From Actinotalea alkalitolerans (GTDB lineage: Bacteria > Actinomycetota > Actinomycetes > Actinomycetales > Cellulomonadaceae): a stretch of 64,000 nt of DNA. Both the position numbers and the translations under genes were made by a program. This document shows positions 1-64,000 of this stretch, one piece after another. The notes below the pieces were generated by a model. The model was not told the DNA's origin. It was given only the letters and a program-made list of their open reading frames with translations, and searched no databases. Numbering within the stretch: the stretch's first letter is position 1; each line of letters opens with the position of its first letter. The stretch is taken from NCBI RefSeq assembly GCF_023369855.1, contig NZ_JAMBPP010000012.1, positions 1-64,000 of the forward strand, in the 5' to 3' direction.

Positions 1-126
1 TCCGGGTACTTCCTCGGTGCTGCCATGACTCTCATCCTCCGTGGATTGAGAGCCTCTACGGAACCCGGGGCGGTTCAGCAGCGGTACGCCGTCCGGGGGT
101 TGACCGCGGGCTCGGTGAAGGGCTGA
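1..126 (+). CDS. C-terminal end of a possible membrane protein (partial)
   Basis: Frame 1 is open from the window edge to a TGA at 124-126 and gives a 41-residue tail. It starts with a hydrophobic stretch containing GYFLGAAMTLILRG and ends in a polar Arg-rich tail, the pattern of the last transmembrane helix and cytoplasmic end of a transporter. Nothing allows a family assignment. From 127 to 319 I see no convincing gene. The short length means the reading could be chance. Confidence 0.35.
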   Translation, partial: SGYFLGAAMTLILRGLRASTEPGAVQQRYAVRGLTAGSVKG

Positions 127-319
127 CTCGTCAGTCGGTCTCGGTGATGACCCTGGTCAGCCCGGACGCCGAGGACATGGAGCCGGCCATCGCCAGTGCC
201 GCCGACCAGAAGCCCCCGGGGCGTGATACGAGACGGCGAGCCGGCGCCGAGGACCCCACCGGACAGCAGTGCGACCAGCCGAACACCTCAGGGCGCGCGC
301 GTCCGTCGGGCCGGTGGTG

Positions 320-1288
320 TCAGGTGTTCGCCCTCGCCTGCGCGGCGCGGTAGTGCCGAGCGACGACGTCAGCACCCGCCTTCGCGTACATGCAGTAGTC
401 GGTGTCCTTCCAGGCGGCTTCCGCGGGGTAGAGGCGCGCGGGCCAGTCCCAGAGCATGAATCCGTTCACCCAGGGACGACGGGAGCATGCCGACATCATC
501 TCGTCGAGGTAGTCGGCCTGTGCCTGCTCGCTCGGGGGGCCATCATGGGTCCAGTCGTTGGGGCGGTCCGGTGAACCCTCGCGGCTGGGGCACCCGGCCT
601 CGATGAAGAGGAACGGCTTGCGGTGGCGGGTGACCACGGGTTCGATGCGGTCGAGCTGCTCCTCCCAGTGACCGGTGGGGTAGTAGCCGGACGCGCTGAT
701 GACGTCGACGGCGTCCCACCAGGTCAGCCGGTCCTCCTGGTACTTGTCGGCGTTGTACGTCACCAGGCCCGAGTAGACCTCTCGCACGGCGGCGACAAGA
801 TCGCGCCAGTGCTGATCCTGCGCGTCGGCCCGCACCATCTCGCACCCGATGCAGAAGAGCTCGGCACCGATCTCCTCCGCGAGTGCGGCGTGGTGCAGCA
901 CGTACTCGCGATAGGACGCGAACCACTCGCCCCAGGTCGGCTCACCAGGAACGTCAGGCTCGAGGAAGCCGATGTGGGCCCGCCAGGTCCCGTCCGCGCA
1001 GTTCACCACGGGCTTGAGGCAGATCTTGAGACCGAGCTCACGGCTGCGCGCCGCCGCCGAGCGGATCTCGTCGTCGAAGACCGTCGTGTCGCGCCACTGG
1101 ATGGCCGTGGACTGCGCGGTGTCCTGCATGGCGGCGTAGGCGAGCGTGACCCAGGTGACCCCGAGCTCGACGACGGCGGTCAGCGAGGCGTCGGCCGCGG
1201 GGCCCGTCCAGCTGCCGGGGGAGCCTACCCAGCCCCAGGTCATGCCGCAGACCGGTGCGTCCAGCGCCTGCGTGGTGAGGTCATGCAT
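320..1288 (-). CDS. GH113-type beta-mannanase, cytosolic
   Basis: This 322-residue protein has no signal peptide and the composition of a TIM-barrel glycosidase. The segment FCIGCEMVR places a Glu at residue 150 and FLFIEAGCPS places one at 230. Spacing and positions match the acid/base and nucleophile pair known for family GH113 endo-beta-mannanases. Trp-rich segments such as WWDAVD and LWDWPARL fit a sugar-binding cleft. The start has an AAAGG ribosome site seven bases upstream. It is divergent from the ABC exporter gene across a putative LacI operator at 1351-1366. Being intracellular, it probably trims imported mannooligosaccharides rather than polymer. Family assignment is by motif recall; exact product specificity is inferred. 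Confidence 0.82.
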   Translation of the reverse strand: MHDLTTQALDAPVCGMTWGWVGSPGSWTGPAADASLTAVVELGVTWVTLAYAAMQDTAQSTAIQWRDTTVFDDEIRSAAARSRELGLKICLKPVVNCADGTWRAHIGFLEPDVPGEPTWGEWFASYREYVLHHAALAEEIGAELFCIGCEMVRADAQDQHWRDLVAAVREVYSGLVTYNADKYQEDRLTWWDAVDVISASGYYPTGHWEEQLDRIEPVVTRHRKPFLFIEAGCPSREGSPDRPNDWTHDGPPSEQAQADYLDEMMSACSRRPWVNGFMLWDWPARLYPAEAAWKDTDYCMYAKAGADVVARHYRAAQARANT

Positions 1289-1350
1289 CGGAAGGCCTTT
1301 CTCCCGGTGGAGTGTTCAGGAGACGGCGTCGCAACGCCGCCTCGGCAGGA

Positions 1351-1366
1351 ACTTACGCGCTTAAGT
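1351..1366. promoter_or_regulatory. Putative LacI-family operator, copy 1
   Basis: The sequence ACTTACGCGCTTAAGT is an imperfect palindrome centred on CG. It matches two further copies upstream of the solute-binding protein gene (4348-4363 and 4406-4421), giving a consensus near ACTTAAGCGSTTAAGT. It lies between the divergent GH113 and exporter genes and covers the expected -35 and spacer region of the exporter promoter, so a bound repressor could block both directions. Confidence 0.7.
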
Positions 1367-1376
1367 GATTTCGCGC

Positions 1377-1382
1377 TAGCCT
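1377..1382 (+). promoter_or_regulatory. -10 box of leaderless ABC exporter gene
   Basis: TAGCCT is followed by seven bases and then the GTG start at 1390. This spacing puts transcription start on the first base of the start codon, the usual layout of actinobacterial leaderless genes. No Shine-Dalgarno sequence precedes this GTG. Confidence 0.6.
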
Positions 1383-1389
1383 ACCGCTG

Positions 1390-3156
1390 GTGAGCGACGA
1401 CCTCCTCGGGGTGCACTACGACGGCAGCCGGCCCTGGCGCACCGTGCTGCGCCTCTACCGCCGACGCCGCGGGCGTCTGCTCGTCGCGGCGATCGCCTTT
1501 GCCTTCAAGCACTCCCCGGTGTGGGTGATGCCGGTGCTCACTGCCGAGGTCATCGACATCGTCGTGCAGCGACGCCCGCTCGAGCGGTTGTGGCTGGCCG
1601 CGGGGCTGATGGCGCTCGTGATCGTGCAGAATCTTCCCGTCGCCGTGCTGTACGTCCGACAGCTCAGCATCAGCATCCGCAGCGTCGAGACCAGCCTGCG
1701 GATGGCCCTGTGCCGACGGCTCCAGGAGCTGTCCATCGGCTACCACCGTCGGGTCAGCGCCGGCGTGCTCCAGGCGAAGATCGTGCGAGACGTCGAGAAC
1801 GTCGTCGAGAGCACCCGGCAGACCTTCGACTCCGGCATGGCCGCCGTGACGACCCTCGTCGGAGCGCTTGCCCTGACGGCCGTGCGGGTCCCGGAGTTCC
1901 TGCCCGTCTTCGGGCTTGCCGTGCCGGCGTCGGCGGCGCTCGTCGTCGCGATGCGCCGCAGGATGGTCACGCGCAACGCGGAGTTCCGCACGGAGGTCGA
2001 GCGACTCTCGGCGCGGGTCAGCGAGATGACCCACCTGGTGCCCGTCACCCGTGCGCACGCGGTGGAGGAGCGGGAGCTCGACCGGATGGGCTTCACGCTC
2101 ACGGGGGTGCGCGAGGCCGGGATGCGGCTGGACGTCGTCAACGGATGGTTCGGCGCCCTCGCCTGGATCACCCTGCAGCTGCTCTCGGTGGCCTGCCTGG
2201 TCGGTGCTGCCTGGGTGGCGTGGACCGGCGTGTTCGAGGTCTCACCCGGCGACGTCGTGATGCTCTCGAGCTACTTCGTCGCCCTGACCGGCTCCGTGAC
2301 GCAGCTGATGACGCTCGCGCCCGTGGTGACGAAGGGGCTGGAGTCGATCAGGTCGATGGGGGAGGTGCTCACCGACGACGACCTGGAGCGGAACGAGGGC
2401 AAGCGCTCCGTCCACGAGGTTGCCGGGGCGATCACGTTCGAGCGCGTCGGGTTCGCCTACGCCGACGCCCCCGGCCGGCAGGTCGTGGCGGACCTCTCGC
2501 TGGCGGTGGAGCCCGGCGAGACCGTCGCCCTTGTCGGGGCATCGGGCTCAGGGAAGTCCACCGTCCTCAACATGGTGATCGGCTTCCTCCAGCCCCAGCA
2601 AGGACGGATCCTCCTGGATGGCGTCGACATGTCGACCCTGGACCTGCGCGGCTACCGGCAGCACCTGGCCGTGGTGCCCCAGGAGTCGCTGCTCTTCGAG
2701 GGCTCCGTCCGGGACAACGTCACCTACGGACGCACGGACATCACGGACGACGCGCTCGTCGCTGCGCTGGTCGGCGCGAACGCCCTTGCCTTCGTCGAGG
2801 AGATCGGCGGTCTCGACGCCCTGGTGGGTGAGCGGGGGGCGTCACTGTCCGGCGGACAGCGTCAGCGCATCGCGATCGCCCGAGCGCTCGTCCGGGACCC
2901 GAGCGTCCTGGTGCTCGACGAGGCGACGTCGGCCCTGGATGCCGAGTCGGAACGGCTTGTCCAGGAAGCCCTGGGCCGGCTCATGCGTGGACGGACGACG
3001 CTGGTCGTCGCGCACAGGCTGTCCACCATCCGGGGGGCCGATCGCATCGTGGTCATGGCCGGGGGCAGGGTCGTGGAGACGGGGCGGCACGCCGACCTCG
3101 TGGCGGCCGGCGGGCACTACGCGGAGATCGCGCGGATCAGCGCCGGACCGCGGTGA
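1390..3156 (+). CDS. ABC exporter-type half-transporter (TMD-NBD fusion)
   Basis: The 588-residue protein has an N-terminal ABC-exporter membrane domain of about 320 residues, then a complete nucleotide-binding domain: Walker A GASGSGKST near 383-391, signature LSGGQRQR near 486, Walker B with VLVLDEATSALD near 506-517, and H-loop VVAHRLS near 539. It should form a dimer in the cytoplasmic membrane. It shares a control region with the GH113 gene and ends 117 bases before lacI, so it is probably in the mannan regulon. That is odd, because exporters are not needed for oligosaccharide import. Its substrate is unknown. The GTG start is supported by the leaderless -10 box. Confidence 0.85.
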   Translation: MSDDLLGVHYDGSRPWRTVLRLYRRRRGRLLVAAIAFAFKHSPVWVMPVLTAEVIDIVVQRRPLERLWLAAGLMALVIVQNLPVAVLYVRQLSISIRSVETSLRMALCRRLQELSIGYHRRVSAGVLQAKIVRDVENVVESTRQTFDSGMAAVTTLVGALALTAVRVPEFLPVFGLAVPASAALVVAMRRRMVTRNAEFRTEVERLSARVSEMTHLVPVTRAHAVEERELDRMGFTLTGVREAGMRLDVVNGWFGALAWITLQLLSVACLVGAAWVAWTGVFEVSPGDVVMLSSYFVALTGSVTQLMTLAPVVTKGLESIRSMGEVLTDDDLERNEGKRSVHEVAGAITFERVGFAYADAPGRQVVADLSLAVEPGETVALVGASGSGKSTVLNMVIGFLQPQQGRILLDGVDMSTLDLRGYRQHLAVVPQESLLFEGSVRDNVTYGRTDITDDALVAALVGANALAFVEEIGGLDALVGERGASLSGGQRQRIAIARALVRDPSVLVLDEATSALDAESERLVQEALGRLMRGRTTLVVAHRLSTIRGADRIVVMAGGRVVETGRHADLVAAGGHYAEIARISAGPR

Positions 3157-3273
3157 GCGTCACGTGCCGACCTGTGCCTTGCGGGCCTCGTACGGCCGTA
3201 TCCTGCTGGGGCTGCACCAGCGACCACAGACGAGGACGGTGACGGTAATGGCGCATCGACCGGGGACCGCGCG

Positions 3274-4326
3274 ATGAGCCCGCGTCGACCGTCCGGCCCT
3301 CGGCGCCCGACGATCGCGGACATCGCCGCCCAGGCGGGCGTGTCCGCCGGGGCCGTCTCCTACGCACTCAACGGTCGACCGGGCGTCTCGGAGGCCACCC
3401 GTGCACGGGTGCTCCAGGTCGCCGCCGAGGTGGGGTGGACACCGAACTCGGCAGCCCGCGCGCTGACCGGGGCCGGCTCGGCGACGGTCGGCATGGTCAT
3501 CACCCGACCGGCCTCGGTCTTGGGCGTCGAGCCGTTCTTCATGTCCTTCGTCTCGGGCATCGAGGAAGTCCTCTCCGAGCGTGGTTTCGCTCTCCTGCTG
3601 CAAGTGACGCCCTACCTCGACCGCGAGCTGGAGACGTATCGGCGCTGGTGGTCCGAGCGGAGGGTGGACGGCGTCTTCGTCGTCGACATCCGCGTCGCCG
3701 ACGACCGCATCGGGCTGCTGACGGAGCTGAGGCTCCCGGCGGTGGTGGTCGGGGACCCCGAGCACGCCGGGTCGTTGCCGTCCGTCTGGAGCGACGACGT
3801 CCGCGCCGTCGAGGAGGCGGTGCGGCACCTGGCGGAGCTCGGCCACCGTCGCCTCGCGCGGGTCGGGGGCCTGGAGAACCTCGTGCACACCCGCCTGCGC
3901 GCGGAGGCGTTCGACCGCGTCGCCCAGGAGCTGGGCCTGGACGCGGCGGTCCAGGTGAGCACGGACTACACGCTCGACGGCGGGACCGCCGCCACCCGCG
4001 CGCTGTTGACCTCCAGCGACCCGCCGACCGCCGTCGTCTTCGACAACGACCTCATGGCGTTGGGGGCCATGCACGTCGCGGGGGAGCTGGGCCTGCGGGT
4101 CCCGCAGGACCTGTCGATCCTGGCCTGGGACGACTCCCCGCTGTGCCGACTGACCAGCCCGCCGTTGAGTGCGATGAGCCGTGATGTGGCCGAGTACGGC
4201 AGGGCCGCGGCAGTCCTGCTGCTGGCCACGCTGGACGGGTCCGGACCCCGGGTGGTACGGAGCGCGGTACCGCGGCTGGTCGACCGTGGCAGCCTCGGAC
4301 CGGGCCCGGCCCTCGCTGGGGTCTGA
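3274..4326 (+). CDS. LacI-family transcriptional regulator of the mannan locus
   Basis: The 350-residue protein starts with a classical LacI helix-turn-helix (TIADIAAQAGVSAGAVSYALNG, about residues 12-33) and the hinge segment NSAARALTG near 59-67, followed by a periplasmic-binding-protein-like effector domain through about residue 340. It is followed directly by two copies of the palindrome proposed as its operator, ahead of the importer genes. The likely effector is a manno-oligosaccharide or mannose derivative, by context. A TATCCT -10-like box at 3199-3204 may give it its own promoter in the 117-base gap after the exporter gene. Confidence 0.9.
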   Translation: MSPRRPSGPRRPTIADIAAQAGVSAGAVSYALNGRPGVSEATRARVLQVAAEVGWTPNSAARALTGAGSATVGMVITRPASVLGVEPFFMSFVSGIEEVLSERGFALLLQVTPYLDRELETYRRWWSERRVDGVFVVDIRVADDRIGLLTELRLPAVVVGDPEHAGSLPSVWSDDVRAVEEAVRHLAELGHRRLARVGGLENLVHTRLRAEAFDRVAQELGLDAAVQVSTDYTLDGGTAATRALLTSSDPPTAVVFDNDLMALGAMHVAGELGLRVPQDLSILAWDDSPLCRLTSPPLSAMSRDVAEYGRAAAVLLLATLDGSGPRVVRSAVPRLVDRGSLGPGPALAGV

Positions 4327-4347
4327 TCTCGTCGTGTGACCGTCGCC

Positions 4348-4363
4348 ACTTAAGCGGTTGATA
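4348..4363. promoter_or_regulatory. Putative LacI-family operator, copy 2
   Basis: ACTTAAGCGGTTGATA has a perfect left half and a degenerate right half relative to the consensus. It starts 58 bases before copy 3, which would place two repressor dimers on nearly the same DNA face or in a small loop ahead of the importer promoter. Confidence 0.65.
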
Positions 4364-4392
4364 ACGATGTGGTCTCGACGCCATGGCAAGGG

Positions 4393-4421
4393 TTGACCGT
4401 CGCGGCCTTAAGCGGTTAAGT
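4393..4421 (+). promoter_or_regulatory. Promoter of the sugar importer operon
   Basis: TTGACC at 4393-4398 and TTAAGT at 4416-4421 are separated by exactly 17 bases, a good sigma-70-type pair. The -10 hexamer lies inside operator copy 3, so repressor binding would exclude RNA polymerase. The start codon at 4488 follows, leaving a leader of roughly 60 bases. Confidence 0.55.
4406..4421. promoter_or_regulatory. Putative LacI-family operator, copy 3
   Basis: CCTTAAGCGGTTAAGT is the most symmetrical copy of the motif; only its outermost base pair deviates from the palindrome. It overlaps the predicted -10 of the importer promoter. Its presence here also argues against a longer N-terminus for the binding protein starting at 4383. 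Confidence 0.72.
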
Positions 4422-4487
4422 CTCAGTCATGTCGCACTCGCGACCCGCCGCAGCGAGGCTGTGGGCGTCGAGACGGAGAGAACAACC

Positions 4488-5783
4488 ATGAAGAAGCGCA
4501 CAGTGGCGCTCGTCGCCGCCGGCACGACCCTTCTTGCCGCGTGTGGGGGCGGCGGCGGCGAGCCCGAAGCCGGTGGTGACACTGGCGAGATCGCCGGGGA
4601 CATCACCGTCCTCACCAACCGCACGGACATCGTCGACACGGTCTTCCAGGGCTACAAGGAGCAGTTCGAGTCCGAGTACCCCGACGTCACCGTCACCTTC
4701 GAGGCCATCACCGACTTCGAGGGTGAGGTCACGACCAGGATGAGCACCGCCGACTACGGCGACGTGCTCCTCATCCCGAACTCTGTCGCGCCGGCCGATC
4801 TTCCGGACTTCTTCGAGCCGCTCGGCTCCGTGGAGGAGCTCTCGGAGACCTACCGGTTCGTGACGAGCGAGCAGAACTTCGGGGGTGACGTCTACGGGAT
4901 CGCCATCACCGGCAACGCCAACGGCCTGGTCTACAACAAGCGCGTCTGGGAGGAGGCAGGCGTCACCGACGCACCCGCCACCCCCGAGGAGTTCCTCGAC
5001 GCGCTGCAGGCGATCGCGGACTCCACGGACGCGATCCCGCTCTACACCAACTACGCGGACGGCTGGCCGCTCTCGCAGTGGAACAGCAACCGCGGCGCGA
5101 TCAAGGCCGACCCGGAGGCGCCGCACCAGATCGCGTACTCCGACACCCCGTGGGCGCAGGACGAGGAGCTCAACGTCATCGACTCGCTGCTCTTCGACGC
5201 TGTCGAGGCCGGTCTCACCGAGCCGGACCCGGTGACGACCAACTGGGAGGAGTCCAAGGTCCTGATGGGCGAGGGCAAGGTGGCCACGATGGCCCTCGGT
5301 TCGTGGGCGATCACCCAGATGCAGGAGGCGGCGAGCGACGGTGCCGACATCGGCTACCTCCCGTTCCCGTACCAGGTCGACGGTACCTTCCACTCGGTCG
5401 CGAACGGTGACTACAAGAACGCGGTCAACGTGAACTCCGACAACAAGGCAGCCGCGCTCGCGTGGTTGTACTGGTTCGCCGACGAGTCAGGCTACGCGGC
5501 CGACCAGGGCGGCATCTCGCCGCGCCTCGACGGCCCGACTCCTGACACGCTGGCCGACTTCGACACCTTCGGCGTGGAGTTCGTCGAGCTGGCGCCGGCA
5601 CCGGTCGGCGAGGAGAGCCTGGTCAACGACATCGACGCCGAGGGTCAGATCGGCCTGTTCTCGCCCGAGTACAAGCAGCGGATCGTCGACGCTGCGCGGG
5701 GCGCGTCCGGCGAGACCAAGGAGCAGATCTTCGACGACCTCAACGCCCGCTGGGCGAAGGCCCGCGCGGCCGTCGCCGACTGA
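4488..5783 (+). CDS. Sugar ABC transporter substrate-binding lipoprotein
   Basis: The 431-residue protein starts MKKRTVALVAAG and reaches a lipobox LLAAC with the lipidated Cys at residue 19, followed by a flexible Gly-rich linker. The rest has the features of a family 1 (MalE-like) extracellular binding protein, for example GLVYNKRVWEEAGV and a Trp-rich hinge region. It should capture oligosaccharides at the membrane for the two permeases downstream. The ATG at 4488 was chosen because a GGAGAG ribosome site precedes it and the lipoprotein signal starts there. An in-frame upstream ATG at 4383 would translate through the operator. Ligand (mannooligosaccharide) is inferred from context. Confidence 0.92.
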   Translation: MKKRTVALVAAGTTLLAACGGGGGEPEAGGDTGEIAGDITVLTNRTDIVDTVFQGYKEQFESEYPDVTVTFEAITDFEGEVTTRMSTADYGDVLLIPNSVAPADLPDFFEPLGSVEELSETYRFVTSEQNFGGDVYGIAITGNANGLVYNKRVWEEAGVTDAPATPEEFLDALQAIADSTDAIPLYTNYADGWPLSQWNSNRGAIKADPEAPHQIAYSDTPWAQDEELNVIDSLLFDAVEAGLTEPDPVTTNWEESKVLMGEGKVATMALGSWAITQMQEAASDGADIGYLPFPYQVDGTFHSVANGDYKNAVNVNSDNKAAALAWLYWFADESGYAADQGGISPRLDGPTPDTLADFDTFGVEFVELAPAPVGEESLVNDIDAEGQIGLFSPEYKQRIVDAARGASGETKEQIFDDLNARWAKARAAVAD

Positions 5784-5794
5784 CGCTCAGCCTG

Positions 5795-5858
5795 CCTCCC
5801 GCCGCGCCGATCACCGACGCGGCGGGAGGTACCGGGTCGGTCCGGCCCGGTACCTCCC
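5795..5858 (+). terminator. Two mutually exclusive hairpins after the binding-protein gene
   Basis: CCTCCCGCCGCG (5795-5806) pairs with CGCGGCGGGAGG (5818-5829). GGGAGGTACCGGG (5824-5836) pairs perfectly with CCCGGTACCTCCC (5846-5858). The two stems share bases 5824-5829, so both cannot form fully at once. There is no U-tract. The site lies between the binding protein and first permease genes, where partial termination or RNA-end protection commonly gives excess binding protein. Confidence 0.65.
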
Positions 5859-5883
5859 GGACCCCTAAGCTTGGAGAACCACC

Positions 5884-6852
5884 ATGTCCGGTGTGACGAC
5901 CCCCACCGCGCTACCGATGAAGGTGAGCGCCGGCGGGAAGCTGGGCCGCAGGAAGGACGAGGCGCCGCAGGGGCGCCGCCGGGGGTCGCCGACGAGCCGG
6001 CTCACGCCCTACCTGTTCTTGCTGGTCCCGATCGCTCTGCTCGTGACGTTCACCTACGTCCCGATGATGAACATGTTCCAGTACTCGGTGACGGACTGGA
6101 ACGGCATCAGCAAGACGCGTGACTCCGTGGGACTCGACAACTATGCCCGGATCTTCACCGACCCCGAGTACTTCCGCGTCTTCTTCGTCAGCCTCTACTA
6201 CTTCGCGGCGTCCTTCATCCAGATGGCGCTCGCGCTCTACTTCGCCACCGTCCTGAGCTTCAGCACCCGGTTCCGCAACGTGTTCAAGGGGATCCTCTTC
6301 TTCCCCTACCTCCTCAACGGCGTGGCGATCGGTCTGACGTTCCTGTACTTCTTCCGCCCCGGCGGCACCCTGGACGCCTCGCTGGCCTTCGTCGGTCTGG
6401 AGAGCCTGCAGCAGCAGTGGCTCGGCGACCGGAGCCTGGTCAACGTCTCGCTGGCAGGCACCTCCGTCTGGCGCTACATGGGACTGAACTTCGTCCTCTT
6501 CCTCGGTGCGATCCAGTCGATCAACCCGAGCCTCTACGAGGCGGCCGAGCTCGACGGGGCCAACCGGTGGCACCAGTTCCGATGGCTGATCCTGCCGTCG
6601 ATCAAGCCGATCATCGGTCTCTCGTTCATCCTCGCGATCTCCGGGAGCCTGTCGGTCTTCGAGATCCCGTTCATCATGACCGGCGGCGCGAACGGCTCGT
6701 CGACCTTCGTGATCCAGACGATGAACACCGCGTTCGAGTTCCGGCGCGTCGGCCTGGCATCGGCGATGGCCGTTGTCCTGCTCCTGTTCGTGCTGCTCAT
6801 CACGTGGATCCAGCGGCGGATCGTGCCCGACGAGAAGGTCGACCTGACATGA
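5884..6852 (+). CDS. Sugar ABC transporter permease (MalF-like)
   Basis: The 322-residue protein has a basic N-terminal tail (RRKDEAPQGRRRG), a first membrane helix at about 42-62 and five more helices. The conserved cytoplasmic loop EAAELDGANRWHQFRWLILPSI near residues 219-240 contains the EAA motif that docks the ATPase. A GGAGAA ribosome site precedes the ATG. It overlaps the second permease gene by ATGA. No ATPase gene is present in the locus; a shared MsiK-type ATPase encoded elsewhere is the usual solution in actinobacteria. Confidence 0.92.
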   Translation: MSGVTTPTALPMKVSAGGKLGRRKDEAPQGRRRGSPTSRLTPYLFLLVPIALLVTFTYVPMMNMFQYSVTDWNGISKTRDSVGLDNYARIFTDPEYFRVFFVSLYYFAASFIQMALALYFATVLSFSTRFRNVFKGILFFPYLLNGVAIGLTFLYFFRPGGTLDASLAFVGLESLQQQWLGDRSLVNVSLAGTSVWRYMGLNFVLFLGAIQSINPSLYEAAELDGANRWHQFRWLILPSIKPIIGLSFILAISGSLSVFEIPFIMTGGANGSSTFVIQTMNTAFEFRRVGLASAMAVVLLLFVLLITWIQRRIVPDEKVDLT

Positions 6853-7757
6853 CCGCGACCCGAGTCCCAGAGCGGACCGGCTCCCACGAGCCGGCCAGCA
6901 CCCAGCACGTGACGGAGAAGGACCGCACCGGCCGCGCCGGACGCATCGTCGCGACGGCCGCCAAGTACGCGACACTGGTTCTGGCGTGCTTCGCCTCGCT
7001 GCTGCCGATCGTTGTCATCGTCATCGCAGCTCTGAAGCCCGCAGAGGAGTTCCGCTCGAGCGGCGTGTTCGAGCTTCCTTCGGGCGTCTACCTCGGCAAC
7101 TTCGTCACCGCATTCACCGACGGGCGCATGGCTCTCGGTTTCGTCCACACGGCGATCATCCTCACCGTGTCGGTCGGGGGCGCGGTCGTGATCGGGGCGA
7201 TGACCGCGTACGCGGTCGACCGGTTCGAGTTCGCCGCCAAGCGGCTCGTTCTCGTCCTGTTCCTGATCGCGGTGCTCGTGCCTGGCGTGACGATGCAGGT
7301 CGCCACCTTCCAGATCGTCAACGGTCTGGGTCTGTACAACACGCTGCTCGCGCCGATCGTCCTGTTCATGGGCACCGACATCGTGTCCATCTACATCTTC
7401 CTGCAGTTCGTGCGGTCGGTCCCACGGGAGCTCGACGAGGCGGCCACTCTCGACGGCGCGAACCACTGGACGATCTTCTGGCAGATCATCTTCCCGCTGC
7501 TCAAGCCCGCGGTCGTGACGGTCGTGGTCATCAAGGGTTTCGCCGCCTACAACGAGTTCTACATCCCGCACCTGTACATGCCGTCGCGTGAGCTGCCGGT
7601 GCTGTCGACCTCGCTGTTCCGGTTCATGGGCCCGTATGGAAGCCAGTGGGAGATCATCGCGGCCGGCGTGCTCATCGTGATCATCCCGACGCTCGTCGTC
7701 TTCCTCATGCTCCAGCGCTACATCTACAACGGCTTCACCTCGGGCGCGTCCAAGTAG
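6849..7757 (+). CDS. Sugar ABC transporter permease (MalG-like)
   Basis: This 302-residue protein starts with a polar tail of about 35 residues, then a membrane helix (VLACFASLLPIVVIVIAAL). The EAA loop reads ELDEAATLDGANHWTIFWQIIFPLLKP. It is the partner permease of the upstream gene, coupled through the ATGA overlap at 6849-6852. An open frame extends upstream to 6417 but lies wholly inside the first permease gene, so that extension is rejected. Confidence 0.92.
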   Translation: MTATRVPERTGSHEPASTQHVTEKDRTGRAGRIVATAAKYATLVLACFASLLPIVVIVIAALKPAEEFRSSGVFELPSGVYLGNFVTAFTDGRMALGFVHTAIILTVSVGGAVVIGAMTAYAVDRFEFAAKRLVLVLFLIAVLVPGVTMQVATFQIVNGLGLYNTLLAPIVLFMGTDIVSIYIFLQFVRSVPRELDEAATLDGANHWTIFWQIIFPLLKPAVVTVVVIKGFAAYNEFYIPHLYMPSRELPVLSTSLFRFMGPYGSQWEIIAAGVLIVIIPTLVVFLMLQRYIYNGFTSGASK

Positions 7758-7787
7758 CGCCTGCGGCGCCCGGTCCGACCGATCGCT

Positions 7788-7806
7788 GCCCCCGCCGGGC
7801 GGGGGC
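7788..7806 (+). terminator. Short GC hairpin after the permease genes
   Basis: GCCCCCGC and GCGGGGGC form an eight-pair stem with a three-base loop. No T-run follows. It lies in the 123-base gap between the second permease and the beta-mannosidase gene and could attenuate read-through. Confidence 0.45.
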
Positions 7807-7880
7807 GTCGGAAGACACCCGATCCATCCAGTACCCGTCTCCGGCGCCTCGCGCGTCGCAACCAGAGTCGAAGGACGATC

Positions 7881-10442
7881 ATGACCACCACCGCTCCGCG
7901 ACCCAGCGACGTCGTCGTTGGCCCCCAGCTCACGACGGTCGCCGACTGGACGTTGCGCGTCCGCGGGCCGCTCGACACCGTGCCCGAGAGCTTGCGCCCA
8001 CGGTTGGCCCGCGGGCTTGCCGTCACCACACCGGTGACGGCACTGGGTGCGCTCGTCGCGGCGGGCCTGGTCCCCGACGTGACAGTCGACGCGCGGGAGG
8101 CGGAGGTCCAGTGGGTCGCGGCGACCGCGTGGGAGCTGCGCACCACCGTGGCGCGCCCGACGACCGGCGCGGCTGCGCGGCTCGTGCTGCACGGTGTGGA
8201 CACGGTCGGCCGGGTCGTGGTCGACGGCGTGGTGCGTGCCGAGGTCGAGAACATGTTCGTGCGGCACGAGGTCGAGCTCGACCTCGTCGCCCCTGTCGCG
8301 GCCGACCACAACGGCGAGCCGGCGTGGGACGTGCGGGTCGAGCTCGACCCCGTCCTGCCGGTCGCAACGGCCGCGGAGGCCGAGAACCCGCTGCCCCGCC
8401 CGCTGATGTACGTCCTGCCCTACAACCAGGTACGCAAGATGGCCTGCTCCTTCGGCTGGGACTGGGGTCCCGTGACGATGGCGGCCGGCCTCTGGCGTCC
8501 GGTCGACCTGGAGGTCTGGGACGGGCCGCGGTGGCAGGACGTGCTCCTTTCCACGGGCTGGACGGGGACCCACGGGACGCTCACCCTCTCGGCAACAGCG
8601 ACCGACGGCGCCTCGACGGCCCAGGTCCGCGTGCGGGCGGCGGGCGAGACCGCTGCCGGCCGCGTCGTCGGCACGCTGCCGGTGGTCGACAGCGCGGTCG
8701 CGGGAGAGGTCCCCGTCCCCGACGTGCTGCCGTGGCACCCGGTCGGATCGGGCGACCAGCCGCTGTACGACGTCACGGTGGAGCTCCTGGGTGAGACCGG
8801 TGAGGTGCTCGACCGGCAGGAACGCCGGACCGGCTTCCGCACGGTGACCCTGCGCCAGGACTCCGACGCGCAGGGGCGCAGCTTTGAGATCCACGTCAAC
8901 GGCCGGCGCATCTGGGCGCGGGGCTACAACTGGATCCCGCCGCACGTCCTCCCGGAGGTCGTGACGAAGGACTGGATCCGCCACCTCGTCGGCGAGGCGG
9001 TCGACAGCGGGGCCAACATCCTGCGTGTCTGGGGGGGTGGCGTCGTCGAGTCCCCCGACTTCTACGACGTCTGCGACGAGCTCGGGGTCATGGTCTGGCA
9101 GGACTTCCAGTTCGCGTGCGCGCCGTACCCCGAGGACGAGGTGACGCGTGCGCACGTCGCCGACGAGGTGCGCGAGGCCGTCCGCAGTGTCGGGCACCGG
9201 GTGTCCCTCGTCCTGTGGTGCGGGTGCAACGAGAACCTCTGGGGCTACGTCGACTGGGGATGGCAGGAGATCCTCGCGGACCGCCCCTGGGGCGACGTCT
9301 ACTACTACGACGTCATCCCGGGGATCCTCGGTGAGCTGGACCCGGCACGGCCGTACATCCCGGGTTCGCCCTTCTCCCCGGACCCGACCCTGCACCCGAA
9401 CGACCCGACGCAGGGCACCACGCACCACTGGGACACCTGGAACGCGCTGGACTACACCGCGTTCGACGGGAAGACCACCCGCTTCGCGGCGGAGTTCGGC
9501 TGGCAGGGGCCAGCGTCCTGGCCGGTGCTCGTGCGTGGGCTCGGCGGTGAGCCGACGGGTCTGCACGACCCGAAGCTGCTGCGCCTGCAGAAGGCCGAGC
9601 GCGGCACCGAGAGCCTCGTGCGCGGCATCGAGGCACACGTCCCGGACGTGACCGACGGCCGCTCGTGGTTCCTCGCCGCCCAGCTGGTCCAGGCGCGCGC
9701 GGTCCGCGCCTCGATCGGCCGCTTCCGCTCGTTGCACGACGCGTGCTCCGGAGCGATCTGGTGGCAGCTGGACGACGACTGGCCCGCGCTGTCCTGGTCC
9801 GTCCTGGACGTCGCCGGACGCCGCAAGCTCTCGTGGTACGCGATGCGGGAGGTGCTCTCGCCCCGCGCGGTGCTGCCGACCGCCCCCGACGAGGCTGCCG
9901 CGCTCACGTTGGTCAACGACACGGACGAGGCGTGGGAGACGATCGTCCTCGTCACCGCGGTGTCGCTCACCACCGGTGCTCTGGGGCGCCGCGAGGGCGC
10001 TGTCGTCGTCCCGGCCCAGGGGCACGCCGTCGTGCGGTACGACGACGCGCTGCCGGAGGGCACGGACGCCGTCGTCGTGGACGCCGGGGGGCTCCGCTCG
10101 GCGCGCTGGCTGCGGCCGGACCTCGATCTGGGCGCGCCGTCGGCTACGGCGACCCTGCGGGTCCGCTCGCGCACAGCGAGCACCGGGACCGTCAGCGGCG
10201 AGCCCGGCACCGTCGAGCTCGAGGTGCGCGCAGGCACGGTCGTGCGTGACCTCGTCCTGCTCGCCGAGACGGACCCGCGCCTCGCGGACGTCGTCGTCGA
10301 CGCGCAGCTCATCACCCTGCTGCCGGACGAGACCGTGACGTTCACGGTCCGCGGGCAGCAGGTCACGGAGATCCCGGACGCGGACTGGGCTGGGCTGCTC
10401 GCTCTCGCCGGTCCGCTGGAGGTGTCTGTCCAGCAGCTGTGA
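7881..10442 (+). CDS. GH2 beta-mannosidase, cytosolic
   Basis: The 853-residue length and domain order (N-terminal jelly-roll, immunoglobulin-like domain, TIM barrel, C-terminal beta domains) fit exo-beta-mannosidases of family GH2. The barrel contains CGCNENLWG with the acid/base Glu at residue 451, and AAEFGWQG with the probable nucleophile Glu at 538. The motif VWQDFQFACAPYP is typical of the mannosidase branch. There is no signal peptide, so it should release mannose from imported oligosaccharides. An unusually strong basal promoter is not visible; it probably belongs to the importer transcript. Confidence 0.9.
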   Translation: MTTTAPRPSDVVVGPQLTTVADWTLRVRGPLDTVPESLRPRLARGLAVTTPVTALGALVAAGLVPDVTVDAREAEVQWVAATAWELRTTVARPTTGAAARLVLHGVDTVGRVVVDGVVRAEVENMFVRHEVELDLVAPVAADHNGEPAWDVRVELDPVLPVATAAEAENPLPRPLMYVLPYNQVRKMACSFGWDWGPVTMAAGLWRPVDLEVWDGPRWQDVLLSTGWTGTHGTLTLSATATDGASTAQVRVRAAGETAAGRVVGTLPVVDSAVAGEVPVPDVLPWHPVGSGDQPLYDVTVELLGETGEVLDRQERRTGFRTVTLRQDSDAQGRSFEIHVNGRRIWARGYNWIPPHVLPEVVTKDWIRHLVGEAVDSGANILRVWGGGVVESPDFYDVCDELGVMVWQDFQFACAPYPEDEVTRAHVADEVREAVRSVGHRVSLVLWCGCNENLWGYVDWGWQEILADRPWGDVYYYDVIPGILGELDPARPYIPGSPFSPDPTLHPNDPTQGTTHHWDTWNALDYTAFDGKTTRFAAEFGWQGPASWPVLVRGLGGEPTGLHDPKLLRLQKAERGTESLVRGIEAHVPDVTDGRSWFLAAQLVQARAVRASIGRFRSLHDACSGAIWWQLDDDWPALSWSVLDVAGRRKLSWYAMREVLSPRAVLPTAPDEAAALTLVNDTDEAWETIVLVTAVSLTTGALGRREGAVVVPAQGHAVVRYDDALPEGTDAVVVDAGGLRSARWLRPDLDLGAPSATATLRVRSRTASTGTVSGEPGTVELEVRAGTVVRDLVLLAETDPRLADVVVDAQLITLLPDETVTFTVRGQQVTEIPDADWAGLLALAGPLEVSVQQL

Positions 10443-10515
10443 GGGAGACCTCGCACCGGGGCTCGGCGTCGTCGAGCCGCACCGCTCCGACAACGACGTC
10501 CGACGGAGGACAACG

Positions 10516-13500
10516 ATGCGACCAGTGCACGGAAGACGAACGAGCGGCTTGCTCGCCGGGCTCCTGGCAGGGGCCCTCATGGCGAGCGGGTCACCCGCCC
10601 TCGCCGCGGAGGGTCCCCTGCGGATCGTGGACGCCGAGGCGAACGGCCCCACCGCGTCGCTCTTCGCCACGCTGCTGGACCTCGACGACGGCGGGATCCT
10701 GTTCGGCCATCAGTACCCGACCCAGCAGGGCATCACCTTCGACACCGCGGACGGCAGCGCCTCCGACGTGCTCGCGGGGATCGGAGACCACCCGGCCGTC
10801 TTCGGCTGGGACTCGCTGATCCTCGAGGGGCGTGAGGCGCCCGGGATCGGCACGCTCGCGACCCATGGCGAGCAGAACGCGCGGACGTGGGGCGCGGCGA
10901 TGGCGCAGGCGCACCAGCTGGGCGCGATCAACACGATCAGCATGCACCCGAGCAACTTCGTCACCGGCGGGAACTACGACGACACCCGCGGCGGTGTCGT
11001 CACCGAGATCCTTCCCGGTGGCTCGAAGAACGCCGAGTTCCTGGCGTACCTCGACCTCGTCGCGCTCGCTCTGAACGAGGCGGACGACCTGGGTGGCGGG
11101 GTGCCGGTCGTCTTCCGGCCGTTCCACGAGAACACCGGCTCGTGGTTCTGGTGGGGCGCCGGCCACGCGACGACCGGCGAGTTCAAGGAGCTCTTCCGGT
11201 ACACGGTCGAGCACCTGCGCGACTCCCGGGGCGTGGACAATGCTCTCTACTCGTTCTCCCCGAACGGATCCTTCGGTGGGAACCCCGCCCGTTACCTCGA
11301 GACCTACCCTGGCGACGAGTGGGTCGACGTCCTCGGGTACGACCTCTACGAGGGAAGTGACGACGCCGACACCTCCGACGCCTTCATCTCCCGCCTCGTC
11401 ACGGACCTGGAGATGCTGACCGAGCTCGGCCAGGCGCGAGGCAAGCCGACGGCCCTGACGGAGTTCGGCCGCAACGGCGCCCGGACCATCCGCGAGACGG
11501 GCAACAAGAGCCTGACCTACTACAGCGACCTCATCGAGGGCATCGCGGCGAGCCCGACGGCGAGCCGTATCAGCTACGCGCTGACCTGGGCGAACTGGGG
11601 GCTCGACCAGTTCTACATCCCCTACCCCGCGCACGGTGAGCGCGCCGAGCACGAGATGTTCGGCGACTTCGTGGCTTTCGCGGAGCACCCGCTGACGCTG
11701 TTCGCCGACGACATCCCCGCCGACGCCCTGACGCGCGACGTCATCGTGGCGCCGGCGCTGTCGACGGCCCGCATCGCCTCGCCGGCGGACGGGATACGGG
11801 TCGAGACGACCTCGACGATGCTCCGGGTCCGAACGACCGGCTCGGCGCCGACGTCGGTCACGGTGGCCGCCGACTCCGGCGGGGATCCCGTCGTGCTGAG
11901 CGACGACGACGGTGACGGCTGGTGGACGGGCACGTGGACGGTGGCCGAGGACCAGCTGACGGACCAGGCGGTGACGCTGACGGCAACCGTCACCTCCGCG
12001 GGTGGCTCGACGCAGGAGGCGACCTCCCGGGTGATCCTCGGGGCCGAGCGCGTCCTGCCGGTCGGGGTCGTGGACGACTTCGAGGGCTACGCCGACGACG
12101 CCGCACTGCGAGCGGGGTTCGCGTACAACAACGCCGCAGGGTCCGACCTGTCCCTGGTGACCGACTCGCGTGACCCGGACGGCTCGGCTGCCCGCTTCGC
12201 GTACGACTTCACGTCCCGCGACTACGGGGGCTTCGGGAAGACGTTCGACCCCCAGGACTGGTCCGGTTTCAACCTCATGGAGCTGTGGCTCGAGCCAGAC
12301 GGCTCGGACCAGCTGCTCGTCCTGCAGATCAAGGCCGGTGGACGCACGTTCGAGGCCTACCCGTCGCTGGCGGGCACCGATCCGGGGCAGGTGTCGATCC
12401 CATTCGTTGACTTCCGTCCGCCGGCGTGGGACACCGCGAACGCCGACGTGCGTCTCACCAGGGCCATGCTCGCTGAGGTCACGGAGGCGTGGGTCTACCT
12501 CAACAGCGTCGGTGAGCGGCGTTCCGGGGCGATCGTGCTGGACGACTACCAGGCCGTCGCGGGCGAGGGTCCGCAGGTCCCGGGCGATGAGCCCGCTCCG
12601 GTCGCCCCGCAGGTAGTGGACGACTTCGAGTCGTACGGGACGGACGACGAGCTGCGTTCCGTCTGGAACCGCAGGGAAGACGGCGCGCAGCTGTCGCTTC
12701 TTCCGGACGGCGGTTCCGAAGGGTCGCAGGCGGCCACCTGGGACTACGCCTTCGAGACGAGGGACTACGTAGGGGTCGGGCGGTCCGTCACGGGTGACTG
12801 GCGCGAGCTGGACCGGCTCGTGATGCTCGTGACGCCGGACGGCTCGGATCCGCGCCTGACGGTGCAGCTCAACGCCGGAGGGGTCGTGTACGAGGCGGCC
12901 CTCGTCCTGGAGGGCACCGAGCCGCGGACGGTCGAGGTGCTGTTCGCCGACGCCGCTCCCGCGGGATACCAGGGCCTTCCGGCCGACCGCCGCGCGAGCG
13001 CGACAGAGCTGGTGAGCGTCACCGAGGTGACGTTCTTCGTCGGCGGGACACTGGGCAGCGCCGGGCGGCTCGTCGTCGACGACGTCCGGGCGCAGCTCGG
13101 TGCGACTGTTGCTCCGGGCCAACCGACGGGTCCGACAACACCCCAGCTGGTCGACGACTTCGAGTCGTACACGACCGACGGAGAGCTGCAGGCGGCGTGG
13201 GACCGGCGGGACGACGAGGCTGGGCTGTCCCTGCTGGCCGACGGCGGCTCGAGCGGGTCTCGGGCCGCGGCCTGGGCGTTCGACTTCACGGACCGGAACT
13301 ACGCCGGGATCGCGAAGGCCGTCATCGGTGACTGGAGCGGTCTGGACCGGATCGCGCTCCTGGCCACATCCGATGGCTCGAACCCGCGGGTGACCGTGCA
13401 GTTCAATGCCGGCGGGGTCGTGTACGAGGGCACCGTCGCCCTGGAGGGCACCGAGCCGCGGACGGTCGAGGTGCTGTTCGCCGACGCCGCCCCGGCCGGG

Positions 13501-13875
13501 TACCAGGGGCTGCCGGCCGACCGCCGCGCGAGCGCCGCGGAGCTGGCGGGCGTCACCGAGGTCGCACTGTTCCTCGGTGACGACGCAGGTGCGGCCGGGG
13601 TCGTCGTGCTCGATGACATCCGCGCCCAGCTCGGGGCCTCGCCCACCGACCCGGTGGACCCGGTGGACCCGGTGGACCCGGTGGTTCCGGTAGACCCGGC
13701 AGATCCGGCAGAGTCGCCGAGCAAGGGGTCCGGGTGGACCGGTTCGCTGGGCGACACGGGCAGGGACCTTCGCGCTGCCTTGCTCGCGTTGGTCCTCACC
13801 GGCAGCGGCGCCTTGCTGGTCGCGGTGGCTCGACGTCGACGAGCCGGCCTCGAGGCCCCGCTGAGGGTGGTCTGA
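10516..13875 (+). CDS. Secreted modular GH26 endo-beta-mannanase, probably wall-anchored
   Basis: This 1119-residue protein starts with a Sec signal (about 1-31, cleavage near ALA-AEG). The GH26 domain spans about 35-400, with VVFRPFHENTGSWFWWG placing the acid/base Glu at 205 and ALTEFGRNG the nucleophile Glu at 316. An immunoglobulin-like domain follows (about 415-510). Next come three related modules starting VDDFEGY or VDDFESY near residues 519, 701 and 879; they look like CBM11-type jelly rolls, though CBM23 is an alternative. A Pro/Asp/Val linker leads to LGDTG at 1078-1082, a hydrophobic helix and an Arg-rich tail, the layout of a sortase signal with a non-standard motif. It should depolymerise mannan at the cell surface. 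Confidence 0.9.
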   Translation: MRPVHGRRTSGLLAGLLAGALMASGSPALAAEGPLRIVDAEANGPTASLFATLLDLDDGGILFGHQYPTQQGITFDTADGSASDVLAGIGDHPAVFGWDSLILEGREAPGIGTLATHGEQNARTWGAAMAQAHQLGAINTISMHPSNFVTGGNYDDTRGGVVTEILPGGSKNAEFLAYLDLVALALNEADDLGGGVPVVFRPFHENTGSWFWWGAGHATTGEFKELFRYTVEHLRDSRGVDNALYSFSPNGSFGGNPARYLETYPGDEWVDVLGYDLYEGSDDADTSDAFISRLVTDLEMLTELGQARGKPTALTEFGRNGARTIRETGNKSLTYYSDLIEGIAASPTASRISYALTWANWGLDQFYIPYPAHGERAEHEMFGDFVAFAEHPLTLFADDIPADALTRDVIVAPALSTARIASPADGIRVETTSTMLRVRTTGSAPTSVTVAADSGGDPVVLSDDDGDGWWTGTWTVAEDQLTDQAVTLTATVTSAGGSTQEATSRVILGAERVLPVGVVDDFEGYADDAALRAGFAYNNAAGSDLSLVTDSRDPDGSAARFAYDFTSRDYGGFGKTFDPQDWSGFNLMELWLEPDGSDQLLVLQIKAGGRTFEAYPSLAGTDPGQVSIPFVDFRPPAWDTANADVRLTRAMLAEVTEAWVYLNSVGERRSGAIVLDDYQAVAGEGPQVPGDEPAPVAPQVVDDFESYGTDDELRSVWNRREDGAQLSLLPDGGSEGSQAATWDYAFETRDYVGVGRSVTGDWRELDRLVMLVTPDGSDPRLTVQLNAGGVVYEAALVLEGTEPRTVEVLFADAAPAGYQGLPADRRASATELVSVTEVTFFVGGTLGSAGRLVVDDVRAQLGATVAPGQPTGPTTPQLVDDFESYTTDGELQAAWDRRDDEAGLSLLADGGSSGSRAAAWAFDFTDRNYAGIAKAVIGDWSGLDRIALLATSDGSNPRVTVQFNAGGVVYEGTVALEGTEPRTVEVLFADAAPAGYQGLPADRRASAAELAGVTEVALFLGDDAGAAGVVVLDDIRAQLGASPTDPVDPVDPVDPVVPVDPADPAESPSKGSGWTGSLGDTGRDLRAALLALVLTGSGALLVAVARRRRAGLEAPLRVV
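12907..13535 (+). repeat. Recent duplication between binding modules 2 and 3
   Basis: Bases 12907-12956 and 13441-13490 are identical over 50 bases, and similarity continues with few changes for another 45 bases. The two copies are offset by 534 bases, i.e. 178 codons or one module. Module 1 (from about 12070) is much more diverged. This indicates a young tandem duplication or gene conversion of the carbohydrate-binding module. Confidence 0.8.
13648..13683 (+). repeat. Four perfect 9-bp repeats in the mannanase linker
   Basis: The unit GACCCGGTG is repeated four times without change and encodes Asp-Pro-Val repeats in the linker between the last binding module and the sorting signal. Degenerate units continue downstream to about 13712. 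The repeat number could vary by slippage and would change wall-spanning length. Confidence 0.9.
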
Positions 13876-13896
13876 TCGGCTGACGCGGCACATGTC

Positions 13897-13935
13897 GCGG
13901 GCCCCGCGCGGTCCTCGGACCGACGCGGGGCCCGC
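13897..13935 (+). terminator. Strong GC terminator-like hairpin
   Basis: GCGGGCCCCGCG (13897-13908) pairs perfectly with CGCGGGGCCCGC (13924-13935) around a 15-base loop. It follows the mannanase stop by about 20 bases and faces the convergent alkC gene, so it may work in both directions. It closes the mannan locus. The gap 13936-14112 holds no recognisable gene. Confidence 0.75.
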
Positions 13936-14112
13936 GCTCCGACTGCTCGACCTCGCAGAAGCCCGACCCCGGTCACCACGACGAACAAGATCGAGAACTA
14001 CACCACCCCAAGGGACGTCACCCTCGTGGTCTCCACGTCCAGCCGGCGCCCGTCCGAGGCGCTCGGTGAGGTCTGGGCGGCACCACCCGCCGCGTGCCGG
14101 ACGGCGTGGGCG

Positions 14113-15195
14113 TCACCTCGGTCTGATCATGACCTCGACCGAGCCCAGCACCCGCCCGTTGACCTGGAGCTCCACCCGGTGCGGCCCGGGGCGGATCGTG
14201 CGGATCGAGACGTGGTCGAACCGGTGCCGTTTGGTCACCGTGACCTGGTCGCCGGCGGGCAGGTGACGGCTCGTCAGCTTGAACACCTTGCCCGGTCGCG
14301 GCCCCCGGGCGCCCTGGTAGTGCACGAGGTAGTCGATGGCGGCCCGGGTGTCGTCGGCCGCGCTCAGCGTCGCGGTCAGGGTGACCTCGTCGCCGATGGC
14401 GATCACGTCTGGGCTCACCGTGAGGTCGACCAGCGTGACCGTCGTGGAGTGGCCGTACCCGAGCAGGGCCAGCGCCCGCGGGTCACCGCGCTTGATCAGG
14501 GTGCGCAGCCCGTGCCGGACCACGCCGTCGCCGTGGCTGGACGCTGCCAGCCACCGCTCGGCGCAGGCCAGGGCGAGGTCGGGATGGTCCTTGCTGATGT
14601 CGTTGAGATGGTTGGCCACCGACCGCCGGACGTACGCCGACTCGTCGTCGAAGAGCCGCTCGAGCAGCGCGACGGCCGGCGTCGGGTCGGTGATCAGCCC
14701 GCGCAGCACGGGCGCCCACGGCAGCCGGGGCCGGGTGCCCTCCGACACCAGACGGCGGACGTGCTCGTCCGGGTGAGCGGCCCACTGGTGGAGGTACCGG
14801 AAGGTCACCTCGGGGTGACGGGCGATGAAGGCGCGGATCGGGAACTCGCTGGAGGACCTCCTGGTCAGTCGAGCCAGGAGCGGCAGCGCGATGTCGGGGT
14901 CGTCGATGCCCTGCTGGGCGACGAGCTGCCCGCAGGGCCAGATCATCCAGCCGGTGAACGTCGGCGACTCCAGGGCCCGGTCCAGCACGGCCGCGGCCTC
15001 GGGGAAGGTCGGCGGGAGGCAGAGCGCCAACGCGTCGGCGAGGTGTGCTGCCCGGGCCTTGAGCTCGAGCACCTCCAGGCCCGAGGTCGCGGCGTGCGAC
15101 CAGGTCTCGAGGGGGAAGTCGGTCCAGGCGTTCTGCAGCTCCGAGCCGAGGGCCTGGGCCAGCGCGGGCGAGAGCTCGTCCTTGAAGTCGGCCAT
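14113..15195 (-). CDS. alkC: AlkC-type DNA alkylation repair glycosylase with C-terminal Ig-like domain
   Basis: The 360-residue protein has a HEAT-like helical repeat domain (about 1-235) with the segments SSEFPIRAFIARHPE, HVRRLVSEGTRPRLPW and VRRSVANHLNDISKDHPDL, which I recognise from the AlkC family of 3-methyladenine/3-methylcytosine DNA glycosylases. A beta-rich immunoglobulin-like domain follows (about 250-360), as in several AlkC proteins. It removes alkylated bases without base flipping in the known family. It stands alone, convergent to the mannanase and about 100 bases downstream of the luxR-type gene on the same strand. Confidence 0.85.
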   Translation of the reverse strand: MADFKDELSPALAQALGSELQNAWTDFPLETWSHAATSGLEVLELKARAAHLADALALCLPPTFPEAAAVLDRALESPTFTGWMIWPCGQLVAQQGIDDPDIALPLLARLTRRSSSEFPIRAFIARHPEVTFRYLHQWAAHPDEHVRRLVSEGTRPRLPWAPVLRGLITDPTPAVALLERLFDDESAYVRRSVANHLNDISKDHPDLALACAERWLAASSHGDGVVRHGLRTLIKRGDPRALALLGYGHSTTVTLVDLTVSPDVIAIGDEVTLTATLSAADDTRAAIDYLVHYQGARGPRPGKVFKLTSRHLPAGDQVTVTKRHRFDHVSIRTIRPGPHRVELQVNGRVLGSVEVMIRPR

Positions 15196-15294
15196 CAGGG
15201 GGTGGCTGTCGCTCGGGCCGGGGGTTCGTCTCGCACCCGTCCATCATGCCTCGGAGATCGCCTCGGCCCCCCGCGCCCGCTTCTCGGGAGGCCG

Positions 15295-15903
15295 TCAGCC
15301 CGCCCTGCCGGTCCAGTGCAGGGCTGCGGTGACCCTCGGGTTGAGCGTGGGGTCGGCACGGTCCAGGTCGAGCTTGGCGAACAGGTGCGAGACATGGCAC
15401 TCGACGGTCCGTGGGCTCAGCGAGAGCAACCTGGCGATCCCGGCGTTCGACAGCCCGCTGGCGAGCAGGGCGTACACGGCACGCTCGGTCGCCGTCAGGG
15501 CGGGCTGAGCGACGGCGGGAGCGCCGAGGGTGGCGAGCCACCCGATCACCTGGGACACCGTCGCCGCCTGGGAGATGCTCGTGGCGAGAGGCAGCACGTC
15601 CACGCGGCGCGGGGCGATCGCGTCGGTGAGCGCCTCGCGCCAGTGGTCGGGTTCGTCAGTGAGCACCAGGACGCCCGCACCGCCTACCGCGAGGTCTCCC
15701 AGCGCGTCAGGGTCGGGGCTCGTACCCGGCGCCACCACCACGACGGCATGGTGGTCGCCGTCGAGCTCGTCGGCCGTGGCGGACTCTGCTGCGACCGGCA
15801 CGCCACGGTCACGCAGCTGGAGCACGACGCCGTGCCGCAGCAGCGGGATCCGTCCGACCACAGCCAGTCGCATGAGGTCCCCCAGGGTCCTGACCTGTCC
15901 CAT
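15295..15903 (-). CDS. LuxR-type regulator with degenerate receiver-like domain
   Basis: The 202-residue protein ends in a clear LuxR/NarL helix-turn-helix (LTATERAVYALLASGLSNAGIA, then LSPRTVECHVSHLFAKL, about 136-185). The N-terminal 120 residues have the strand/helix rhythm of a receiver domain, but the phosphorylation-site strand reads AVVVVAPGTS with no Asp. It therefore probably does not respond to a canonical kinase. Starts at 15903 (AGGAG upstream) and 15873 (GGGGA upstream) are both plausible. It is divergent from the giant-protein operon across 125 bases and is its most likely regulator. Confidence 0.8.
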   Translation of the reverse strand: MGQVRTLGDLMRLAVVGRIPLLRHGVVLQLRDRGVPVAAESATADELDGDHHAVVVVAPGTSPDPDALGDLAVGGAGVLVLTDEPDHWREALTDAIAPRRVDVLPLATSISQAATVSQVIGWLATLGAPAVAQPALTATERAVYALLASGLSNAGIARLLSLSPRTVECHVSHLFAKLDLDRADPTLNPRVTAALHWTGRAG

Positions 15904-16028
15904 GGTGCTCCTGACGTGGCGTCCAGGACCAGTCCCATCTCAGTGTTTGCACCGATGACACCCGGCGGGCCGCGTGCCAGTTTCGGAGCAGGCGGACGCA
16001 GTGGTCGCCCTGAACGAGGAGGTGCCAG

Positions 16029-19000
16029 GTGGCACCAGGACCCAGACGTGATCCCGACGACCGGCCGGTACGCCGGCCGCCGGATCCGGACGGCCGGCTC
16101 GACGTCCGCCTGATCCGGCCCGAGGACCTCCTGGACCTGCGACTGTCGGCCGTCGACTGCACCGTCGAGGACGGCGTCGCTGGCCAGGTCCTCGTCGGCC
16201 ATGGCCAGGACGCACGTCTGGTCGTGCACCTGCCGCCGCAGCACGTGGGCGAGCGCGCCTGGTGGGAAGGAGGGTCGGCCGGTGCGGTCTCGGCACACCG
16301 CGTGGCCGCGGCGAGCCGCCTGGTCTTCGCGGTGGGGGACGGCCAGAACGTGCCGTTCACGCTCGAGGGTGTGCTCGGGGCGCTGCCGACCTTGCCGCTG
16401 CGGGTCTCACCGCACGCCGAGCCGGCTGGTACGGCCGGCGAGAGGGCGCCGAGCTGGCCGGGTGGCGTGCTCGTCGGCGACTGGGTCGAGCAGCTCACGG
16501 CCGGAGCGCACGTCGCCGATCTGATCCTCGGCGGCAGCGGCAGCAGGCGGCTGGCCGGTGCCGGGGGTGACGTGCTCGCCCACGTCCGTGCCGCGCGGGT
16601 CCTGCGCGGGTGGGCGCCGCCGAGAGATCTCGTCTCCGGGGTCGGCGTGCACCGCGTCGGCGAGCTCACGGGCGGGTTGGGCGGGTTGCTCGGACGCGGC
16701 GTCAGGCCGGGTGTCGACCGTGGTCCGGGGGGCTTGGGTGACATCCTCAACCCCGGTGGAGGGACGGGCCCCGTCGTGCGGGACCGCCCACGCCCACCGC
16801 GCGACGACGAGACGGCTCTCGAGGTGCCGTACCGGGTGACGGTCTCGCCCAGCGCCCTGGGGGCGTTCACCCACTCGGTCGCCCCGGTGCGCTCGGTCGA
16901 GGACCCGCAGCGCACCGAGCTGTGGCGCACCCACCTGACCGTCCGGACCACCGACGACGAGGGTGCCTTCGTCGGTCATGACCCGACCGACGACGCCCAG
17001 CGGGTCGTCCGTGCGATCTGGTCGCGCGACCTGGACGCGATCGATGCCTCGTCCGCCACCGATCCCGCACCGCTGGCGCCCCAGTCGCTCGCCCCTGCCC
17101 ACCGTCGCGCCCTGGTGCGACAGACCGCCGACCCGCGCGTCGCGGCACGCCGGCCGTTGTCGGTGCGTTCCTTCGCGCTGTCGAGCCTCGGGGCGTGGGT
17201 GGACTGGCAGGGTTCGTGGGACACCGTGGCGCTCGGGGCCCCGCAAGGCGGGGGGAACCTCGTCCAGCTGCTCGAGTCCTACCGGCACCAGGCGGTCATG
17301 GGCCGGGACTCCTACGTCCGGGTGACCATCCCCGGGTTCCTGTTCCCGTTCGGTCACCGGGCGGTGTGGGTGCAGGTCACCGAGCGCAAGGTGCGCGACC
17401 GGTCCCAGGGAACCGCGTACCTCTGGCAGCGGTTCTTCATCATCGTGCGTGAACCCACCCGTACCTACACCGGCCACGACACCCCGCTGACCCGGGTGAC
17501 GCTCGAACCGCTCGTGACCCCCGACCTGGACCCGGCGCCGGACGGCGACGCCGGCGGCCCGTTCGCCCCGTTCGTGCCGCACCGCGGCGGCAAGCCCTTC
17601 GAGTTCTCCCTGGTCAGCGTCGACCAGGGTGGGGGAGCGTCGACGTACGGCGCAGGGCTCCTGTTCGTGCCGCAGGTCTGGGTCGAGCACACCGACGACG
17701 CGACCGCAGCCGCGCAGACCGAGCTGCTCTACGGTCCGGTGCGATCGATCGACGCACGCGGTCAGCAGGTCACCGTCGCCCGGCCGGCCGTCGCCGGCGA
17801 CACGACCCTCGACGTCGACGAGCTGCGCTTCAGCGGCGAGGTGCAACGCGCGACGCTGTCCAGCCGGCCCTACCTGTCCCGGATGCGAGCCGTGGTGCCC
17901 TCGATGCGGCACCTGGCCCCGCACGCGCCCGGCGTGGAGCTGGTGTACCCGCCGCACTTCCTCGCCGCCGGTGACGGCGGCTTCGGTGGCGGCAACCCCG
18001 GTGAGGTCTTCCTCGCGCTCGCCGGGGCGCCTCCGGTGATCGACTTCTCCGGCGGGTCGGACTCCTCGGGCGGCTTCCTGGCGCCGAACATGGCGGTCGC
18101 CGCGCTGTCGAGGGCCTTCGGGGCGGTCGGGGACGACGGCGCCCAGCCCCAGGGGCTGTCGCAGGGAGACTTCGACCCGACGACGTTTCTCGCCGGTGCG
18201 CTGCCCAAGCTGTTCGGTCTGTTCTCGCTGGTCGACGTGCTCGACGCACTCGGTCTCGACGGCGTCCCGGAGTTCGTCACCGAGGCGTTGGACACCGTCA
18301 GCGCGATCGTCACGGAGGCCGACCGGCTGCGGGGCGCCGCTGCCGGCGCGGACCAGCGACTCCTCGACGAGATCGCCGGGGCGGCGCACGACGGTGCCGC
18401 GGCCGGCATCGAGTCGGCGCGTGCCCAGCTCGCGGCCGCGACCGGACCGCTGCTCGACCACCTGGACACGCTGACCGCAGCCGTGCAGGCGCTGCCGGGC
18501 GCCGGCGACCCCGGGACCGCCGTCGGCGCCGTGACCGACGCGCTGGCCGCGGTCGTCACCGACGTCGACCTCCTTCTGGGGGCTTCAGCGGCACCAGCCC
18601 TGCCCTCGCACCTGCGCGCCGCCCTCGAACGGCCGGCCAAGGCCCTGCGGACGCTGGCCGCTGCTGCCGAGACCGTCCAGGCCCTGGCCGACCTGGTCGA
18701 GGACCTGCTCAGCCCGGCGACCGCGGTCACCGCACGGTTCGAGTGGGCACCGAAGATCGTGGGCTGGCCGGCGGGCGCGGAGGTGTTCGTGCCGCACCAG
18801 GACCGTGGGCTGCGCCTGGCCGTCGAGGTTCGGTCCTCGGCCACGACACCGCCGGTCGTCGACGTCTCGGCCGAGATCGTCGACTTCTCGCTCGTGCTGC
18901 TGCCGGGTGAGCCGTTGATGGGCATGCGCTTCCAGCGGATCGGCTTCCGCTCAGGGTCGACGTCCAAACCGGTGGTCGACGTCGTCTTCGGCGGGATCGA

Positions 19001-19727
19001 GTTCCTCGGACCCCTGGCGTTCGTCGACACGCTGCGGCGGATGATCCCGTTCGACGGCTTCGCCGACCCTCCGTACGTCGACGTGTCGCCCGAGGGCGTC
19101 ACCGCTGGCTTCGACCTCGCGCTGCCGAACGTGTCGGTGGGGGTCTTCAGCCTCGAGAACATCGCACTCGGCGCCGACGCCCGCGTGCCGTTCCTGGGCG
19201 ACGCCGTCACCGTCGGCTTCGGCTTCTGCTCCAAGGAGTCGCCGTTCCGGCTCACCGTGATGATGATCGGCGGTGGGGGATGGGTCGCGCTTCGGGCCTC
19301 GCCCAAGGGCCTGGTGCTGCTCGAGGTAGGGCTCGAGGCTGCCGCCTCGCTGTCGATCGACCTGGGGGTCGCGTCCGGGTCGGTCTCGATCTCGGTGGGT
19401 GTCTACCTGCGCCTCGAGGCCGACAAGGGGTCCCTGACCGGGTACTTCCGGATCCGTGGCCAGGTCGACGTGCTGGGCCTGATCTCGGCCTCGATCACCC
19501 TCGAGCTCTCGCTCACCTACCACTTCGACTCGGGCAAGCTCATCGGCCGCGCGTCCTTGGTGGTCGAGGTCGAGGTGCTGTTCTTCTCCGCCTCGGTCGA
19601 GATCACCTGCGAGCGGCAGCTCGCCGGATCGAAGGGTGATCCGGTTCTCGCGGACATCATGCCGCCGGTCGACGGCGCCAACCCGGACTGGTCGCTGTAC
19701 TGCGAAGCCTTCGCGGCGATCGCCTGA
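16029..19727 (+). CDS. Giant protein A, unknown function, beta-rich with Ala-rich helical segment
   Basis: I do not recognise this 1232-residue protein. A strong AGGAGG site lies six bases before the GTG. There is no signal peptide or membrane helix. Residues 1-200 are mixed, 205-250 are Gly-rich (GGLGGLLGRG), and 300-640 are beta-rich. Another Gly-rich patch lies near 645-690. Residues 720-900 are Ala/Leu-rich and helical, possibly coiled. From about 920 to 1205 alternating hydrophobic residues give a long run of predicted strands, with landmarks GFGFCSKESPF near 1062 and SVEITCERQLAG near the end. Only nine bases separate it from giant protein B. Function, location and partners are unknown; a structural or assembly role is speculation. 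Confidence 0.85.
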   Translation: MAPGPRRDPDDRPVRRPPDPDGRLDVRLIRPEDLLDLRLSAVDCTVEDGVAGQVLVGHGQDARLVVHLPPQHVGERAWWEGGSAGAVSAHRVAAASRLVFAVGDGQNVPFTLEGVLGALPTLPLRVSPHAEPAGTAGERAPSWPGGVLVGDWVEQLTAGAHVADLILGGSGSRRLAGAGGDVLAHVRAARVLRGWAPPRDLVSGVGVHRVGELTGGLGGLLGRGVRPGVDRGPGGLGDILNPGGGTGPVVRDRPRPPRDDETALEVPYRVTVSPSALGAFTHSVAPVRSVEDPQRTELWRTHLTVRTTDDEGAFVGHDPTDDAQRVVRAIWSRDLDAIDASSATDPAPLAPQSLAPAHRRALVRQTADPRVAARRPLSVRSFALSSLGAWVDWQGSWDTVALGAPQGGGNLVQLLESYRHQAVMGRDSYVRVTIPGFLFPFGHRAVWVQVTERKVRDRSQGTAYLWQRFFIIVREPTRTYTGHDTPLTRVTLEPLVTPDLDPAPDGDAGGPFAPFVPHRGGKPFEFSLVSVDQGGGASTYGAGLLFVPQVWVEHTDDATAAAQTELLYGPVRSIDARGQQVTVARPAVAGDTTLDVDELRFSGEVQRATLSSRPYLSRMRAVVPSMRHLAPHAPGVELVYPPHFLAAGDGGFGGGNPGEVFLALAGAPPVIDFSGGSDSSGGFLAPNMAVAALSRAFGAVGDDGAQPQGLSQGDFDPTTFLAGALPKLFGLFSLVDVLDALGLDGVPEFVTEALDTVSAIVTEADRLRGAAAGADQRLLDEIAGAAHDGAAAGIESARAQLAAATGPLLDHLDTLTAAVQALPGAGDPGTAVGAVTDALAAVVTDVDLLLGASAAPALPSHLRAALERPAKALRTLAAAAETVQALADLVEDLLSPATAVTARFEWAPKIVGWPAGAEVFVPHQDRGLRLAVEVRSSATTPPVVDVSAEIVDFSLVLLPGEPLMGMRFQRIGFRSGSTSKPVVDVVFGGIEFLGPLAFVDTLRRMIPFDGFADPPYVDVSPEGVTAGFDLALPNVSVGVFSLENIALGADARVPFLGDAVTVGFGFCSKESPFRLTVMMIGGGGWVALRASPKGLVLLEVGLEAAASLSIDLGVASGSVSISVGVYLRLEADKGSLTGYFRIRGQVDVLGLISASITLELSLTYHFDSGKLIGRASLVVEVEVLFFSASVEITCERQLAGSKGDPVLADIMPPVDGANPDWSLYCEAFAAIA

Positions 19728-19736
19728 GGAGACCCG

Positions 19737-22700
19737 ATGACCACCACACACCTGCTGACCACCGCCCTGCCGGCGTCCCGTGGTGCGCGCGACCGCGTGC
19801 ACCTCACCGCGTTCGTCACCCACAAGCTCGTCCCTGATGCGGCCGACGCGACCCTGGCGGACTTCCCGGCCGCGCTGGACTGGGTGTCCACCCTTCAGGC
19901 CGGCAGGTTCGAGCTCCTCGCCTCCCACCTGGCCGGGCCGGTGCCCCTGACGGTCGTGCCCGACGCCGATGCCGCCGCGTGGCGGGCGGTGTTCCCGCCG
20001 CACGTCCCGGTCGAGGGGTATCCCGCACCGACGGTCTCGACCGCACCGTGGCGCTCCTTCCCTGCACACCGCACCGGTGACGGTGCGGTGGACCTGCATC
20101 TCCTGCAGCTCACCGCGGCCCCCACGTCCACCCCCGGGGTGGTGGGCAGCCCGGTCCTGTCCGGCGTCGTGCAGGTGCTCGCCGAGGTCTCGGTCGCGGT
20201 GCGGGAGCTGCTCACCATGGCCGAGCGCCGCTCACGGCGGGCCGAGGACCTCCTCGCACGCCGGACCCAGGAGGCGCAGGCCTCGCTCGGCCTGGTCCGT
20301 GAGGCGCACGGGTACCCCACCAGAGACCAGACGACGGCGTCGGCGATCGAGGTGCTGCTCGCCGATGCCGAGGCGGACACGGCGATCACCCAGTACCTCG
20401 ACTCCCTCGTCGGCCAGGACCTCTCGGGGGCCCCTGAGCTGCAGCTGCTCGTCGACGCGCACACCGCCCGGCGCTTCTACCAGCGGCCCGAGGCCGAGTA
20501 CGCCTACCGCGACCGACCCGTCGAGGGTGCCGCCGCGCCGCGCCCGGAGCGGCCGAACCCTGACTTCCATGCCCGTGCCGCGTCGTTCGGGTCCACCCCC
20601 GTCATGCTCCGCAGGCTCGGCCTCGCGGTCGACCTGCGTGTCGAGGATGCCGACGTCCGGACCGGCCTGGACGCTGCCACCTGGCTCGCGGTGCGGTTCG
20701 TGCCGGGTCCGGACGCAGACGTCACGGTGCTGGCACACCCACGCACGCAGGTCGTGGTGCGTGGCGATGTCGTCACCGCCCGGTCCAGCGACGCCTGGGT
20801 GGCGGGGGCGCTGCCGCTCGGTGACGAGACCTACGTCGTCCTGGACGTCGACCCCGATGCCAGCGGCCTCAAGACCGAGCAGCACCTGCGTGACCTGCCG
20901 CGGACCTTGGCGGCAGAGGTCAACGGTGACCCGGCGACCTCTGCCCCGGCCACGCTGCGCTCCACGGGCTTCGCGATCGCCCGGACCGACCGTGTCGAGA
21001 CCACCAGGACGCAGGTCGCCCGGGCCGAGGCGATGACCTCACCCGTCGAGGGAGCGGGCGCCGTCGGTCCGGACCTGCTCTACGACGACCTGGTCCGCGG
21101 GCTACGGGTCGAGGTCTGGGACGACGTGACCCGGACGTGGCACAGCCTGCACGAGCGTCGGGTCACGGCGACGGCCGACCCCGGCACCGGTGCGATCACC
21201 GTGCTCGACGACGAGCCGGACGTCGGCTTCCTCCAGCTCAGCGGTCTCCACCGGGTCCCGGGCCCTGACTCCAACCCGTACTACCTGCACGAGGTGATCG
21301 CCGGGTGGGACGGCTGGAGCCTCTCGGCCCCACGCCCGGGAAGGGTCGTCGTACGTGACGGTGCGACCGAGACGGTCGTGGACGCCCCGACGGACCCGCC
21401 CGCGACGGGTGTCGCGCTGCGCACGAGGGTCGAGCCGGGATCCCTGCCGCGGCTGCGGCACGGCACCTCGTACGCGTTCCGTGTGGTCGGGGTGGACCTG
21501 GCCGGTGGTTCGGTCCGAAGGACCGGTCCGCGGCGCCCTGTCGCGATGCCGGCCGGTGGCGACGCGCCGGCAGCTGCCCGTGAGCACCTGGAGCGCCTAC
21601 GGGGCGTGTACCGGGAGCGGGACACCAGGCTGCTGGGTGCGGCTCGGGACCGGGTGCTCGATGCCCTTCCCGTCGCAGAGCCCGGGCCCGACTGGCGCAC
21701 CACGCTGACGTGGCTCTCGGCGCACGAGCCCCCGCAGGCAGGTTCCGGTGCCGTCGCGGGCTCACCCGCTGAGCGCGTGGCCGCCGTGGTGCCCGAGGCG
21801 GTCCGTACCGGTGACCTGGCGATCGACGCCGTCATCGCGGACCGCATCTCCACCGGGGCGGCTGGGGCATCGATGACCTCCGATGCCGCGATGGCCCTGC
21901 GCGCAGCCGCAGCCGGCACCCACCACCTCGCGGCCGGGGCCGGCACATGGCGGGTCCGGCCCCAGCTCGAGGTCGACCCGGGCACGTTCGCCGCGCTCTG
22001 GGCCCTCGACGACCTCGTCGTCGGGCCCGGTGCGCTGCCACCGTCACGCGCGGTGGTCACCACCCCCAGACCCTTCCTGCGGTGGGACCCCGTCCCGCCC
22101 CCGAGCCTGGTGGCCCGCGCGCCGCTGACCACCGGTGAGCAGCTGTCGAGGATCGTGGTCCGCAGCGGGCTGGACACAGGCTCTCCCGATGCGGTCGCGA
22201 CGAGCGAGCGCCACGTCGTCCCGGCGAAGGCGACGCAGACCGACGCCGAGCTGGCAGGACGCTTCGACGAAGCGATCGGCTCACCGGACCCCGACGTGCA
22301 GCGGGTCGCCTACGGCTGGGCGCTGCGTGAGAGCGGCACCCTGCTCGATCGATGGATACCCGACCCCGCGAACCCCGGCGGTGTCGTGGAGCAGCCGGGC
22401 ATCGCACTGCATCAGCGGCCCGGCGCGAACCCCGACACGCTCGTCACGCTCGCCGACATCACCGACCACCGTGACACCCCGCTCGGCGAGGGCCAGTACG
22501 TGGTGCACGACGTCGACGAGCTCGTCGTGCCCTACCTTCCCGACCCGTACGCCGCCGGGGTGGCGCTGGTGTTCTACGACGCCGGCGCCCCCCACCTGCT
22601 GCCCGAGCCGCGGGTGCTTCAGGCAGTCACGGTCCCGTTCGCCGGGTCGTGGCCGCGAGGACGTCCGCTGCGGCTGGTCGTGGAGGCCGCCGGTGCGGAC

Positions 22701-24560
22701 GAGGAGCTCGGCGCCGTCGTGGAGGAGCTCGGTGCGGGTGGAGGGGGCACCGTGGTGCGGGTCCGGCTGCCGGCCGGACTGCAGGTCAGGGTGGCCATGT
22801 CGAGCTCGATGCGCCGCGAGGACCTCGACCGGTTCGGGCTGTGGCGCTCGCACCTGGCGAGCACCGTCGACCCGGACGGGGACGGTGGCGCCACCCCCGA
22901 GGACGTCGTGGCTGCGGCTGCGCTCGTGCGGGCCGCGGTGAACGGCTGGACGTGGTGGTTGACGCCGTCGGTCGACCTGCGTCTCGTGCACGCCGTGCCG
23001 GCGCCGGTCAGGCCGCCCGCGATCGAGGCGTTGCGCTGCCTGCTGCGCCCACCGGGGCTCACCGTCGCCCAGCTCGCCGGCCTGGTGGACGTGCACGGAC
23101 CGAGCACCGACCGGCTCGTGGTGCGGGCGTCGTGGACCGAGCAGGTGGACGACCTCGCTGCGCCTGGCCCGACGACGGTCGCCCGCGACGACGTCGTGGT
23201 GAGCTCGCCGGTCTCTGCGGGGCAACGGACCGGACTGCTGACCATGGTGGACTTCCAGCCCTTCGGCCCCAGCGCCGACATGCTCGCGCTGGCCGGTGGG
23301 GGTGTGGGTCTGCACCGTGCGATCCAGACCTTCCCCGACACCCACCACCGCCGGGTCACCTACACCCCCAGCGGTCTGACGCGCTACGCCGAGATGTTCG
23401 CTGCGCAGGACGTCCCCGAGCCCCAGGACCCGCTGCTCGCCGGCGAGCCGGTCACCCTGGAGATCCCGAGCTCTGCCCGTCCCGCGGCACCCGACCTCGT
23501 CGACGCCGTGCCGTTGCTGCGGTGGGAGGAGACCACGGAGCCGGACCAGCCGTTCGCGCTGCGCCGGGTGCGTCGCTCGGGCGTGCGGCTCTGGCTGCGT
23601 CGACCCTGGTTCTCCTCGGGTGACGGAGAGCTGCTCGGTGTCGTCGTGTCGCGCACCGGCCACGAGCCGGACGCGACGATCAGCCTCTGGGGCCGTGACC
23701 CGACGGTCCTCGGCGCGGCGACGGGTCCGGCGACCCTGCCGCCGCTGCTGCGGGCGGGGCACCTGCTGGTCCAGATGGTGGGTGGTACCACGCTGGACGA
23801 ACCGGCACGCCCCGTGCTGCCGGTCGCCGCGGTACCGCTCGTCGACCTCGCCGGCGCGCCGGTGGCCAGCGTGCTGGCCTACCGCCCGGAGTACCACCCG
23901 GAGCGTGGCCTGTGGCACGTCGACATCGCGCTGGACGACGGCCCGGCGTTGTGGCCGTTCGTGCGTCTCGCCGTCGGCCGCTACCAGCCGGACTCGATCG
24001 AGGGGTGCGCGCTGTCGGCCGTCGGTCTCACGTCGTGGGTCCAGCCGTTGCCGACGCGCACCGCGACCGTCAACCGACCGGACGAGGACCATGTGCGGGT
24101 CACCGTCACGGGTGCCGTCGCGTTCCTCCGGACTCCTCGACGTGGTGAGGACGGTCCCCGTTCCGCCGGTGACGACCTCGACGCCGACACCCCTACCGGC
24201 GCGGCCGCTGCGTTCGACGCGCTGCTCGCGCAGTCCAGGACGATGCACGCCAGCGTCCAGGTCCTCCCTGACGGTGCGGGTGACCTGGGGTGGGTGACGG
24301 TCGCCGAGCGCCGGCTCCCGGCGGTCGGGGTGGGCGACGAGTCGAGCTTCCGGGTCACCTGGAGCGGCGGGCTCGACCTGCCCGCCCCGCATGCCCGGCC
24401 GGCACCCCTCGAGCTGCGGACCCCCGGGGATCAGCCCCGGTGGCGGGTGCTCATCGAGGAGCGCGAGCTGCTCGACGCGGACCCGGTGGACCGGCCCAAC
24501 GCCAGCGGGGCGACATCGATCACGCCGCGGGTGGTCTACGCCGACGCCGTCGTGCTCTGA
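19737..24560 (+). CDS. Giant protein B, unknown function, 1607 residues
   Basis: I do not recognise this protein. An AGGAGA site precedes the ATG, and the nine-base gap to giant protein A implies co-translation. No signal peptide or membrane helix is seen. A helical, charged stretch lies at about 140-230. Fibronectin-III-like features (LRHGTSYAFRVVGVDLAGG) occur near 568-590, inside a beta-rich part from about 440 to 610. A helical insert follows (610-760), then alternating beta-rich segments to the end. Cysteines are nearly absent and no catalytic motif stands out. High-GC codon use matches neighbours, so recent foreign origin is not indicated. A large extended or multi-domain scaffold is the most that can be inferred. 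Confidence 0.85.
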   Translation: MTTTHLLTTALPASRGARDRVHLTAFVTHKLVPDAADATLADFPAALDWVSTLQAGRFELLASHLAGPVPLTVVPDADAAAWRAVFPPHVPVEGYPAPTVSTAPWRSFPAHRTGDGAVDLHLLQLTAAPTSTPGVVGSPVLSGVVQVLAEVSVAVRELLTMAERRSRRAEDLLARRTQEAQASLGLVREAHGYPTRDQTTASAIEVLLADAEADTAITQYLDSLVGQDLSGAPELQLLVDAHTARRFYQRPEAEYAYRDRPVEGAAAPRPERPNPDFHARAASFGSTPVMLRRLGLAVDLRVEDADVRTGLDAATWLAVRFVPGPDADVTVLAHPRTQVVVRGDVVTARSSDAWVAGALPLGDETYVVLDVDPDASGLKTEQHLRDLPRTLAAEVNGDPATSAPATLRSTGFAIARTDRVETTRTQVARAEAMTSPVEGAGAVGPDLLYDDLVRGLRVEVWDDVTRTWHSLHERRVTATADPGTGAITVLDDEPDVGFLQLSGLHRVPGPDSNPYYLHEVIAGWDGWSLSAPRPGRVVVRDGATETVVDAPTDPPATGVALRTRVEPGSLPRLRHGTSYAFRVVGVDLAGGSVRRTGPRRPVAMPAGGDAPAAAREHLERLRGVYRERDTRLLGAARDRVLDALPVAEPGPDWRTTLTWLSAHEPPQAGSGAVAGSPAERVAAVVPEAVRTGDLAIDAVIADRISTGAAGASMTSDAAMALRAAAAGTHHLAAGAGTWRVRPQLEVDPGTFAALWALDDLVVGPGALPPSRAVVTTPRPFLRWDPVPPPSLVARAPLTTGEQLSRIVVRSGLDTGSPDAVATSERHVVPAKATQTDAELAGRFDEAIGSPDPDVQRVAYGWALRESGTLLDRWIPDPANPGGVVEQPGIALHQRPGANPDTLVTLADITDHRDTPLGEGQYVVHDVDELVVPYLPDPYAAGVALVFYDAGAPHLLPEPRVLQAVTVPFAGSWPRGRPLRLVVEAAGADEELGAVVEELGAGGGGTVVRVRLPAGLQVRVAMSSSMRREDLDRFGLWRSHLASTVDPDGDGGATPEDVVAAAALVRAAVNGWTWWLTPSVDLRLVHAVPAPVRPPAIEALRCLLRPPGLTVAQLAGLVDVHGPSTDRLVVRASWTEQVDDLAAPGPTTVARDDVVVSSPVSAGQRTGLLTMVDFQPFGPSADMLALAGGGVGLHRAIQTFPDTHHRRVTYTPSGLTRYAEMFAAQDVPEPQDPLLAGEPVTLEIPSSARPAAPDLVDAVPLLRWEETTEPDQPFALRRVRRSGVRLWLRRPWFSSGDGELLGVVVSRTGHEPDATISLWGRDPTVLGAATGPATLPPLLRAGHLLVQMVGGTTLDEPARPVLPVAAVPLVDLAGAPVASVLAYRPEYHPERGLWHVDIALDDGPALWPFVRLAVGRYQPDSIEGCALSAVGLTSWVQPLPTRTATVNRPDEDHVRVTVTGAVAFLRTPRRGEDGPRSAGDDLDADTPTGAAAAFDALLAQSRTMHASVQVLPDGAGDLGWVTVAERRLPAVGVGDESSFRVTWSGGLDLPAPHARPAPLELRTPGDQPRWRVLIEERELLDADPVDRPNASGATSITPRVVYADAVVL

Positions 24561-24665
24561 GCCGCGGAAGGTGCAGGGCCCGCAGGCGGGACGGGCCGGT
24601 CGTCGCCAGGTCCCGGTCGCGAGATCGGTGGTGGACGGGACGCGCGGGTCGGCAGACTCGTGACC

Positions 24666-25058
24666 ATGACGTCCTTCGTCTCGCACACCACGGTCGACTG
24701 CCGTAGCGCCTTCGCCCTCTCCGAGTGGTGGAAGCAGGTGCTCGGCTACGTCGACGTGGTCGATGACCCGAACGAGGCCGGAGACGAGGAGTGCATGATC
24801 GTCCGCCCGGACGGCGGCCACCGGATCCTGTTCGTCGAGGTGCCCGAGGCCAAGCGCGGGAAGAACCGCCTGCATCTCGACCTGCGCCCCGGTGACGGCA
24901 CACGCGACGAGGAGGTCGCGCGTCTCGAAGGTCTCGGAGCGACCCGGATGGCTGACCGTCGTGACGAGCACGGACCAGGAACCGGATGGGTCGTGCTGGT
25001 CGACCCCGAGGGCAACGAGTTCTGCGTCCTTCGCAGTGAGGCAGAGATCGGCCGGTGA
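24666..25058 (+). CDS. VOC (glyoxalase-like) superfamily protein
   Basis: This 130-residue protein has the paired beta-alpha-beta-beta-beta layout of vicinal-oxygen-chelate proteins: HTTVDCRSAFALSEWWKQVLGY at the start and GWVVLVDPEGNEFCVL at the end. Members of this family bind metals or small toxic ligands, or act as dioxygenases and isomerases; the substrate is not visible. A CAGACT box seven bases before the ATG suggests a leaderless transcript, although an in-frame GTG at 24660 is an alternative. It follows giant protein B by 105 bases and may be independent. Confidence 0.8.
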   Translation: MTSFVSHTTVDCRSAFALSEWWKQVLGYVDVVDDPNEAGDEECMIVRPDGGHRILFVEVPEAKRGKNRLHLDLRPGDGTRDEEVARLEGLGATRMADRRDEHGPGTGWVVLVDPEGNEFCVLRSEAEIGR

Positions 25059-25096
25059 CCGTGCCGGGCGGCATCGCGACCATCTCTCCGGCCTCG

Positions 25097-26506
25097 TCAC
25101 CCGAGGACGATCGCGACCCCGTCGCCGGTCATGACGAGGACCTTGTCCCCGATCACCCCCGCATAGGCGCTCTGCTCAGGTATCCCGACGGTCCAGCGCA
25201 CCTGCCCGCTGCGGATGTCGTGCGCGGCGAGCACCGGACCCGAGCCGGCGTCCCGCTGGGGCACGAGCAGCACGTCGCCGTCCGTCATCGAGCCGATGTA
25301 CGGCCGCAGGTGCGCACCCTGCTCCCACCGGACCTCGCCGGTCAGGACGTCGATCGCCACCACCCGGCCTGAACCCACCGCCACGAGCACGCCATCCACC
25401 TGGACGCGCGGTGACACCCCCGCAAGGACACCACCCGTCCACCGCAGCTCGCCGGTGCGGGCGTCGATGCCGATGACCTCCCCGGTGCTCAGCAGCGGTC
25501 CGGTCTCGACGCGGCGGACGGTGAGCACCTCGGGTGCGGAGCCGTCGCTGACCGGAGGCGCCCACGGCTCCACGGGCGCGTCGAACAGGAGGGTCCCGTC
25601 CGCATCGAGCACCCGGCTCCCCACGACTCGGTCGTCGTCGCGGGTCTCGACGAGCGTGCCACCACCGGGCACCGACGGGGCGGCATCAGGGACCACCTCG
25701 CCCGTCCTGACGTCCAGCGGGGTCGTTCCCGGTGCGCCCCACCACAGCAGCTCGTCGACGACCCGGAACACCGAGGTGACGTCGTGGCTCCCCCCGAGGA
25801 AGTCCTCCGCCGCCGGCTGTGCCCAGACCCTGCGACCGGTGCCCGGCTCCCACCGCTCCAGCAGGATCCCTGCTGTCCGCCCCACGGACGCCACGAGCAG
25901 ATCCGTGCCGTACCCGCCCGCCGCCACGACGTACCCGGAGATCTCGAGCTCGGCGACGGGTGCGCCGGTGGCGACGTCGAGCAGGACGACGGCGTGTGCC
26001 TGGTCCTGGGAGGCACCTGCCTGCGCCACCAGGGCCGTCTGGCAGGCGATCCGCGGCGGGTCGTCGCCACCGCCGCCGTCGAGCACCGGCTGGCACTCCT
26101 CGTCTGCGCCCAGGTCACGGCTCCATCGCAGGTCACCGTCGGCCAGGTCCAGCCCCCGGAGGGTCAGCCCGCCGGCGTCGCTGAACACCACGACACCTTC
26201 GGCGGCATGCAGCTCCCCGCCGACCTGGGTGCGCCACAGCTCCTGGAGCGGCTGGTCGAGCGGGGCGAGCACGCCCGGGATGGCTGCCAGCTGAGCGCGT
26301 CGGGCCGACTCGCGCCGGTCCTCCATGACGGAGGCGCCCGCGGCGATCACGGTCACCAGGGCGACGGCGGCCACCACCGGCCACCACGAGCGGCGCCGGC
26401 GCGGACCGCCGTCCTGGGCGGGCGGAGCGAGGTGGTCGACACCCACGTCGTCGTGCTCGGTCATCGAGACCTCGACGGACTCGCGATCGTGCCGTGCCTG
26501 CCCCAT
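25097..26506 (-). CDS. Membrane-anchored PQQ-type beta-propeller protein
   Basis: The 469-residue protein has a polar N-terminus, one membrane helix (SWWPVVAAVALVTVIAAGASV, about 40-60) and an extracytoplasmic domain of repeated blades of the form GxLRWxxDL, VTGxLRWTGG and LTGEVRWEQG, typical of PQQ-like propellers. No enzyme residues are evident, so a binding or sensing role is likelier than dehydrogenase activity. A TAGCGT box six bases before the ATG supports the start at 26506 with a leaderless message. It is downstream of, and co-oriented with, the ABC pair and two-component genes. Confidence 0.8.
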   Translation of the reverse strand: MGQARHDRESVEVSMTEHDDVGVDHLAPPAQDGGPRRRRSWWPVVAAVALVTVIAAGASVMEDRRESARRAQLAAIPGVLAPLDQPLQELWRTQVGGELHAAEGVVVFSDAGGLTLRGLDLADGDLRWSRDLGADEECQPVLDGGGGDDPPRIACQTALVAQAGASQDQAHAVVLLDVATGAPVAELEISGYVVAAGGYGTDLLVASVGRTAGILLERWEPGTGRRVWAQPAAEDFLGGSHDVTSVFRVVDELLWWGAPGTTPLDVRTGEVVPDAAPSVPGGGTLVETRDDDRVVGSRVLDADGTLLFDAPVEPWAPPVSDGSAPEVLTVRRVETGPLLSTGEVIGIDARTGELRWTGGVLAGVSPRVQVDGVLVAVGSGRVVAIDVLTGEVRWEQGAHLRPYIGSMTDGDVLLVPQRDAGSGPVLAAHDIRSGQVRWTVGIPEQSAYAGVIGDKVLVMTGDGVAIVLG

Positions 26507-26542
26507 CTGCTCACGCTATCGTCCGCCCGCCGTGGTGCTTCC

Positions 26543-28474
26543 TCACGCTCGGACGGTCCGTACCCCGCGACGCAGTGCCAGGGGGACCACCGCGAGCACC
26601 GCCGTCACCGCGATCGTCACCGACAGGCTCACGTACACCACCCAGTCCATGGTCGGGACAGGTGTGCCCAGGAGCCCGTAGCTGGCTCCGACCAGGGCGG
26701 GGATGACGGCGAGCGTGCCCACGACCCAGGCCGACAGCACCACGAACGCCACCTCGACGACGACCATCGCGGTGAGCTGTCGACCGGTGGCACCTGTGCG
26801 ACGCAGCAGCGTGAGCTCACCGGTCCGCCGGGTGGTGAGCATGGCCAGGGTGTTCGCTGCCGCGAGCCCGATGAAGGTGAGCAGTGCGAGGAGCAGGACG
26901 GTGGACAGGTGCTGCTGGGACGAGCCCGCGACGCGGACCTCGTCGACGTAGGTCTGGGTGGTCCGCGTGCTCAGGCCCATCATCGCGAGCTGCTCACCGA
27001 CCTCACCGGCCGCACCGGGTGCGGTCTGGATGAAGAGCGTGTCGGGCTCGGCCTGGCCGAGCTCACGGGCGGTCCCCTCGCCGACGAGGTAGTCACCGAA
27101 GCCCAGCGACCGGTCGTAGACCGCGACGATGGTCGCGACGATGGTCGCGACGTGCTCGGTCCCGTCGGTCAGGCGCAGCTGGACGGTGTCGCCGATCCCC
27201 TTGCCGGTGCCGAAGGTCGCGTCTCGTCCCACGGCGATGGTTCCGGTGGTGTCGAGTGCGGAGAGGGACCCTGCGCGCACCTGCGGGTCGATCACAGCCG
27301 TGGTCACACCCGTGGGGAGCACCCGCAGCGCAGTCGGCTCCCAGGCGAGGAGGTCGAGCACGGGGAGGTCCTCGTCGTCGGCCTCGATCTTCACGTCGGC
27401 GGTCATGGTGCCGGTGGTCACCGTGCCGGTCACCCGGGGAAGCCGCTCGACCTCCTGCATCAGGTCGGGGCTCGCTCCGGACGCGTCGACCATCAGGTCG
27501 GCCTGCAGCCCCGCCGCGAGCTGCGCGCCCGACGCCTCCACGGTGGTCCTGCTCACCCCTGTCTGCACGGTTCCCAGGGCCAGCAGCAGGGCGAGCGGGA
27601 TGATCGCGCTGGTGAGACGGCGCGAGAACCCACGGGCGTTGGCCAGGGCCAGGTGCCCGCTCGCCCACCCCAGGGGGCGGACGAGCCGTAGCGCGCGCCC
27701 GGCCATCCCCGCCACGACGGCGGGGCCGGCCAGCGCGGCTGCGGTGATGAGCAGGACCGCGGAGCTCACGCCGGCGGCGCTGCCCATCAGACCGGGTGTG
27801 ACGAAGGGCACGAGGGCGACCGCGAGGCCTGCGACCGCCAGCCACGTCGCCGCCACCCGCCGGCCGTGCCCGAGGGTGGGGAGCTCGGCACTGCTCTGCT
27901 GCACCGCTGCCACGGGGCTGGTCCGTACGGCTTCGCGGCCGGCCAGGCGTGCAGCCAGGACTCCGGTCGGCACCAGCAGGAGAAGGGTCGCGACGACCGG
28001 TAGCGGTGAGAGCGTGAGCTCGTACCCCGGCGGTACGATGCCGCTCGAGGCGAGCAGCGGCTCGAGGAGGCGAGCTCCGGCCAGGCCCGGAACGGCGCCG
28101 AGCGGACCCGCGACCGCGATGATGAGCAGCACCTCAGCGGTGACCATGGCATGCACCTGTCGGCCGGTGGCGCCGACGGCGCGGAGCAGCGCGAGCTCAC
28201 GGCGACGATGCCGCAGCGCAGCGGCGATGGTCGAGGAGACCATGAGGACCACGACGAGGATCGTGGTCCCGGCGAACGAGGCGGCGACGGCTGCCAGCAG
28301 CATCGAGGCGCCGCCCGGCCGGGCTGTGCCCAGACCGGTGCGGACCCCGGACTCCAGGAGCACGCCCGTCGCGGTCAGCAACGCCGAGGCGAGCAGGACG
28401 ATGGCGAACCCCCCGGCAAGACCGGAGCGGTGAGCACGGGCGGACGACCTCGCGAACGACCACACCGTCATCAC
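26543..28474 (-). CDS. FtsX/MacB-like ABC transporter permease
   Basis: The 643-residue protein has two FtsX-type blocks. Membrane helices occur near the N-terminus, around 75-135, 225-300, and three at the C-terminus, with a large extracytoplasmic region at about 300-500. The repeated elements RRRELALLRAVGATGRQVHAM and RRTGELTLLRRTGATGRQLTAM are hallmarks of this class. It overlaps the ATPase gene by a few bases. Such systems extrude peptides or lipids, or transmit mechanical force in envelope stress responses; the neighbouring sensor kinase fits an envelope-stress role. Confidence 0.88.
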   Translation of the reverse strand: MMTVWSFARSSARAHRSGLAGGFAIVLLASALLTATGVLLESGVRTGLGTARPGGASMLLAAVAASFAGTTILVVVLMVSSTIAAALRHRRRELALLRAVGATGRQVHAMVTAEVLLIIAVAGPLGAVPGLAGARLLEPLLASSGIVPPGYELTLSPLPVVATLLLLVPTGVLAARLAGREAVRTSPVAAVQQSSAELPTLGHGRRVAATWLAVAGLAVALVPFVTPGLMGSAAGVSSAVLLITAAALAGPAVVAGMAGRALRLVRPLGWASGHLALANARGFSRRLTSAIIPLALLLALGTVQTGVSRTTVEASGAQLAAGLQADLMVDASGASPDLMQEVERLPRVTGTVTTGTMTADVKIEADDEDLPVLDLLAWEPTALRVLPTGVTTAVIDPQVRAGSLSALDTTGTIAVGRDATFGTGKGIGDTVQLRLTDGTEHVATIVATIVAVYDRSLGFGDYLVGEGTARELGQAEPDTLFIQTAPGAAGEVGEQLAMMGLSTRTTQTYVDEVRVAGSSQQHLSTVLLLALLTFIGLAAANTLAMLTTRRTGELTLLRRTGATGRQLTAMVVVEVAFVVLSAWVVGTLAVIPALVGASYGLLGTPVPTMDWVVYVSLSVTIAVTAVLAVVPLALRRGVRTVRA

Positions 28475-29241
28475 CGCCCGGTGGTCGTCAGGCGAGCGAT
28501 GATCTGCTCGGCGGTCGGCGACCCGAGGGTCCCCACGACGTTGCCGTCGGCGAGGAAGACCACCTCGTCGGCGACCGCGGCGACCTGCGCGTCGTGGGTG
28601 ACGAGCACCAGGGTCTGGGCCAGGCTCCGGGTGGTGCTGCGGAGCACGTCGAGGACCTGCCGTCCGGTCGCGGAGTCCAGTGCACCGGTCGGCTCGTCGG
28701 CGAAGACCACCGCGGGCCTGGTCACCAGGGCCCGTGCGATCGCCACCCGCTGGGCCTGCCCTCCGGACAGCTCACCGGGGAGCCGCGTGTCCATGCCCTG
28801 CAGACCGACGGCCTGGAGGAGGTGGTCCTGCCAGTCCGCATCGGGCCGCCGCCCGTCCAGGAGCAACGGCAGGTGCACGTTCTCGGCGACCGTGAGGTGC
28901 CCCACGAGGTTGTAGGCCTGGAACACGAAGCCGACGCTGCGCCGGCGGAACCGGGTCAGGTCGTCGGGCGACATCGACGTCAGGTCCTGGTCACCGATGA
29001 CGACCTGGCCGCTCGTCGGGGTGTCGAGGCCCGCGGCACAGTTGAGGAAGGTCGACTTGCCTGAGCCTGACGGGCCCATGACCGCGGTGAACGATCCGGG
29101 CCGCAAGGCCACCGAGACCGATCGCAGCGCGTGCGTCACCTCGAGACCGTCGGGGTAGGTCTTGCCGACCTGGACGAGACGGACCGCCGTCCGCGTGCCC
29201 GGATCAGCGAGGGACGTGGACGAGGCAGTGACGGCTTCCAT
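28471..29241 (-). CDS. ABC transporter ATPase (MacB/LolD-like)
   Basis: The 256-residue protein contains Walker A GPSGSGKST, Q-loop FVFQAYNLVGHLT, signature LSGGQAQRVAIARAL and Walker B VVFADEPTGALD, all typical of ATPases serving FtsX-type permeases. AGGAGA lies just before the ATG. It is coupled to the permease gene. An 81-base gap separates it from the response regulator gene upstream and contains a possible promoter. Confidence 0.92.
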   Translation of the reverse strand: MEAVTASSTSLADPGTRTAVRLVQVGKTYPDGLEVTHALRSVSVALRPGSFTAVMGPSGSGKSTFLNCAAGLDTPTSGQVVIGDQDLTSMSPDDLTRFRRRSVGFVFQAYNLVGHLTVAENVHLPLLLDGRRPDADWQDHLLQAVGLQGMDTRLPGELSGGQAQRVAIARALVTRPAVVFADEPTGALDSATGRQVLDVLRSTTRSLAQTLVLVTHDAQVAAVADEVVFLADGNVVGTLGSPTAEQIIARLTTTGR

Positions 29242-29287
29242 GGGGCTCTCCTGGGGTTCGGGTCAGCGGTGTGGACCGCCGATCTCG

Positions 29288-29293
29288 ACGCTA
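29288..29293 (-). promoter_or_regulatory. Possible -10 box ahead of the ABC operon
   Basis: On the minus strand TAGCGT lies about 46 bases before the ATPase start, within the only sizeable gap between the two-component genes and the transporter. Response-regulator control of this promoter is an inference from gene order. Confidence 0.35.
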
Positions 29294-29322
29294 GGAGCGC
29301 GCAGGGCACCTCATCGAGCCGC

Positions 29323-30039
29323 CTACGGGGGAGCTTCGGGACCTGCATCCTTCGATGCAAGCGGGTCGGGCTCGTCGTCCGGGACCGCGACCACACGGTT
29401 CTGGTAGGCCCACACGGCAGCCTGCAGACGTGAGCTCACGCCGAGCTTCGGCATCATCCGAGCGAGGTGGGACTTCACGGTCGACACCTCCACGACGAGC
29501 TCGCGTGCGATCGCCTCGTTCGACATCCCGTGGGCCAGGAGCAGCAGGATGTCGGCCTCGCGTGCGGTGAGCAGCTCGGAGGCGCGCCGCGCGCTCACCG
29601 GACGGCTGCGACGGCGCTCGGCGAACTCCCGGAGCACGCGGCGGGTCAGGGTCTGGTCGAGGGTGCCGTTCCCGGCCGCGATCGACCGCACCGCGTCGAC
29701 CATGACCGCCGGGTCGGCATCCTTGAGGAGGAACCCGGCCGCACCGGCCTCGAGGGCCCCGAACACGTAGTCGTCGAGGTCGAACGTGGTGATCACGAGC
29801 ACCGGGATCGGGTCGACCACGTCCGGTCCGCTCAGGTCCCGGGTCGCCCGGATCCCGTCGCGTCCGGGCATCCGGATGTCCAGGCAGGCCACGTCGGGTC
29901 GCAGCTCGCGCGCGAGACGAACCGCCTCGTCGCCGTCGGCCGCGAGGGCGACCACCTCGATGTCCGGCTCGGCCCCGAGCAGCGCCGAGAGCCCCGCACG
30001 CACCAGCACCTGGTCATCGGCGATGAGGATGCGGATCAT
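29323..30039 (-). CDS. NarL-type response regulator
   Basis: The 238-residue protein starts MIRILIADDQVLVRAGL, with the acidic pair at 8-9, the phospho-acceptor Asp at 54 (ACLDIRMPG) and Lys in the FLLKDA segment. A LuxR-type helix-turn-helix follows (LTAREADILLLLAHGMSNEA, then STVKSHLARMM). The ATG at 30039 overlaps the kinase stop (ATGA), so the long upstream extension of the frame is false. It should be phosphorylated by the adjacent kinase and probably controls the ABC operon. Confidence 0.92.
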   Translation of the reverse strand: MIRILIADDQVLVRAGLSALLGAEPDIEVVALAADGDEAVRLARELRPDVACLDIRMPGRDGIRATRDLSGPDVVDPIPVLVITTFDLDDYVFGALEAGAAGFLLKDADPAVMVDAVRSIAAGNGTLDQTLTRRVLREFAERRRSRPVSARRASELLTAREADILLLLAHGMSNEAIARELVVEVSTVKSHLARMMPKLGVSSRLQAAVWAYQNRVVAVPDDEPDPLASKDAGPEAPP

Positions 30040-31286
30040 CGGTCGTCTCCTGCGGTCGGGTCGCGGGGGAGCCGCAGGGAGACGTCCCACCCTCCGTCGG
30101 TCGTCGGGCCGTACCGGAGGTCTGCGCCCGTGAGCTCGGCCCGCTCCCGCATGCCGACCAGCCCCAGCCCGCTTCCGCGCGAGGTCGGCGCGGTCGCAGC
30201 AGCCTCGTTGCGCACGGTCACGAGCAGCGACGACGGGTCGCGATCGTCCATGGTCACCAGGCACCGTGCGCCGGGCGCGTGCTGGACGGCGTTGGCCAGC
30301 GCCTCCTGGACCATCCGGTACGCCGTGAGCTGCGCGAGTGGTCCCAGGCCGGACCCGAGCGGTCGGCCGCCCTCGTCGCGCAACGTCGTCAGCCCGACCG
30401 GCGTGCCGTGCTGCGAGATCCGACCGGTCAGCTCGGCGATCCCGTGGAGCGCCTCCACGGACAGCTCTGCGACGTCGTCCTCGCGCAGCAGCCCGACGAG
30501 TCGGCGGAGGTCGCGCAGCACCGCTGCGCTCTGACCGCGCACCTGCCGCGCACCGTCTCTGGCGCCCTCGGGATCCGTGCCGATCTGCCGCTCGATCGCC
30601 GCAGCCATGACAGTGATCCCGGAGAGGTGGTGCGCAGCGATGTCGTGCAGCTCGCGGGCCATCGCGGTGCGCTCGTGAGCTCGTGCCTCGCGCACCCGTG
30701 CCTCGTTCTCGCGCTCGACCGCACGCAGCTCGTGCTCCCGGGCCTCGCGGATGTCCCGCCTGGAGGAGACCAGCAGCGCCACGAGTGCGGGAACCCCGAC
30801 GACCAGCGCGGCCTGGGCCAGGGAGCCGGCGAGGACCGCACCGGCGCCGAGCTCGTCCTCACGGAGCCCGGCCACCGCGAAGGCCACGAACGTCATGGCC
30901 ACGACAGCGAGCCCGACGGCTCGAGCGGCGTCCAGGGGGCGCTCGACGAACGCGACGTAGGACGCGACCGCCACCGCCACGGACGTCAGGCTCAGCAGGG
31001 TGCCCGCTGTGGTCCACGAGACGATCAGGGGGATGGTGGCGACGACCAGCAGAATCGCCCGTGGGGCGACCCGTGCCCACAGCAGCGCGACCGCCTGACC
31101 CGACACGGTCAGGGCTGTCGCCCACCATGTCGTGGTGCTGAGCCCGGCGACGTCGTCGGCGAGCTCCGGGTCGAGCCCCGAGACCGTCCGCACCAGCAGG
31201 AGCAGCCCGACCGCGACCGACCAGCAGACGACAGCGATGACGACATCACGGCGCAGCGGTCGTCGGAGCGCGACGGACGGGGTCAT
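30036..31286 (-). CDS. NarL-family sensor histidine kinase
   Basis: The protein has about 416 residues. The N-terminal half carries five or six membrane helices with little extracytoplasmic sequence, followed by a linker helix, the dimerisation/phospho-acceptor motif ERTAMARELHDIAAHHLSG and an ATPase domain with ALANAVQHAPG and GSGLGLVGMRERAEL. The small sensing loop suggests intramembrane sensing, common near ABC peptide-resistance systems. TAGGGT lies six bases before the ATG at 31286, giving a leaderless start; an in-frame GTG at 31292 would overlap that box. Confidence 0.9.
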   Translation of the reverse strand: MTPSVALRRPLRRDVVIAVVCWSVAVGLLLLVRTVSGLDPELADDVAGLSTTTWWATALTVSGQAVALLWARVAPRAILLVVATIPLIVSWTTAGTLLSLTSVAVAVASYVAFVERPLDAARAVGLAVVAMTFVAFAVAGLREDELGAGAVLAGSLAQAALVVGVPALVALLVSSRRDIREAREHELRAVERENEARVREARAHERTAMARELHDIAAHHLSGITVMAAAIERQIGTDPEGARDGARQVRGQSAAVLRDLRRLVGLLREDDVAELSVEALHGIAELTGRISQHGTPVGLTTLRDEGGRPLGSGLGPLAQLTAYRMVQEALANAVQHAPGARCLVTMDDRDPSSLLVTVRNEAAATAPTSRGSGLGLVGMRERAELTGADLRYGPTTDGGWDVSLRLPRDPTAGDDR

Positions 31287-31346
31287 GCGCACACCCTAGG
31301 TCGCGACCACTGCTCGACCCGGCGGGGGCCGGGTCCGGCGACGAGC

Positions 31347-32228
31347 TCAGGGATGAGCCCGTCGGTAGACCTCGAGGGCACGCGCCGCGCGCTCCCGACG
31401 GTTGGCGAAGACCCGCTGGACCGCGGGATCCTCGCGTGGCCGCAACCGACCGGCGTCAAGGACGGCACCGGGTACCTCGAAGCGGTACACGACCTCGTCG
31501 GCAGCCTGGTCCGCGCTGACCGAGGGGTCCGAGATCACGCGGTTGACGGCGGCATACGAGGCGCGCAGCTCGGTCACCAGGTAGTCGAGCTGGGCGTCCA
31601 TGTCGAACAGGATCGCCTCACCTGTGACCCCGCCGTGGGAGTGCGCGAAGAGGCCTCGTCGGCGGGACGGCGAGGTCCACTGGGCGAGGCCGACACCGGG
31701 CTTCTCGGGCCCGCGCCCGGCATCGCGGTCACGGTGGATGACGTCGTGGGCGGTGAAGGTCCGCTCGACGCCGTCGAAACCGCGTGCACGCAGAGGCGTG
31801 GCAGGCCGGCTGCCCTCGACCCGTGACGGGATGATCCCCGACTCGGCATGCAGGTTGCCGACCAGGCCCGCGGCCCCCTGGACCGGATAGCCCCTCGCCA
31901 CGAGCTGTTCCATCGCGTAGAGGTACCGGGCGTCATCCGTCTCGTCGGACCAGCTGCGGGTCCCGGGCGGTGCGGAGTGCCCACCCGCGCTGCTCGACCC
32001 GCCGCCGGCTCCGCCTCCACCGCCTCCAGCGGCGAGCGCACGCTCGGTGTGCGGACCGACGATGCCATCCGCGGTGAGGCCGTTGGCCGCCTGGAACGAC
32101 CGCACGGCCCGGTCGGTCGCCTGGCCGAAGATCCCGTCGACCACGCCCGGGTCGTGCCCTGCTGTCGTGAGCTGCTCCTGCAGCCGGCGCACCGCGTCGC
32201 CGCGGTCACCCCTCCTGATCAGTGCCAC
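31347..32228 (-). CDS. Peptidoglycan-binding protein with phage-tail-type lysozyme domain
   Basis: The 293-residue protein opens directly with a peptidoglycan-binding repeat (RRGDRGDAVRRLQEQL to DGIVGPHTERAL, about 4-66). A Gly/Ser linker follows (about 68-85), then a domain resembling phage tail lysozymes: GAAGLVGNLHAESG with a probable catalytic Glu, and VGLAQWTSPSRRRGLF. No signal peptide is present, so export is by lysis, by a particle, or by an unusual route. GGGAGA precedes the GTG start. It follows the M15 peptidase gene by 36 bases, which form a small tandem duplication. Confidence 0.8.
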   Translation of the reverse strand: MALIRRGDRGDAVRRLQEQLTTAGHDPGVVDGIFGQATDRAVRSFQAANGLTADGIVGPHTERALAAGGGGGGAGGGSSSAGGHSAPPGTRSWSDETDDARYLYAMEQLVARGYPVQGAAGLVGNLHAESGIIPSRVEGSRPATPLRARGFDGVERTFTAHDVIHRDRDAGRGPEKPGVGLAQWTSPSRRRGLFAHSHGGVTGEAILFDMDAQLDYLVTELRASYAAVNRVISDPSVSADQAADEVVYRFEVPGAVLDAGRLRPREDPAVQRVFANRRERAARALEVYRRAHP

Positions 32229-32242
32229 CTGCGGTCTCCCTC

Positions 32243-32272
32243 TGCTCGGTCACCTCCTGCTCGGTCACCTCG
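32243..32272. repeat. 15-bp tandem duplication between the two hydrolase genes
   Basis: Two copies of TGCTCGGTCACCTCS lie end to end, covering the stop codon of the M15 gene and most of the spacer before the lysozyme gene. The second unit differs only in its last base. It looks like slippage in a short intergenic spacer. Confidence 0.8.
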
Positions 32273-32993
32273 TCGGCGGGTTGTACTCCCAGTGCCACGG
32301 CTCCGCCGAGTACGGGTAGAACCCGAACCGCGATGCGTTCGCGTCGAGCCACCTCCACACCGCTGTGCCTCGCTGGCTGTCGGCGTTGGCGCTGTTGATC
32401 GACGAGCCCATCCAGCAGTCGACAGCCCGCCCCGAGTGGTGCGGGCTGTTGCCCGGGGGTGCCACCCACCGGCGTGCAGCCTGCTCGGAGCCGTAGCGTT
32501 CGACGGCTCGCTGCCAGGTGCTCTGCTGCTCGGCGACGCTGCGGTACCCGGACATCGGTTGGAGCAGCGGCTCTGCGATGCCGTCCGCACGCGCCGTGAC
32601 CGTGAGTGCGGCCCAGGCCTCGGCCGCGAGCCGGTGCAGCCGGACGTCGCGACCGCCGTGACCGGCGACCGTGACCATCTCGCTCGTCGCCGGCTCGCTC
32701 TTGTCGGTGATGCGACCACCGCCAGGGTTCTCGACCGCCGTGGGAACGAAGGCGCCGCTCGGGTGAGGTCTGGGTGGTGCCGGTCCGGACCCCGCCCCGC
32801 CGAGTGCCGCCTGGGTCATCGGTCCCACGACACCGTCGGCGGTCAGCCCACGGGCGGACTGGAAGTCCTTGACGGCTCTCTCGGTCTTGGGACCGAACAC
32901 GCCGTCCGCGGTGCCGCTCAGGTGACCGAGATCGATCAGCCGAGACTGCAGGTCGCGCACGGCTGAGCCGCTCGAGCCTCGACGTAGGGTCAC
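32265..32993 (-). CDS. Peptidoglycan-binding protein with M15-type (VanY-like) peptidase domain
   Basis: The GTG at 32993 follows a strong AGGAGG and gives 242 residues; a longer open frame upstream is not coding-like. Residues 3-64 are a peptidoglycan-binding repeat. The C-terminal part contains GYRSVAEQQ, the motif SPHHSGRAVD (zinc ligands His185 and Asp192) and EPWHWEY (zinc ligand His234 with an acidic catalytic residue nearby), the arrangement of M15 D-Ala-D-Ala carboxypeptidases and endolysins. No signal peptide is visible. It forms a two-gene unit with the lysozyme-like gene. Confidence 0.85.
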   Translation of the reverse strand: MTLRRGSSGSAVRDLQSRLIDLGHLSGTADGVFGPKTERAVKDFQSARGLTADGVVGPMTQAALGGAGSGPAPPRPHPSGAFVPTAVENPGGGRITDKSEPATSEMVTVAGHGGRDVRLHRLAAEAWAALTVTARADGIAEPLLQPMSGYRSVAEQQSTWQRAVERYGSEQAARRWVAPPGNSPHHSGRAVDCWMGSSINSANADSQRGTAVWRWLDANASRFGFYPYSAEPWHWEYNPPTR

Positions 32994-33239
32994 GATGCCA
33001 CCTCCTGGGGGACGTCGGCCCTGGGCACGGGCCACGTACCCTCCATGCTCGCGCCGTGGAGGGGTCGGGACGACGCCCGCAGGGGCAGGCCCACGGTCAC
33101 GGCACCCCGCCCGTGCAGGCACGGTCCCGCCGGAACAGCTCGCTCCCAGGATCTCGTCCCGGCAGGGCATCCACCTGAGGGGCTCCCGGACGACCCTTCG
33201 CCCTGGGCAACGTCGGCGCCGCGTGGCAGCATCACGCAG

Positions 33240-33689
33240 GTGACCACCGATCCGGCCCGGGTGCAGCACCTGCGCGGTCTGGCGCGGTTGCGGGGGGTCC
33301 GCGACCGGATCGACCGCGAGTACGCGCAGCCGCTCGACGTCGAGGCCCTGGCCCGCGGTGCGCACATGTCCGCCGGGCACCTCAGCCGTGAGTTCCGGCA
33401 GGCCTACGGGGAGTCGCCGTACTCCTACCTGATGACGCGGCGCATCGAGCGGGCGATGGCGATGCTGCGCCGGGGCGATCTCAGCGTGACCGAGGTCTGC
33501 TTCGCGGTGGGCTGCCAGTCGCTGGGCACCTTCAGCACCCGCTTCACCGAGCTGGTCGGGGTACCGCCGAGCGTGTACCGGCGCCAGGCGGAGGGCTCGA
33601 CCGCCGGGATGCCCTCGTGCGTGGCGCGGCAGGTGACCAGACCGGTCAGGAATCGAGAAGCGCGACCGAGCGAGCCGCGCCTAGCGTGA
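33240..33689 (+). CDS. AraC-family regulator, small
   Basis: The 149-residue protein is little more than an AraC DNA-binding domain: DVEALARGAHMSAGHLSREFRQAYGESPYSYL and the second helix-turn-helix with SVTEVCFAVGCQSLGTFSTRFTELVGVPPSVYR. The GTG at 33240 is preceded by a weak CAGCAT box seven bases away; the frame is open further upstream, so the start is uncertain. It is five bases ahead of a VOC gene and then a UvrA-like gene, and probably controls both. Confidence 0.85.
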   Translation: MTTDPARVQHLRGLARLRGVRDRIDREYAQPLDVEALARGAHMSAGHLSREFRQAYGESPYSYLMTRRIERAMAMLRRGDLSVTEVCFAVGCQSLGTFSTRFTELVGVPPSVYRRQAEGSTAGMPSCVARQVTRPVRNREARPSEPRLA

Positions 33690-33694
33690 GCGTC

Positions 33695-34105
33695 ATGGAC
33701 CTCACCATTCACCACACCTTCCTCCCGCACACCGACCCGGAGGTGTCCCTGGCGTTCTACCGGGACGTGCTCGGCTTCGAGGTGCGCAACGACGTCGGGT
33801 ACGCCGGGATGCGATGGATCACCGTCGGCCCCCCGGGCGGCAGCGGCACGTCCGTCGTCCTGCACCCCCCGGCCGCAGACCCGGGTGTCACGCCGGACGA
33901 GCGCCAGACGATCGCGGACATGATGGCCAAGGGCACCTACGCCTCGCTCGTCCTGGCCACCGCCGATCTCGACAGCACCTTCGCCCAGGTGCAGAGCCAC
34001 GACGTCGAGGTCGTCCAGGAACCGACCGACCAGCCCTATGGTGTCCGGGACTGCGCACTGCGTGACCCTGCGGGCAACATGGTCCGCATCCAGGAGCTGC
34101 CGTGA
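33695..34105 (+). CDS. VOC (glyoxalase/bleomycin-resistance-like) protein
   Basis: The 136-residue protein has two VOC motifs, starting LTIHHTFLPHTDPEVSLAFYRDVLGFEV and ending DCALRDPAGNMVRIQEL. TAGCGT seven bases before the ATG indicates a leaderless start even though araC ends only five bases upstream. Proteins of this class sequester or modify small toxic compounds. The adjacency to a UvrA-like ATPase suggests a resistance cassette. Confidence 0.85.
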   Translation: MDLTIHHTFLPHTDPEVSLAFYRDVLGFEVRNDVGYAGMRWITVGPPGGSGTSVVLHPPAADPGVTPDERQTIADMMAKGTYASLVLATADLDSTFAQVQSHDVEVVQEPTDQPYGVRDCALRDPAGNMVRIQELP

Positions 34106-34154
34106 ACCGTCGGGTGGTCGCGGCCCTGACCGGTCGTGTCGAACAGGAGACCCG

Positions 34155-36539
<2,385 letters not shown>

Positions 36540-36567
36540 TCGCAAGGTACCCACCGGTGCGGGCGCA

Positions 36568-37008
36568 TCAACCCGCCGTCTCCAGGGTCGTCATCTTGCG
36601 GACCAGCGCGAAGGCCTGCTCGACCGAGTCCTCGTCGGCCGGGCCCTCCCCGGGGGGCTCGTTGCCTGTCTCGACCGCGACCAGGTTCAGCGGCTTCGTC
36701 GTCGACGAGCTGGTGCCGTAGGTGTAGTAGAGCTGGACGGGCGCCTCGTTGCGCAGGAGGTCGTACATGCGGTCGAAGTCCGCGAACGGCACCTGTCCCA
36801 GGACGTGGATGCCGTCGAAGTTGAGGCCCCCGACGTTGAGCGCCCAGCCGTTGAGCTGGCCGTACGACGGGAAGAAGTACAGGGTCGCCCTGTTCTGGAT
36901 CCCGTGGGACAGGACGGGACCAAGGATCGTGATGCGAGCGAACTGCGTGGAGGTGTTCCTCGCGACCCGGACGGTGTACGACACGATCGGGATGGTTCCT
37001 GACGGCAT
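36568..37008 (-). CDS. Unknown 146-residue protein with a very strong ribosome site
   Basis: I do not recognise this protein. AAGGAGG lies five bases before the ATG, one of the best ribosome sites in the window. The first 110 residues have alternating polar/hydrophobic strands with aromatic residues (YTVRVARNTSTQFARITILG, FFPSYGQLNGWALNVGG) and look like a small beta-sandwich. The tail is acidic. No signal peptide, cysteine or metal motif is present. It is convergent with the uvrA-like gene and divergent from the next small gene. Confidence 0.75.
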   Translation of the reverse strand: MPSGTIPIVSYTVRVARNTSTQFARITILGPVLSHGIQNRATLYFFPSYGQLNGWALNVGGLNFDGIHVLGQVPFADFDRMYDLLRNEAPVQLYYTYGTSSSTTKPLNLVAVETGNEPPGEGPADEDSVEQAFALVRKMTTLETAG

Positions 37009-37211
37009 GATGACCTCCTTCGGCTGGCCGGTCGTCGCCTCGGTGCGGCGACCGCGCGGGGAGCAGTGACTTCCCGTACCACCTCAGGAGGCATGGCACC
37101 CGCGAGTGTGACAAGGCCGGGCGAGATCTGGACAGGTGACGTCCGGTAGCGGATCCTGGCCCGAGACGACGGCGTCGCCCTTCGCTGGTCGATCGAGGAC
37201 GAGGACATGCC

Positions 37212-37481
37212 ATGACGACGACGCCGCAGATGGTCATCTCGGGACTCCCGTACGCGGTGGTCGAGGTCGACGGTGATCCGCCGTCGGGCCTCACCGCGTT
37301 CGAGCGAGCCGTGGAGTTCGTCGTCGAGGGGGGCACCGGTCGTCACCGGGTGACCGGCGAGGGCACCCGCCACGGGGAGACCGTGCGGTTCCACGAGAAG
37401 GACCCCGACAGCGGCAAGGACGTCCGGGTGTGGAGCGTGCACCTGTCGAGCGAGCGCGTGCTGGTCGCTGAAGCTGTCTGA
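37212..37481 (+). CDS. Unknown small protein, 89 residues
   Basis: I do not recognise this protein. It is compact and charged, with likely strands (VEFVVEGGTGRHRVTGEG, GKDVRVWSVHLSSERVLVAEAV) and no membrane segment or cysteine. A GAGGAC stretch precedes the ATG. It is divergent from the 146-residue protein across about 200 bases, and the two could share control. Confidence 0.6.
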   Translation: MTTTPQMVISGLPYAVVEVDGDPPSGLTAFERAVEFVVEGGTGRHRVTGEGTRHGETVRFHEKDPDSGKDVRVWSVHLSSERVLVAEAV

Positions 37482-37801
37482 CCGAGTGGTGGGCAGTGCG
37501 CCCGCACCGGTCGATCGACGTGCCCCGCAGGCTGCCCGTCCCGACCGGCGTGATCGCAGGGGGCAGCGACGTCAACGGGTTGCCGGTCGACATCAGCAGC
37601 ACCGCCGACGTCAGGGCCTTCCGCTTCGGGCCCGGCCACCAGGTCGTCGTCAACGCCGCGCCGAGGGCCAGCAGCGAGGCCACTGACCTGGTCGACAAGC
37701 TTCGTGACGAGTCGCTGTCTCCCTCGTCATCCTCGTCATCCTCGTGCAGCCGGTCCATGGCCCACGCAGACATGTCACCGGCGTCGCCCTACCGTGTCCC
37801 C
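37482..37801. other. Unresolved 320-base stretch, open on both strands
   Basis: The plus strand is open from 37496 in frame with the downstream GNAT gene and includes an AT-poor serine tract (repeats of TCGTCATCC near 37724-37741). The minus strand is open from 37773 or 37758 and would encode an Asp/Glu-rich start (EDDEDDEG), but that frame runs into the 89-residue gene. Both have GC-rich third positions, so I cannot choose between an N-terminal extension, an antisense gene and non-coding DNA. Confidence 0.4.
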
Positions 37802-38386
37802 ATGGGGATCGAGGTGCTGCCGGCGGTCGGGCGGTTCGAGGACTTCGCGACGGTCGCCGGGACCCGTCGACCCGATGCGGGCGGGTGCTGGTGCATGAGC
37901 TACCGGGACTCCCGGGTACCGAACCTCGAACGGCCCGCGTACATGCGACGGGAGTGCGACGAGGATCCCGGTCCGGGCGTGCTCGCCTACGTCGACGGCG
38001 AGGTGGCGGGCTGGTGCTCGATCGCTCCACGCAGCACCTACCGCAGGCTCATGCGGTCACGCACGATCCCCTTCCTCGACGAGCGCGACGCGTGGAGCGC
38101 GGTCTGCTTCGTCGTGCGCCCCGGCTTCCGGCGACGGGGGCTGATGCACGAGCTCCTGGCCGGGGGCGTCGCGCACGCCGCGGCGCACGGCGCGGAGGTC
38201 GTCGAGGGATATCCCGTGGAGACCGGGGGCACCCGGGTCGACGTCATCTCGGGCTACGTGGGTACCGTCGAACTCTTCGAGGCGGCCGGATTCCACCGCG
38301 CCGGCCCCACCACGGCCCACAGCGGTCACCGTGAGCGCTGGGTCATGCGTCGCGAGCTGGCTCGCGGCGCAGGTGCTGCCGGGTGA
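37802..38386 (+). CDS. GNAT acetyltransferase
   Basis: The 194-residue protein contains the acetyl-CoA binding element CFVVRPGFRRRGLMHELLAGGVAHA (motif A) and a C-terminal YVGTVELFEAAGFHRAG segment. The start region GGCWCMSYRD places a Cys-rich patch near residue 30. The ATG at 37802 has no ribosome site but TACCGT lies seven bases upstream, so a leaderless start is likely. Substrate is unknown. Confidence 0.8.
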   Translation: MGIEVLPAVGRFEDFATVAGTRRPDAGGCWCMSYRDSRVPNLERPAYMRRECDEDPGPGVLAYVDGEVAGWCSIAPRSTYRRLMRSRTIPFLDERDAWSAVCFVVRPGFRRRGLMHELLAGGVAHAAAHGAEVVEGYPVETGGTRVDVISGYVGTVELFEAAGFHRAGPTTAHSGHRERWVMRRELARGAGAAG

Positions 38387-38398
38387 GCACATGAACGC

Positions 38399-40297
38399 TC
38401 AGGACCAGCTCGACACCCTCTCCTGCTCCTCGCGACGCAGGGCAGCCTCGACCGCTGCGAGCTCGCGGTCGGTGCACGGCAGGTCGAACGCGAACCGCAC
38501 CGCCCGGGCGATGTCCGCCCGGTAGTCGTGGCCCCCGGCGGCGAAGGTCCCTGGGGCCGCGTACCCGGCGTTCTTGGTGTCGACCGCTGCCTGCAGGAAG
38601 GTGATCGGGGTCTGCCACCCTGTCTGGGCGGGAACCGCCGCGGTCCGGTGCTCCTCGAGCCATGACGGGCTCCGGACGAGCAGCTCGGGGCTGAACAGGG
38701 TGATCCCGTCGTCGTCGTGCGAGAGCAGGACGTACCGTGCCGCGGCCGCCCGCTCGGGCTCGAGACGCTCGAGCGCGTCGACGTCCGAGACCCGGAGCAC
38801 CTCGCCGGGGCGGACGTCCCCCCGGGTCGGGTCCCGGACCTCGTGCGCCCACCCGCTCGCGTACGGGGTGCCCAGCCAGAGCGCGCGTTCGACGTGGTGC
38901 AGCCGAAGCCCCCGGGTGCCCGTGTGCAGGAAGGGGTCCTGACTGGTGTGGGCTCCCAGGCTCTCGCCGAACAGGACGACCCGTGGCCGCCGGCCAGCGG
39001 GCCGGGCTGCGACGAGCTCGGCGACCGCGGACCACATCGCGCTGTTCTGCTCCCGGCCGTCGTCGACCCGGTCGAGAGACAGGATCGAGGGCCGGAGCGA
39101 GTACTGCAGCGTCAGGCTCGCGCAGTCCCCGAGGGTGAGGTACTCCCAGGCCGCGCAGGCCGAGTAGTTGAGGTAGCCGGTTCCCGTGGGCGAGCAGAGC
39201 ACCACCAGCGAACGGTCGAGCGCCTTCGTGCGCTCGATCTCCGCCAGCGCCAGGTCGACCCGCTCGGCCACCGTCGGCGCGCTGGTCAGGCCGATGTAGA
39301 GCCGGATCGGCTCCTGGGCCGGGGAGCCCATCGTCGCGGCGATGCGCGCCGCTGGGGTGACCGAGGCCAGGTGACGTCGAGCGGGACGGGTCAACGGTGC
39401 CCACGCCACGGCGCTGTCCGGCCCACCGCTGACCAGGTGCGACTCGGGAGCTGCTGCGAGGTTGACGTCGGGGGAGGACGCCGCAGCCTCGACCCGGTGG
39501 TAGTAGCGCGCACCCAGGGCGTACAGCAGGCCGCTGATCACGGCGACCGAGGCGAGGTGGCTCGGGACGGCCCCGTGCCCGGCGAACCCGGTGGCGCGGC
39601 GGATCGTGAGGTCGGCGCGGCGGGCGATCCGTCGCTCGACCGCGGCCAGCCCCACGGCGCCCGCCGCGGTCAGGGCCCCCACGCCGAGCGATCTCGCCGT
39701 GGGGGCGCCGGCCCCGTGCGCGGCGTCGATTCCGAGGGCGCGCAGACGTCTCACGCGCAGCACCTGGACCCCGGTGGACACGCCTGCCCCCACGGCGACG
39801 GTGGCCGGCAGGGTCCGCACCGCGCGTCCCAGGGCACGGTCCCGACCCGGTGCGGCGTCAAGCATCCCCGCGATGATCCCCGCCACCGACGCCGCACCGA
39901 CGCGGCGTGCCGTGGTGCGGACCAGGGCACGCACCGTGGTCTCGTCCTCGCGCCTCGGCAGGGCGAGCTGGACGACCGCGGACACCCCCAGCGCCACGGT
40001 GTCGACGGCCAGGGTGGTCCGTGCAGTGCTCCCCACGTCGGCACGGACTCCCGCGAGCCGGAGCATCGCGCGTGAGGTCATCAGCACGGCGTCGTGCTCG
40101 ATCGTGGTGAGCGCGTAGCTCATGGCAGAGGACAGGCCGGTGATCAGACCCTGGTCGAGTGCCGAGCGAGGACGGAGCAGCGGGACGAGGCTCATCGGGA
40201 CCGAGGCCGACGCGGCGACGATGCCGGCCCGCTGGCTCGCCGAGAGACGTCGGTACAGGTCGCCGTTCCTGATCAGTCCTCGGGTCGGGTTCCGCAC
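38399..40297 (-). CDS. Membrane-anchored alpha/beta-hydrolase
   Basis: With the GTG at 40297 the protein has 632 residues. The N-terminal half (about 1-290) is hydrophobic with several membrane helices. The C-terminal half is an alpha/beta-hydrolase with the nucleophile elbow VVLFGESLGAHTSQD. This two-part layout matches the actinobacterial family known from Pfam as alpha/beta-hydrolase N-terminal plus catalytic domain. The physiological substrate of the family is not established; lipid or ester hydrolysis at the membrane is likely. The frame stays open into the upstream citE gene, and the 40297 start was chosen because it avoids that overlap. Confidence 0.8.
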   Translation of the reverse strand: MRNPTRGLIRNGDLYRRLSASQRAGIVAASASVPMSLVPLLRPRSALDQGLITGLSSAMSYALTTIEHDAVLMTSRAMLRLAGVRADVGSTARTTLAVDTVALGVSAVVQLALPRREDETTVRALVRTTARRVGAASVAGIIAGMLDAAPGRDRALGRAVRTLPATVAVGAGVSTGVQVLRVRRLRALGIDAAHGAGAPTARSLGVGALTAAGAVGLAAVERRIARRADLTIRRATGFAGHGAVPSHLASVAVISGLLYALGARYYHRVEAAASSPDVNLAAAPESHLVSGGPDSAVAWAPLTRPARRHLASVTPAARIAATMGSPAQEPIRLYIGLTSAPTVAERVDLALAEIERTKALDRSLVVLCSPTGTGYLNYSACAAWEYLTLGDCASLTLQYSLRPSILSLDRVDDGREQNSAMWSAVAELVAARPAGRRPRVVLFGESLGAHTSQDPFLHTGTRGLRLHHVERALWLGTPYASGWAHEVRDPTRGDVRPGEVLRVSDVDALERLEPERAAAARYVLLSHDDDGITLFSPELLVRSPSWLEEHRTAAVPAQTGWQTPITFLQAAVDTKNAGYAAPGTFAAGGHDYRADIARAVRFAFDLPCTDRELAAVEAALRREEQERVSSWS

Positions 40298-40373
40298 CCC
40301 CTCATCGTGGCCGACGACGGGTGGAAGAGGGAGTGGTTCGACGACCCGACCGGGGACGTGCGCGAGGTTGACC

Positions 40374-41192
40374 TCATCCGTGCCGGCGCAGGACCTGCCG
40401 CGCGTGGGCGAGCACCGGGCCGTCGACCATCCGTCCCTCCCAGCGGAACGCCCCGCGCTGACCGTCTGCGGCGTCCAGCACCGCACGCGCCCAGTCGACC
40501 TCCTCCTGGTCCGGTCGGTACCCCGCTCGGATCACCTGGACGTGCGACGGGTGGATGCAGGCGGTGGCCGTGAACCCTGACGCGCGTGCGTCACCGACCT
40601 CGGCGGCAAGGCCCTCGAGGTCGGTGATGTCCAGGTGCACGGCGTCGACCGCTCCCTTGCTCTGGGCCCGGGCGGCCAGCAGGACGCTCGCGCGGGCATG
40701 CCGAGCGACGTCGCGGTAGCGCCCGTCCGGGTGGCGGCTCGAGGTGCCGCCCAGGGAGGCCACGAGGTCCTCGGCACCCCACATCAGGGCGACGACCGCG
40801 GGCGCTGCGGCGATCTGGGCGGCCTGCGCCACACCCGTGGCCGTCTCCACGAGGGCGACGACGGTGACGCCCGGGAGGGCGCCGGACACCACGTCCACGT
40901 GCTGGGCGCTCCCGGTCTTGGGGAGCATGACCGTGCGGTACCCCGTCGTCGCGAGGGCCGCGAGGTCCTGAGCGAGCTCGGGCGAGCCGACCTGGTTCAC
41001 CCGGACGACGGTGCGGTCCGGGTCCAGCGCGCTGGCGACCAGCGCCTCCCGTGCCGCGGCCTTGTCGTGGGGCGCGACCGCGTCCTCGAGGTCGAGGATC
41101 ACGGCGTCCGCCCTGCGTGCGGCCTTGCCGAAGCGATCCGGCCGGTCGGCGGGGCAGAAGAGCAAGGCAGGGCCCATCGTGAACCCGGTCAT
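40374..41192 (-). CDS. CitE-like acyl-CoA lyase (HpcH/HpaI aldolase family)
   Basis: The 272-residue protein has the CitE-like pattern: LLFCPADRPDRFGKAARRADAVILDLEDAV, the phosphate/CoA site VVRVNQVGS, the metal-binding Glu in VALVETATG and Asp in MWGAEDL. The ATG at 41192 overlaps the MaoC stop by ATGA. In M. tuberculosis the equivalent citE and MaoC neighbours lie beside the leucine-degradation and bkd genes and act on HMG-CoA/citramalyl-CoA and the matching enoyl-CoA. The same roles are likely here by synteny. The second half of a leucine or itaconate breakdown branch is the inferred job. Confidence 0.85.
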   Translation of the reverse strand: MTGFTMGPALLFCPADRPDRFGKAARRADAVILDLEDAVAPHDKAAAREALVASALDPDRTVVRVNQVGSPELAQDLAALATTGYRTVMLPKTGSAQHVDVVSGALPGVTVVALVETATGVAQAAQIAAAPAVVALMWGAEDLVASLGGTSSRHPDGRYRDVARHARASVLLAARAQSKGAVDAVHLDITDLEGLAAEVGDARASGFTATACIHPSHVQVIRAGYRPDQEEVDWARAVLDAADGQRGAFRWEGRMVDGPVLAHARQVLRRHG

Positions 41193-41665
41193 GGTCGGGC
41201 GTCCGAGCACCAGACCAGGACGGCGCGGGTCGCGGTGACGACCACCAGGCCGTCCTGGTTCCGTCCGGTGTGCGCGAAGGTCACCACGCCCTGCCCCGGA
41301 CGCGAGGACGAGAGCCGCTTGGTCACGACCACCGTCTCGGCGTACAGGGTGTCGCCGTGGAAGACCGGGGCCGGGAAGGTGACCTCGGCGAAGCCGAGGT
41401 TCGCGACGATGGTCCCCTGGGTGAGCTGGGCCACCGAGAGGCCGACCAGGGTGGACAACGTGAGCATCGAGTTCACCAGCCGCTGCCCGAAGGGTTGCCC
41501 GGCGGACCAGGAGGCGTCCAGGTGGAGCGCCTGGGTGTTCATCGTCATGGTCGTGAACAGGACGTTGTCGGCCTCGGTCAGGGTGCGGCCCGGGCGGTGC
41601 AGGTACCGGGTGTCGGGGGAGAGCTCCTCGTAGTACAGGCCCCGTTGCTCGACGTCGCTGGTCAT
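41189..41665 (-). CDS. MaoC-like (R)-enoyl-CoA hydratase
   Basis: The 158-residue protein has a single hot-dog fold with TEADNVLFTTMTMNTQALHLD near 30-50 (the hydratase Asp/His region) and the strand GFAEVTFPAPVFHGDTLYAETVV. It is translationally coupled to the CitE-like lyase. A methylglutaconyl-CoA or itaconyl-CoA hydratase role fits the syntenic mycobacterial pair. It is divergent from uxuA across a palindrome at 41749-41772. Confidence 0.85.
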   Translation of the reverse strand: MTSDVEQRGLYYEELSPDTRYLHRPGRTLTEADNVLFTTMTMNTQALHLDASWSAGQPFGQRLVNSMLTLSTLVGLSVAQLTQGTIVANLGFAEVTFPAPVFHGDTLYAETVVVTKRLSSSRPGQGVVTFAHTGRNQDGLVVVTATRAVLVWCSDARP

Positions 41666-41748
41666 GACTACCTCCTCGGCCCGCGGGACCGGGCGTGGGC
41701 CACCGCTGCCCTGGGGCGCCCTTGCCCGCTCTGCTGCCAGCCTACGGC

Positions 41749-41772
41749 GACAAGCGACGGCAACCGCTTGTC
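41749..41772. promoter_or_regulatory. Inverted repeat operator candidate between maoC and uxuA
   Basis: GACAAGCG and CGCTTGTC are perfect inverted arms eight bases apart. The element lies 31 bases before the uxuA start and 84 bases before maoC, as expected for a dimeric regulator serving one or both genes. No regulator gene is adjacent. Confidence 0.55.
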
Positions 41773-41802
41773 AGCGATGCCGGCGCAGGGCTCAATGAAG
41801 CC

Positions 41803-42978
41803 ATGGAGCAGACGTGGCGATGGTTCGGCCCCGACGACCCCGTACGCCTCACGGACGTCACCCAAGCCGGTGCGACCGGCATCGTGACCGCGCTGCACGA
41901 GGTCCCCAACGGTGAGGTGTGGAGCAGTCAGGCGATCGCGGAGCGCAAGGCCCTGATCGAGGCGGCCGGGCTGCGCTGGTCGGTCGTGGAGAGCGTTCCC
42001 GTGCACGAGGACATCAAGCGTGCCGGGCCGCTGCGAGACCGCTGCATCGAGGCCTACCAGGAGAGCCTGCGCAACCTGGCGGCCCACGGCATCGACACCG
42101 TCTGCTACAACTTCATGCCGATCCTGGACTGGACCCGCACAGAGCTGCAGCACCGGTTGCCGAGCGGTGGGTGGGCGCTGCGTTTCGACCAGGACGCGTT
42201 CGCCGCGTTCGACCTGTTCATCCTGGAACGCGCCGGGGCACGGGACGAGTACTCCGACGCCGAGGCACAACGGGCGCACGCCCATCACGAGGCGATGTCC
42301 GCGGACGAGCGCGCCGCCCTGGTGACCACGATCATCGCCGGCCTGCCGGGCTCCGAGGCCGGCTACACCCTCGAGTCGTTCCGGGAGATGCTCGCGACCT
42401 ACGCCCATGTCGACGCCGACGCGCTGCGGGCCAACCTCGGGTACTTCCTGCGGGCTGTCGTCCCCGTGGCCGAGGAGCTCGGGATCCGTCTGGCGATCCA
42501 CCCCGACGACCCGCCGCGCCCGATCCTGGGCCTGCCGCGCGTGGTCTCGACCCGCGACGACGCCCGGTGGCTCCTCGATGCTGCCCCGAGCGTGTCCAAC
42601 GGCCTGACGTTCTGCACGGGGTCCTACGGGGTTCGTGCCGACAACGACCTCGTCGCCATGGCGCGCGAGCTCGCCCCCCGCATCTACTTCGCCCACCTGC
42701 GTTCGACCCGGCGCGAGGACAACCCGCTCAGCTTCCACGAGGCGGACCACGCCGGTGGGGACGTCGACATGGTCGGTGTGATCTCCGAGCTCGTCCGCGA
42801 GGAGCGACGTCGTGAGCTCGAGGGTGGCCCCGCGATCCCGATGCGCCCCGACCACGGCCACCAGCTCCTGGACGACCAGCACCGTCGGACCAACCCCGGG
42901 TACTCCCTGATCGGCAGGCTCAAGGGCCTCGCCGAGCTCCGGGGGATCGAGCTCGCGGTCCGCCGGCTGCTGCCGTGA
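41803..42978 (+). CDS. uxuA: D-mannonate dehydratase
   Basis: The 391-residue length and the segments [50 protein letters not shown] and LTFCTGSYG match mannonate dehydratase, which converts D-mannonate to 2-keto-3-deoxygluconate in hexuronate degradation. His/Asp in HPDDPP and Cys in FCTGS are metal and active-site residues of the family. It is convergent with the acyl-CoA dehydrogenase gene and divergent from maoC, thus lying inside the leucine-degradation region without an obvious pathway link. No uxaC, kdgK or kdgA is present in the window. Confidence 0.9.
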
Positions 42979-42994
42979 CGTCGTACCCGGGCCC

Positions 42995-44155
42995 CTAGAA
43001 GCCCAGCTCACGGGCGATGACCATCAGCTGCACCTCGGTCGTCCCCTCGCCGATCTCGAGCACCTTGGCGTCACGGTAGTGACGGGCGACCGGGTTCTGG
43101 TTGAGGAACCCGTAGCCACCGAAGACCTGGGTCGCGTCACGGGCGTTGTCCATCGCAGCCTCGCTGCCGATGAGCTTGGCCAGGCTCGCCTGCATCTTGA
43201 ACGGCTTGCCCGCCACGATCCGGTGGGCGGCGTCGTAGTAGGCCAGCCGGGCAGCGTGCACCCGCGCCTGCATCCGCGCGATCTTGAAGGCGATGTGCTG
43301 GTTCTCGCCGATCGTCCGCCCGAACACGGTGCGCTTGCGCGCGTACCGGACGGCCTCCTCGAGGCAGCCCTGGGCCGCCCCGGTGCACAGTGCGGCGAAG
43401 GCGACACGACCCTCGTCCAGGGTCTGGATGAAGTTGGCGAACCCGCGACCACGCACGCCCAGCATGTTGGCCTCGGGGACACGGACGTCGTCGAGCGACA
43501 GCGGGTGGGTGTCCGAGGTGTGCCATCCGACCTTGTCGTAGGCCGGTCCGACCGTCAGACCTGGGGTGCCACTGGGGACGAGGAAGGCCGTGAGCTCCTT
43601 CTTGACCGTGCCGTCCACCCGCGTGGTCTCGCCGGTCACCGCGGTGACCGTGATCAACCGGGTGATGCGGGTCCCCGAGTTGGTGATGAACTGCTTCGAC
43701 CCGTCGATCACCCACTGACCGTCCTCGAGCCGAGCCGTGGTCCGGGTTCCCGCAGCGTCCGAGCCGGCGTCGGCCTCGGTCAGGCCGAACGCCGCGAGCG
43801 CCCGGCCCTGGGCCAGCATCGGCAACCACTCCTCCTTCTGCGCCTGCGTGCCGCCCCGCCACACGGGCATCGCCCCCAGCCCGACCCCGGCCTCCAGGGT
43901 CACGGCGATCGACTGGTCCACACGGGCGAGCTGCTCGACCGCCAGGCACAGCTGGAAGTAGTCCTTGCCCTGGCCGCCGTACTCGCGCGGGAACGGGAGG
44001 CCGAACAGGCCCATCTCGCCCATCTGGGCGAGGATCGCGTAGGGCAGCTCTCGACGGGTGTCGTACTCGTAGGCGGCCGGGGCGACGACGCTGTCGGCGA
44101 AGTCCCGCACGGTGTCGACCAGTCCCTGCTGCTCGCTGGTGAGCTCGTGACTCAT
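42995..44155 (-). CDS. Acyl-CoA dehydrogenase (isovaleryl-CoA type)
   Basis: The 386-residue protein carries LTEADAGSDAAGTRTTA (FAD and substrate signature), the FAD-binding segment RKRTVFGRTIGENQHIAFKIARMQ, and GGYGFLNQNPVARHYRDAKVLEIGEGTTEVQ. The ATG at 44155 overlaps the carboxylase stop; the much longer open frame upstream is false. Position after the carboxylase subunits supports isovaleryl-CoA or 2-methyl-branched acyl-CoA as substrate. Electrons would pass to electron-transfer flavoprotein encoded elsewhere. Confidence 0.92.
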   Translation of the reverse strand: MSHELTSEQQGLVDTVRDFADSVVAPAAYEYDTRRELPYAILAQMGEMGLFGLPFPREYGGQGKDYFQLCLAVEQLARVDQSIAVTLEAGVGLGAMPVWRGGTQAQKEEWLPMLAQGRALAAFGLTEADAGSDAAGTRTTARLEDGQWVIDGSKQFITNSGTRITRLITVTAVTGETTRVDGTVKKELTAFLVPSGTPGLTVGPAYDKVGWHTSDTHPLSLDDVRVPEANMLGVRGRGFANFIQTLDEGRVAFAALCTGAAQGCLEEAVRYARKRTVFGRTIGENQHIAFKIARMQARVHAARLAYYDAAHRIVAGKPFKMQASLAKLIGSEAAMDNARDATQVFGGYGFLNQNPVARHYRDAKVLEIGEGTTEVQLMVIARELGF

Positions 44156-46209
44156 GGGGGCGTCCCTTCGTGGGGGTGGGGGGTGATGGTGGCCACCACC
44201 TCGTCGAACCTCACCCGGTCGGCCGGTCGGGCCGTGAGGGTGACGACACCGCCGGTCGTGGCGGCGAGCCTGTGCTCCATCTTCATCGCCTCGACGGTCA
44301 GCAAGGGCTGACCTGAGGTGACGTGGTCGCCCGTGACGACGTGGACCGCGACGACCGTCCCGGGCATCGGGGAGCGGACCTCGGGGTCCGCGGCGCCCTC
44401 GGGCCGGGTGATCAGGGAGAGCTCCTCGGCGAGCCGGTCCGCACGGCCACGGATCCTCAGCTCGAAGGCCGACCCGTCGTGACCGATCCAGGTGCGGTCG
44501 CCCTCGGTCGCGACACGGACCCTGCGCGTGATCCCGTCCACCTCGACGACGGCGACGTCCGGCCCGCAGCGGTCCAGATGGGCGCGGACGGGTGCGGAGT
44601 CGCCGACGGTGACGGTCGCGGTGCCTGGGGGCCCCAGGACGGACACGTCCAGGTTGGCACCGGCCCCTGTGGACACCTCGACGTGGGTGGGCCGATCGTC
44701 TCCCAGACGCCATCCGTCGACGCGCCATGGGTCCGTGGGGCCTCGCCGACCGTGCGGAGGCTGTGAGGTGGCGCACGCCCAGAGCGCAGCGGTGACGAGG
44801 TCGGTGCGGTCGGGTGCGGGCAGGTCGAGGCCGGGGAGGCATCGCTGGAGGAGGTCCGTGTCGAGCTCTCCGGACCGGACCCGGGGCTCGGCCAGGAGCC
44901 GGCGCAGGAACGCGATGTTGGTGTGCACACCCAGGACGGAGGTGGAGGCCAGGGCGGTGTCCAGGCGGGCCAGCGCCTGGTCGCGGTCGTGCCCCCACGC
45001 GATCACCTTGGCCAGGAGCGGGTCGTAGCTCGGGGTGAGGACCTGGCCCGGCAGCAGACCGCTGTCGACCCGGACACCCTCACCGGTCGGCTCCTCGAGC
45101 AGCAGGACCGTCCCCGTGGTGGGCAGGAAGCCGCGGGCGGGGTCCTCGGCGTACACCCGGGCCTCGACCGCGTGACCGGTCATCTCTACGTCCTCCTGCC
45201 CGAAGGTCAGGGCCTCACCGGCCGCGACCCGGAGCTGCCACTCGACGAGGTCGATCCCGGTGACGAGCTCGGTCACGGGGTGCTCGACCTGGAGCCGGGT
45301 GTTCATCTCGAGGAAGAAGAAGTCGCTGGGGGAGTCGTTCGACACGAGCATCTCGACGGTCCCGACGCCCAGGTACCCGACGCTGCGCGCGACCGCGCAC
45401 GCCTGCTCACCGAGCCGGCGCCGTGTGTCGGGGTCGAGCAGCGGCGACGGCGCCTCCTCGACCACCTTCTGGTGGCGCCGCTGGAGCGAGCACTCGCGCT
45501 CACCCAGGTGGATCACCGACCCGTGGGCGTCGGCGAGCACCTGGACTTCGATGTGACGCGGCGAGGGCAGGTGGCGCTCGAGCAGGAGGGAGTCGTCGGC
45601 GAAGGCGGACCGCGCGACCCGCCGAGCGGTGAGCAGCGCCTGCGGGAGGTCGTCCGGGTGCTCCACGACCTGCATCCCGATGCCTCCGCCACCGGCCGAG
45701 GGCTTGACGAGCAGCGGGTGACCGACCTCGTGAGCCGCGAGGACCAGCTGCTCGTCGCTGAGTCCCGGCTCGGCCACCCCGGGGATCACGGGGACCCCGG
45801 ACCGCTGGACGTGGGCCTTGGCGCGGATCTTGTCGCCCATGATCTCGAGGGCCGCGATCCCGGGTCCGACGAAGACGAGGCCGGCGTCGGTGCAGGCCCG
45901 TACCAGGTCCGTGCTCTCGGACAGGAACCCGTAGCCCGGGTGGACCGCCTGGGCACCGGTCCGACGTGCGGCGGCGATCACCGCCTCGACGTCCAGGTAC
46001 CCGGGATCGCTGCCGGCGTCACCCAGACGCACCGCGGTGTCGGCCATGGTGACGTGCTTGGCGCCGCGGTCCGCGTCGCTGTGCACGGCGACCGAACGGA
46101 TGCCCATCCGCTGCAGCGTGCGGATCACCCGGCAGGCGATCTCGCCGCGGTTGGCCACCAGGACGGTCTGCAGGCGGACAGGGGACGGGGTCGAGGTCAT
46201 GGTGCTCAC
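44152..46209 (-). CDS. Biotin-dependent acyl-CoA carboxylase alpha subunit (methylcrotonyl-type)
   Basis: The 685-residue protein contains a biotin carboxylase domain ([50 protein letters not shown]), a BT linker domain and a C-terminal biotinyl domain with Lys643 in EAMKMEH. It starts at a GTG that overlaps the stop of the carboxyltransferase gene. With the beta subunit upstream it should carboxylate 3-methylcrotonyl-CoA in leucine breakdown; propionyl- or geranyl-CoA are alternatives. Confidence 0.92.
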
Positions 46210-47813
46210 ATCCGGAACAGGCCGAGGGCCGGCCGGTCGAGCGGGACCGTGGAGCAGATGTCCAGAGCCATCCCCAGCACCCTGCGGGTGTCGGCGGGAT
46301 CGATGATCCCGTCGTCCCAGAGCCGCGCGGTCGAGTAGTACGGGCTGCCCTGGCTCTCGTACCGGTCACGGATCGGGGCACGGAACCCGGCCTCGTCCTC
46401 GGCCGACCACTCCTGCCCCCGTGACTCGACCTGCTCGCGGCGGATCGTGGCGAGCACCGACGACGCCTGCTGCCCGCCCATGACCGAGATGCGGCTGGCG
46501 GGCCACGTCCACAGGAAGCGCGGCGAGTAGGCACGGCCGCACATCGAGTAGTTGCCCGCGCCGAAGGAGCCGCCGATCACCACGGTGAGCTTGGGGACCC
46601 GGGTGGTGGCGACCGCGGTGACCATCTTGGCCCCGTTCTTGGCGATGCCCCCGGCCTCGTAGTCCTTGCCGACCATGAAGCCCGAGATGTTCTGCAGGAA
46701 GACCAGGGGGATGCCACGCTGGTCGCAGAGCTCGATGAAGTGGGCGCCCTTGAGCGCGGACTCGCTGAACAGCACCCCGTTGTTGGCCACGACTCCCACC
46801 GGGTGCCCGTGCAGACGGGCGAACCCGGTGACCAGGGTGGTGCCGTACTCGCGCTTGAACTCGTGCAGCTCGCTCGCATCGACCAGTCGGGCGATGACCT
46901 CGCGCACGTCGTAGGGGGACTGCACGTCGACGGGGACCAGGCCGTAGAGGTCACTCTCGGGCGCGGCCGGCCCTCGGCCCTGGTGGACCTCCCAGGCGGT
47001 GGTGCGGGGGGCCGGGAGCGTGCTGATGATGTCCCGCACGATCTGGAGCGCGTGCGCGTCGTTCTCGGCGAGGTGGTCGGTGACCCCCGAGGTGCGGGAA
47101 TGGAGCTCTCCGCCGCCGAGCTCCTCGGCGCTGACGACCTCGCCGATGGCGGCCTTCACCAGCGGGGGCCCGCCCAGGAAGATCGTGCCCTGGTTGCGGA
47201 CGATCACGGTCTCGTCGCTCATCGCGGGCACGTAGGCGCCGCCGGCGGTGCACGAGCCCATGACGCAGGCGACCTGGGGTATCCCTGCCGCCGACATACG
47301 GGCCTGGTTGAAGAAGATGCGTCCGAAGTGGTCGCGGTCGGGGAAGACCTCGTCCTGCAACGGCAGGAAGGCACCGCCCGAGTCGACGAGGTAGACGCAC
47401 GGCAGCCGGTTCTCGAGCGCGATCTCCTGCGCGCGGAGGTGCTTCTTGACGGTCATCGGGTAGTAGGTGCCACCCTTGACGGTCGCATCGTTGGACAGCA
47501 CCATCACGTGCCGCCCGTGGACCAGGCCGATCCCGGCGATGACACCAGCGGCGGGGGCCTCGTCGTCGTACATGCCGTGGGCCGCGAGCGCGCCGATCTC
47601 CAGGAAGGGGCTGCCGTCGTCGAGGAGCACGTCGATGCGGTCGCGCGGCAGCAGCTTCCCTCGGGTGACGTGCCGTTCGCGCGAGGACGGGGGGCCGCCC
47701 AGGCTTGCCGCGCGCAACCGGTCGCGGAGCTCGACGACCAGGGCGCGTTGTGCCGCCTCGTTCTGCTCGAACGGGGGCGCGCCGCGGTCGGTCGTGGTGG
47801 GCAGTGTCTCCAT
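46206..47813 (-). CDS. Acyl-CoA carboxylase beta subunit (methylcrotonyl-type carboxyltransferase)
   Basis: The 535-residue protein is of the AccD1/MccB class: [30 protein letters not shown] at the start, [36 protein letters not shown] for acyl-CoA binding, and [23 protein letters not shown] in the second half. The length and FLEIG motif favour methylcrotonyl-CoA over propionyl-CoA carboxylases. It is first in the minus-strand operon and divergent from the TetR gene across an operator-like palindrome. Confidence 0.92.
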
Positions 47814-47848
47814 CGACGCCGCTTCCTTGAGGACCCTGAGGTCGCCTG

Positions 47849-47866
47849 AGTTAACGCTCGCTAACT
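47849..47866. promoter_or_regulatory. TetR-type operator in the carboxylase/regulator control region
   Basis: AGTTAACGCTCGCTAACT is an 18-base inverted repeat with arms AGTTA-CG and CG-TAACT. It lies 36 bases before the carboxyltransferase start and about 50 before the TetR gene, the position of an autoregulatory TetR site. The related TTAACG half suggests recognition of TNAGCG/TNAACG repeats. Confidence 0.7.
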
Positions 47867-47914
47867 GAACTGACGCTAGTGTGCACGGACGGGGTTGTCC
47901 ACGCAGGGAAGGGC

Positions 47915-48544
47915 GTGAGTCGTGTGAGGGTCGAGGTGGGAGAGGTGGCGTCGGTGCGCCCGACCTCCGCCCGGCACCGGGCCAAGGCCGATCGCCGGGC
48001 GACCCTGCTGACCGAGGCGAGCCGGCTCTTCGCCCGACGAGGCTTCGACGGCGTCTCGATCGAGGACCTCGGTTCGGCGGCCGGTGTCAGCGGACCCGCC
48101 GTCTACCGGCACTTCCCCAGCAAGCAGGCCGTGCTCGCCGCGCTGCTCGTGGGCGCGAGCGAGCGACTGGTGACCGGCGGCCATGAGGTGGTCGCCGAGG
48201 CAACCGACGACACTGCGGCCCTCCGATCGCTCATCAGGTTCCACGTCGAGTTCGCCCTGGCCGACCCTGACGTGATCCGGGTCCAGGACCGAGACCTCGA
48301 CTCGCTCGCCGAGCCCGAGCGGCGGGCGGTGCGCGGCCTGCAGCGCCGCTATGTCGAGCTCTGGGTCGCCGTCCTGACCCGGCTCGAGCCCGAGGTCGAC
48401 CCGGCCGAGCTGCGGATCCGCACCCACGCCACGTTCGGGCTCCTCAACTCCACGCCGCACAGCGCCCGCTCGCTGCCACGCTCCCGCGTCGGTTCGCTGC
48501 TCGAGGAGATGGCCCTCGCCGCGCTGGGACGCCCCGCCCCCTAG
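47915..48544 (+). CDS. TetR-family regulator of the leucine-degradation operon
   Basis: The protein has about 209 residues. A TetR helix-turn-helix ([42 protein letters not shown]) is followed by a helical ligand domain containing [10 protein letters not shown] and [27 protein letters not shown], which is common in regulators of acyl-CoA genes. The likely inducer is an acyl-CoA. The start is uncertain: GTG codons at 47879, 47915 and 47924 are in frame, and 47915 follows a GGGAAG stretch. Its stop codon overlaps the stop of the convergent E2 gene in a shared CTAG. Confidence 0.88.
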
Positions 48545-49842
48545 ACCATCGTCAGGACCCGCGCCGGGCGGGCCAGGACCGTGCCGACATCGGCGAGGAA
48601 GCGTGACGCCTGCTCTCCGTCGACCAGCCGATGGTCGAACGAGAGGCTCAGCGTCATCACCTGGCGCAGCGCGACCTCGCCCTGGTGCTCCCACGGCAGC
48701 CTTCGGACGGCTCCGACCGCCAGGATCACGGCCTCGCCGGGGTTGAGGATCGGTGTCCCCGCATCGATCCCGTAGACCCCGATGTTCGTCACCGAGAGGG
48801 TGCCGTCCCGCAGGTCGGCAGGTGACGTCGTCCCGGCGCGGGCGGCGTCGGTCAGCGCGGTCAGCGCCTGTGCGAGCCCCGCGAGGTCGAGCCCGTCCGC
48901 GTCCTTGATGTTCGGCACCAGGAGGCCCCGTGGGGTGGCGGCCGCGATGCCGAGGTTGACGTAGCCGAACTGCACGATCTCGCCGGCCTCCTCGTCCCAG
49001 CGGGAGTTGACAGCCGGGTGACGGCGCGCCGCGAGGGTCACCGCCTTGGCCACGATCGTCAGGACCGTGATCCGGCTGCCCGAGAGCTCCCGGTCCTGGC
49101 GGAGCTCCTCGACGAGCTCGACAGCAGCGGTGGCGTCGATCGTCAGGAACTCCGTGGCGTGCGGCGCGGTGAACGCGCTGGCGACCATCGCGGCCGCGGT
49201 GTGCTTGCGCACCCCGGTGATGGGGGTGCGCACCTCCCGCGGTGCGGCCTCCCTACCGCCTTCCGCTGCCCCCACCGCGGTCCGCTCCAGCGGGCCCGCG
49301 AGGTCTCTCGCACGCGTCAGCACGTCGTCCCTGGTCACCAGTCCGCCCTCGCCAGAGCCGTCGACCGAGGCCAGGTCGACCCCGAGCTCCTGGGCGAGCT
49401 TGCGGACCGGAGGGAAGGAGCGCGGCCGGTCACCGCGCCTCCGCCCCGGGGCAGTGGGCACGGGAGCGGAGCTCGGCGTCGCGGACCAGGCCGACCCGCG
49501 AGCGCGCCGACGAGGACGGTCCGCCGCCTCGACCCGCGGGCCGTACCCCACCAGCACCGCGTTCCGACCCGAGCTGGCCGTCGTGGCCCCGGCCGAGGTG
49601 GCACCGACGTCGATCGCCAGGATCGGCGCACCCACCGGAACCGTCGCACCCGGCTCGACGAACAGCCGTGCCACCGTCCCGGCGTAGGGGCTGGGCAGCT
49701 GGACGAGCGCCTTGGCCGTCTCGACCTCGGCGATCACCTGGTTCAGCTCGACGGTGTCGCCCACCGCGACCTTCCACTCCAGAAGGTCGGACTCGGTCAG
49801 TCCCTCACCGAGGTCGGGCATCGCGAACTCCTCGACCGCCAT
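48541..49842 (-). CDS. bkdC: Branched-chain 2-oxoacid dehydrogenase E2 (dihydrolipoyl acyltransferase)
   Basis: The 433-residue protein has one lipoyl domain with Lys44 in VETAKALVQLP, an Arg/Pro-rich linker (about 105-140), an E1/E3-binding domain (PPVRKLAQELGVDLASVDGSGEGGLVTRDDV) and a catalytic domain with the active-site His404 in FDHRLVDG. It transfers the branched acyl group to CoA. It is three bases downstream of E1beta, and no E3 gene follows, so E3 is supplied from elsewhere. Confidence 0.92.
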   Translation of the reverse strand: MAVEEFAMPDLGEGLTESDLLEWKVAVGDTVELNQVIAEVETAKALVQLPSPYAGTVARLFVEPGATVPVGAPILAIDVGATSAGATTASSGRNAVLVGYGPRVEAADRPRRRARGSAWSATPSSAPVPTAPGRRRGDRPRSFPPVRKLAQELGVDLASVDGSGEGGLVTRDDVLTRARDLAGPLERTAVGAAEGGREAAPREVRTPITGVRKHTAAAMVASAFTAPHATEFLTIDATAAVELVEELRQDRELSGSRITVLTIVAKAVTLAARRHPAVNSRWDEEAGEIVQFGYVNLGIAAATPRGLLVPNIKDADGLDLAGLAQALTALTDAARAGTTSPADLRDGTLSVTNIGVYGIDAGTPILNPGEAVILAVGAVRRLPWEHQGEVALRQVMTLSLSFDHRLVDGEQASRFLADVGTVLARPARVLTMV

Positions 49843-49845
49843 GTC

Positions 49846-50853
49846 CTAGCCCCTCCATCCGCTGAGCGAGTTCTGCCGGCCCATCACCCGGTCCACCGCG
49901 TCCAGGAGCCTGTCCAGGTCGGGCAGGAAGTGGTCCTCGAGCGCGGCGGGCGGGTAGGGCACGTCGAAGCCCGTCACCCGCGCGGGCGCGGCCTCGAGGT
50001 GGTGGAAGCACCGCTCGGTGATGCTCGCCGCGACCTCGGCGCCCACGCCGCCGTGCTGCTGGGCCTCGTGGGTGACCACCAGCCGACCCGTCCGGCGCAC
50101 CGAGGCCTCGACGGTCTCGTAGTCCACCGGGGCCAGCGAGCGCAGGTCGATCACCTCGAGGGAGATCCCGTCGTCCGACGCGGCGAGCGCGGCGTCCCGG
50201 GCCGTCGCCACGAGCGGGCCGTAGGTCACCACGGTCACGTCGTCGCCCTCGACCACGACCCTGGCACGATCCATCGCCATGGTGGTCTCGTCGATGACCT
50301 CGTCGACGTCCCCCTTGACCCAGTAGCGCCGCTTGGGTTCGAAGAAGAGCACCGGGTCGTCGCAGGCGACGGCCTGGCGGATCATCGTGTGGGCGTCCTG
50401 AGGCGACGAGCAGGTCACCACGCGCAGGCCCGCGGTGTGCGTGAAGTACGCCTCGGGCGACTCGGAGTGGTGCTCGACCGCCCCGATGCCCCCGCCGTAG
50501 GGGACTCGCACCGTGATCGGCATCCGGACCGCCCCACCGGTGCGGTAGTGGAGCTTGGCCACCTGCGCGACGATCTGGTCGAAGGCCGGGTAGATGAAGC
50601 CGTCGAACTGGATCTCGACCACGGGCCGGTAGCCCCGGTAGGCGAGGCCGACGGCCGTGCCCATGATCCCCGCCTCGGCCAGCGGGGTGTCCATCACCCG
50701 ATCGGCTCCGAAGTCCCGCTGGAGCCCGTCGGTCACGCGGAACACCCCGCCCAGACGGCCGATGTCCTCGCCGAGCAGCACCACCCTCGGGTCGTCCTGG
50801 AGGGCCCGGCGCAGCCCTGTGCCGATCGCCGCGGCGAGGGTCTGGACGGCCAT
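49846..50853 (-). CDS. bkdB: Branched-chain 2-oxoacid dehydrogenase E1 beta
   Basis: The 335-residue protein contains VVLLGEDIGRLGGVFRVTDGL (TPP-side Glu), DTPLAEAGIMGTAVGLAYRGYRPVVEIQF and VEHHSESPEAYFTHTAGLRVV (active-site His pair), as in 2-oxoisovalerate dehydrogenases. The motif HSESPE distinguishes it from pyruvate E1beta with HSQ in the same place. Its start overlaps the E1alpha stop by one base (TGATG). Confidence 0.93.
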   Translation of the reverse strand: MAVQTLAAAIGTGLRRALQDDPRVVLLGEDIGRLGGVFRVTDGLQRDFGADRVMDTPLAEAGIMGTAVGLAYRGYRPVVEIQFDGFIYPAFDQIVAQVAKLHYRTGGAVRMPITVRVPYGGGIGAVEHHSESPEAYFTHTAGLRVVTCSSPQDAHTMIRQAVACDDPVLFFEPKRRYWVKGDVDEVIDETTMAMDRARVVVEGDDVTVVTYGPLVATARDAALAASDDGISLEVIDLRSLAPVDYETVEASVRRTGRLVVTHEAQQHGGVGAEVAASITERCFHHLEAAPARVTGFDVPYPPAALEDHFLPDLDRLLDAVDRVMGRQNSLSGWRG

Positions 50854-52046
50854 CAGCCCTCACCTCCGCCGGGGGCGTCCTGATACATCGCGAGGTAGGC
50901 CTCGTACTGCCGGCGCTGCCGCTCGAGCCAGGACGTGGGGGAGGTGTAGACGTGGTCGAAGACGCTCAGCGGCTCGGGTGGCTCGAGGCCGTGGCAGCCG
51001 TCCCGCATCTCCCGCGCCGCGGCGTCGGCGGTCGCGGTGACCGCACGGGTCAGCTCGGGGGTGAGGTGGCCCCCGAGCTCGAGCAGCCGCTCGACCCGCA
51101 GGATGGGGTCGCGGCCCGCCCAGCTCTCGTGCTCGGCCTTGTCGACGTACCGGGTGGGGTCGTCCGATGTCGTGTGGGGACCCATGCGGTAGGTCACCGC
51201 CTCGATGAAGGTCGCGCCGTCCCCGCGACGAGCCCTGTCCAGAGCGACGCGCGTGGCGGCGAGGACGGCGAGGACGTCGTTCCCGTCCACCCGGATGCTC
51301 GGGATGCCGAACCCGGGTGCCCGGTCGGCGATCGGCCGGACGGCCTGAAGGCTGACCGGCTCGGAGATGGCCCACTGGTTGTTCTGGCAGAAGAAGACCA
51401 CCGGGGCTCGGAAGCTCGCGGCGAAGACCATCGCCTCGTTCACGTCGCCCTGGCTCGTCGCCCCGTCACCGAAGTAGGCGACAGCCACCGAGTCGACGCC
51501 GTCCTTGACACACCCCATCGCGTAGCCGGTGGCGTGCAGGGTCTGTGCGCCGATGATGATCGAGGGGGTCGCCATCCCCACCGCGTAAGGGTCCCAGCCG
51601 CTCGCGGAGGTGCCCTTCCACACCCGCACCAGGTCCGTCAGGCCTACCCCTCGGCAGTACGCGACAGCGTTCTCGCGGTAGCTCGAGAAGACGAAGTCGT
51701 CGGCCCGGAGCGCTCGAGCCGAGCCCACCTGCGAGGCCTCCTGACCCAGCAGCGGTGGCCACAGCCCGAGCTGACCCTGGCGCTGCAGAGCGGTGGCCTC
51801 GATGTCGAGGCGGCGCACGACGACCATGTCCTGGTAGAGCGCGGAGATCTGGTCGGTGCCGACGTCCTGGACCCATGGCTCGTACTCGGGGTCGCTGCGC
51901 CTGGTCCCGTCAGGCGAGAGCAGCTGCACGGTCGCGCGCGGCCTGGCGGGGAGGTCCTGCCACGGGTCGACATCGTCGTCGGTTCCCGCTCGTGAGTCGG
52001 TCGTGCGGTGGTGGACGGGGTTCGGGGACAGTTCTGAACGCAACAT
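50853..52046 (-). CDS. bkdA: Branched-chain 2-oxoacid dehydrogenase E1 alpha
   Basis: The 397-residue protein has the TPP-binding segment YFGDGATSQGDVNEAMVFAASFRAPVVFFCQNNQWAIS and the loop RMGPHTTSDDPTRY. The ATG at 52046 has GGAG seven bases upstream; the long frame beyond it is antisense to the next genes. Residues 1-60 are a polar extension typical of actinobacterial BkdA. It heads the E1alpha-E1beta-E2 operon, which decarboxylates the keto acids of leucine, isoleucine and valine. The perfect palindrome CAACATGTTG overlaps its start codon and may be a regulator site. Confidence 0.93.
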   Translation of the reverse strand: MLRSELSPNPVHHRTTDSRAGTDDDVDPWQDLPARPRATVQLLSPDGTRRSDPEYEPWVQDVGTDQISALYQDMVVVRRLDIEATALQRQGQLGLWPPLLGQEASQVGSARALRADDFVFSSYRENAVAYCRGVGLTDLVRVWKGTSASGWDPYAVGMATPSIIIGAQTLHATGYAMGCVKDGVDSVAVAYFGDGATSQGDVNEAMVFAASFRAPVVFFCQNNQWAISEPVSLQAVRPIADRAPGFGIPSIRVDGNDVLAVLAATRVALDRARRGDGATFIEAVTYRMGPHTTSDDPTRYVDKAEHESWAGRDPILRVERLLELGGHLTPELTRAVTATADAAAREMRDGCHGLEPPEPLSVFDHVYTSPTSWLERQRRQYEAYLAMYQDAPGGGEG

Positions 52047-52194
52047 GTTGTGCTCCGTTGTTGGCGGAGCCCACGCCCTTGTGAGGCTTGGGCACCATTG
52101 CCCGATGTCCAGCCAGGGTACGACGCGGGAGCACGCCGTGCCGCCTTTGTGCCGGGAGCCGGCGTTTCTGGGTCTCGGCACCCGGGGGCGCGGC

Positions 52195-52680
52195 CTAGTC
52201 CTCGGCCCGCCCGAAGCGGCGGAGGAACAGCCGCCGGACCTGCTCGGCGAGCTCAGGGGCCGGTCCCTCGACCACCACCTCGGGGGAGATGTCCTGGACC
52301 CGCAGCATGCGGACCGGTGGCAGCGGCAGGTCGAGCTCGGTGAGCCACGAGGCCAGCTGCGCGGACGACGTGGCGTAGACGATGCGGCCCAGCCCCACCC
52401 ATCCGTGCGCCGCAGCGCACATCGGGCAGTGCTCGCCCGAGGTGTAGACGGTCGCACCCGAACGCTCGTCGGGCGAGAGGTGTGTGGCGGCCCAGCGGGC
52501 CAGCGCGAGCTCGGGGTGACGCGTCGCGTCGCCCGCGGCGGTCCGGTTGTGGTCCTCCGCGAGCACCGACCCGTCGGGACCGACGAGGATCGAGCCGAAG
52601 GGCTCCTCGCCTGACTCGAGCGCCTTCCCGGCCAGCTCGACGCACCGACGCAGGTGTGCCAGGTCGACGTCGTCCAGCAT
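52195..52680 (-). CDS. Nucleoside/guanine deaminase (cytidine deaminase superfamily)
   Basis: The 161-residue protein has the zinc motif of the deaminase fold: a His in TRHPELALARWA (HPE instead of HAE) and two Cys in SGEHCPMCAAAHGWVGLGRIVYA. A GGAGGGAGA ribosome site lies just ahead of the ATG at 52680. The CPMC motif resembles GuaD/TadA-like nucleobase deaminases. The substrate (guanine, cytosine or a nucleotide) cannot be decided. Confidence 0.82.
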   Translation of the reverse strand: MLDDVDLAHLRRCVELAGKALESGEEPFGSILVGPDGSVLAEDHNRTAAGDATRHPELALARWAATHLSPDERSGATVYTSGEHCPMCAAAHGWVGLGRIVYATSSAQLASWLTELDLPLPPVRMLRVQDISPEVVVEGPAPELAEQVRRLFLRRFGRAED

Positions 52681-52860
52681 GCCGGTCTCCCTCCGGTCGG
52701 CCGTGTGGCGGCAGCGCCGAGAAGGCGCACCGTGGTCCACGACGATGCTGCCATCTCGGGAGCTCGGGGCCCTTCTCGCAGCAGGATGTCCGCACCACGA
52801 GGGGTCCGCGTGGCGGGCGCCACGGCGCGCGACGGGACCGGTACGGCAGGATGGGTGCTG

Positions 52861-53937
52861 ATGACCCGAACAGACCCGCGCCACCGCCCCGCCCCTGTCA
52901 GCCCGCAGATCGCTGCCGAGACCCTCCCTCCGGGATGGGTCGTATCCCACCCTGCGCCCGACGACGTCGACGACCTGCACCTCCTGCTGAGCCGTCACGA
53001 GGTGGCGGCCCGCGGCCGGTCGGGGACAGGTCGTGAGGACGTCGATGCCGACCTCACCACGGGAGGTCTGACCCGTCGCCACCTCGTGGTCCGCGACCCC
53101 GACGACCATGCCCAGGGCTGGGCGACGGTGCACGACCGAGCCGCCGGGCGGGTCCTGGTCTCGGTCGTGGTCGACCCCGACCTCGAGCCCTCGACGGCCG
53201 ACACGCTCGCCGAGGGGCTCTTCGGCTGGACCGCCCGGGCGGCCGCAGAGCTCGCGACCAGCCGCGGCCTGGACCTGACCCAGATGGACAGCGGCGCCTT
53301 CGCCGACGACCTCCGCCAGCAGCGGTGGCTCACCCGTGCGGGTTTCGAGCACACGCGGACGTGGTGGCAGATGAGTCGCCCGGTGGACGAGGCTGAGGGC
53401 GACGCGCCCGCTGTCGACCAGTACCCGGGTGTGGTGGTACGACAGGTGCGCCGGGCCCCCGACGGGATGCCCGAGCAGGCAGACCTCATCACGGTGCACG
53501 ACGTCCTCGAGGAGGCGTTCACCGACCACTTCAACTATCACGCGGAGACGTTCGACGAGTTCGTCTCACGGCTGCGTGAGGACCCGGGCCACCGCTGGGA
53601 CCACTGGTGGATCGCCGAGATCGTCGACGACCAGGACGGTACCGGGCCTCGCGCGGCCGGTGCACTGGTGGGAACGGTCTCGCCCGGGGCCGGCGGGGCG
53701 CCTGACGGCACGTACGTGGCGTACCTGGGGGTGCTGCGCTCGGCCCGCGGGCGCGGCGCTGCCCGCTCGCTCCTCGACGCCGTGATCGCCGATGCCGCGG
53801 CGCGTGGACGCGATCGCGTGGGTCTGGAGGTCGATGCCGAGTCGCCCACCGGTGCGGTCGACCTGTACACCACGACCGGGTTCTCCACCTCGTACGTCAC
53901 CCAGTCGTGGCACCGGGACCTCCCGGTCGGCGGCTGA
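52861..53937 (+). CDS. Two-domain GNAT acetyltransferase (mycothiol-synthase-like layout)
   Basis: The 358-residue protein has two GNAT domains. The first (about 20-180) is degenerate. The second carries YVAYLGVLRSARGRGAARSLLDAVIADAAARG for acetyl-CoA and ends LEVDAESPTGAVDLYTTTGFST. The layout recalls MshD, but the key sequence identity is not checkable here, and other two-domain GNATs exist. It is divergent from the deaminase and about 20 bases upstream of the leader-peptide promoter. Confidence 0.75.
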   Translation: MTRTDPRHRPAPVSPQIAAETLPPGWVVSHPAPDDVDDLHLLLSRHEVAARGRSGTGREDVDADLTTGGLTRRHLVVRDPDDHAQGWATVHDRAAGRVLVSVVVDPDLEPSTADTLAEGLFGWTARAAAELATSRGLDLTQMDSGAFADDLRQQRWLTRAGFEHTRTWWQMSRPVDEAEGDAPAVDQYPGVVVRQVRRAPDGMPEQADLITVHDVLEEAFTDHFNYHAETFDEFVSRLREDPGHRWDHWWIAEIVDDQDGTGPRAAGALVGTVSPGAGGAPDGTYVAYLGVLRSARGRGAARSLLDAVIADAAARGRDRVGLEVDAESPTGAVDLYTTTGFSTSYVTQSWHRDLPVGG

Positions 53938-53945
53938 ACCGACGG

Positions 53946-53951
53946 TAGAGT
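53946..53951 (+). promoter_or_regulatory. -10 box of the leader-peptide transcript
   Basis: TAGAGT is followed by exactly seven bases before the leader ATG at 53959, giving a leaderless transcript. No convincing -35 is visible. Confidence 0.6.
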
Positions 53952-53958
53952 TCGCACC

Positions 53959-54045
53959 ATGCCTCTGATCCTGGTGCGTCGCGTCCACGTGGACCTGCTG
54001 CGTACCGGTAGTGCGCTGTGTCCGGGTTGCCCTCGCTCCCACTGA
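53959..54045 (+). CDS. 28-residue cysteine-containing leader peptide
   Basis: A complete reading frame starts MPLILVRRVHVDLLRTG, continues SALCPGCPRSH and ends in TGA. The core RRxHVDLLRxxSALC matches the small actinobacterial leader peptides found ahead of sulfur-metabolism genes, where ribosome stalling at Cys codons (here TGT and TGC near the end) is thought to report cysteine supply. It starts leaderless and ends 32 bases before the oxygenase gene. The frame is too short for standard gene callers. The functional role is inferred from motif and position. Confidence 0.75.
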   Translation: MPLILVRRVHVDLLRTGSALCPGCPRSH

Positions 54046-54077
54046 CCCGGACCCCACACACCAGAAGGCCCACTCCG

Positions 54078-55106
54078 ATGACCCTGTCGTCCCTGCCTGT
54101 CCTCGACCTGTCCCACGCCGACGATCCCGCCACCGCGGAGCAGTTCCGCACGGCCCTGCGGGAGGCCACCCACACGCACGGCTTCTTCTACCTGGTCGGT
54201 CACGGCGCGAGCCGTGAGCTGACCGAGCGGGTGATCGCGGTCGCCCGGGAGTTCTTCTCGCTGCCGACGCACGAGAAGCTCTCGATCGAGAACACCCACA
54301 GCCCCCACTTCCGTGGCTACACCCGCGTCGGCGGTGAGCTCACCCAGGGGAAGGTCGACTGGCGCGAGCAGATCGACGTCGGCCCCGAGCGTGACGCCCT
54401 GCCCACGGGCCCCGAGCACCCGGCGTACAACGTGCTGCAGGGCCCGAACCTGTGGCCCGACGCGCTCCCCGAGCTGCGCGAGGTGATCACCGCGTGGAAC
54501 GCGACCATGGCGGGCGTGGCGGACCGGCTGCTGCACGCGTGGGCGCTGTCCCTGGGGCAGCAGGCCGAGGTGTTCGACGGCGCCTTCGGCGACGCTCCCG
54601 CCACCCTGACGAAGGTGGTCCGCTACCCGGGCCGCACCGAGGGGGGCACCGACCAGGGCGTCGGCTGGCACAGTGACTTCGGTGTGCTGACCCTGCTGCT
54701 CGTCGAGCCCGGTCGACGGGGGTTGCAGGTCGAGTACCAGGGCGAGCCGCTCGACGCACCGCCGCTCGAGGACGCGTTGATCGTGAACATCGGCGAGATG
54801 CTCGAGTGGGCGACCGACGGGTACCTGCGGGCCACCAAGCACCGGGTGCTGGCCCCGGATCCTGGCACCGACCGGATCTCCGTGCCCTACTTCCACAACC
54901 CGGCCCTGGACGCCGTCTTCCCCCGGGTCGATCTGCCGGCCGACCTCGCCGCCCGGGCCGGGGGTGTCGCGCGCGACGCCGACGACCAGGACATCGTGGG
55001 GGAGTACGGGTACAACGCGCTCAAGAGCCGCGTACGCGCCCACCCCAACGTCGTCGCGGCGCACCATCCGCACCTGCTCGCAGCACCGATGGCTGCCGCG
55101 GGCTGA
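54078..55106 (+). CDS. 2-oxoglutarate/Fe(II)-dependent oxygenase (isopenicillin-N-synthase-like)
   Basis: The 342-residue protein has the N-terminal block HTHGFFYLVGHGASRELTERVIAVAREFF, the iron motif HSDFGVLTLL (His and Asp), the distal His in RATKHRVL and the cosubstrate Arg-x-Ser in DRISVPYF. AGAAGG lies nine bases before the ATG. A Cys-type leader peptide just upstream suggests a sulfur-linked substrate or regulation by cysteine supply. The reaction is otherwise unknown; it may be an oxidative step on an organosulfur or amino-acid-derived compound. Confidence 0.88.
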   Translation: MTLSSLPVLDLSHADDPATAEQFRTALREATHTHGFFYLVGHGASRELTERVIAVAREFFSLPTHEKLSIENTHSPHFRGYTRVGGELTQGKVDWREQIDVGPERDALPTGPEHPAYNVLQGPNLWPDALPELREVITAWNATMAGVADRLLHAWALSLGQQAEVFDGAFGDAPATLTKVVRYPGRTEGGTDQGVGWHSDFGVLTLLLVEPGRRGLQVEYQGEPLDAPPLEDALIVNIGEMLEWATDGYLRATKHRVLAPDPGTDRISVPYFHNPALDAVFPRVDLPADLAARAGGVARDADDQDIVGEYGYNALKSRVRAHPNVVAAHHPHLLAAPMAAAG

Positions 55107-55233
55107 CCGGGGCGCCGCAGCGGCGGGATGCCCTGCCGCTGCGGCGCACCACCCAGGACGTCCGTCCCGCTTCGCGACGGCACGGTGGCGGCATCATGGA
55201 TGGTGCAGTGTGCCTGCGTACCGGGGAGTCCTC

Positions 55234-55386
55234 ATGTGCGACCCTGCCGTGGCCGAGTGCGACCTCGACCTTCCGGACGACCGGCACGGGTGTGAGCCCG
55301 TGGCCGATCCCGTCAGCAGTGCGGCCCGAGGGGCCCCCGGGCGACATGACATGGACCGCACGGACGGGTCGGGGCGGTCCCGATGA
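55234..55386 (+). CDS. Possible 50-residue Cys-containing small protein coupled to the oxidoreductase
   Basis: A frame starts at an ATG preceded by GGGGAG (five-base spacing), carries Cys at residues 2, 9 and 20, is strongly acidic at the N-terminus and ends in a TGA that overlaps the next start codon (ATGA). It fills most of the 276-base gap between the oxygenase and the large oxidoreductase. It may be a leader or a small Fe-S-binding peptide, or simply chance in GC-rich DNA. Confidence 0.4.
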   Translation: MCDPAVAECDLDLPDDRHGCEPVADPVSSAARGAPGRHDMDRTDGSGRSR

Positions 55387-58300
55387 GCGGCCGTCAGGCC
55401 CGCTACCCGGGCATCCCCGTGGTCATCAACGGCAACGGCGCCGTCGCGCACGTCATGAAGCACGTCTGCGGTGGGGTGATCGGGTACCCGATCACCCCCT
55501 CGACCGAGATCGCCGAGCTGTACGAGGCCGCCCGGGCCGAGGGCAGCGTCAACGTCTGGGGCAAGCACCCCTTCTTCTTCGAGACCGAGGGGGAGCACTC
55601 TGCGCAGAGCGGTGCGCTCGGTGCTGCCCTGACCGGTGGTCAGTACATCTCCAACGCCTCCTCGAGCCAGGGGATCCTCTACGCGATGGAGTCGCACTAC
55701 GTGACCGTGGGCAAGAAGATCGGCGGCTTCGTGCTGCAGGTCGCCGCGCGGGTGGTCTCCAAGCACTCGCTCAACGTCATGGCAGGTCACGACGACGTGT
55801 ACGCCCTGCTCCCGTCGGGGTACACCGTGCTGTTCGGCGCCAACCCGCAGCAGGCCGCCGACCTCGCGGCGATCTCCTACCGCACCTCGGCGCTGTCGCT
55901 CATCCCGGTGGCGAACGCGATGGACGGCTTCGCGACGAGCCACATGCTCAGCGAGGTGCTGCTCCCCGAGCCCGAGCTGCTCCACGAGTACCTCGGCGAC
56001 CCGGAGGGAAGCATCCCTTCCCCCACCGTGGCGCAGGAGATCCTCTTCGGTGCCGCCGGGCGGGTCGCTCAGCTCACCCGCTATCTCGAGCGCATCCGCG
56101 GTGACCTCCCGGTCGACGACCTGCGTGCGTTGACCGCCTACCTCGACGCGCGCGCGGACCAGGTCGAGATGGACGGCACCGGCAGCCTCCTGGACGACAC
56201 CCTGCCCTGGCTGCCCGAGGAGGTGCACGGGGCATGGCGCCGCCAGTGGCTCAACGCTACGACGCGGGGTACCCGCAAGCGTGTCCCTTCGCTGGTCGAC
56301 CTCGACAACCCGGGCATGACCGGTCCGGTGCAGAACCAGCCGGACTTCCAGGCCGGCGCCGTCGACCACCGCACCCACTTCGCCGCCGACGTCCCGGACC
56401 TGGTCCGTCGCGCGATGCGCGAGTACTCCTCGCTCACCGGCCGCCACTACGCGCCGCTGGACACCGACGGCTGCACCGATGCCGACTACGTCCTGGTCGG
56501 GCTCGGGTCGATCGCCGACGACGTCCGGGCCGTGCTGCCCCACCTGCGCGCGCAGGGCCTGAAGGTCGGGCTCGTCCAGGTCACGCTGCTGCAGCCCTTC
56601 CCCGAGGCCGAGCTCGTCGCGGCGCTGCGGCAGGCGAAGCACGTGACCGTGCTCGAACGCTCCGACCAGACCGCCCTGACCTCGCTGGTCACGCAGGCGC
56701 TGTTCCGAGCCCGCGCCAACGCCGAGGTCGTGCAGCACGCGGGCCTCCCGGCGATCGACTCCCTCCCGCGCCTGACCACCGCGATCTTCGGACTCGGCGG
56801 TCACGACGTGCAGCCGCGGCACCTGGTGGCAGTCGTGCAGCACATGGCCGACGGCGGGACGGCGCCTCTGGTGTACCTCGGGTCCCAGTTCTTCTCTGCC
56901 GATCCCTCGCCGAAGGCAGCGCTGCTGGAGGACCGCCTGCGCACGGCCTACCCCGGGACCCAGCAGATGGCGCTCCGCACCGGGCCGAACCCGGTGCTCC
57001 TGCCGCCGTCGGCGATCCGGGTCCGCTTCCACTCGATCGGCGGGTACGGGACCGTCGCGACGGGCAAGCTGCTCACCGACATCCTGGCCGGGGTGCTCGG
57101 CATGCACTCCAGGTCGGCTCCGAAGTACGGCTCGGAGAAGAGCGGTGCACCGACCAGCTACTACATCACCCTGAGCCCCGAGCCGGTGCTCCTGACGAAC
57201 GCCGAGCTCGAGGACGTCGAGGTCGTCGTGTCCCCGGACCACAGGGCCTTCGCCCACACGAACCCGCTCAAGGGTCTGGTACCCGGGGGCACATTCATCC
57301 TGCAGACCGACCTGAGCCCCGAGAAGGTGTGGCGAGAGCTGCCGCAGCAGGCCCGACGGACGATCCGTGAACGGCGCATCCGGTTCCTCGTCGTGGACGC
57401 GTTCGCGGTGGCGAAGCGGCACGCGCCCACGCCCGAGCTCGAGACCCGCATGATGGGGATCGCCTTCATCGGTGCCGTGACCGGGCACGTGGACCGGGTC
57501 ACCGGTGACGCCTCGCCCGAGAGCATCGACCAGAGGGTCCGCACCCAGATCACCAAGAAGTTCGGCAGCAAGGGCACCGCCGTCGTCGAGGGCAACATGG
57601 CGGTCATCCGTGACGGGATGGAGGCGACACGACCGGTCCGGTACGACACGCCTGAGCTCCTCGCGATCGACGCCGAACCCGTCGTGGTGCGGTCGCGCTC
57701 CACGGTGGCGATGTCCGCGCAGATGTGCCCGACCGTCGCGACCCCCGCTCCGAGCGGACTGTTCGACCCGGACTACTTCGAGACCGCCACGGCACGACCG
57801 TTCCGCGAGGGCACCATCGGTGAGGCACCGGTGCTCCCCGGTGCCGGGCTGTTCATGCCGGTGGGGACCGCGGCGACCAAGGACAAGGGCCTCTTCCGGC
57901 GCAGCGTGCCCAGCTTCGACCCCGACCGGTGCACGGGGTGTCTCGAGTGCGCCCTGGCGTGCCCCGACGCGGCCATCCCGAACACCGTGCACGAGATCCC
58001 CGAGCTGCTCGAGAGCGGCATCGCCCGGCTCGACCTCACCGACGCGCGCCGTGAGGAGCTGCGTCGTCACGTCCACGTGCTGGCTGAGGGAGTGCGCGAG
58101 TCGTACCGGCAGGACAGGACCCCGCGCGCCTTCGCCGACGTCGTCGCCGACGTGGCCGTCGACGTCGTCACCGACGACCCGTTCGTCGCGCGCGCTCTCG
58201 ATCAGCTGGTCGCCCGCCTCGCTCGGTATCCCGTGGCGCGGACCCGGCCGTTCTTCGACGCGATGGAGAAGGCCGTCCCGGGGACCGGTGGTCTCTACGC

Positions 58301-60389
58301 AGCCGTCGTCGACCCCTGGAAGTGCACCGGCTGCCTCGAGTGCGTCGAGGTGTGCGGGCCTGGTGCGCTGACCCCCATGGACCAGGACAGCGACGTCCTG
58401 GCCACCCTCGAGGACCGCTTCGACGTGACGGCGACGGCGCCGCCCACGCCCCGGCGGTTCTTCGAGGGGTCGACAGCTCCCGGTGGTGACGTCAAGCGGC
58501 TCCTGCTCGACCACCGCAACTACTACGCGACGACCGGTGGTCACGGGGCATGCCGTGGCTGCGGGGAGGTCACGGCGATCCGGCTCCTCATGGCGACCAG
58601 CCATGCCCTGGGATCCCAACGCCGTCAGGCGCACCTGCGTGAGCTCGGCGCGCTGCTCGACCGGTTGCACGCCCTGCACGACCGGCTCGACGCCGACGCC
58701 GACGCCGACCGCCGGGCACGGGTCACGGCGACCATCGCGACCCTGGACCGTCGCCTCTACCGGTACGAGGGGGGACCGACGGGTCACGGACCCGCCTCGA
58801 CGGTGGTCGCCAACTCGACCGGCTGCAGCAGCGTCTACTCCTCGACGATGCCCTTCAACTGCTACCTGGACCCTTGGGTCAACAGCCTGTTCCAGGACGC
58901 CCAGCCGCTCGCCAAGGGCATCTTCGAGGGCCTGTGCGCGCAGGCGCTGCCGGACGTCGTCGCGTGGCGTCGGGCGCACCTCGAGCTCGAGGACGCCTAC
59001 CAGCCGACGACCCACGACAAGCAGCTGCAGATGCTCTCCTGGGAGCGACTCACGCCGCAGGAGATCGCCCTGCTGCCCACCGTGCTGACCATCGGTGGCG
59101 ACGGCGCGAGCTACGACATCGGCTTCGGCGCGATGTCCCGTGTGCTGGCGAGCAGCACACCGGTCAAGATGCTGGTCCTGGACTCCGGTGCCTACTCCAA
59201 CACCGGTGGGCAGGCCTCGACCGCGAGCTTCACCGGGCAGGACTCCGACCTGGCCCGGTTCGGCGGCGAGCACGTCGGCAAGCTTGAGGCCCGCAAGGAG
59301 CTCGCCCTGCTGGCGTCGTTCCACCCCGACGTGTTCGTCTGCGCCACGAGCACCGCGCTCCACGGACACTTCCTGGGCAGCGCCCTGGAGATGCTCACCT
59401 ACACGGCCGGTCCGGCGGTGATGGACGTCTACACCCCGTGCGGCTCGGAGAACGGGGTTCCCGAGGCAGCGTCCAACGCACGGTCGCGGCTGGCCGTGGA
59501 GAGCCGGATGAACCCTGTCTTCGTGCACGACCCGCGCCGCGGGCCCTCGCTGCACGACAGGTACTCCCTCGAGGGCAACCCCGACATCGAGGCGACCTGG
59601 ACCACGACCACCCTGGAGCACGTGGACGACGAGGGCAGGCCAGCACTCCTGAGCACTCCGCTGACCCCGGCGGACTTCGCCCTCGGCGAGACCCGGTTCC
59701 GCAAGCAGTTCCGCCCCCTGGACCCGGCTGCCGAAGGCGTGCACGTCGCGGAGTACGTCGAGCTGGCCACGGACGCACGCGCCGGACTGGTGCCCTTCGT
59801 CCCGACGACCGACCGTGACGGCCGCCTGGTACGCATGGCCTGCTCGACCTCGATCGTCGCCCTGGTGGAGGACCGGCGTCGCCACTGGCAGACGCTTCAG
59901 CACCTCGCCGGGGGGCGCGAGGCCGAGCTGACGGCCCGCCACGACGAGCAGCTCGCGGACCTGCAGGCGCGGTACGACCAGGTCCAGGCCGACCAGGAGC
60001 ACGTCCTGGACGACATCGTGCGGACGATGACCGAGCTCGCCACGGCGAGCGGTGCACCGGTCCGGCCGGGCGTCGTGCCGGCGGGAGGTCCGGCACCCGG
60101 CGTCGGAGACCACGACGCAGGGACCGCTCGTCCGCCGGCTGCTCCCGTCGACGTCCAGGACGCCGTGATCACCCTCGACCCGGCGGACCAGCCGCTGTGC
60201 AACGACTGCGGGACCTGCTACCAGGAGCTTCCGCAGCTCTTCGAGCGCACCACGATGCTCGTCGACGGTGCTCCCAGGACCGTGGCGGCGATGATCCCGG
60301 GTGCGCTCGGCAAGCTCGAGCTGACCCCCGAGCTGCAGGCCCGGATCGAGCGGGTGAAGGCGACCTGCGACGCGGAGATCCTGCGATGA
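55383..60389 (+). CDS. Pyruvate:ferredoxin oxidoreductase-like fusion with extra C-terminal Fe-S domain
   Basis: The 1668-residue protein is far longer than the usual NifJ type (about 1180). The order is: alpha-type domain with GYPITPSTEIAELYE, a second alpha domain (about 380-500), the gamma domain (about 540-730), a di-cluster ferredoxin domain with CTGCLECALAC (Cys850-860) and CTGCLECVEVC (Cys981-991), then the TPP-binding beta domain with CRGCGE (Cys1057/1060) and GGDGASYDIGFG near 1238. A coiled-coil-like stretch (about 1500-1560) leads to a terminal CNDCGTC (Cys1606, 1609, 1612) with Cys1662 as possible fourth ligand, resembling a single-cluster ferredoxin. It oxidises a 2-oxoacid with CoA and yields reduced Fe-S electrons. 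The substrate is not certain. Confidence 0.9.
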   Translation: MSGRQARYPGIPVVINGNGAVAHVMKHVCGGVIGYPITPSTEIAELYEAARAEGSVNVWGKHPFFFETEGEHSAQSGALGAALTGGQYISNASSSQGILYAMESHYVTVGKKIGGFVLQVAARVVSKHSLNVMAGHDDVYALLPSGYTVLFGANPQQAADLAAISYRTSALSLIPVANAMDGFATSHMLSEVLLPEPELLHEYLGDPEGSIPSPTVAQEILFGAAGRVAQLTRYLERIRGDLPVDDLRALTAYLDARADQVEMDGTGSLLDDTLPWLPEEVHGAWRRQWLNATTRGTRKRVPSLVDLDNPGMTGPVQNQPDFQAGAVDHRTHFAADVPDLVRRAMREYSSLTGRHYAPLDTDGCTDADYVLVGLGSIADDVRAVLPHLRAQGLKVGLVQVTLLQPFPEAELVAALRQAKHVTVLERSDQTALTSLVTQALFRARANAEVVQHAGLPAIDSLPRLTTAIFGLGGHDVQPRHLVAVVQHMADGGTAPLVYLGSQFFSADPSPKAALLEDRLRTAYPGTQQMALRTGPNPVLLPPSAIRVRFHSIGGYGTVATGKLLTDILAGVLGMHSRSAPKYGSEKSGAPTSYYITLSPEPVLLTNAELEDVEVVVSPDHRAFAHTNPLKGLVPGGTFILQTDLSPEKVWRELPQQARRTIRERRIRFLVVDAFAVAKRHAPTPELETRMMGIAFIGAVTGHVDRVTGDASPESIDQRVRTQITKKFGSKGTAVVEGNMAVIRDGMEATRPVRYDTPELLAIDAEPVVVRSRSTVAMSAQMCPTVATPAPSGLFDPDYFETATARPFREGTIGEAPVLPGAGLFMPVGTAATKDKGLFRRSVPSFDPDRCTGCLECALACPDAAIPNTVHEIPELLESGIARLDLTDARREELRRHVHVLAEGVRESYRQDRTPRAFADVVADVAVDVVTDDPFVARALDQLVARLARYPVARTRPFFDAMEKAVPGTGGLYAAVVDPWKCTGCLECVEVCGPGALTPMDQDSDVLATLEDRFDVTATAPPTPRRFFEGSTAPGGDVKRLLLDHRNYYATTGGHGACRGCGEVTAIRLLMATSHALGSQRRQAHLRELGALLDRLHALHDRLDADADADRRARVTATIATLDRRLYRYEGGPTGHGPASTVVANSTGCSSVYSSTMPFNCYLDPWVNSLFQDAQPLAKGIFEGLCAQALPDVVAWRRAHLELEDAYQPTTHDKQLQMLSWERLTPQEIALLPTVLTIGGDGASYDIGFGAMSRVLASSTPVKMLVLDSGAYSNTGGQASTASFTGQDSDLARFGGEHVGKLEARKELALLASFHPDVFVCATSTALHGHFLGSALEMLTYTAGPAVMDVYTPCGSENGVPEAASNARSRLAVESRMNPVFVHDPRRGPSLHDRYSLEGNPDIEATWTTTTLEHVDDEGRPALLSTPLTPADFALGETRFRKQFRPLDPAAEGVHVAEYVELATDARAGLVPFVPTTDRDGRLVRMACSTSIVALVEDRRRHWQTLQHLAGGREAELTARHDEQLADLQARYDQVQADQEHVLDDIVRTMTELATASGAPVRPGVVPAGGPAPGVGDHDAGTARPPAAPVDVQDAVITLDPADQPLCNDCGTCYQELPQLFERTTMLVDGAPRTVAAMIPGALGKLELTPELQARIERVKATCDAEILR

Positions 60390-63250
60390 CGACGACCGCG
60401 TCGGGACCGACCCTGCGACCTCCCTCGGAGGGGCGGGCGGACCTTCGCCGCTACCTGGAGGCCGACGAGGCGGTCCGGGCAGGTCAGGAGCAGGTCCAGG
60501 TCCTCGAGGGGTCGGAGGCGGTCGAAGACTTCCACCGCCAGCTGGCCCTGCTCAGACGGCGCCTCCTCGCCGACCCGTCGGCGTTCCGCGAGCTGTTCCT
60601 CACGGACGGGATGGAGGCCGTCGCGTGGGAGTTCCGTCAGCCCGAGCTCGGCGCCGAGTTCGTGGGTGCTCTCTGGTCGGCGCTGCTGCGCGGCGACCAG
60701 AGCAGCAGGGTGCTCATGCGGTTCGTCTGGGCCCTGCCGCTGCGGGGCAAGCGCACCTTCGTCCGTGCGCTCGACCGGCACCTCTCCGACCGGTACCCGA
60801 TGTTCGCGGGCCTCTCGCAGGACTGGCCCGCGGCCAGCAGCATCCCTCCTCGGGTCCGGGAGGCCACGACCCGCTCGCACGACTTCGACCTGGTCAACAC
60901 CGGGTTCCAGGGCTATCTCGACGTGGGGTACACCTCCGCGGAGGTCGACCTCTTCGTCTGGCTCGAGGCGTTGCGTGACAAGCAGTGCGCCGAGAAGCCG
61001 TGCGAGCTGGGTGTCTTCCTCGCGGGTCATCGTGAACCCCAGGGTGGCTGCCCGGTCGGCATCCACATACCCCGGGTGCTCGAGCTCGTCGGGACGGGGC
61101 GCTTCCAGGAGGCGCTCGAGCTGGTCGAGTCCGCCAACCCGCTGCCGGACGTCACCGGTCGGGTGTGCCCGCAGGAGCTGCAGTGCCAGGGCGTGTGCCT
61201 GCACGCCCGGATGCCGATCGCCATCGGCCAGATCGAGTGGTTCCTCCCCGAGCGGGAGAAGCGGCTGGACCCTCAGGGGTTCGCGCGACGGGTGGCCGGC
61301 AGGCCCGACCCCTGGACGGCGGCGACCCTGCCACCGGTCGCCGTGGTCGGTTCCGGCCCGTCAGGCCTGATCAACGCCTACCTGCTGGCGGTCCAGGGCT
61401 TCCCGGTCACGGTCTTCGAGGCCTTCCACGCCCTGGGTGGCGTGCTGCGGTACGGCATTCCTGAGTTCCGCCTGCCCAACGCCTTGATCGACGACGTCGT
61501 CGCCAGGATCACCCTGCTCGGTGGCCGGTTCGTCCCCAACTTCGTCGTGGGCCGGACGGCATCGCTCGAGGAGCTGCGCGAGGCCGGGTTCTGGCGGGTG
61601 TTCGTCGGTACCGGTGCGGGGCTGCCGAAGTTCCTCGGGGTGCCCGGTGAGCACCTGCTCAACGTGATGTCAGCCAACGAGTTCCTCACCCGGGTCAACC
61701 TGATGCAGGCGCTGCGCGACGACCACGAGACACCCCTGCCGCAGGTCGAGGGCCGTCGGGTCGTCGTGGTCGGCGGGGGCAACACGGCGATGGACGCTGC
61801 CCGGACGGCCAGGAGGCTGGGTGGCGCGGTCACGATCGTCTACCGCAGGTCCCGCGAGGAGATGCCTGCCCGCGTCGAGGAGCTCGAGCACGCCCTCGAA
61901 GAAGGTGTCGCGCTGCAGGTCCTGCGGTCACCCACCGAGTTCGTCGGCGACCCGCAGAGCGGCTTCGTGCGGTCCGCGACCCTGGACGTGATGGATCTGG
62001 GGGAGCCGGACGCGTCAGGACGGCGTCGACCCGTGCCGACCGGGCGCACCGAGAACGTGCCGGTCGATCTGGTGATCATGGCCCTGGGGAACACGACCAA
62101 CCCGATCATCAAGGACTCCGAGCCGCGCCTGCACACCTCGCGTCACGGCACGATCGACCTCGACCACCGCGGCTCGCAGGAGACGACCCTGCCAGGGGTC
62201 TTCACGGGTGGTGACGCCAGTCGCGGTGGGTCGACCGCGGTGCACGCCGCGGGTGACGGGCAGGCGGCGGCCCGGGAGATCATCGGGACCGTCGACCTCC
62301 CGGCAGACGCCGTGCGAGCGCAGGTCGCCCGGGCCCGTGCGTACACCGACCTCGCGGCGACCGTGCCGGCGGTGGTTGCCTCGACCGACGTGAGCGAAGG
62401 CATCGTCGAGCTCGTCGTCCGGGCCCCGCTGATCGCGCGCGCGGCACGGGCGGGGCAGTTCGTGCGTCTGCTGCCCCACCCCCGCAGCGAGCTCATCCCG
62501 TTGACACTGGCCGACTGGGACGCTGACGAAGGGACGATCTGCCTGGTGGTCCAGGGGGTCGGCACGACCACCATCGGCCTGACCAGGACGGCCGTGGGGG
62601 AGTCCTTCGCCGGGGTCGCGGGGCCTCTGGGACGTCCGAGCGAGGTCACCCGCGTGCCCGAGGGGTCGGCCGTGGTGCTGACCGCCGGGGGGTTGGGTCT
62701 GCCACCGGTCTTCCCGATCCTTCGCGAGCACCTGCGGCTCGGCAACCACACGACCCTGATCGCAGGGTTCCGCAGCGCCGGGCTGATGTTCTGGACCGGG
62801 CCGCAGGAGCGCATCGGGAGTCTCCAGCGGGAGTACGGCGAGCTGCTGGACGTGATCTGCACCACCGACGACGGCTCCTTCGGGGTCCCCGGGCTGGTGA
62901 CGGGCCCGCTCGAGGAGATGCTCAGGGCGGGCGAGGACGGGTCGGGACGAAGGGTCGCGCAGGTCGTGACGATCGGGCCGCCCCCGATGATGCGCGCGGT
63001 CAGCGACCTGACCCGCCGTCACGGTGTGCCGTGCGTCGCGAGCCTGAACTCGATCATGGTCGACGCCACCGGGATGTGCGGGGCCTGCATGGTGCCCTGC
63101 GTGGTCGACGGGCGGCCGGTGCGTCGGCACGCGTGCCTGGACGGCCCCGAGCTCGACGCGCACAGCGTGGACTGGGACCGGTACCTCCCGCGCTTCGGTC
63201 AGTTCCGCGAGCAGGAGCTCAGCAGCCGTGTGCGGCACGGGCTGGCCTGA
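60386..63250 (+). CDS. Fused NfnB-like/NfnA-like oxidoreductase (GltD plus ferredoxin-NADP reductase modules)
   Basis: The 954-residue protein starts with an ATGA overlap with the oxidoreductase. Residues 1-195 are an unassigned helical extension. Cys at 201, 206, 222 and then 261, 267 and 271 form the two-cluster GltD/NfnB Fe-S domain. FAD (VAVVGSGPSGL near 318) and NAD(P) (RVVVVGGGNTAMDAARTARRLGG near 457) domains follow. From about 705 it continues as a PyrK/NfnA-like ferredoxin-NAD(P) reductase ending with a [2Fe-2S] site of Cys898, 901, 905 and 917. It could move electrons from the oxidoreductase to NAD(P)+, possibly with bifurcation. Confidence 0.88.
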   Translation: MTTTASGPTLRPPSEGRADLRRYLEADEAVRAGQEQVQVLEGSEAVEDFHRQLALLRRRLLADPSAFRELFLTDGMEAVAWEFRQPELGAEFVGALWSALLRGDQSSRVLMRFVWALPLRGKRTFVRALDRHLSDRYPMFAGLSQDWPAASSIPPRVREATTRSHDFDLVNTGFQGYLDVGYTSAEVDLFVWLEALRDKQCAEKPCELGVFLAGHREPQGGCPVGIHIPRVLELVGTGRFQEALELVESANPLPDVTGRVCPQELQCQGVCLHARMPIAIGQIEWFLPEREKRLDPQGFARRVAGRPDPWTAATLPPVAVVGSGPSGLINAYLLAVQGFPVTVFEAFHALGGVLRYGIPEFRLPNALIDDVVARITLLGGRFVPNFVVGRTASLEELREAGFWRVFVGTGAGLPKFLGVPGEHLLNVMSANEFLTRVNLMQALRDDHETPLPQVEGRRVVVVGGGNTAMDAARTARRLGGAVTIVYRRSREEMPARVEELEHALEEGVALQVLRSPTEFVGDPQSGFVRSATLDVMDLGEPDASGRRRPVPTGRTENVPVDLVIMALGNTTNPIIKDSEPRLHTSRHGTIDLDHRGSQETTLPGVFTGGDASRGGSTAVHAAGDGQAAAREIIGTVDLPADAVRAQVARARAYTDLAATVPAVVASTDVSEGIVELVVRAPLIARAARAGQFVRLLPHPRSELIPLTLADWDADEGTICLVVQGVGTTTIGLTRTAVGESFAGVAGPLGRPSEVTRVPEGSAVVLTAGGLGLPPVFPILREHLRLGNHTTLIAGFRSAGLMFWTGPQERIGSLQREYGELLDVICTTDDGSFGVPGLVTGPLEEMLRAGEDGSGRRVAQVVTIGPPPMMRAVSDLTRRHGVPCVASLNSIMVDATGMCGACMVPCVVDGRPVRRHACLDGPELDAHSVDWDRYLPRFGQFREQELSSRVRHGLA

Positions 63251-63269
63251 GCGGGCGGCGCACGCTCAG
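63247..63269. terminator. Small bidirectional hairpin between convergent genes
   Basis: CTGAGCG and CGCTCAG form a seven-pair stem around a nine-base loop, spanning the stop codons of the two convergent genes. The lack of U-runs makes it weak evidence. Confidence 0.35.
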
Positions 63270-64000
63270 AGCAGGCCGAAGGCGCGCATGACCCCGAGAC
63301 CACCCACGACCGTCAGCGCTCCCGACACGGCGTAGACGTGCACGACGCGCACCCGCGCGGCCCGTCGGATCAGCGCCAGGGCCCGGCGTGACGGCGGTGT
63401 GTGCCCCAGTGGACCGAGCTGGCGCAGCGCCGGGCCGATGGTCGCGTCGAAGAGCCGTTCGACGTGGGCCCCCACCGAACCGGCACGGGTGAGCAGGGAC
63501 CCGGTGGTCGAGCCGAGCTCGGCCACCAACGACCGGGAGACCTGGGCCCCACGCAGCAGCACCAGGGCGAGTGCGCAGCCACCCAGGGCGCCTAGTCCCA
63601 CCATGCGGTCTCCCCGCGCCTCGCCTGGCTCCTGCACCCACACGAGCACCGTGATCACCAGCCCGGTGAGCACACCGAGCCAGGCGGGGGCGATCCCACG
63701 GTCGACCACCCCGATCACGGCGCGGTGCGCCCGGCTCACGAGCGTGCTGCGGACCATCGCGAGGTCATCGGCAGGGGCGCCCTGCAGTGCGCCGACGACG
63801 CCGACGAGGGCGGTACGGGCCTCGGCGCCCGCTGGTCCCTGCCCCACCAGCCAGAGATCGAGATCCGCTGCTGACTCCGCCACCAGAGCGCGCAGCACGG
63901 CCCTCTCGGTCCCGGAGATGTCAGTGCGGACCTCTGCCTCCACCAGTGCGAACCGGTAGGAGTCGGCGAGCCGTCCCACGGTCTGGACCAGGTCGCTGGG
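63266..64000 (-). CDS. Unknown membrane protein (5' end possibly outside the window)
   Basis: From the GTG at 63979 it reads 237 residues, and the frame stays open to the edge. Two adjacent membrane helices (APAWLGVLTGLVITVLVWV and GLGALGGCALALVLLRGAQV) lie at about 105-150, and a third near the C-terminus (VYAVSGALTVVGGLGVMRAFGLL). The N-terminal 90 residues are soluble and helical. I do not recognise the family. Confidence 0.7.
   Translation of the reverse strand, partial: PSDLVQTVGRLADSYRFALVEAEVRTDISGTERAVLRALVAESAADLDLWLVGQGPAGAEARTALVGVVGALQGAPADDLAMVRSTLVSRAHRAVIGVVDRGIAPAWLGVLTGLVITVLVWVQEPGEARGDRMVGLGALGGCALALVLLRGAQVSRSLVAELGSTTGSLLTRAGSVGAHVERLFDATIGPALRQLGPLGHTPPSRRALALIRRAARVRVVHVYAVSGALTVVGGLGVMRAFGLL

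Follow-up and report, generated by a model that had tools for sequence, protein, structure and literature searches.

Two kinds of described systems come closest to the locus that we report here. In Tat hitchhiker complexes, known from hydrogenases and enzymes like them, a subunit that lacks a leader leaves the cell together with a signal-bearing partner. Large lipid-transfer proteins, on the other hand, are built from a beta domain, a helical part and long amphipathic sheets in that order. Further points of comparison are wall-anchored surface proteins as well as phage tails and contractile injection systems (CIS), in both of which LysM domains occur. Our analysis of two very large adjacent genes of Actinotalea alkalitolerans, A and B, shows partial likeness to each of these systems, and the pair represents a real and mobile two-gene family that is apparently undescribed.

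The DNA that was analysed as a whole, here called the window, comprises 64,000 nucleotides and lies on contig C3 of a 4.37-Mb genome. Gene A (16,029–19,727, + strand) has a GTG start and encodes 1232 aa, and gene B (19,737–24,560, + strand) has an ATG start and encodes 1607 aa. Both are intact frames on the same strand, spaced by nine bases, and their coordinates are exactly those given by a previous reading of the sequence alone (the sequence-only reading). The ribosome sites which it had called upstream of both genes correspond to AGGAGG (16,017–16,022, +), 6 bases 5′ of the GTG of A, and GGAG (19,728–19,731, +), 5 bases 5′ of the ATG of B. The third-position G+C content of A (0.90) and B (0.89) is typical of other called genes in the window, and homologues from our genome scan are 48–82% identical to A and 44–73% identical to B in the alignments used, indicating that both are genes and not shadow frames. 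The open frame of A spans 1237 aa and thus has only five in-frame codons 5′ of the start. In line with the sequence-only reading, inspection of the starts of the window's A and B revealed neither a signal peptide nor a Tat motif, and no long transmembrane helix was found in either protein (best 19-residue Kyte-Doolittle mean 1.72 for A and 1.86 for B). The scarcity of lysine in B (3 of 1607 residues) was considered as a clue and rejected, since this residue is equally rare in a number of other genes within the window; in most relatives, B is poorer in lysine than A.

Searches for a known family gave little for either protein. The window's A and B match no family of Pfam (at E up to 1) or NCBIfam, and with a PADLOC threshold of E 0.1 neither A and B nor the S. 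meliloti pair gave a match. Among the PHROGs, there was none for B, none for four proteins of relatives and a single match at E 0.44 for A. PDB sequences yielded no meaningful match to A or B, with one match at E 0.54, and profiles of the pair performed no better against the PDB than single sequences. A comparison of 27 A C-terminal domains with Pfam produced only two stray matches, one member each, and 36 A frames scanned at E up to 0.01 matched only LysM types, Phage_tail_X and Apolipoprotein. The vitellogenin-type N-terminal family was detected neither in the window's A at E up to 1 nor among the 36 A frames. Profile comparison between A and B gave no indication of shared ancestry (probability 0.5%). 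Full-text literature searches with narrow term sets found no paper on the pair, a result which does not by itself show its absence from print. The view that the pair is not part of any recognised system therefore holds for Pfam, NCBIfam and PADLOC families and for meaningful PDB sequence matches, and the phage tail, eCIS and S-layer families, to which homology had been named as evidence that would speak against this view, matched neither of the window's proteins. No known family or system can be assigned to the pair, and the underlying kind may still prove familiar.

Of 52 loci compared among Actinomycetota, Alpha- and Betaproteobacteria, 48 have A immediately upstream of B and in the same orientation. 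The 52 loci were derived from 56 by removal of three duplicates (L083, L085, and L087) and by counting L009 and L069 as one, because they belong to the same genome in which the pair is apparently split between contigs; the 48 include L059, L062, and L065, which were completed in a further step. The four non-scored loci comprise one whose contig starts inside B (L014) and three in which divergence prevents scoring with the B profile (L064, L093, and L094). A large same-strand frame is found 3′ of A in each of these three. In L032, B corresponds to two annotated genes of which only the second matches the B profile, and L016 carries two A–B pairs in tandem. The distance matrices of A and B correlate with r = 0.966 over 35 pairs, compared to 0.372 for the best of 2000 permutations. 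Eight same-genus genomes were searched for both genes: four harbor both and four harbor neither. Fragments of B were found at contig bases 2–2626 of the same-genus genome G008 (residues 730–1606, 73% identity) and at contig bases 2–2629 of Actinotalea ferrariae L009 (72% identity). The joint occurrence of A and B across phyla agrees with the proposal of the sequence-only reading that they are a two-protein unit.

Among 99 relatives, 5 carry A, as do 13 of 396 genomes in a phylum sample, and the profile of its C-terminal domain matched 13 of 396 genomes in an order sample; the window's genome is part of all three counts. In the B scan of bacterial and archaeal genomes, 80 stretches fit a search pattern, 17 of which encode a relative. 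Plasmid-borne pairs were detected in Cupriavidus, Diaphorobacter, Rhizobium, Sinorhizobium, Agrobacterium, Ruegeria, and Streptomyces, whereby Proteobacteria were covered by plasmid records and by the B genome scan. Where annotated, the plasmid copies are listed as hypothetical proteins. A quick-method tree of A with 49 rows places the same-genus G001 with G417 of another family (support 99) and two Rhizobium rows with the Betaproteobacteria Cupriavidus and Diaphorobacter (support 100). As the tree crosses taxonomy, the pair seems to be transferred horizontally as one unit, that is, as a cassette.

Protein A starts with a module (16,104–16,418, +; residues about 26–130) which carries a conserved PPQHxxE motif and is followed by a variable linker. 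Its middle domain contains the well-conserved core motif GRDxYV..FPFGHR..TER (17,298–17,387, +; residues 424–453), which is recognisable even in the Alphaproteobacterial giants, 3000-aa proteins of S. meliloti and Ruegeria; the domain around this motif was modelled with pLDDT values mostly between 80 and 90. The sequence-only reading had described a helical belt followed by alternating strands, and we find the same order, with the belt at residues about 725–890 (18,201–18,698, +) and the strands at residues about 928–1199. The length of the belt, measured from a KLFGLF-type motif to the C-terminal domain, varies among relatives: it amounts to 144–186 residues in L060, L067 and the clade of the window, 261–264 residues in Cupriavidus, Diaphorobacter, and Rhizobium WYJ-E13, and 910–1049 residues in the three Alphaproteobacterial giants where it is measurable. 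In short members such as L029 (973 aa as annotated), the belt is apparently nearly missing; in members of this type the motif lies near the C-terminal domain and the motif search gave no length. The C-terminal domain itself (18,696–19,724, +; residues 890–1232) is the best conserved part of A and was modelled as a meander of long amphipathic strands, at low confidence since the strands mostly have a pLDDT of about 60 or lower. The beta-periodic moment of residues 1040–1200 is 0.440, compared to 0.252 (sd 0.030) in shuffled sequences, none of which (0/1000) reaches this value. Six successive strands in this region (1096–1199) have a hydrophobic face with a mean KD of 2.2 to 3.5 and a polar face with −0.9 to −2.7.

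The N-terminal start of B is conserved among relatives, and an FN3-like strand motif, LRxGxxYxFRxxxVDLAG (21,450–21,512, +; residues 572–592), is recognisable in most aligned relatives. A helical insert (21,534–22,046, +; residues about 600–770) is restricted to the 25-row clade that holds the window. Further downstream, the C-terminal half is modelled as FN3/Ig-like, with two tandem domains of this type at residues about 1087–1441 (22,995–24,059, +), where fold comparison with VIA-align identified tandem FN3 pairs with a weak best Z of 7.4. Thus, the fibronectin-like segments proposed from sequence reappear in the fold comparison but have no counterpart in a Pfam FN3 match, and the similarity goes no further than a common arrangement would give. 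The folds of both proteins are tentative because of the low mean pLDDT of their models (53.6 for A and 58.8 for B). Moreover, most VIA-align rows pair A with helix bundles of a generic kind (Z up to 12.1, around model residues 677–868) and B with FN3 pairs, so that this comparison hardly bears on other parts of the two proteins. A coupled length of the A belt and the B insert was also considered and rejected, as the insert is missing where the belt is longest; the two lengths show no joint variation, so that no contact between them is indicated.

Divergent from A, and separated from it by an intergenic region of 125 bases (15,904–16,028), is the gene of a LuxR-type (GerE) regulator of 202 aa (15,295–15,903, − strand; Pfam GerE 1.8e-12), as had been noted from the sequence. 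Compared to NarL/FixJ (LuxR-type) response regulators, the protein has the GerE DNA-binding domain, and for the receiver domain no Pfam Response_reg match was obtained at E up to 1. Its best NCBIfam match is NarL (2.9e-8, residues 61–181), with 33 bits against a cut-off of 250. This match thus takes in some of the N-terminal half. Genes closely related to the regulator lie near the pair in four other loci; they are divergent in L010, L015, and L023, and in L002 the gene shares the strand of the pair, from which it is separated by a single gene. Weaker LuxR-type matches occur in L011, L018, and L089. For the stretch between regulator and A, an alignment of four sequences revealed no callable common operator. 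That the regulator is dedicated to the pair gains support from the four loci, but this support is weaker than that for the pairing of A and B.

To survey the neighbourhood, up to two flanking genes of 110–900 aa on each side were collected from all loci except the three duplicates and L064, L093, and L096, which gave 157 proteins, 144 of which were scanned (13 were left out owing to size or doubtful gene calls). The commonest Pfam family was GerE, with 5 of 144 proteins (among the 25 commonest of 150 families), and clusters of related neighbours have at most four members. A conserved third partner was thus rejected, as 5 of 144 proteins is the highest count reached by any neighbour family and third genes are found in single lineages only. 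These include a peptidoglycan-binding/protease-like gene in Nocardia and a small beta protein in L057/L058. Defence-like neighbours are scattered single genes, and no defence model matches more than 3 of 144; together with the lack of PADLOC matches for the A and B proteins, this led us to reject a role in anti-phage defence. Likewise, a phage or viral origin was rejected, since no homologue was found in phage records and viral contigs contain no close relatives of the C-terminal domain of A. The repeats listed in the region are short and imperfect.

The genome of the window contains two sheath and two baseplate-J matches, all on other contigs (C35 and C30), and none on contig C3. Within the genus, a sheath gene was detected in 3 of 4 tested genomes with the pair and in 0 of 14 without it (G009, a same-genus genome without the pair, was left out of this count), a small sample in which shared ancestry and genome size are uncorrected. 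Over all genomes, a sheath match accompanies an A match in 11 of 27 cases (10 of them over the family cut-off), compared to 10 of 55 genomes without an A match. The association with CIS is a weak lead.

While the window's copy is leaderless, Tat signals are present on A in several relatives. A strict script detected them in 6 of 52 A-labelled frames (L028, L030, L031, L032, L054, and L055) and in 0 of 51 B frames, and two further A proteins (L065 and L095) were judged by eye to carry one. By count this is a modest excess over the background of 24 of 685 other frames of crude gene calls. In the 35-row clade holding the window no Tat signal was found, whereby some rows, e.g., L069, lack the N-terminus. 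In S. meliloti (L030), an annotated TatA/TatE gene is located directly 3′ of B. The pair of L054 is the most informative one: its A starts with MPNPSELPPPSFAFGRRRLLQGG, a Tat signal in which FGRRRLLQGG is followed by a hydrophobic stretch, and its B, which begins 37 bases after the stop of A with MSQLTWTVLPNG, is signal-less and ends in CWB2 repeats, three by reading of the sequence. The underlying match (CWB2, PF04122, 2e-46) occurred in 1 of 36 B frames and was assigned to L054 by its pattern and by sequence reading. Hence, in L054 the signal is found on A only and the wall-binding repeats on B. As a wall-binding module is presumably useful only outside, L054 B should leave the cell.

Independent fusions in other lineages point the same way. 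In Nocardia crassostreae (L017), A has three LysM domains at its start (1.4e-41) and no Tat signal, and this LysM-like start also accounts for a match to Phage_tail_X (1.4e-8). B of Streptomyces nigrescens (L096) contains an internal PG_binding_1 domain (1.8e-4, one bit below the Pfam cut-off), and no signal is visible on the corresponding A. In L016 and L017, moreover, a gene read as peptidoglycan-binding appears to adjoin the pair. Wall-binding modules are seldom fused to the proteins: in the Pfam scan (fragments included), one was present in 1 of 39 frames for A and in 2 of 40 for B, and Pfam detected none in the window's A or B. The combination typical of S-layer or wall-anchored proteins, a signal peptide plus a wall-binding module, is therefore lacking in the window, while both elements are present across the L054 pair.

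We propose that A and B are two subunits of one large envelope complex which is encoded by a mobile two-gene cassette, the explanation with the best support, to which we give an even chance. Both proteins would fold and assemble in the cytoplasm, and in the deep branches the Tat-signal-bearing A would be exported in its folded state with the signal-less B carried along by hitchhiker export. Outside, the complex would be tethered to the cell wall, a task served in some lineages by extra wall-binding modules. The C-terminal sheet of A could present one continuous hydrophobic face that meets lipid, membrane or B, the helical belt might serve as a spacer of adjustable length, and the FN3/Ig-like domains of B might form an elongated arm. 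Complex formation and hitchhiking in the family are inferred, and so is the wall location of the window's own copy, which has neither a signal nor a wall-binding module and for which we rely on relatives because its 35-row clade showed no Tat signal. We do not file this copy as a member of the Tat-hitchhiker class, since its A has no Tat motif and only the five in-frame codons upstream. A more far-reaching version, which we regard as possible but doubtful, holds that such pairs are an undescribed class of horizontally moving envelope machines that assemble in the cytoplasm, are exported folded by Tat and combine interchangeable wall tethers, a tuned arm and a lipid- or membrane-handling sheet, with the window's branch being placed without a known signal. 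The tuned helical arm of such machines would range from nearly nothing to about 1050 residues.

Compatible with the envelope complex, and more specific, is the idea that the pair carries lipid or another hydrophobic ligand, where A would be like lipid-transfer or TULIP-type proteins, with its C-terminal sheet lining a lipid cavity, and B would be the partner. We consider such a carrier possible but doubtful, and a lipid- or membrane-facing role is the specific guess that we prefer at a similarly low level of confidence. The two-faced nature of the six successive strands fits with this idea, and the sole PDB match of A below 1e-3 in Foldseek is microsomal triglyceride transfer protein (4e-4, prob 0.38), followed lower in the list by the OrfX1–OrfX3 complex (0.026) and ApoB100 (0.3). 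However, with a TM of 0.07/0.09 and an rmsd of 34 Å on a low-confidence model, the match to the transfer protein reflects only the order of elements, and porins and other barrels appear in the same list with weaker E values (0.07 and up). What many of A's fold matches, i.e., the transfer protein, porins and the SprA barrel, have in common are long amphipathic strands in one sheet. Pfam Apolipoprotein was matched in 2 of 36 A frames (best 5.3e-5), and the same domain underlies the annotation of a distant candidate from Rhizobium (L093, tblastn E 0.03); matches of this kind can arise from any long amphipathic helix. On two plasmids phospholipase genes are near the pair: in Rhizobium L026 an annotated patatin phospholipase is encoded 3′ of B with one short gene between, and in Ruegeria L031 an annotated phospholipase C-like gene lies 5′ of A with two small genes between, but phospholipases are not conserved neighbours (Patatin 2 of 144).

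The sequence-only reading had favored a scaffold or particle, here taken as intracellular or released. The lack of a signal peptide in the window's copy and the presence of two large, beta-rich components are consistent with this, and the two-protein unit on which the idea was built has stood. In contrast, no capsid, sheath, tube or compartment family was matched by sequence, as little as a phage, contractile or S-layer one, the four best viral fold matches have rmsd values of 32 to 41 Å, phage records and viral contigs were searched in vain as described above, and relatives bear Tat signals and wall-binding modules. We therefore regard a scaffold or particle as unlikely; what is seen in relatives speaks instead for a complex that is exported and associated with the cell wall.

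Even less does the evidence suggest a toxin-like antagonist, in which the strands of A would insert into a membrane as a sheet or pore-forming barrel and B would target this structure. Its alternating strands have polar faces rich in Ser, Thr, Glu, and Arg, porins, BcsC, and SprA are found in the Foldseek and VIA lists (SprA with Z 9.3, rmsd 3.8, 110 aligned), and the distribution is patchy and mobile. Yet every neighbour family is limited to 5 of 144 flanking proteins at most, so that there is no conserved immunity or secretion partner, and the negative Pfam, NCBIfam, and PADLOC searches likewise weigh against this role, which we consider quite improbable. Finally, that the pair is cargo or an accessory of a CIS encoded elsewhere in the genome appears very unlikely despite the sheath counts given above, since a sheath match is missing from 16 of the 27 genomes that have an A match, which means that a sheath is not required, and since the 25 commonest of the 150 neighbour families include neither a sheath nor a tube family.

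Three aspects make the pair of interest. A pair of giant proteins that moves between distant bacteria as one unit is probably useful, yet it is absent from the libraries used here. The measured belt length varies about seven-fold, which provides a natural experiment on spacer function. Moreover, among relatives one partner bears a Tat signal and the other a wall module, which makes complex formation and export directly testable. To our knowledge, the pair would, if confirmed, be among the largest Tat passengers proposed, as a heteromer.

How does the pair compare to known systems? With eCIS and phage tails it shares very large leaderless proteins and, in one relative (L017), LysM domains, but the contig of the window has no sheath or baseplate-J match and no meaningful PHROG match was found. 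To microsomal triglyceride transfer protein and ApoB, A has no detected sequence homology and, at an rmsd of 34 Å, no meaningful superposition; the likeness consists of a weak Foldseek match and of the order beta domain, helical part and amphipathic sheets. The conserved bodies of A and B match no family of wall-anchored surface proteins and the window's copy has no module, whereas three lineages have an A or B that carries CWB2, LysM, or PG_binding_1 as a fusion. In contrast to Tat hitchhiker complexes, the pair matched no known redox or cofactor family, both subunits exceed 1000 aa, and the window's branch has no Tat signal that we found; like them, L054 combines an A with a Tat signal and an adjacent leaderless B, which carries a wall-binding module.

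A and B were not always found as single frames in the loci compared. The B gene is divided among several frames in Nocardia crassostreae (locus L017, 9872-13925) and in an Actinomycetota MAG (L018, 10854-14044), which may reflect either decay or misassembly, and A is represented by two annotated genes in L026 and by two frames in L056. The pieces were searched separately.

Several relatives carry a further gene downstream of B. In two Nocardia loci the position directly after B is occupied by a 308-aa gene (L016, 6335-7261; L017, 13949-14872), whose product, judging from motifs recognized by eye, looks like a peptidoglycan-binding domain joined to an HExxH-like protease. Actinotalea ferrariae has a gene for a 1190-aa protein at this position (L009, 2666-6238), which we read, again by eye, as a PhoD-like phosphatase; no relatives of this gene were found among the loci compared. 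In two Actinomycetota that are distant from each other (L057, 16245-17198; L058, 15782-17497), B is followed by a gene for a protein of ~300 aa, the two proteins forming a small family; inspection by eye of L057 showed a Cys-rich C-terminal part in this protein as well as a hemopexin-like gene further on.

Defence-type genes were also seen near the pair. Annotated dpdE/dpdF genes lie immediately after it in Agrobacterium vitis (L032, 27663-32489), and other Rhizobium copies or candidates of the pair have restriction or SIR2-type genes nearby. Overall, each defence model matched at most three of the 144 scanned neighbours of the pair.

Within the window itself, a gene for a HEAT-repeat or DNA-alkylation-repair-like protein (14113-15195, minus strand; below Pfam cut-offs) lies beside the divergent LuxR-type regulator. 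Judging from their start sequences, the frames at 44152-50853 resemble a gene cluster for branched-chain keto-acid dehydrogenase and acyl-CoA carboxylase.

The genome of A. alkalitolerans furthermore harbors two contractile-injection-like clusters, on contigs C35 (L102, 50000-69999) and C30 (L103, 5000-24999), each with one sheath (PF04984) and one baseplate J (PF04865) match; a frame that appears tube-like by eye is also present in these clusters. Within the genus, sheath genes occur along with the A-B pair: three of the four genomes with the pair have one, compared to none of the 14 tested genomes without it.
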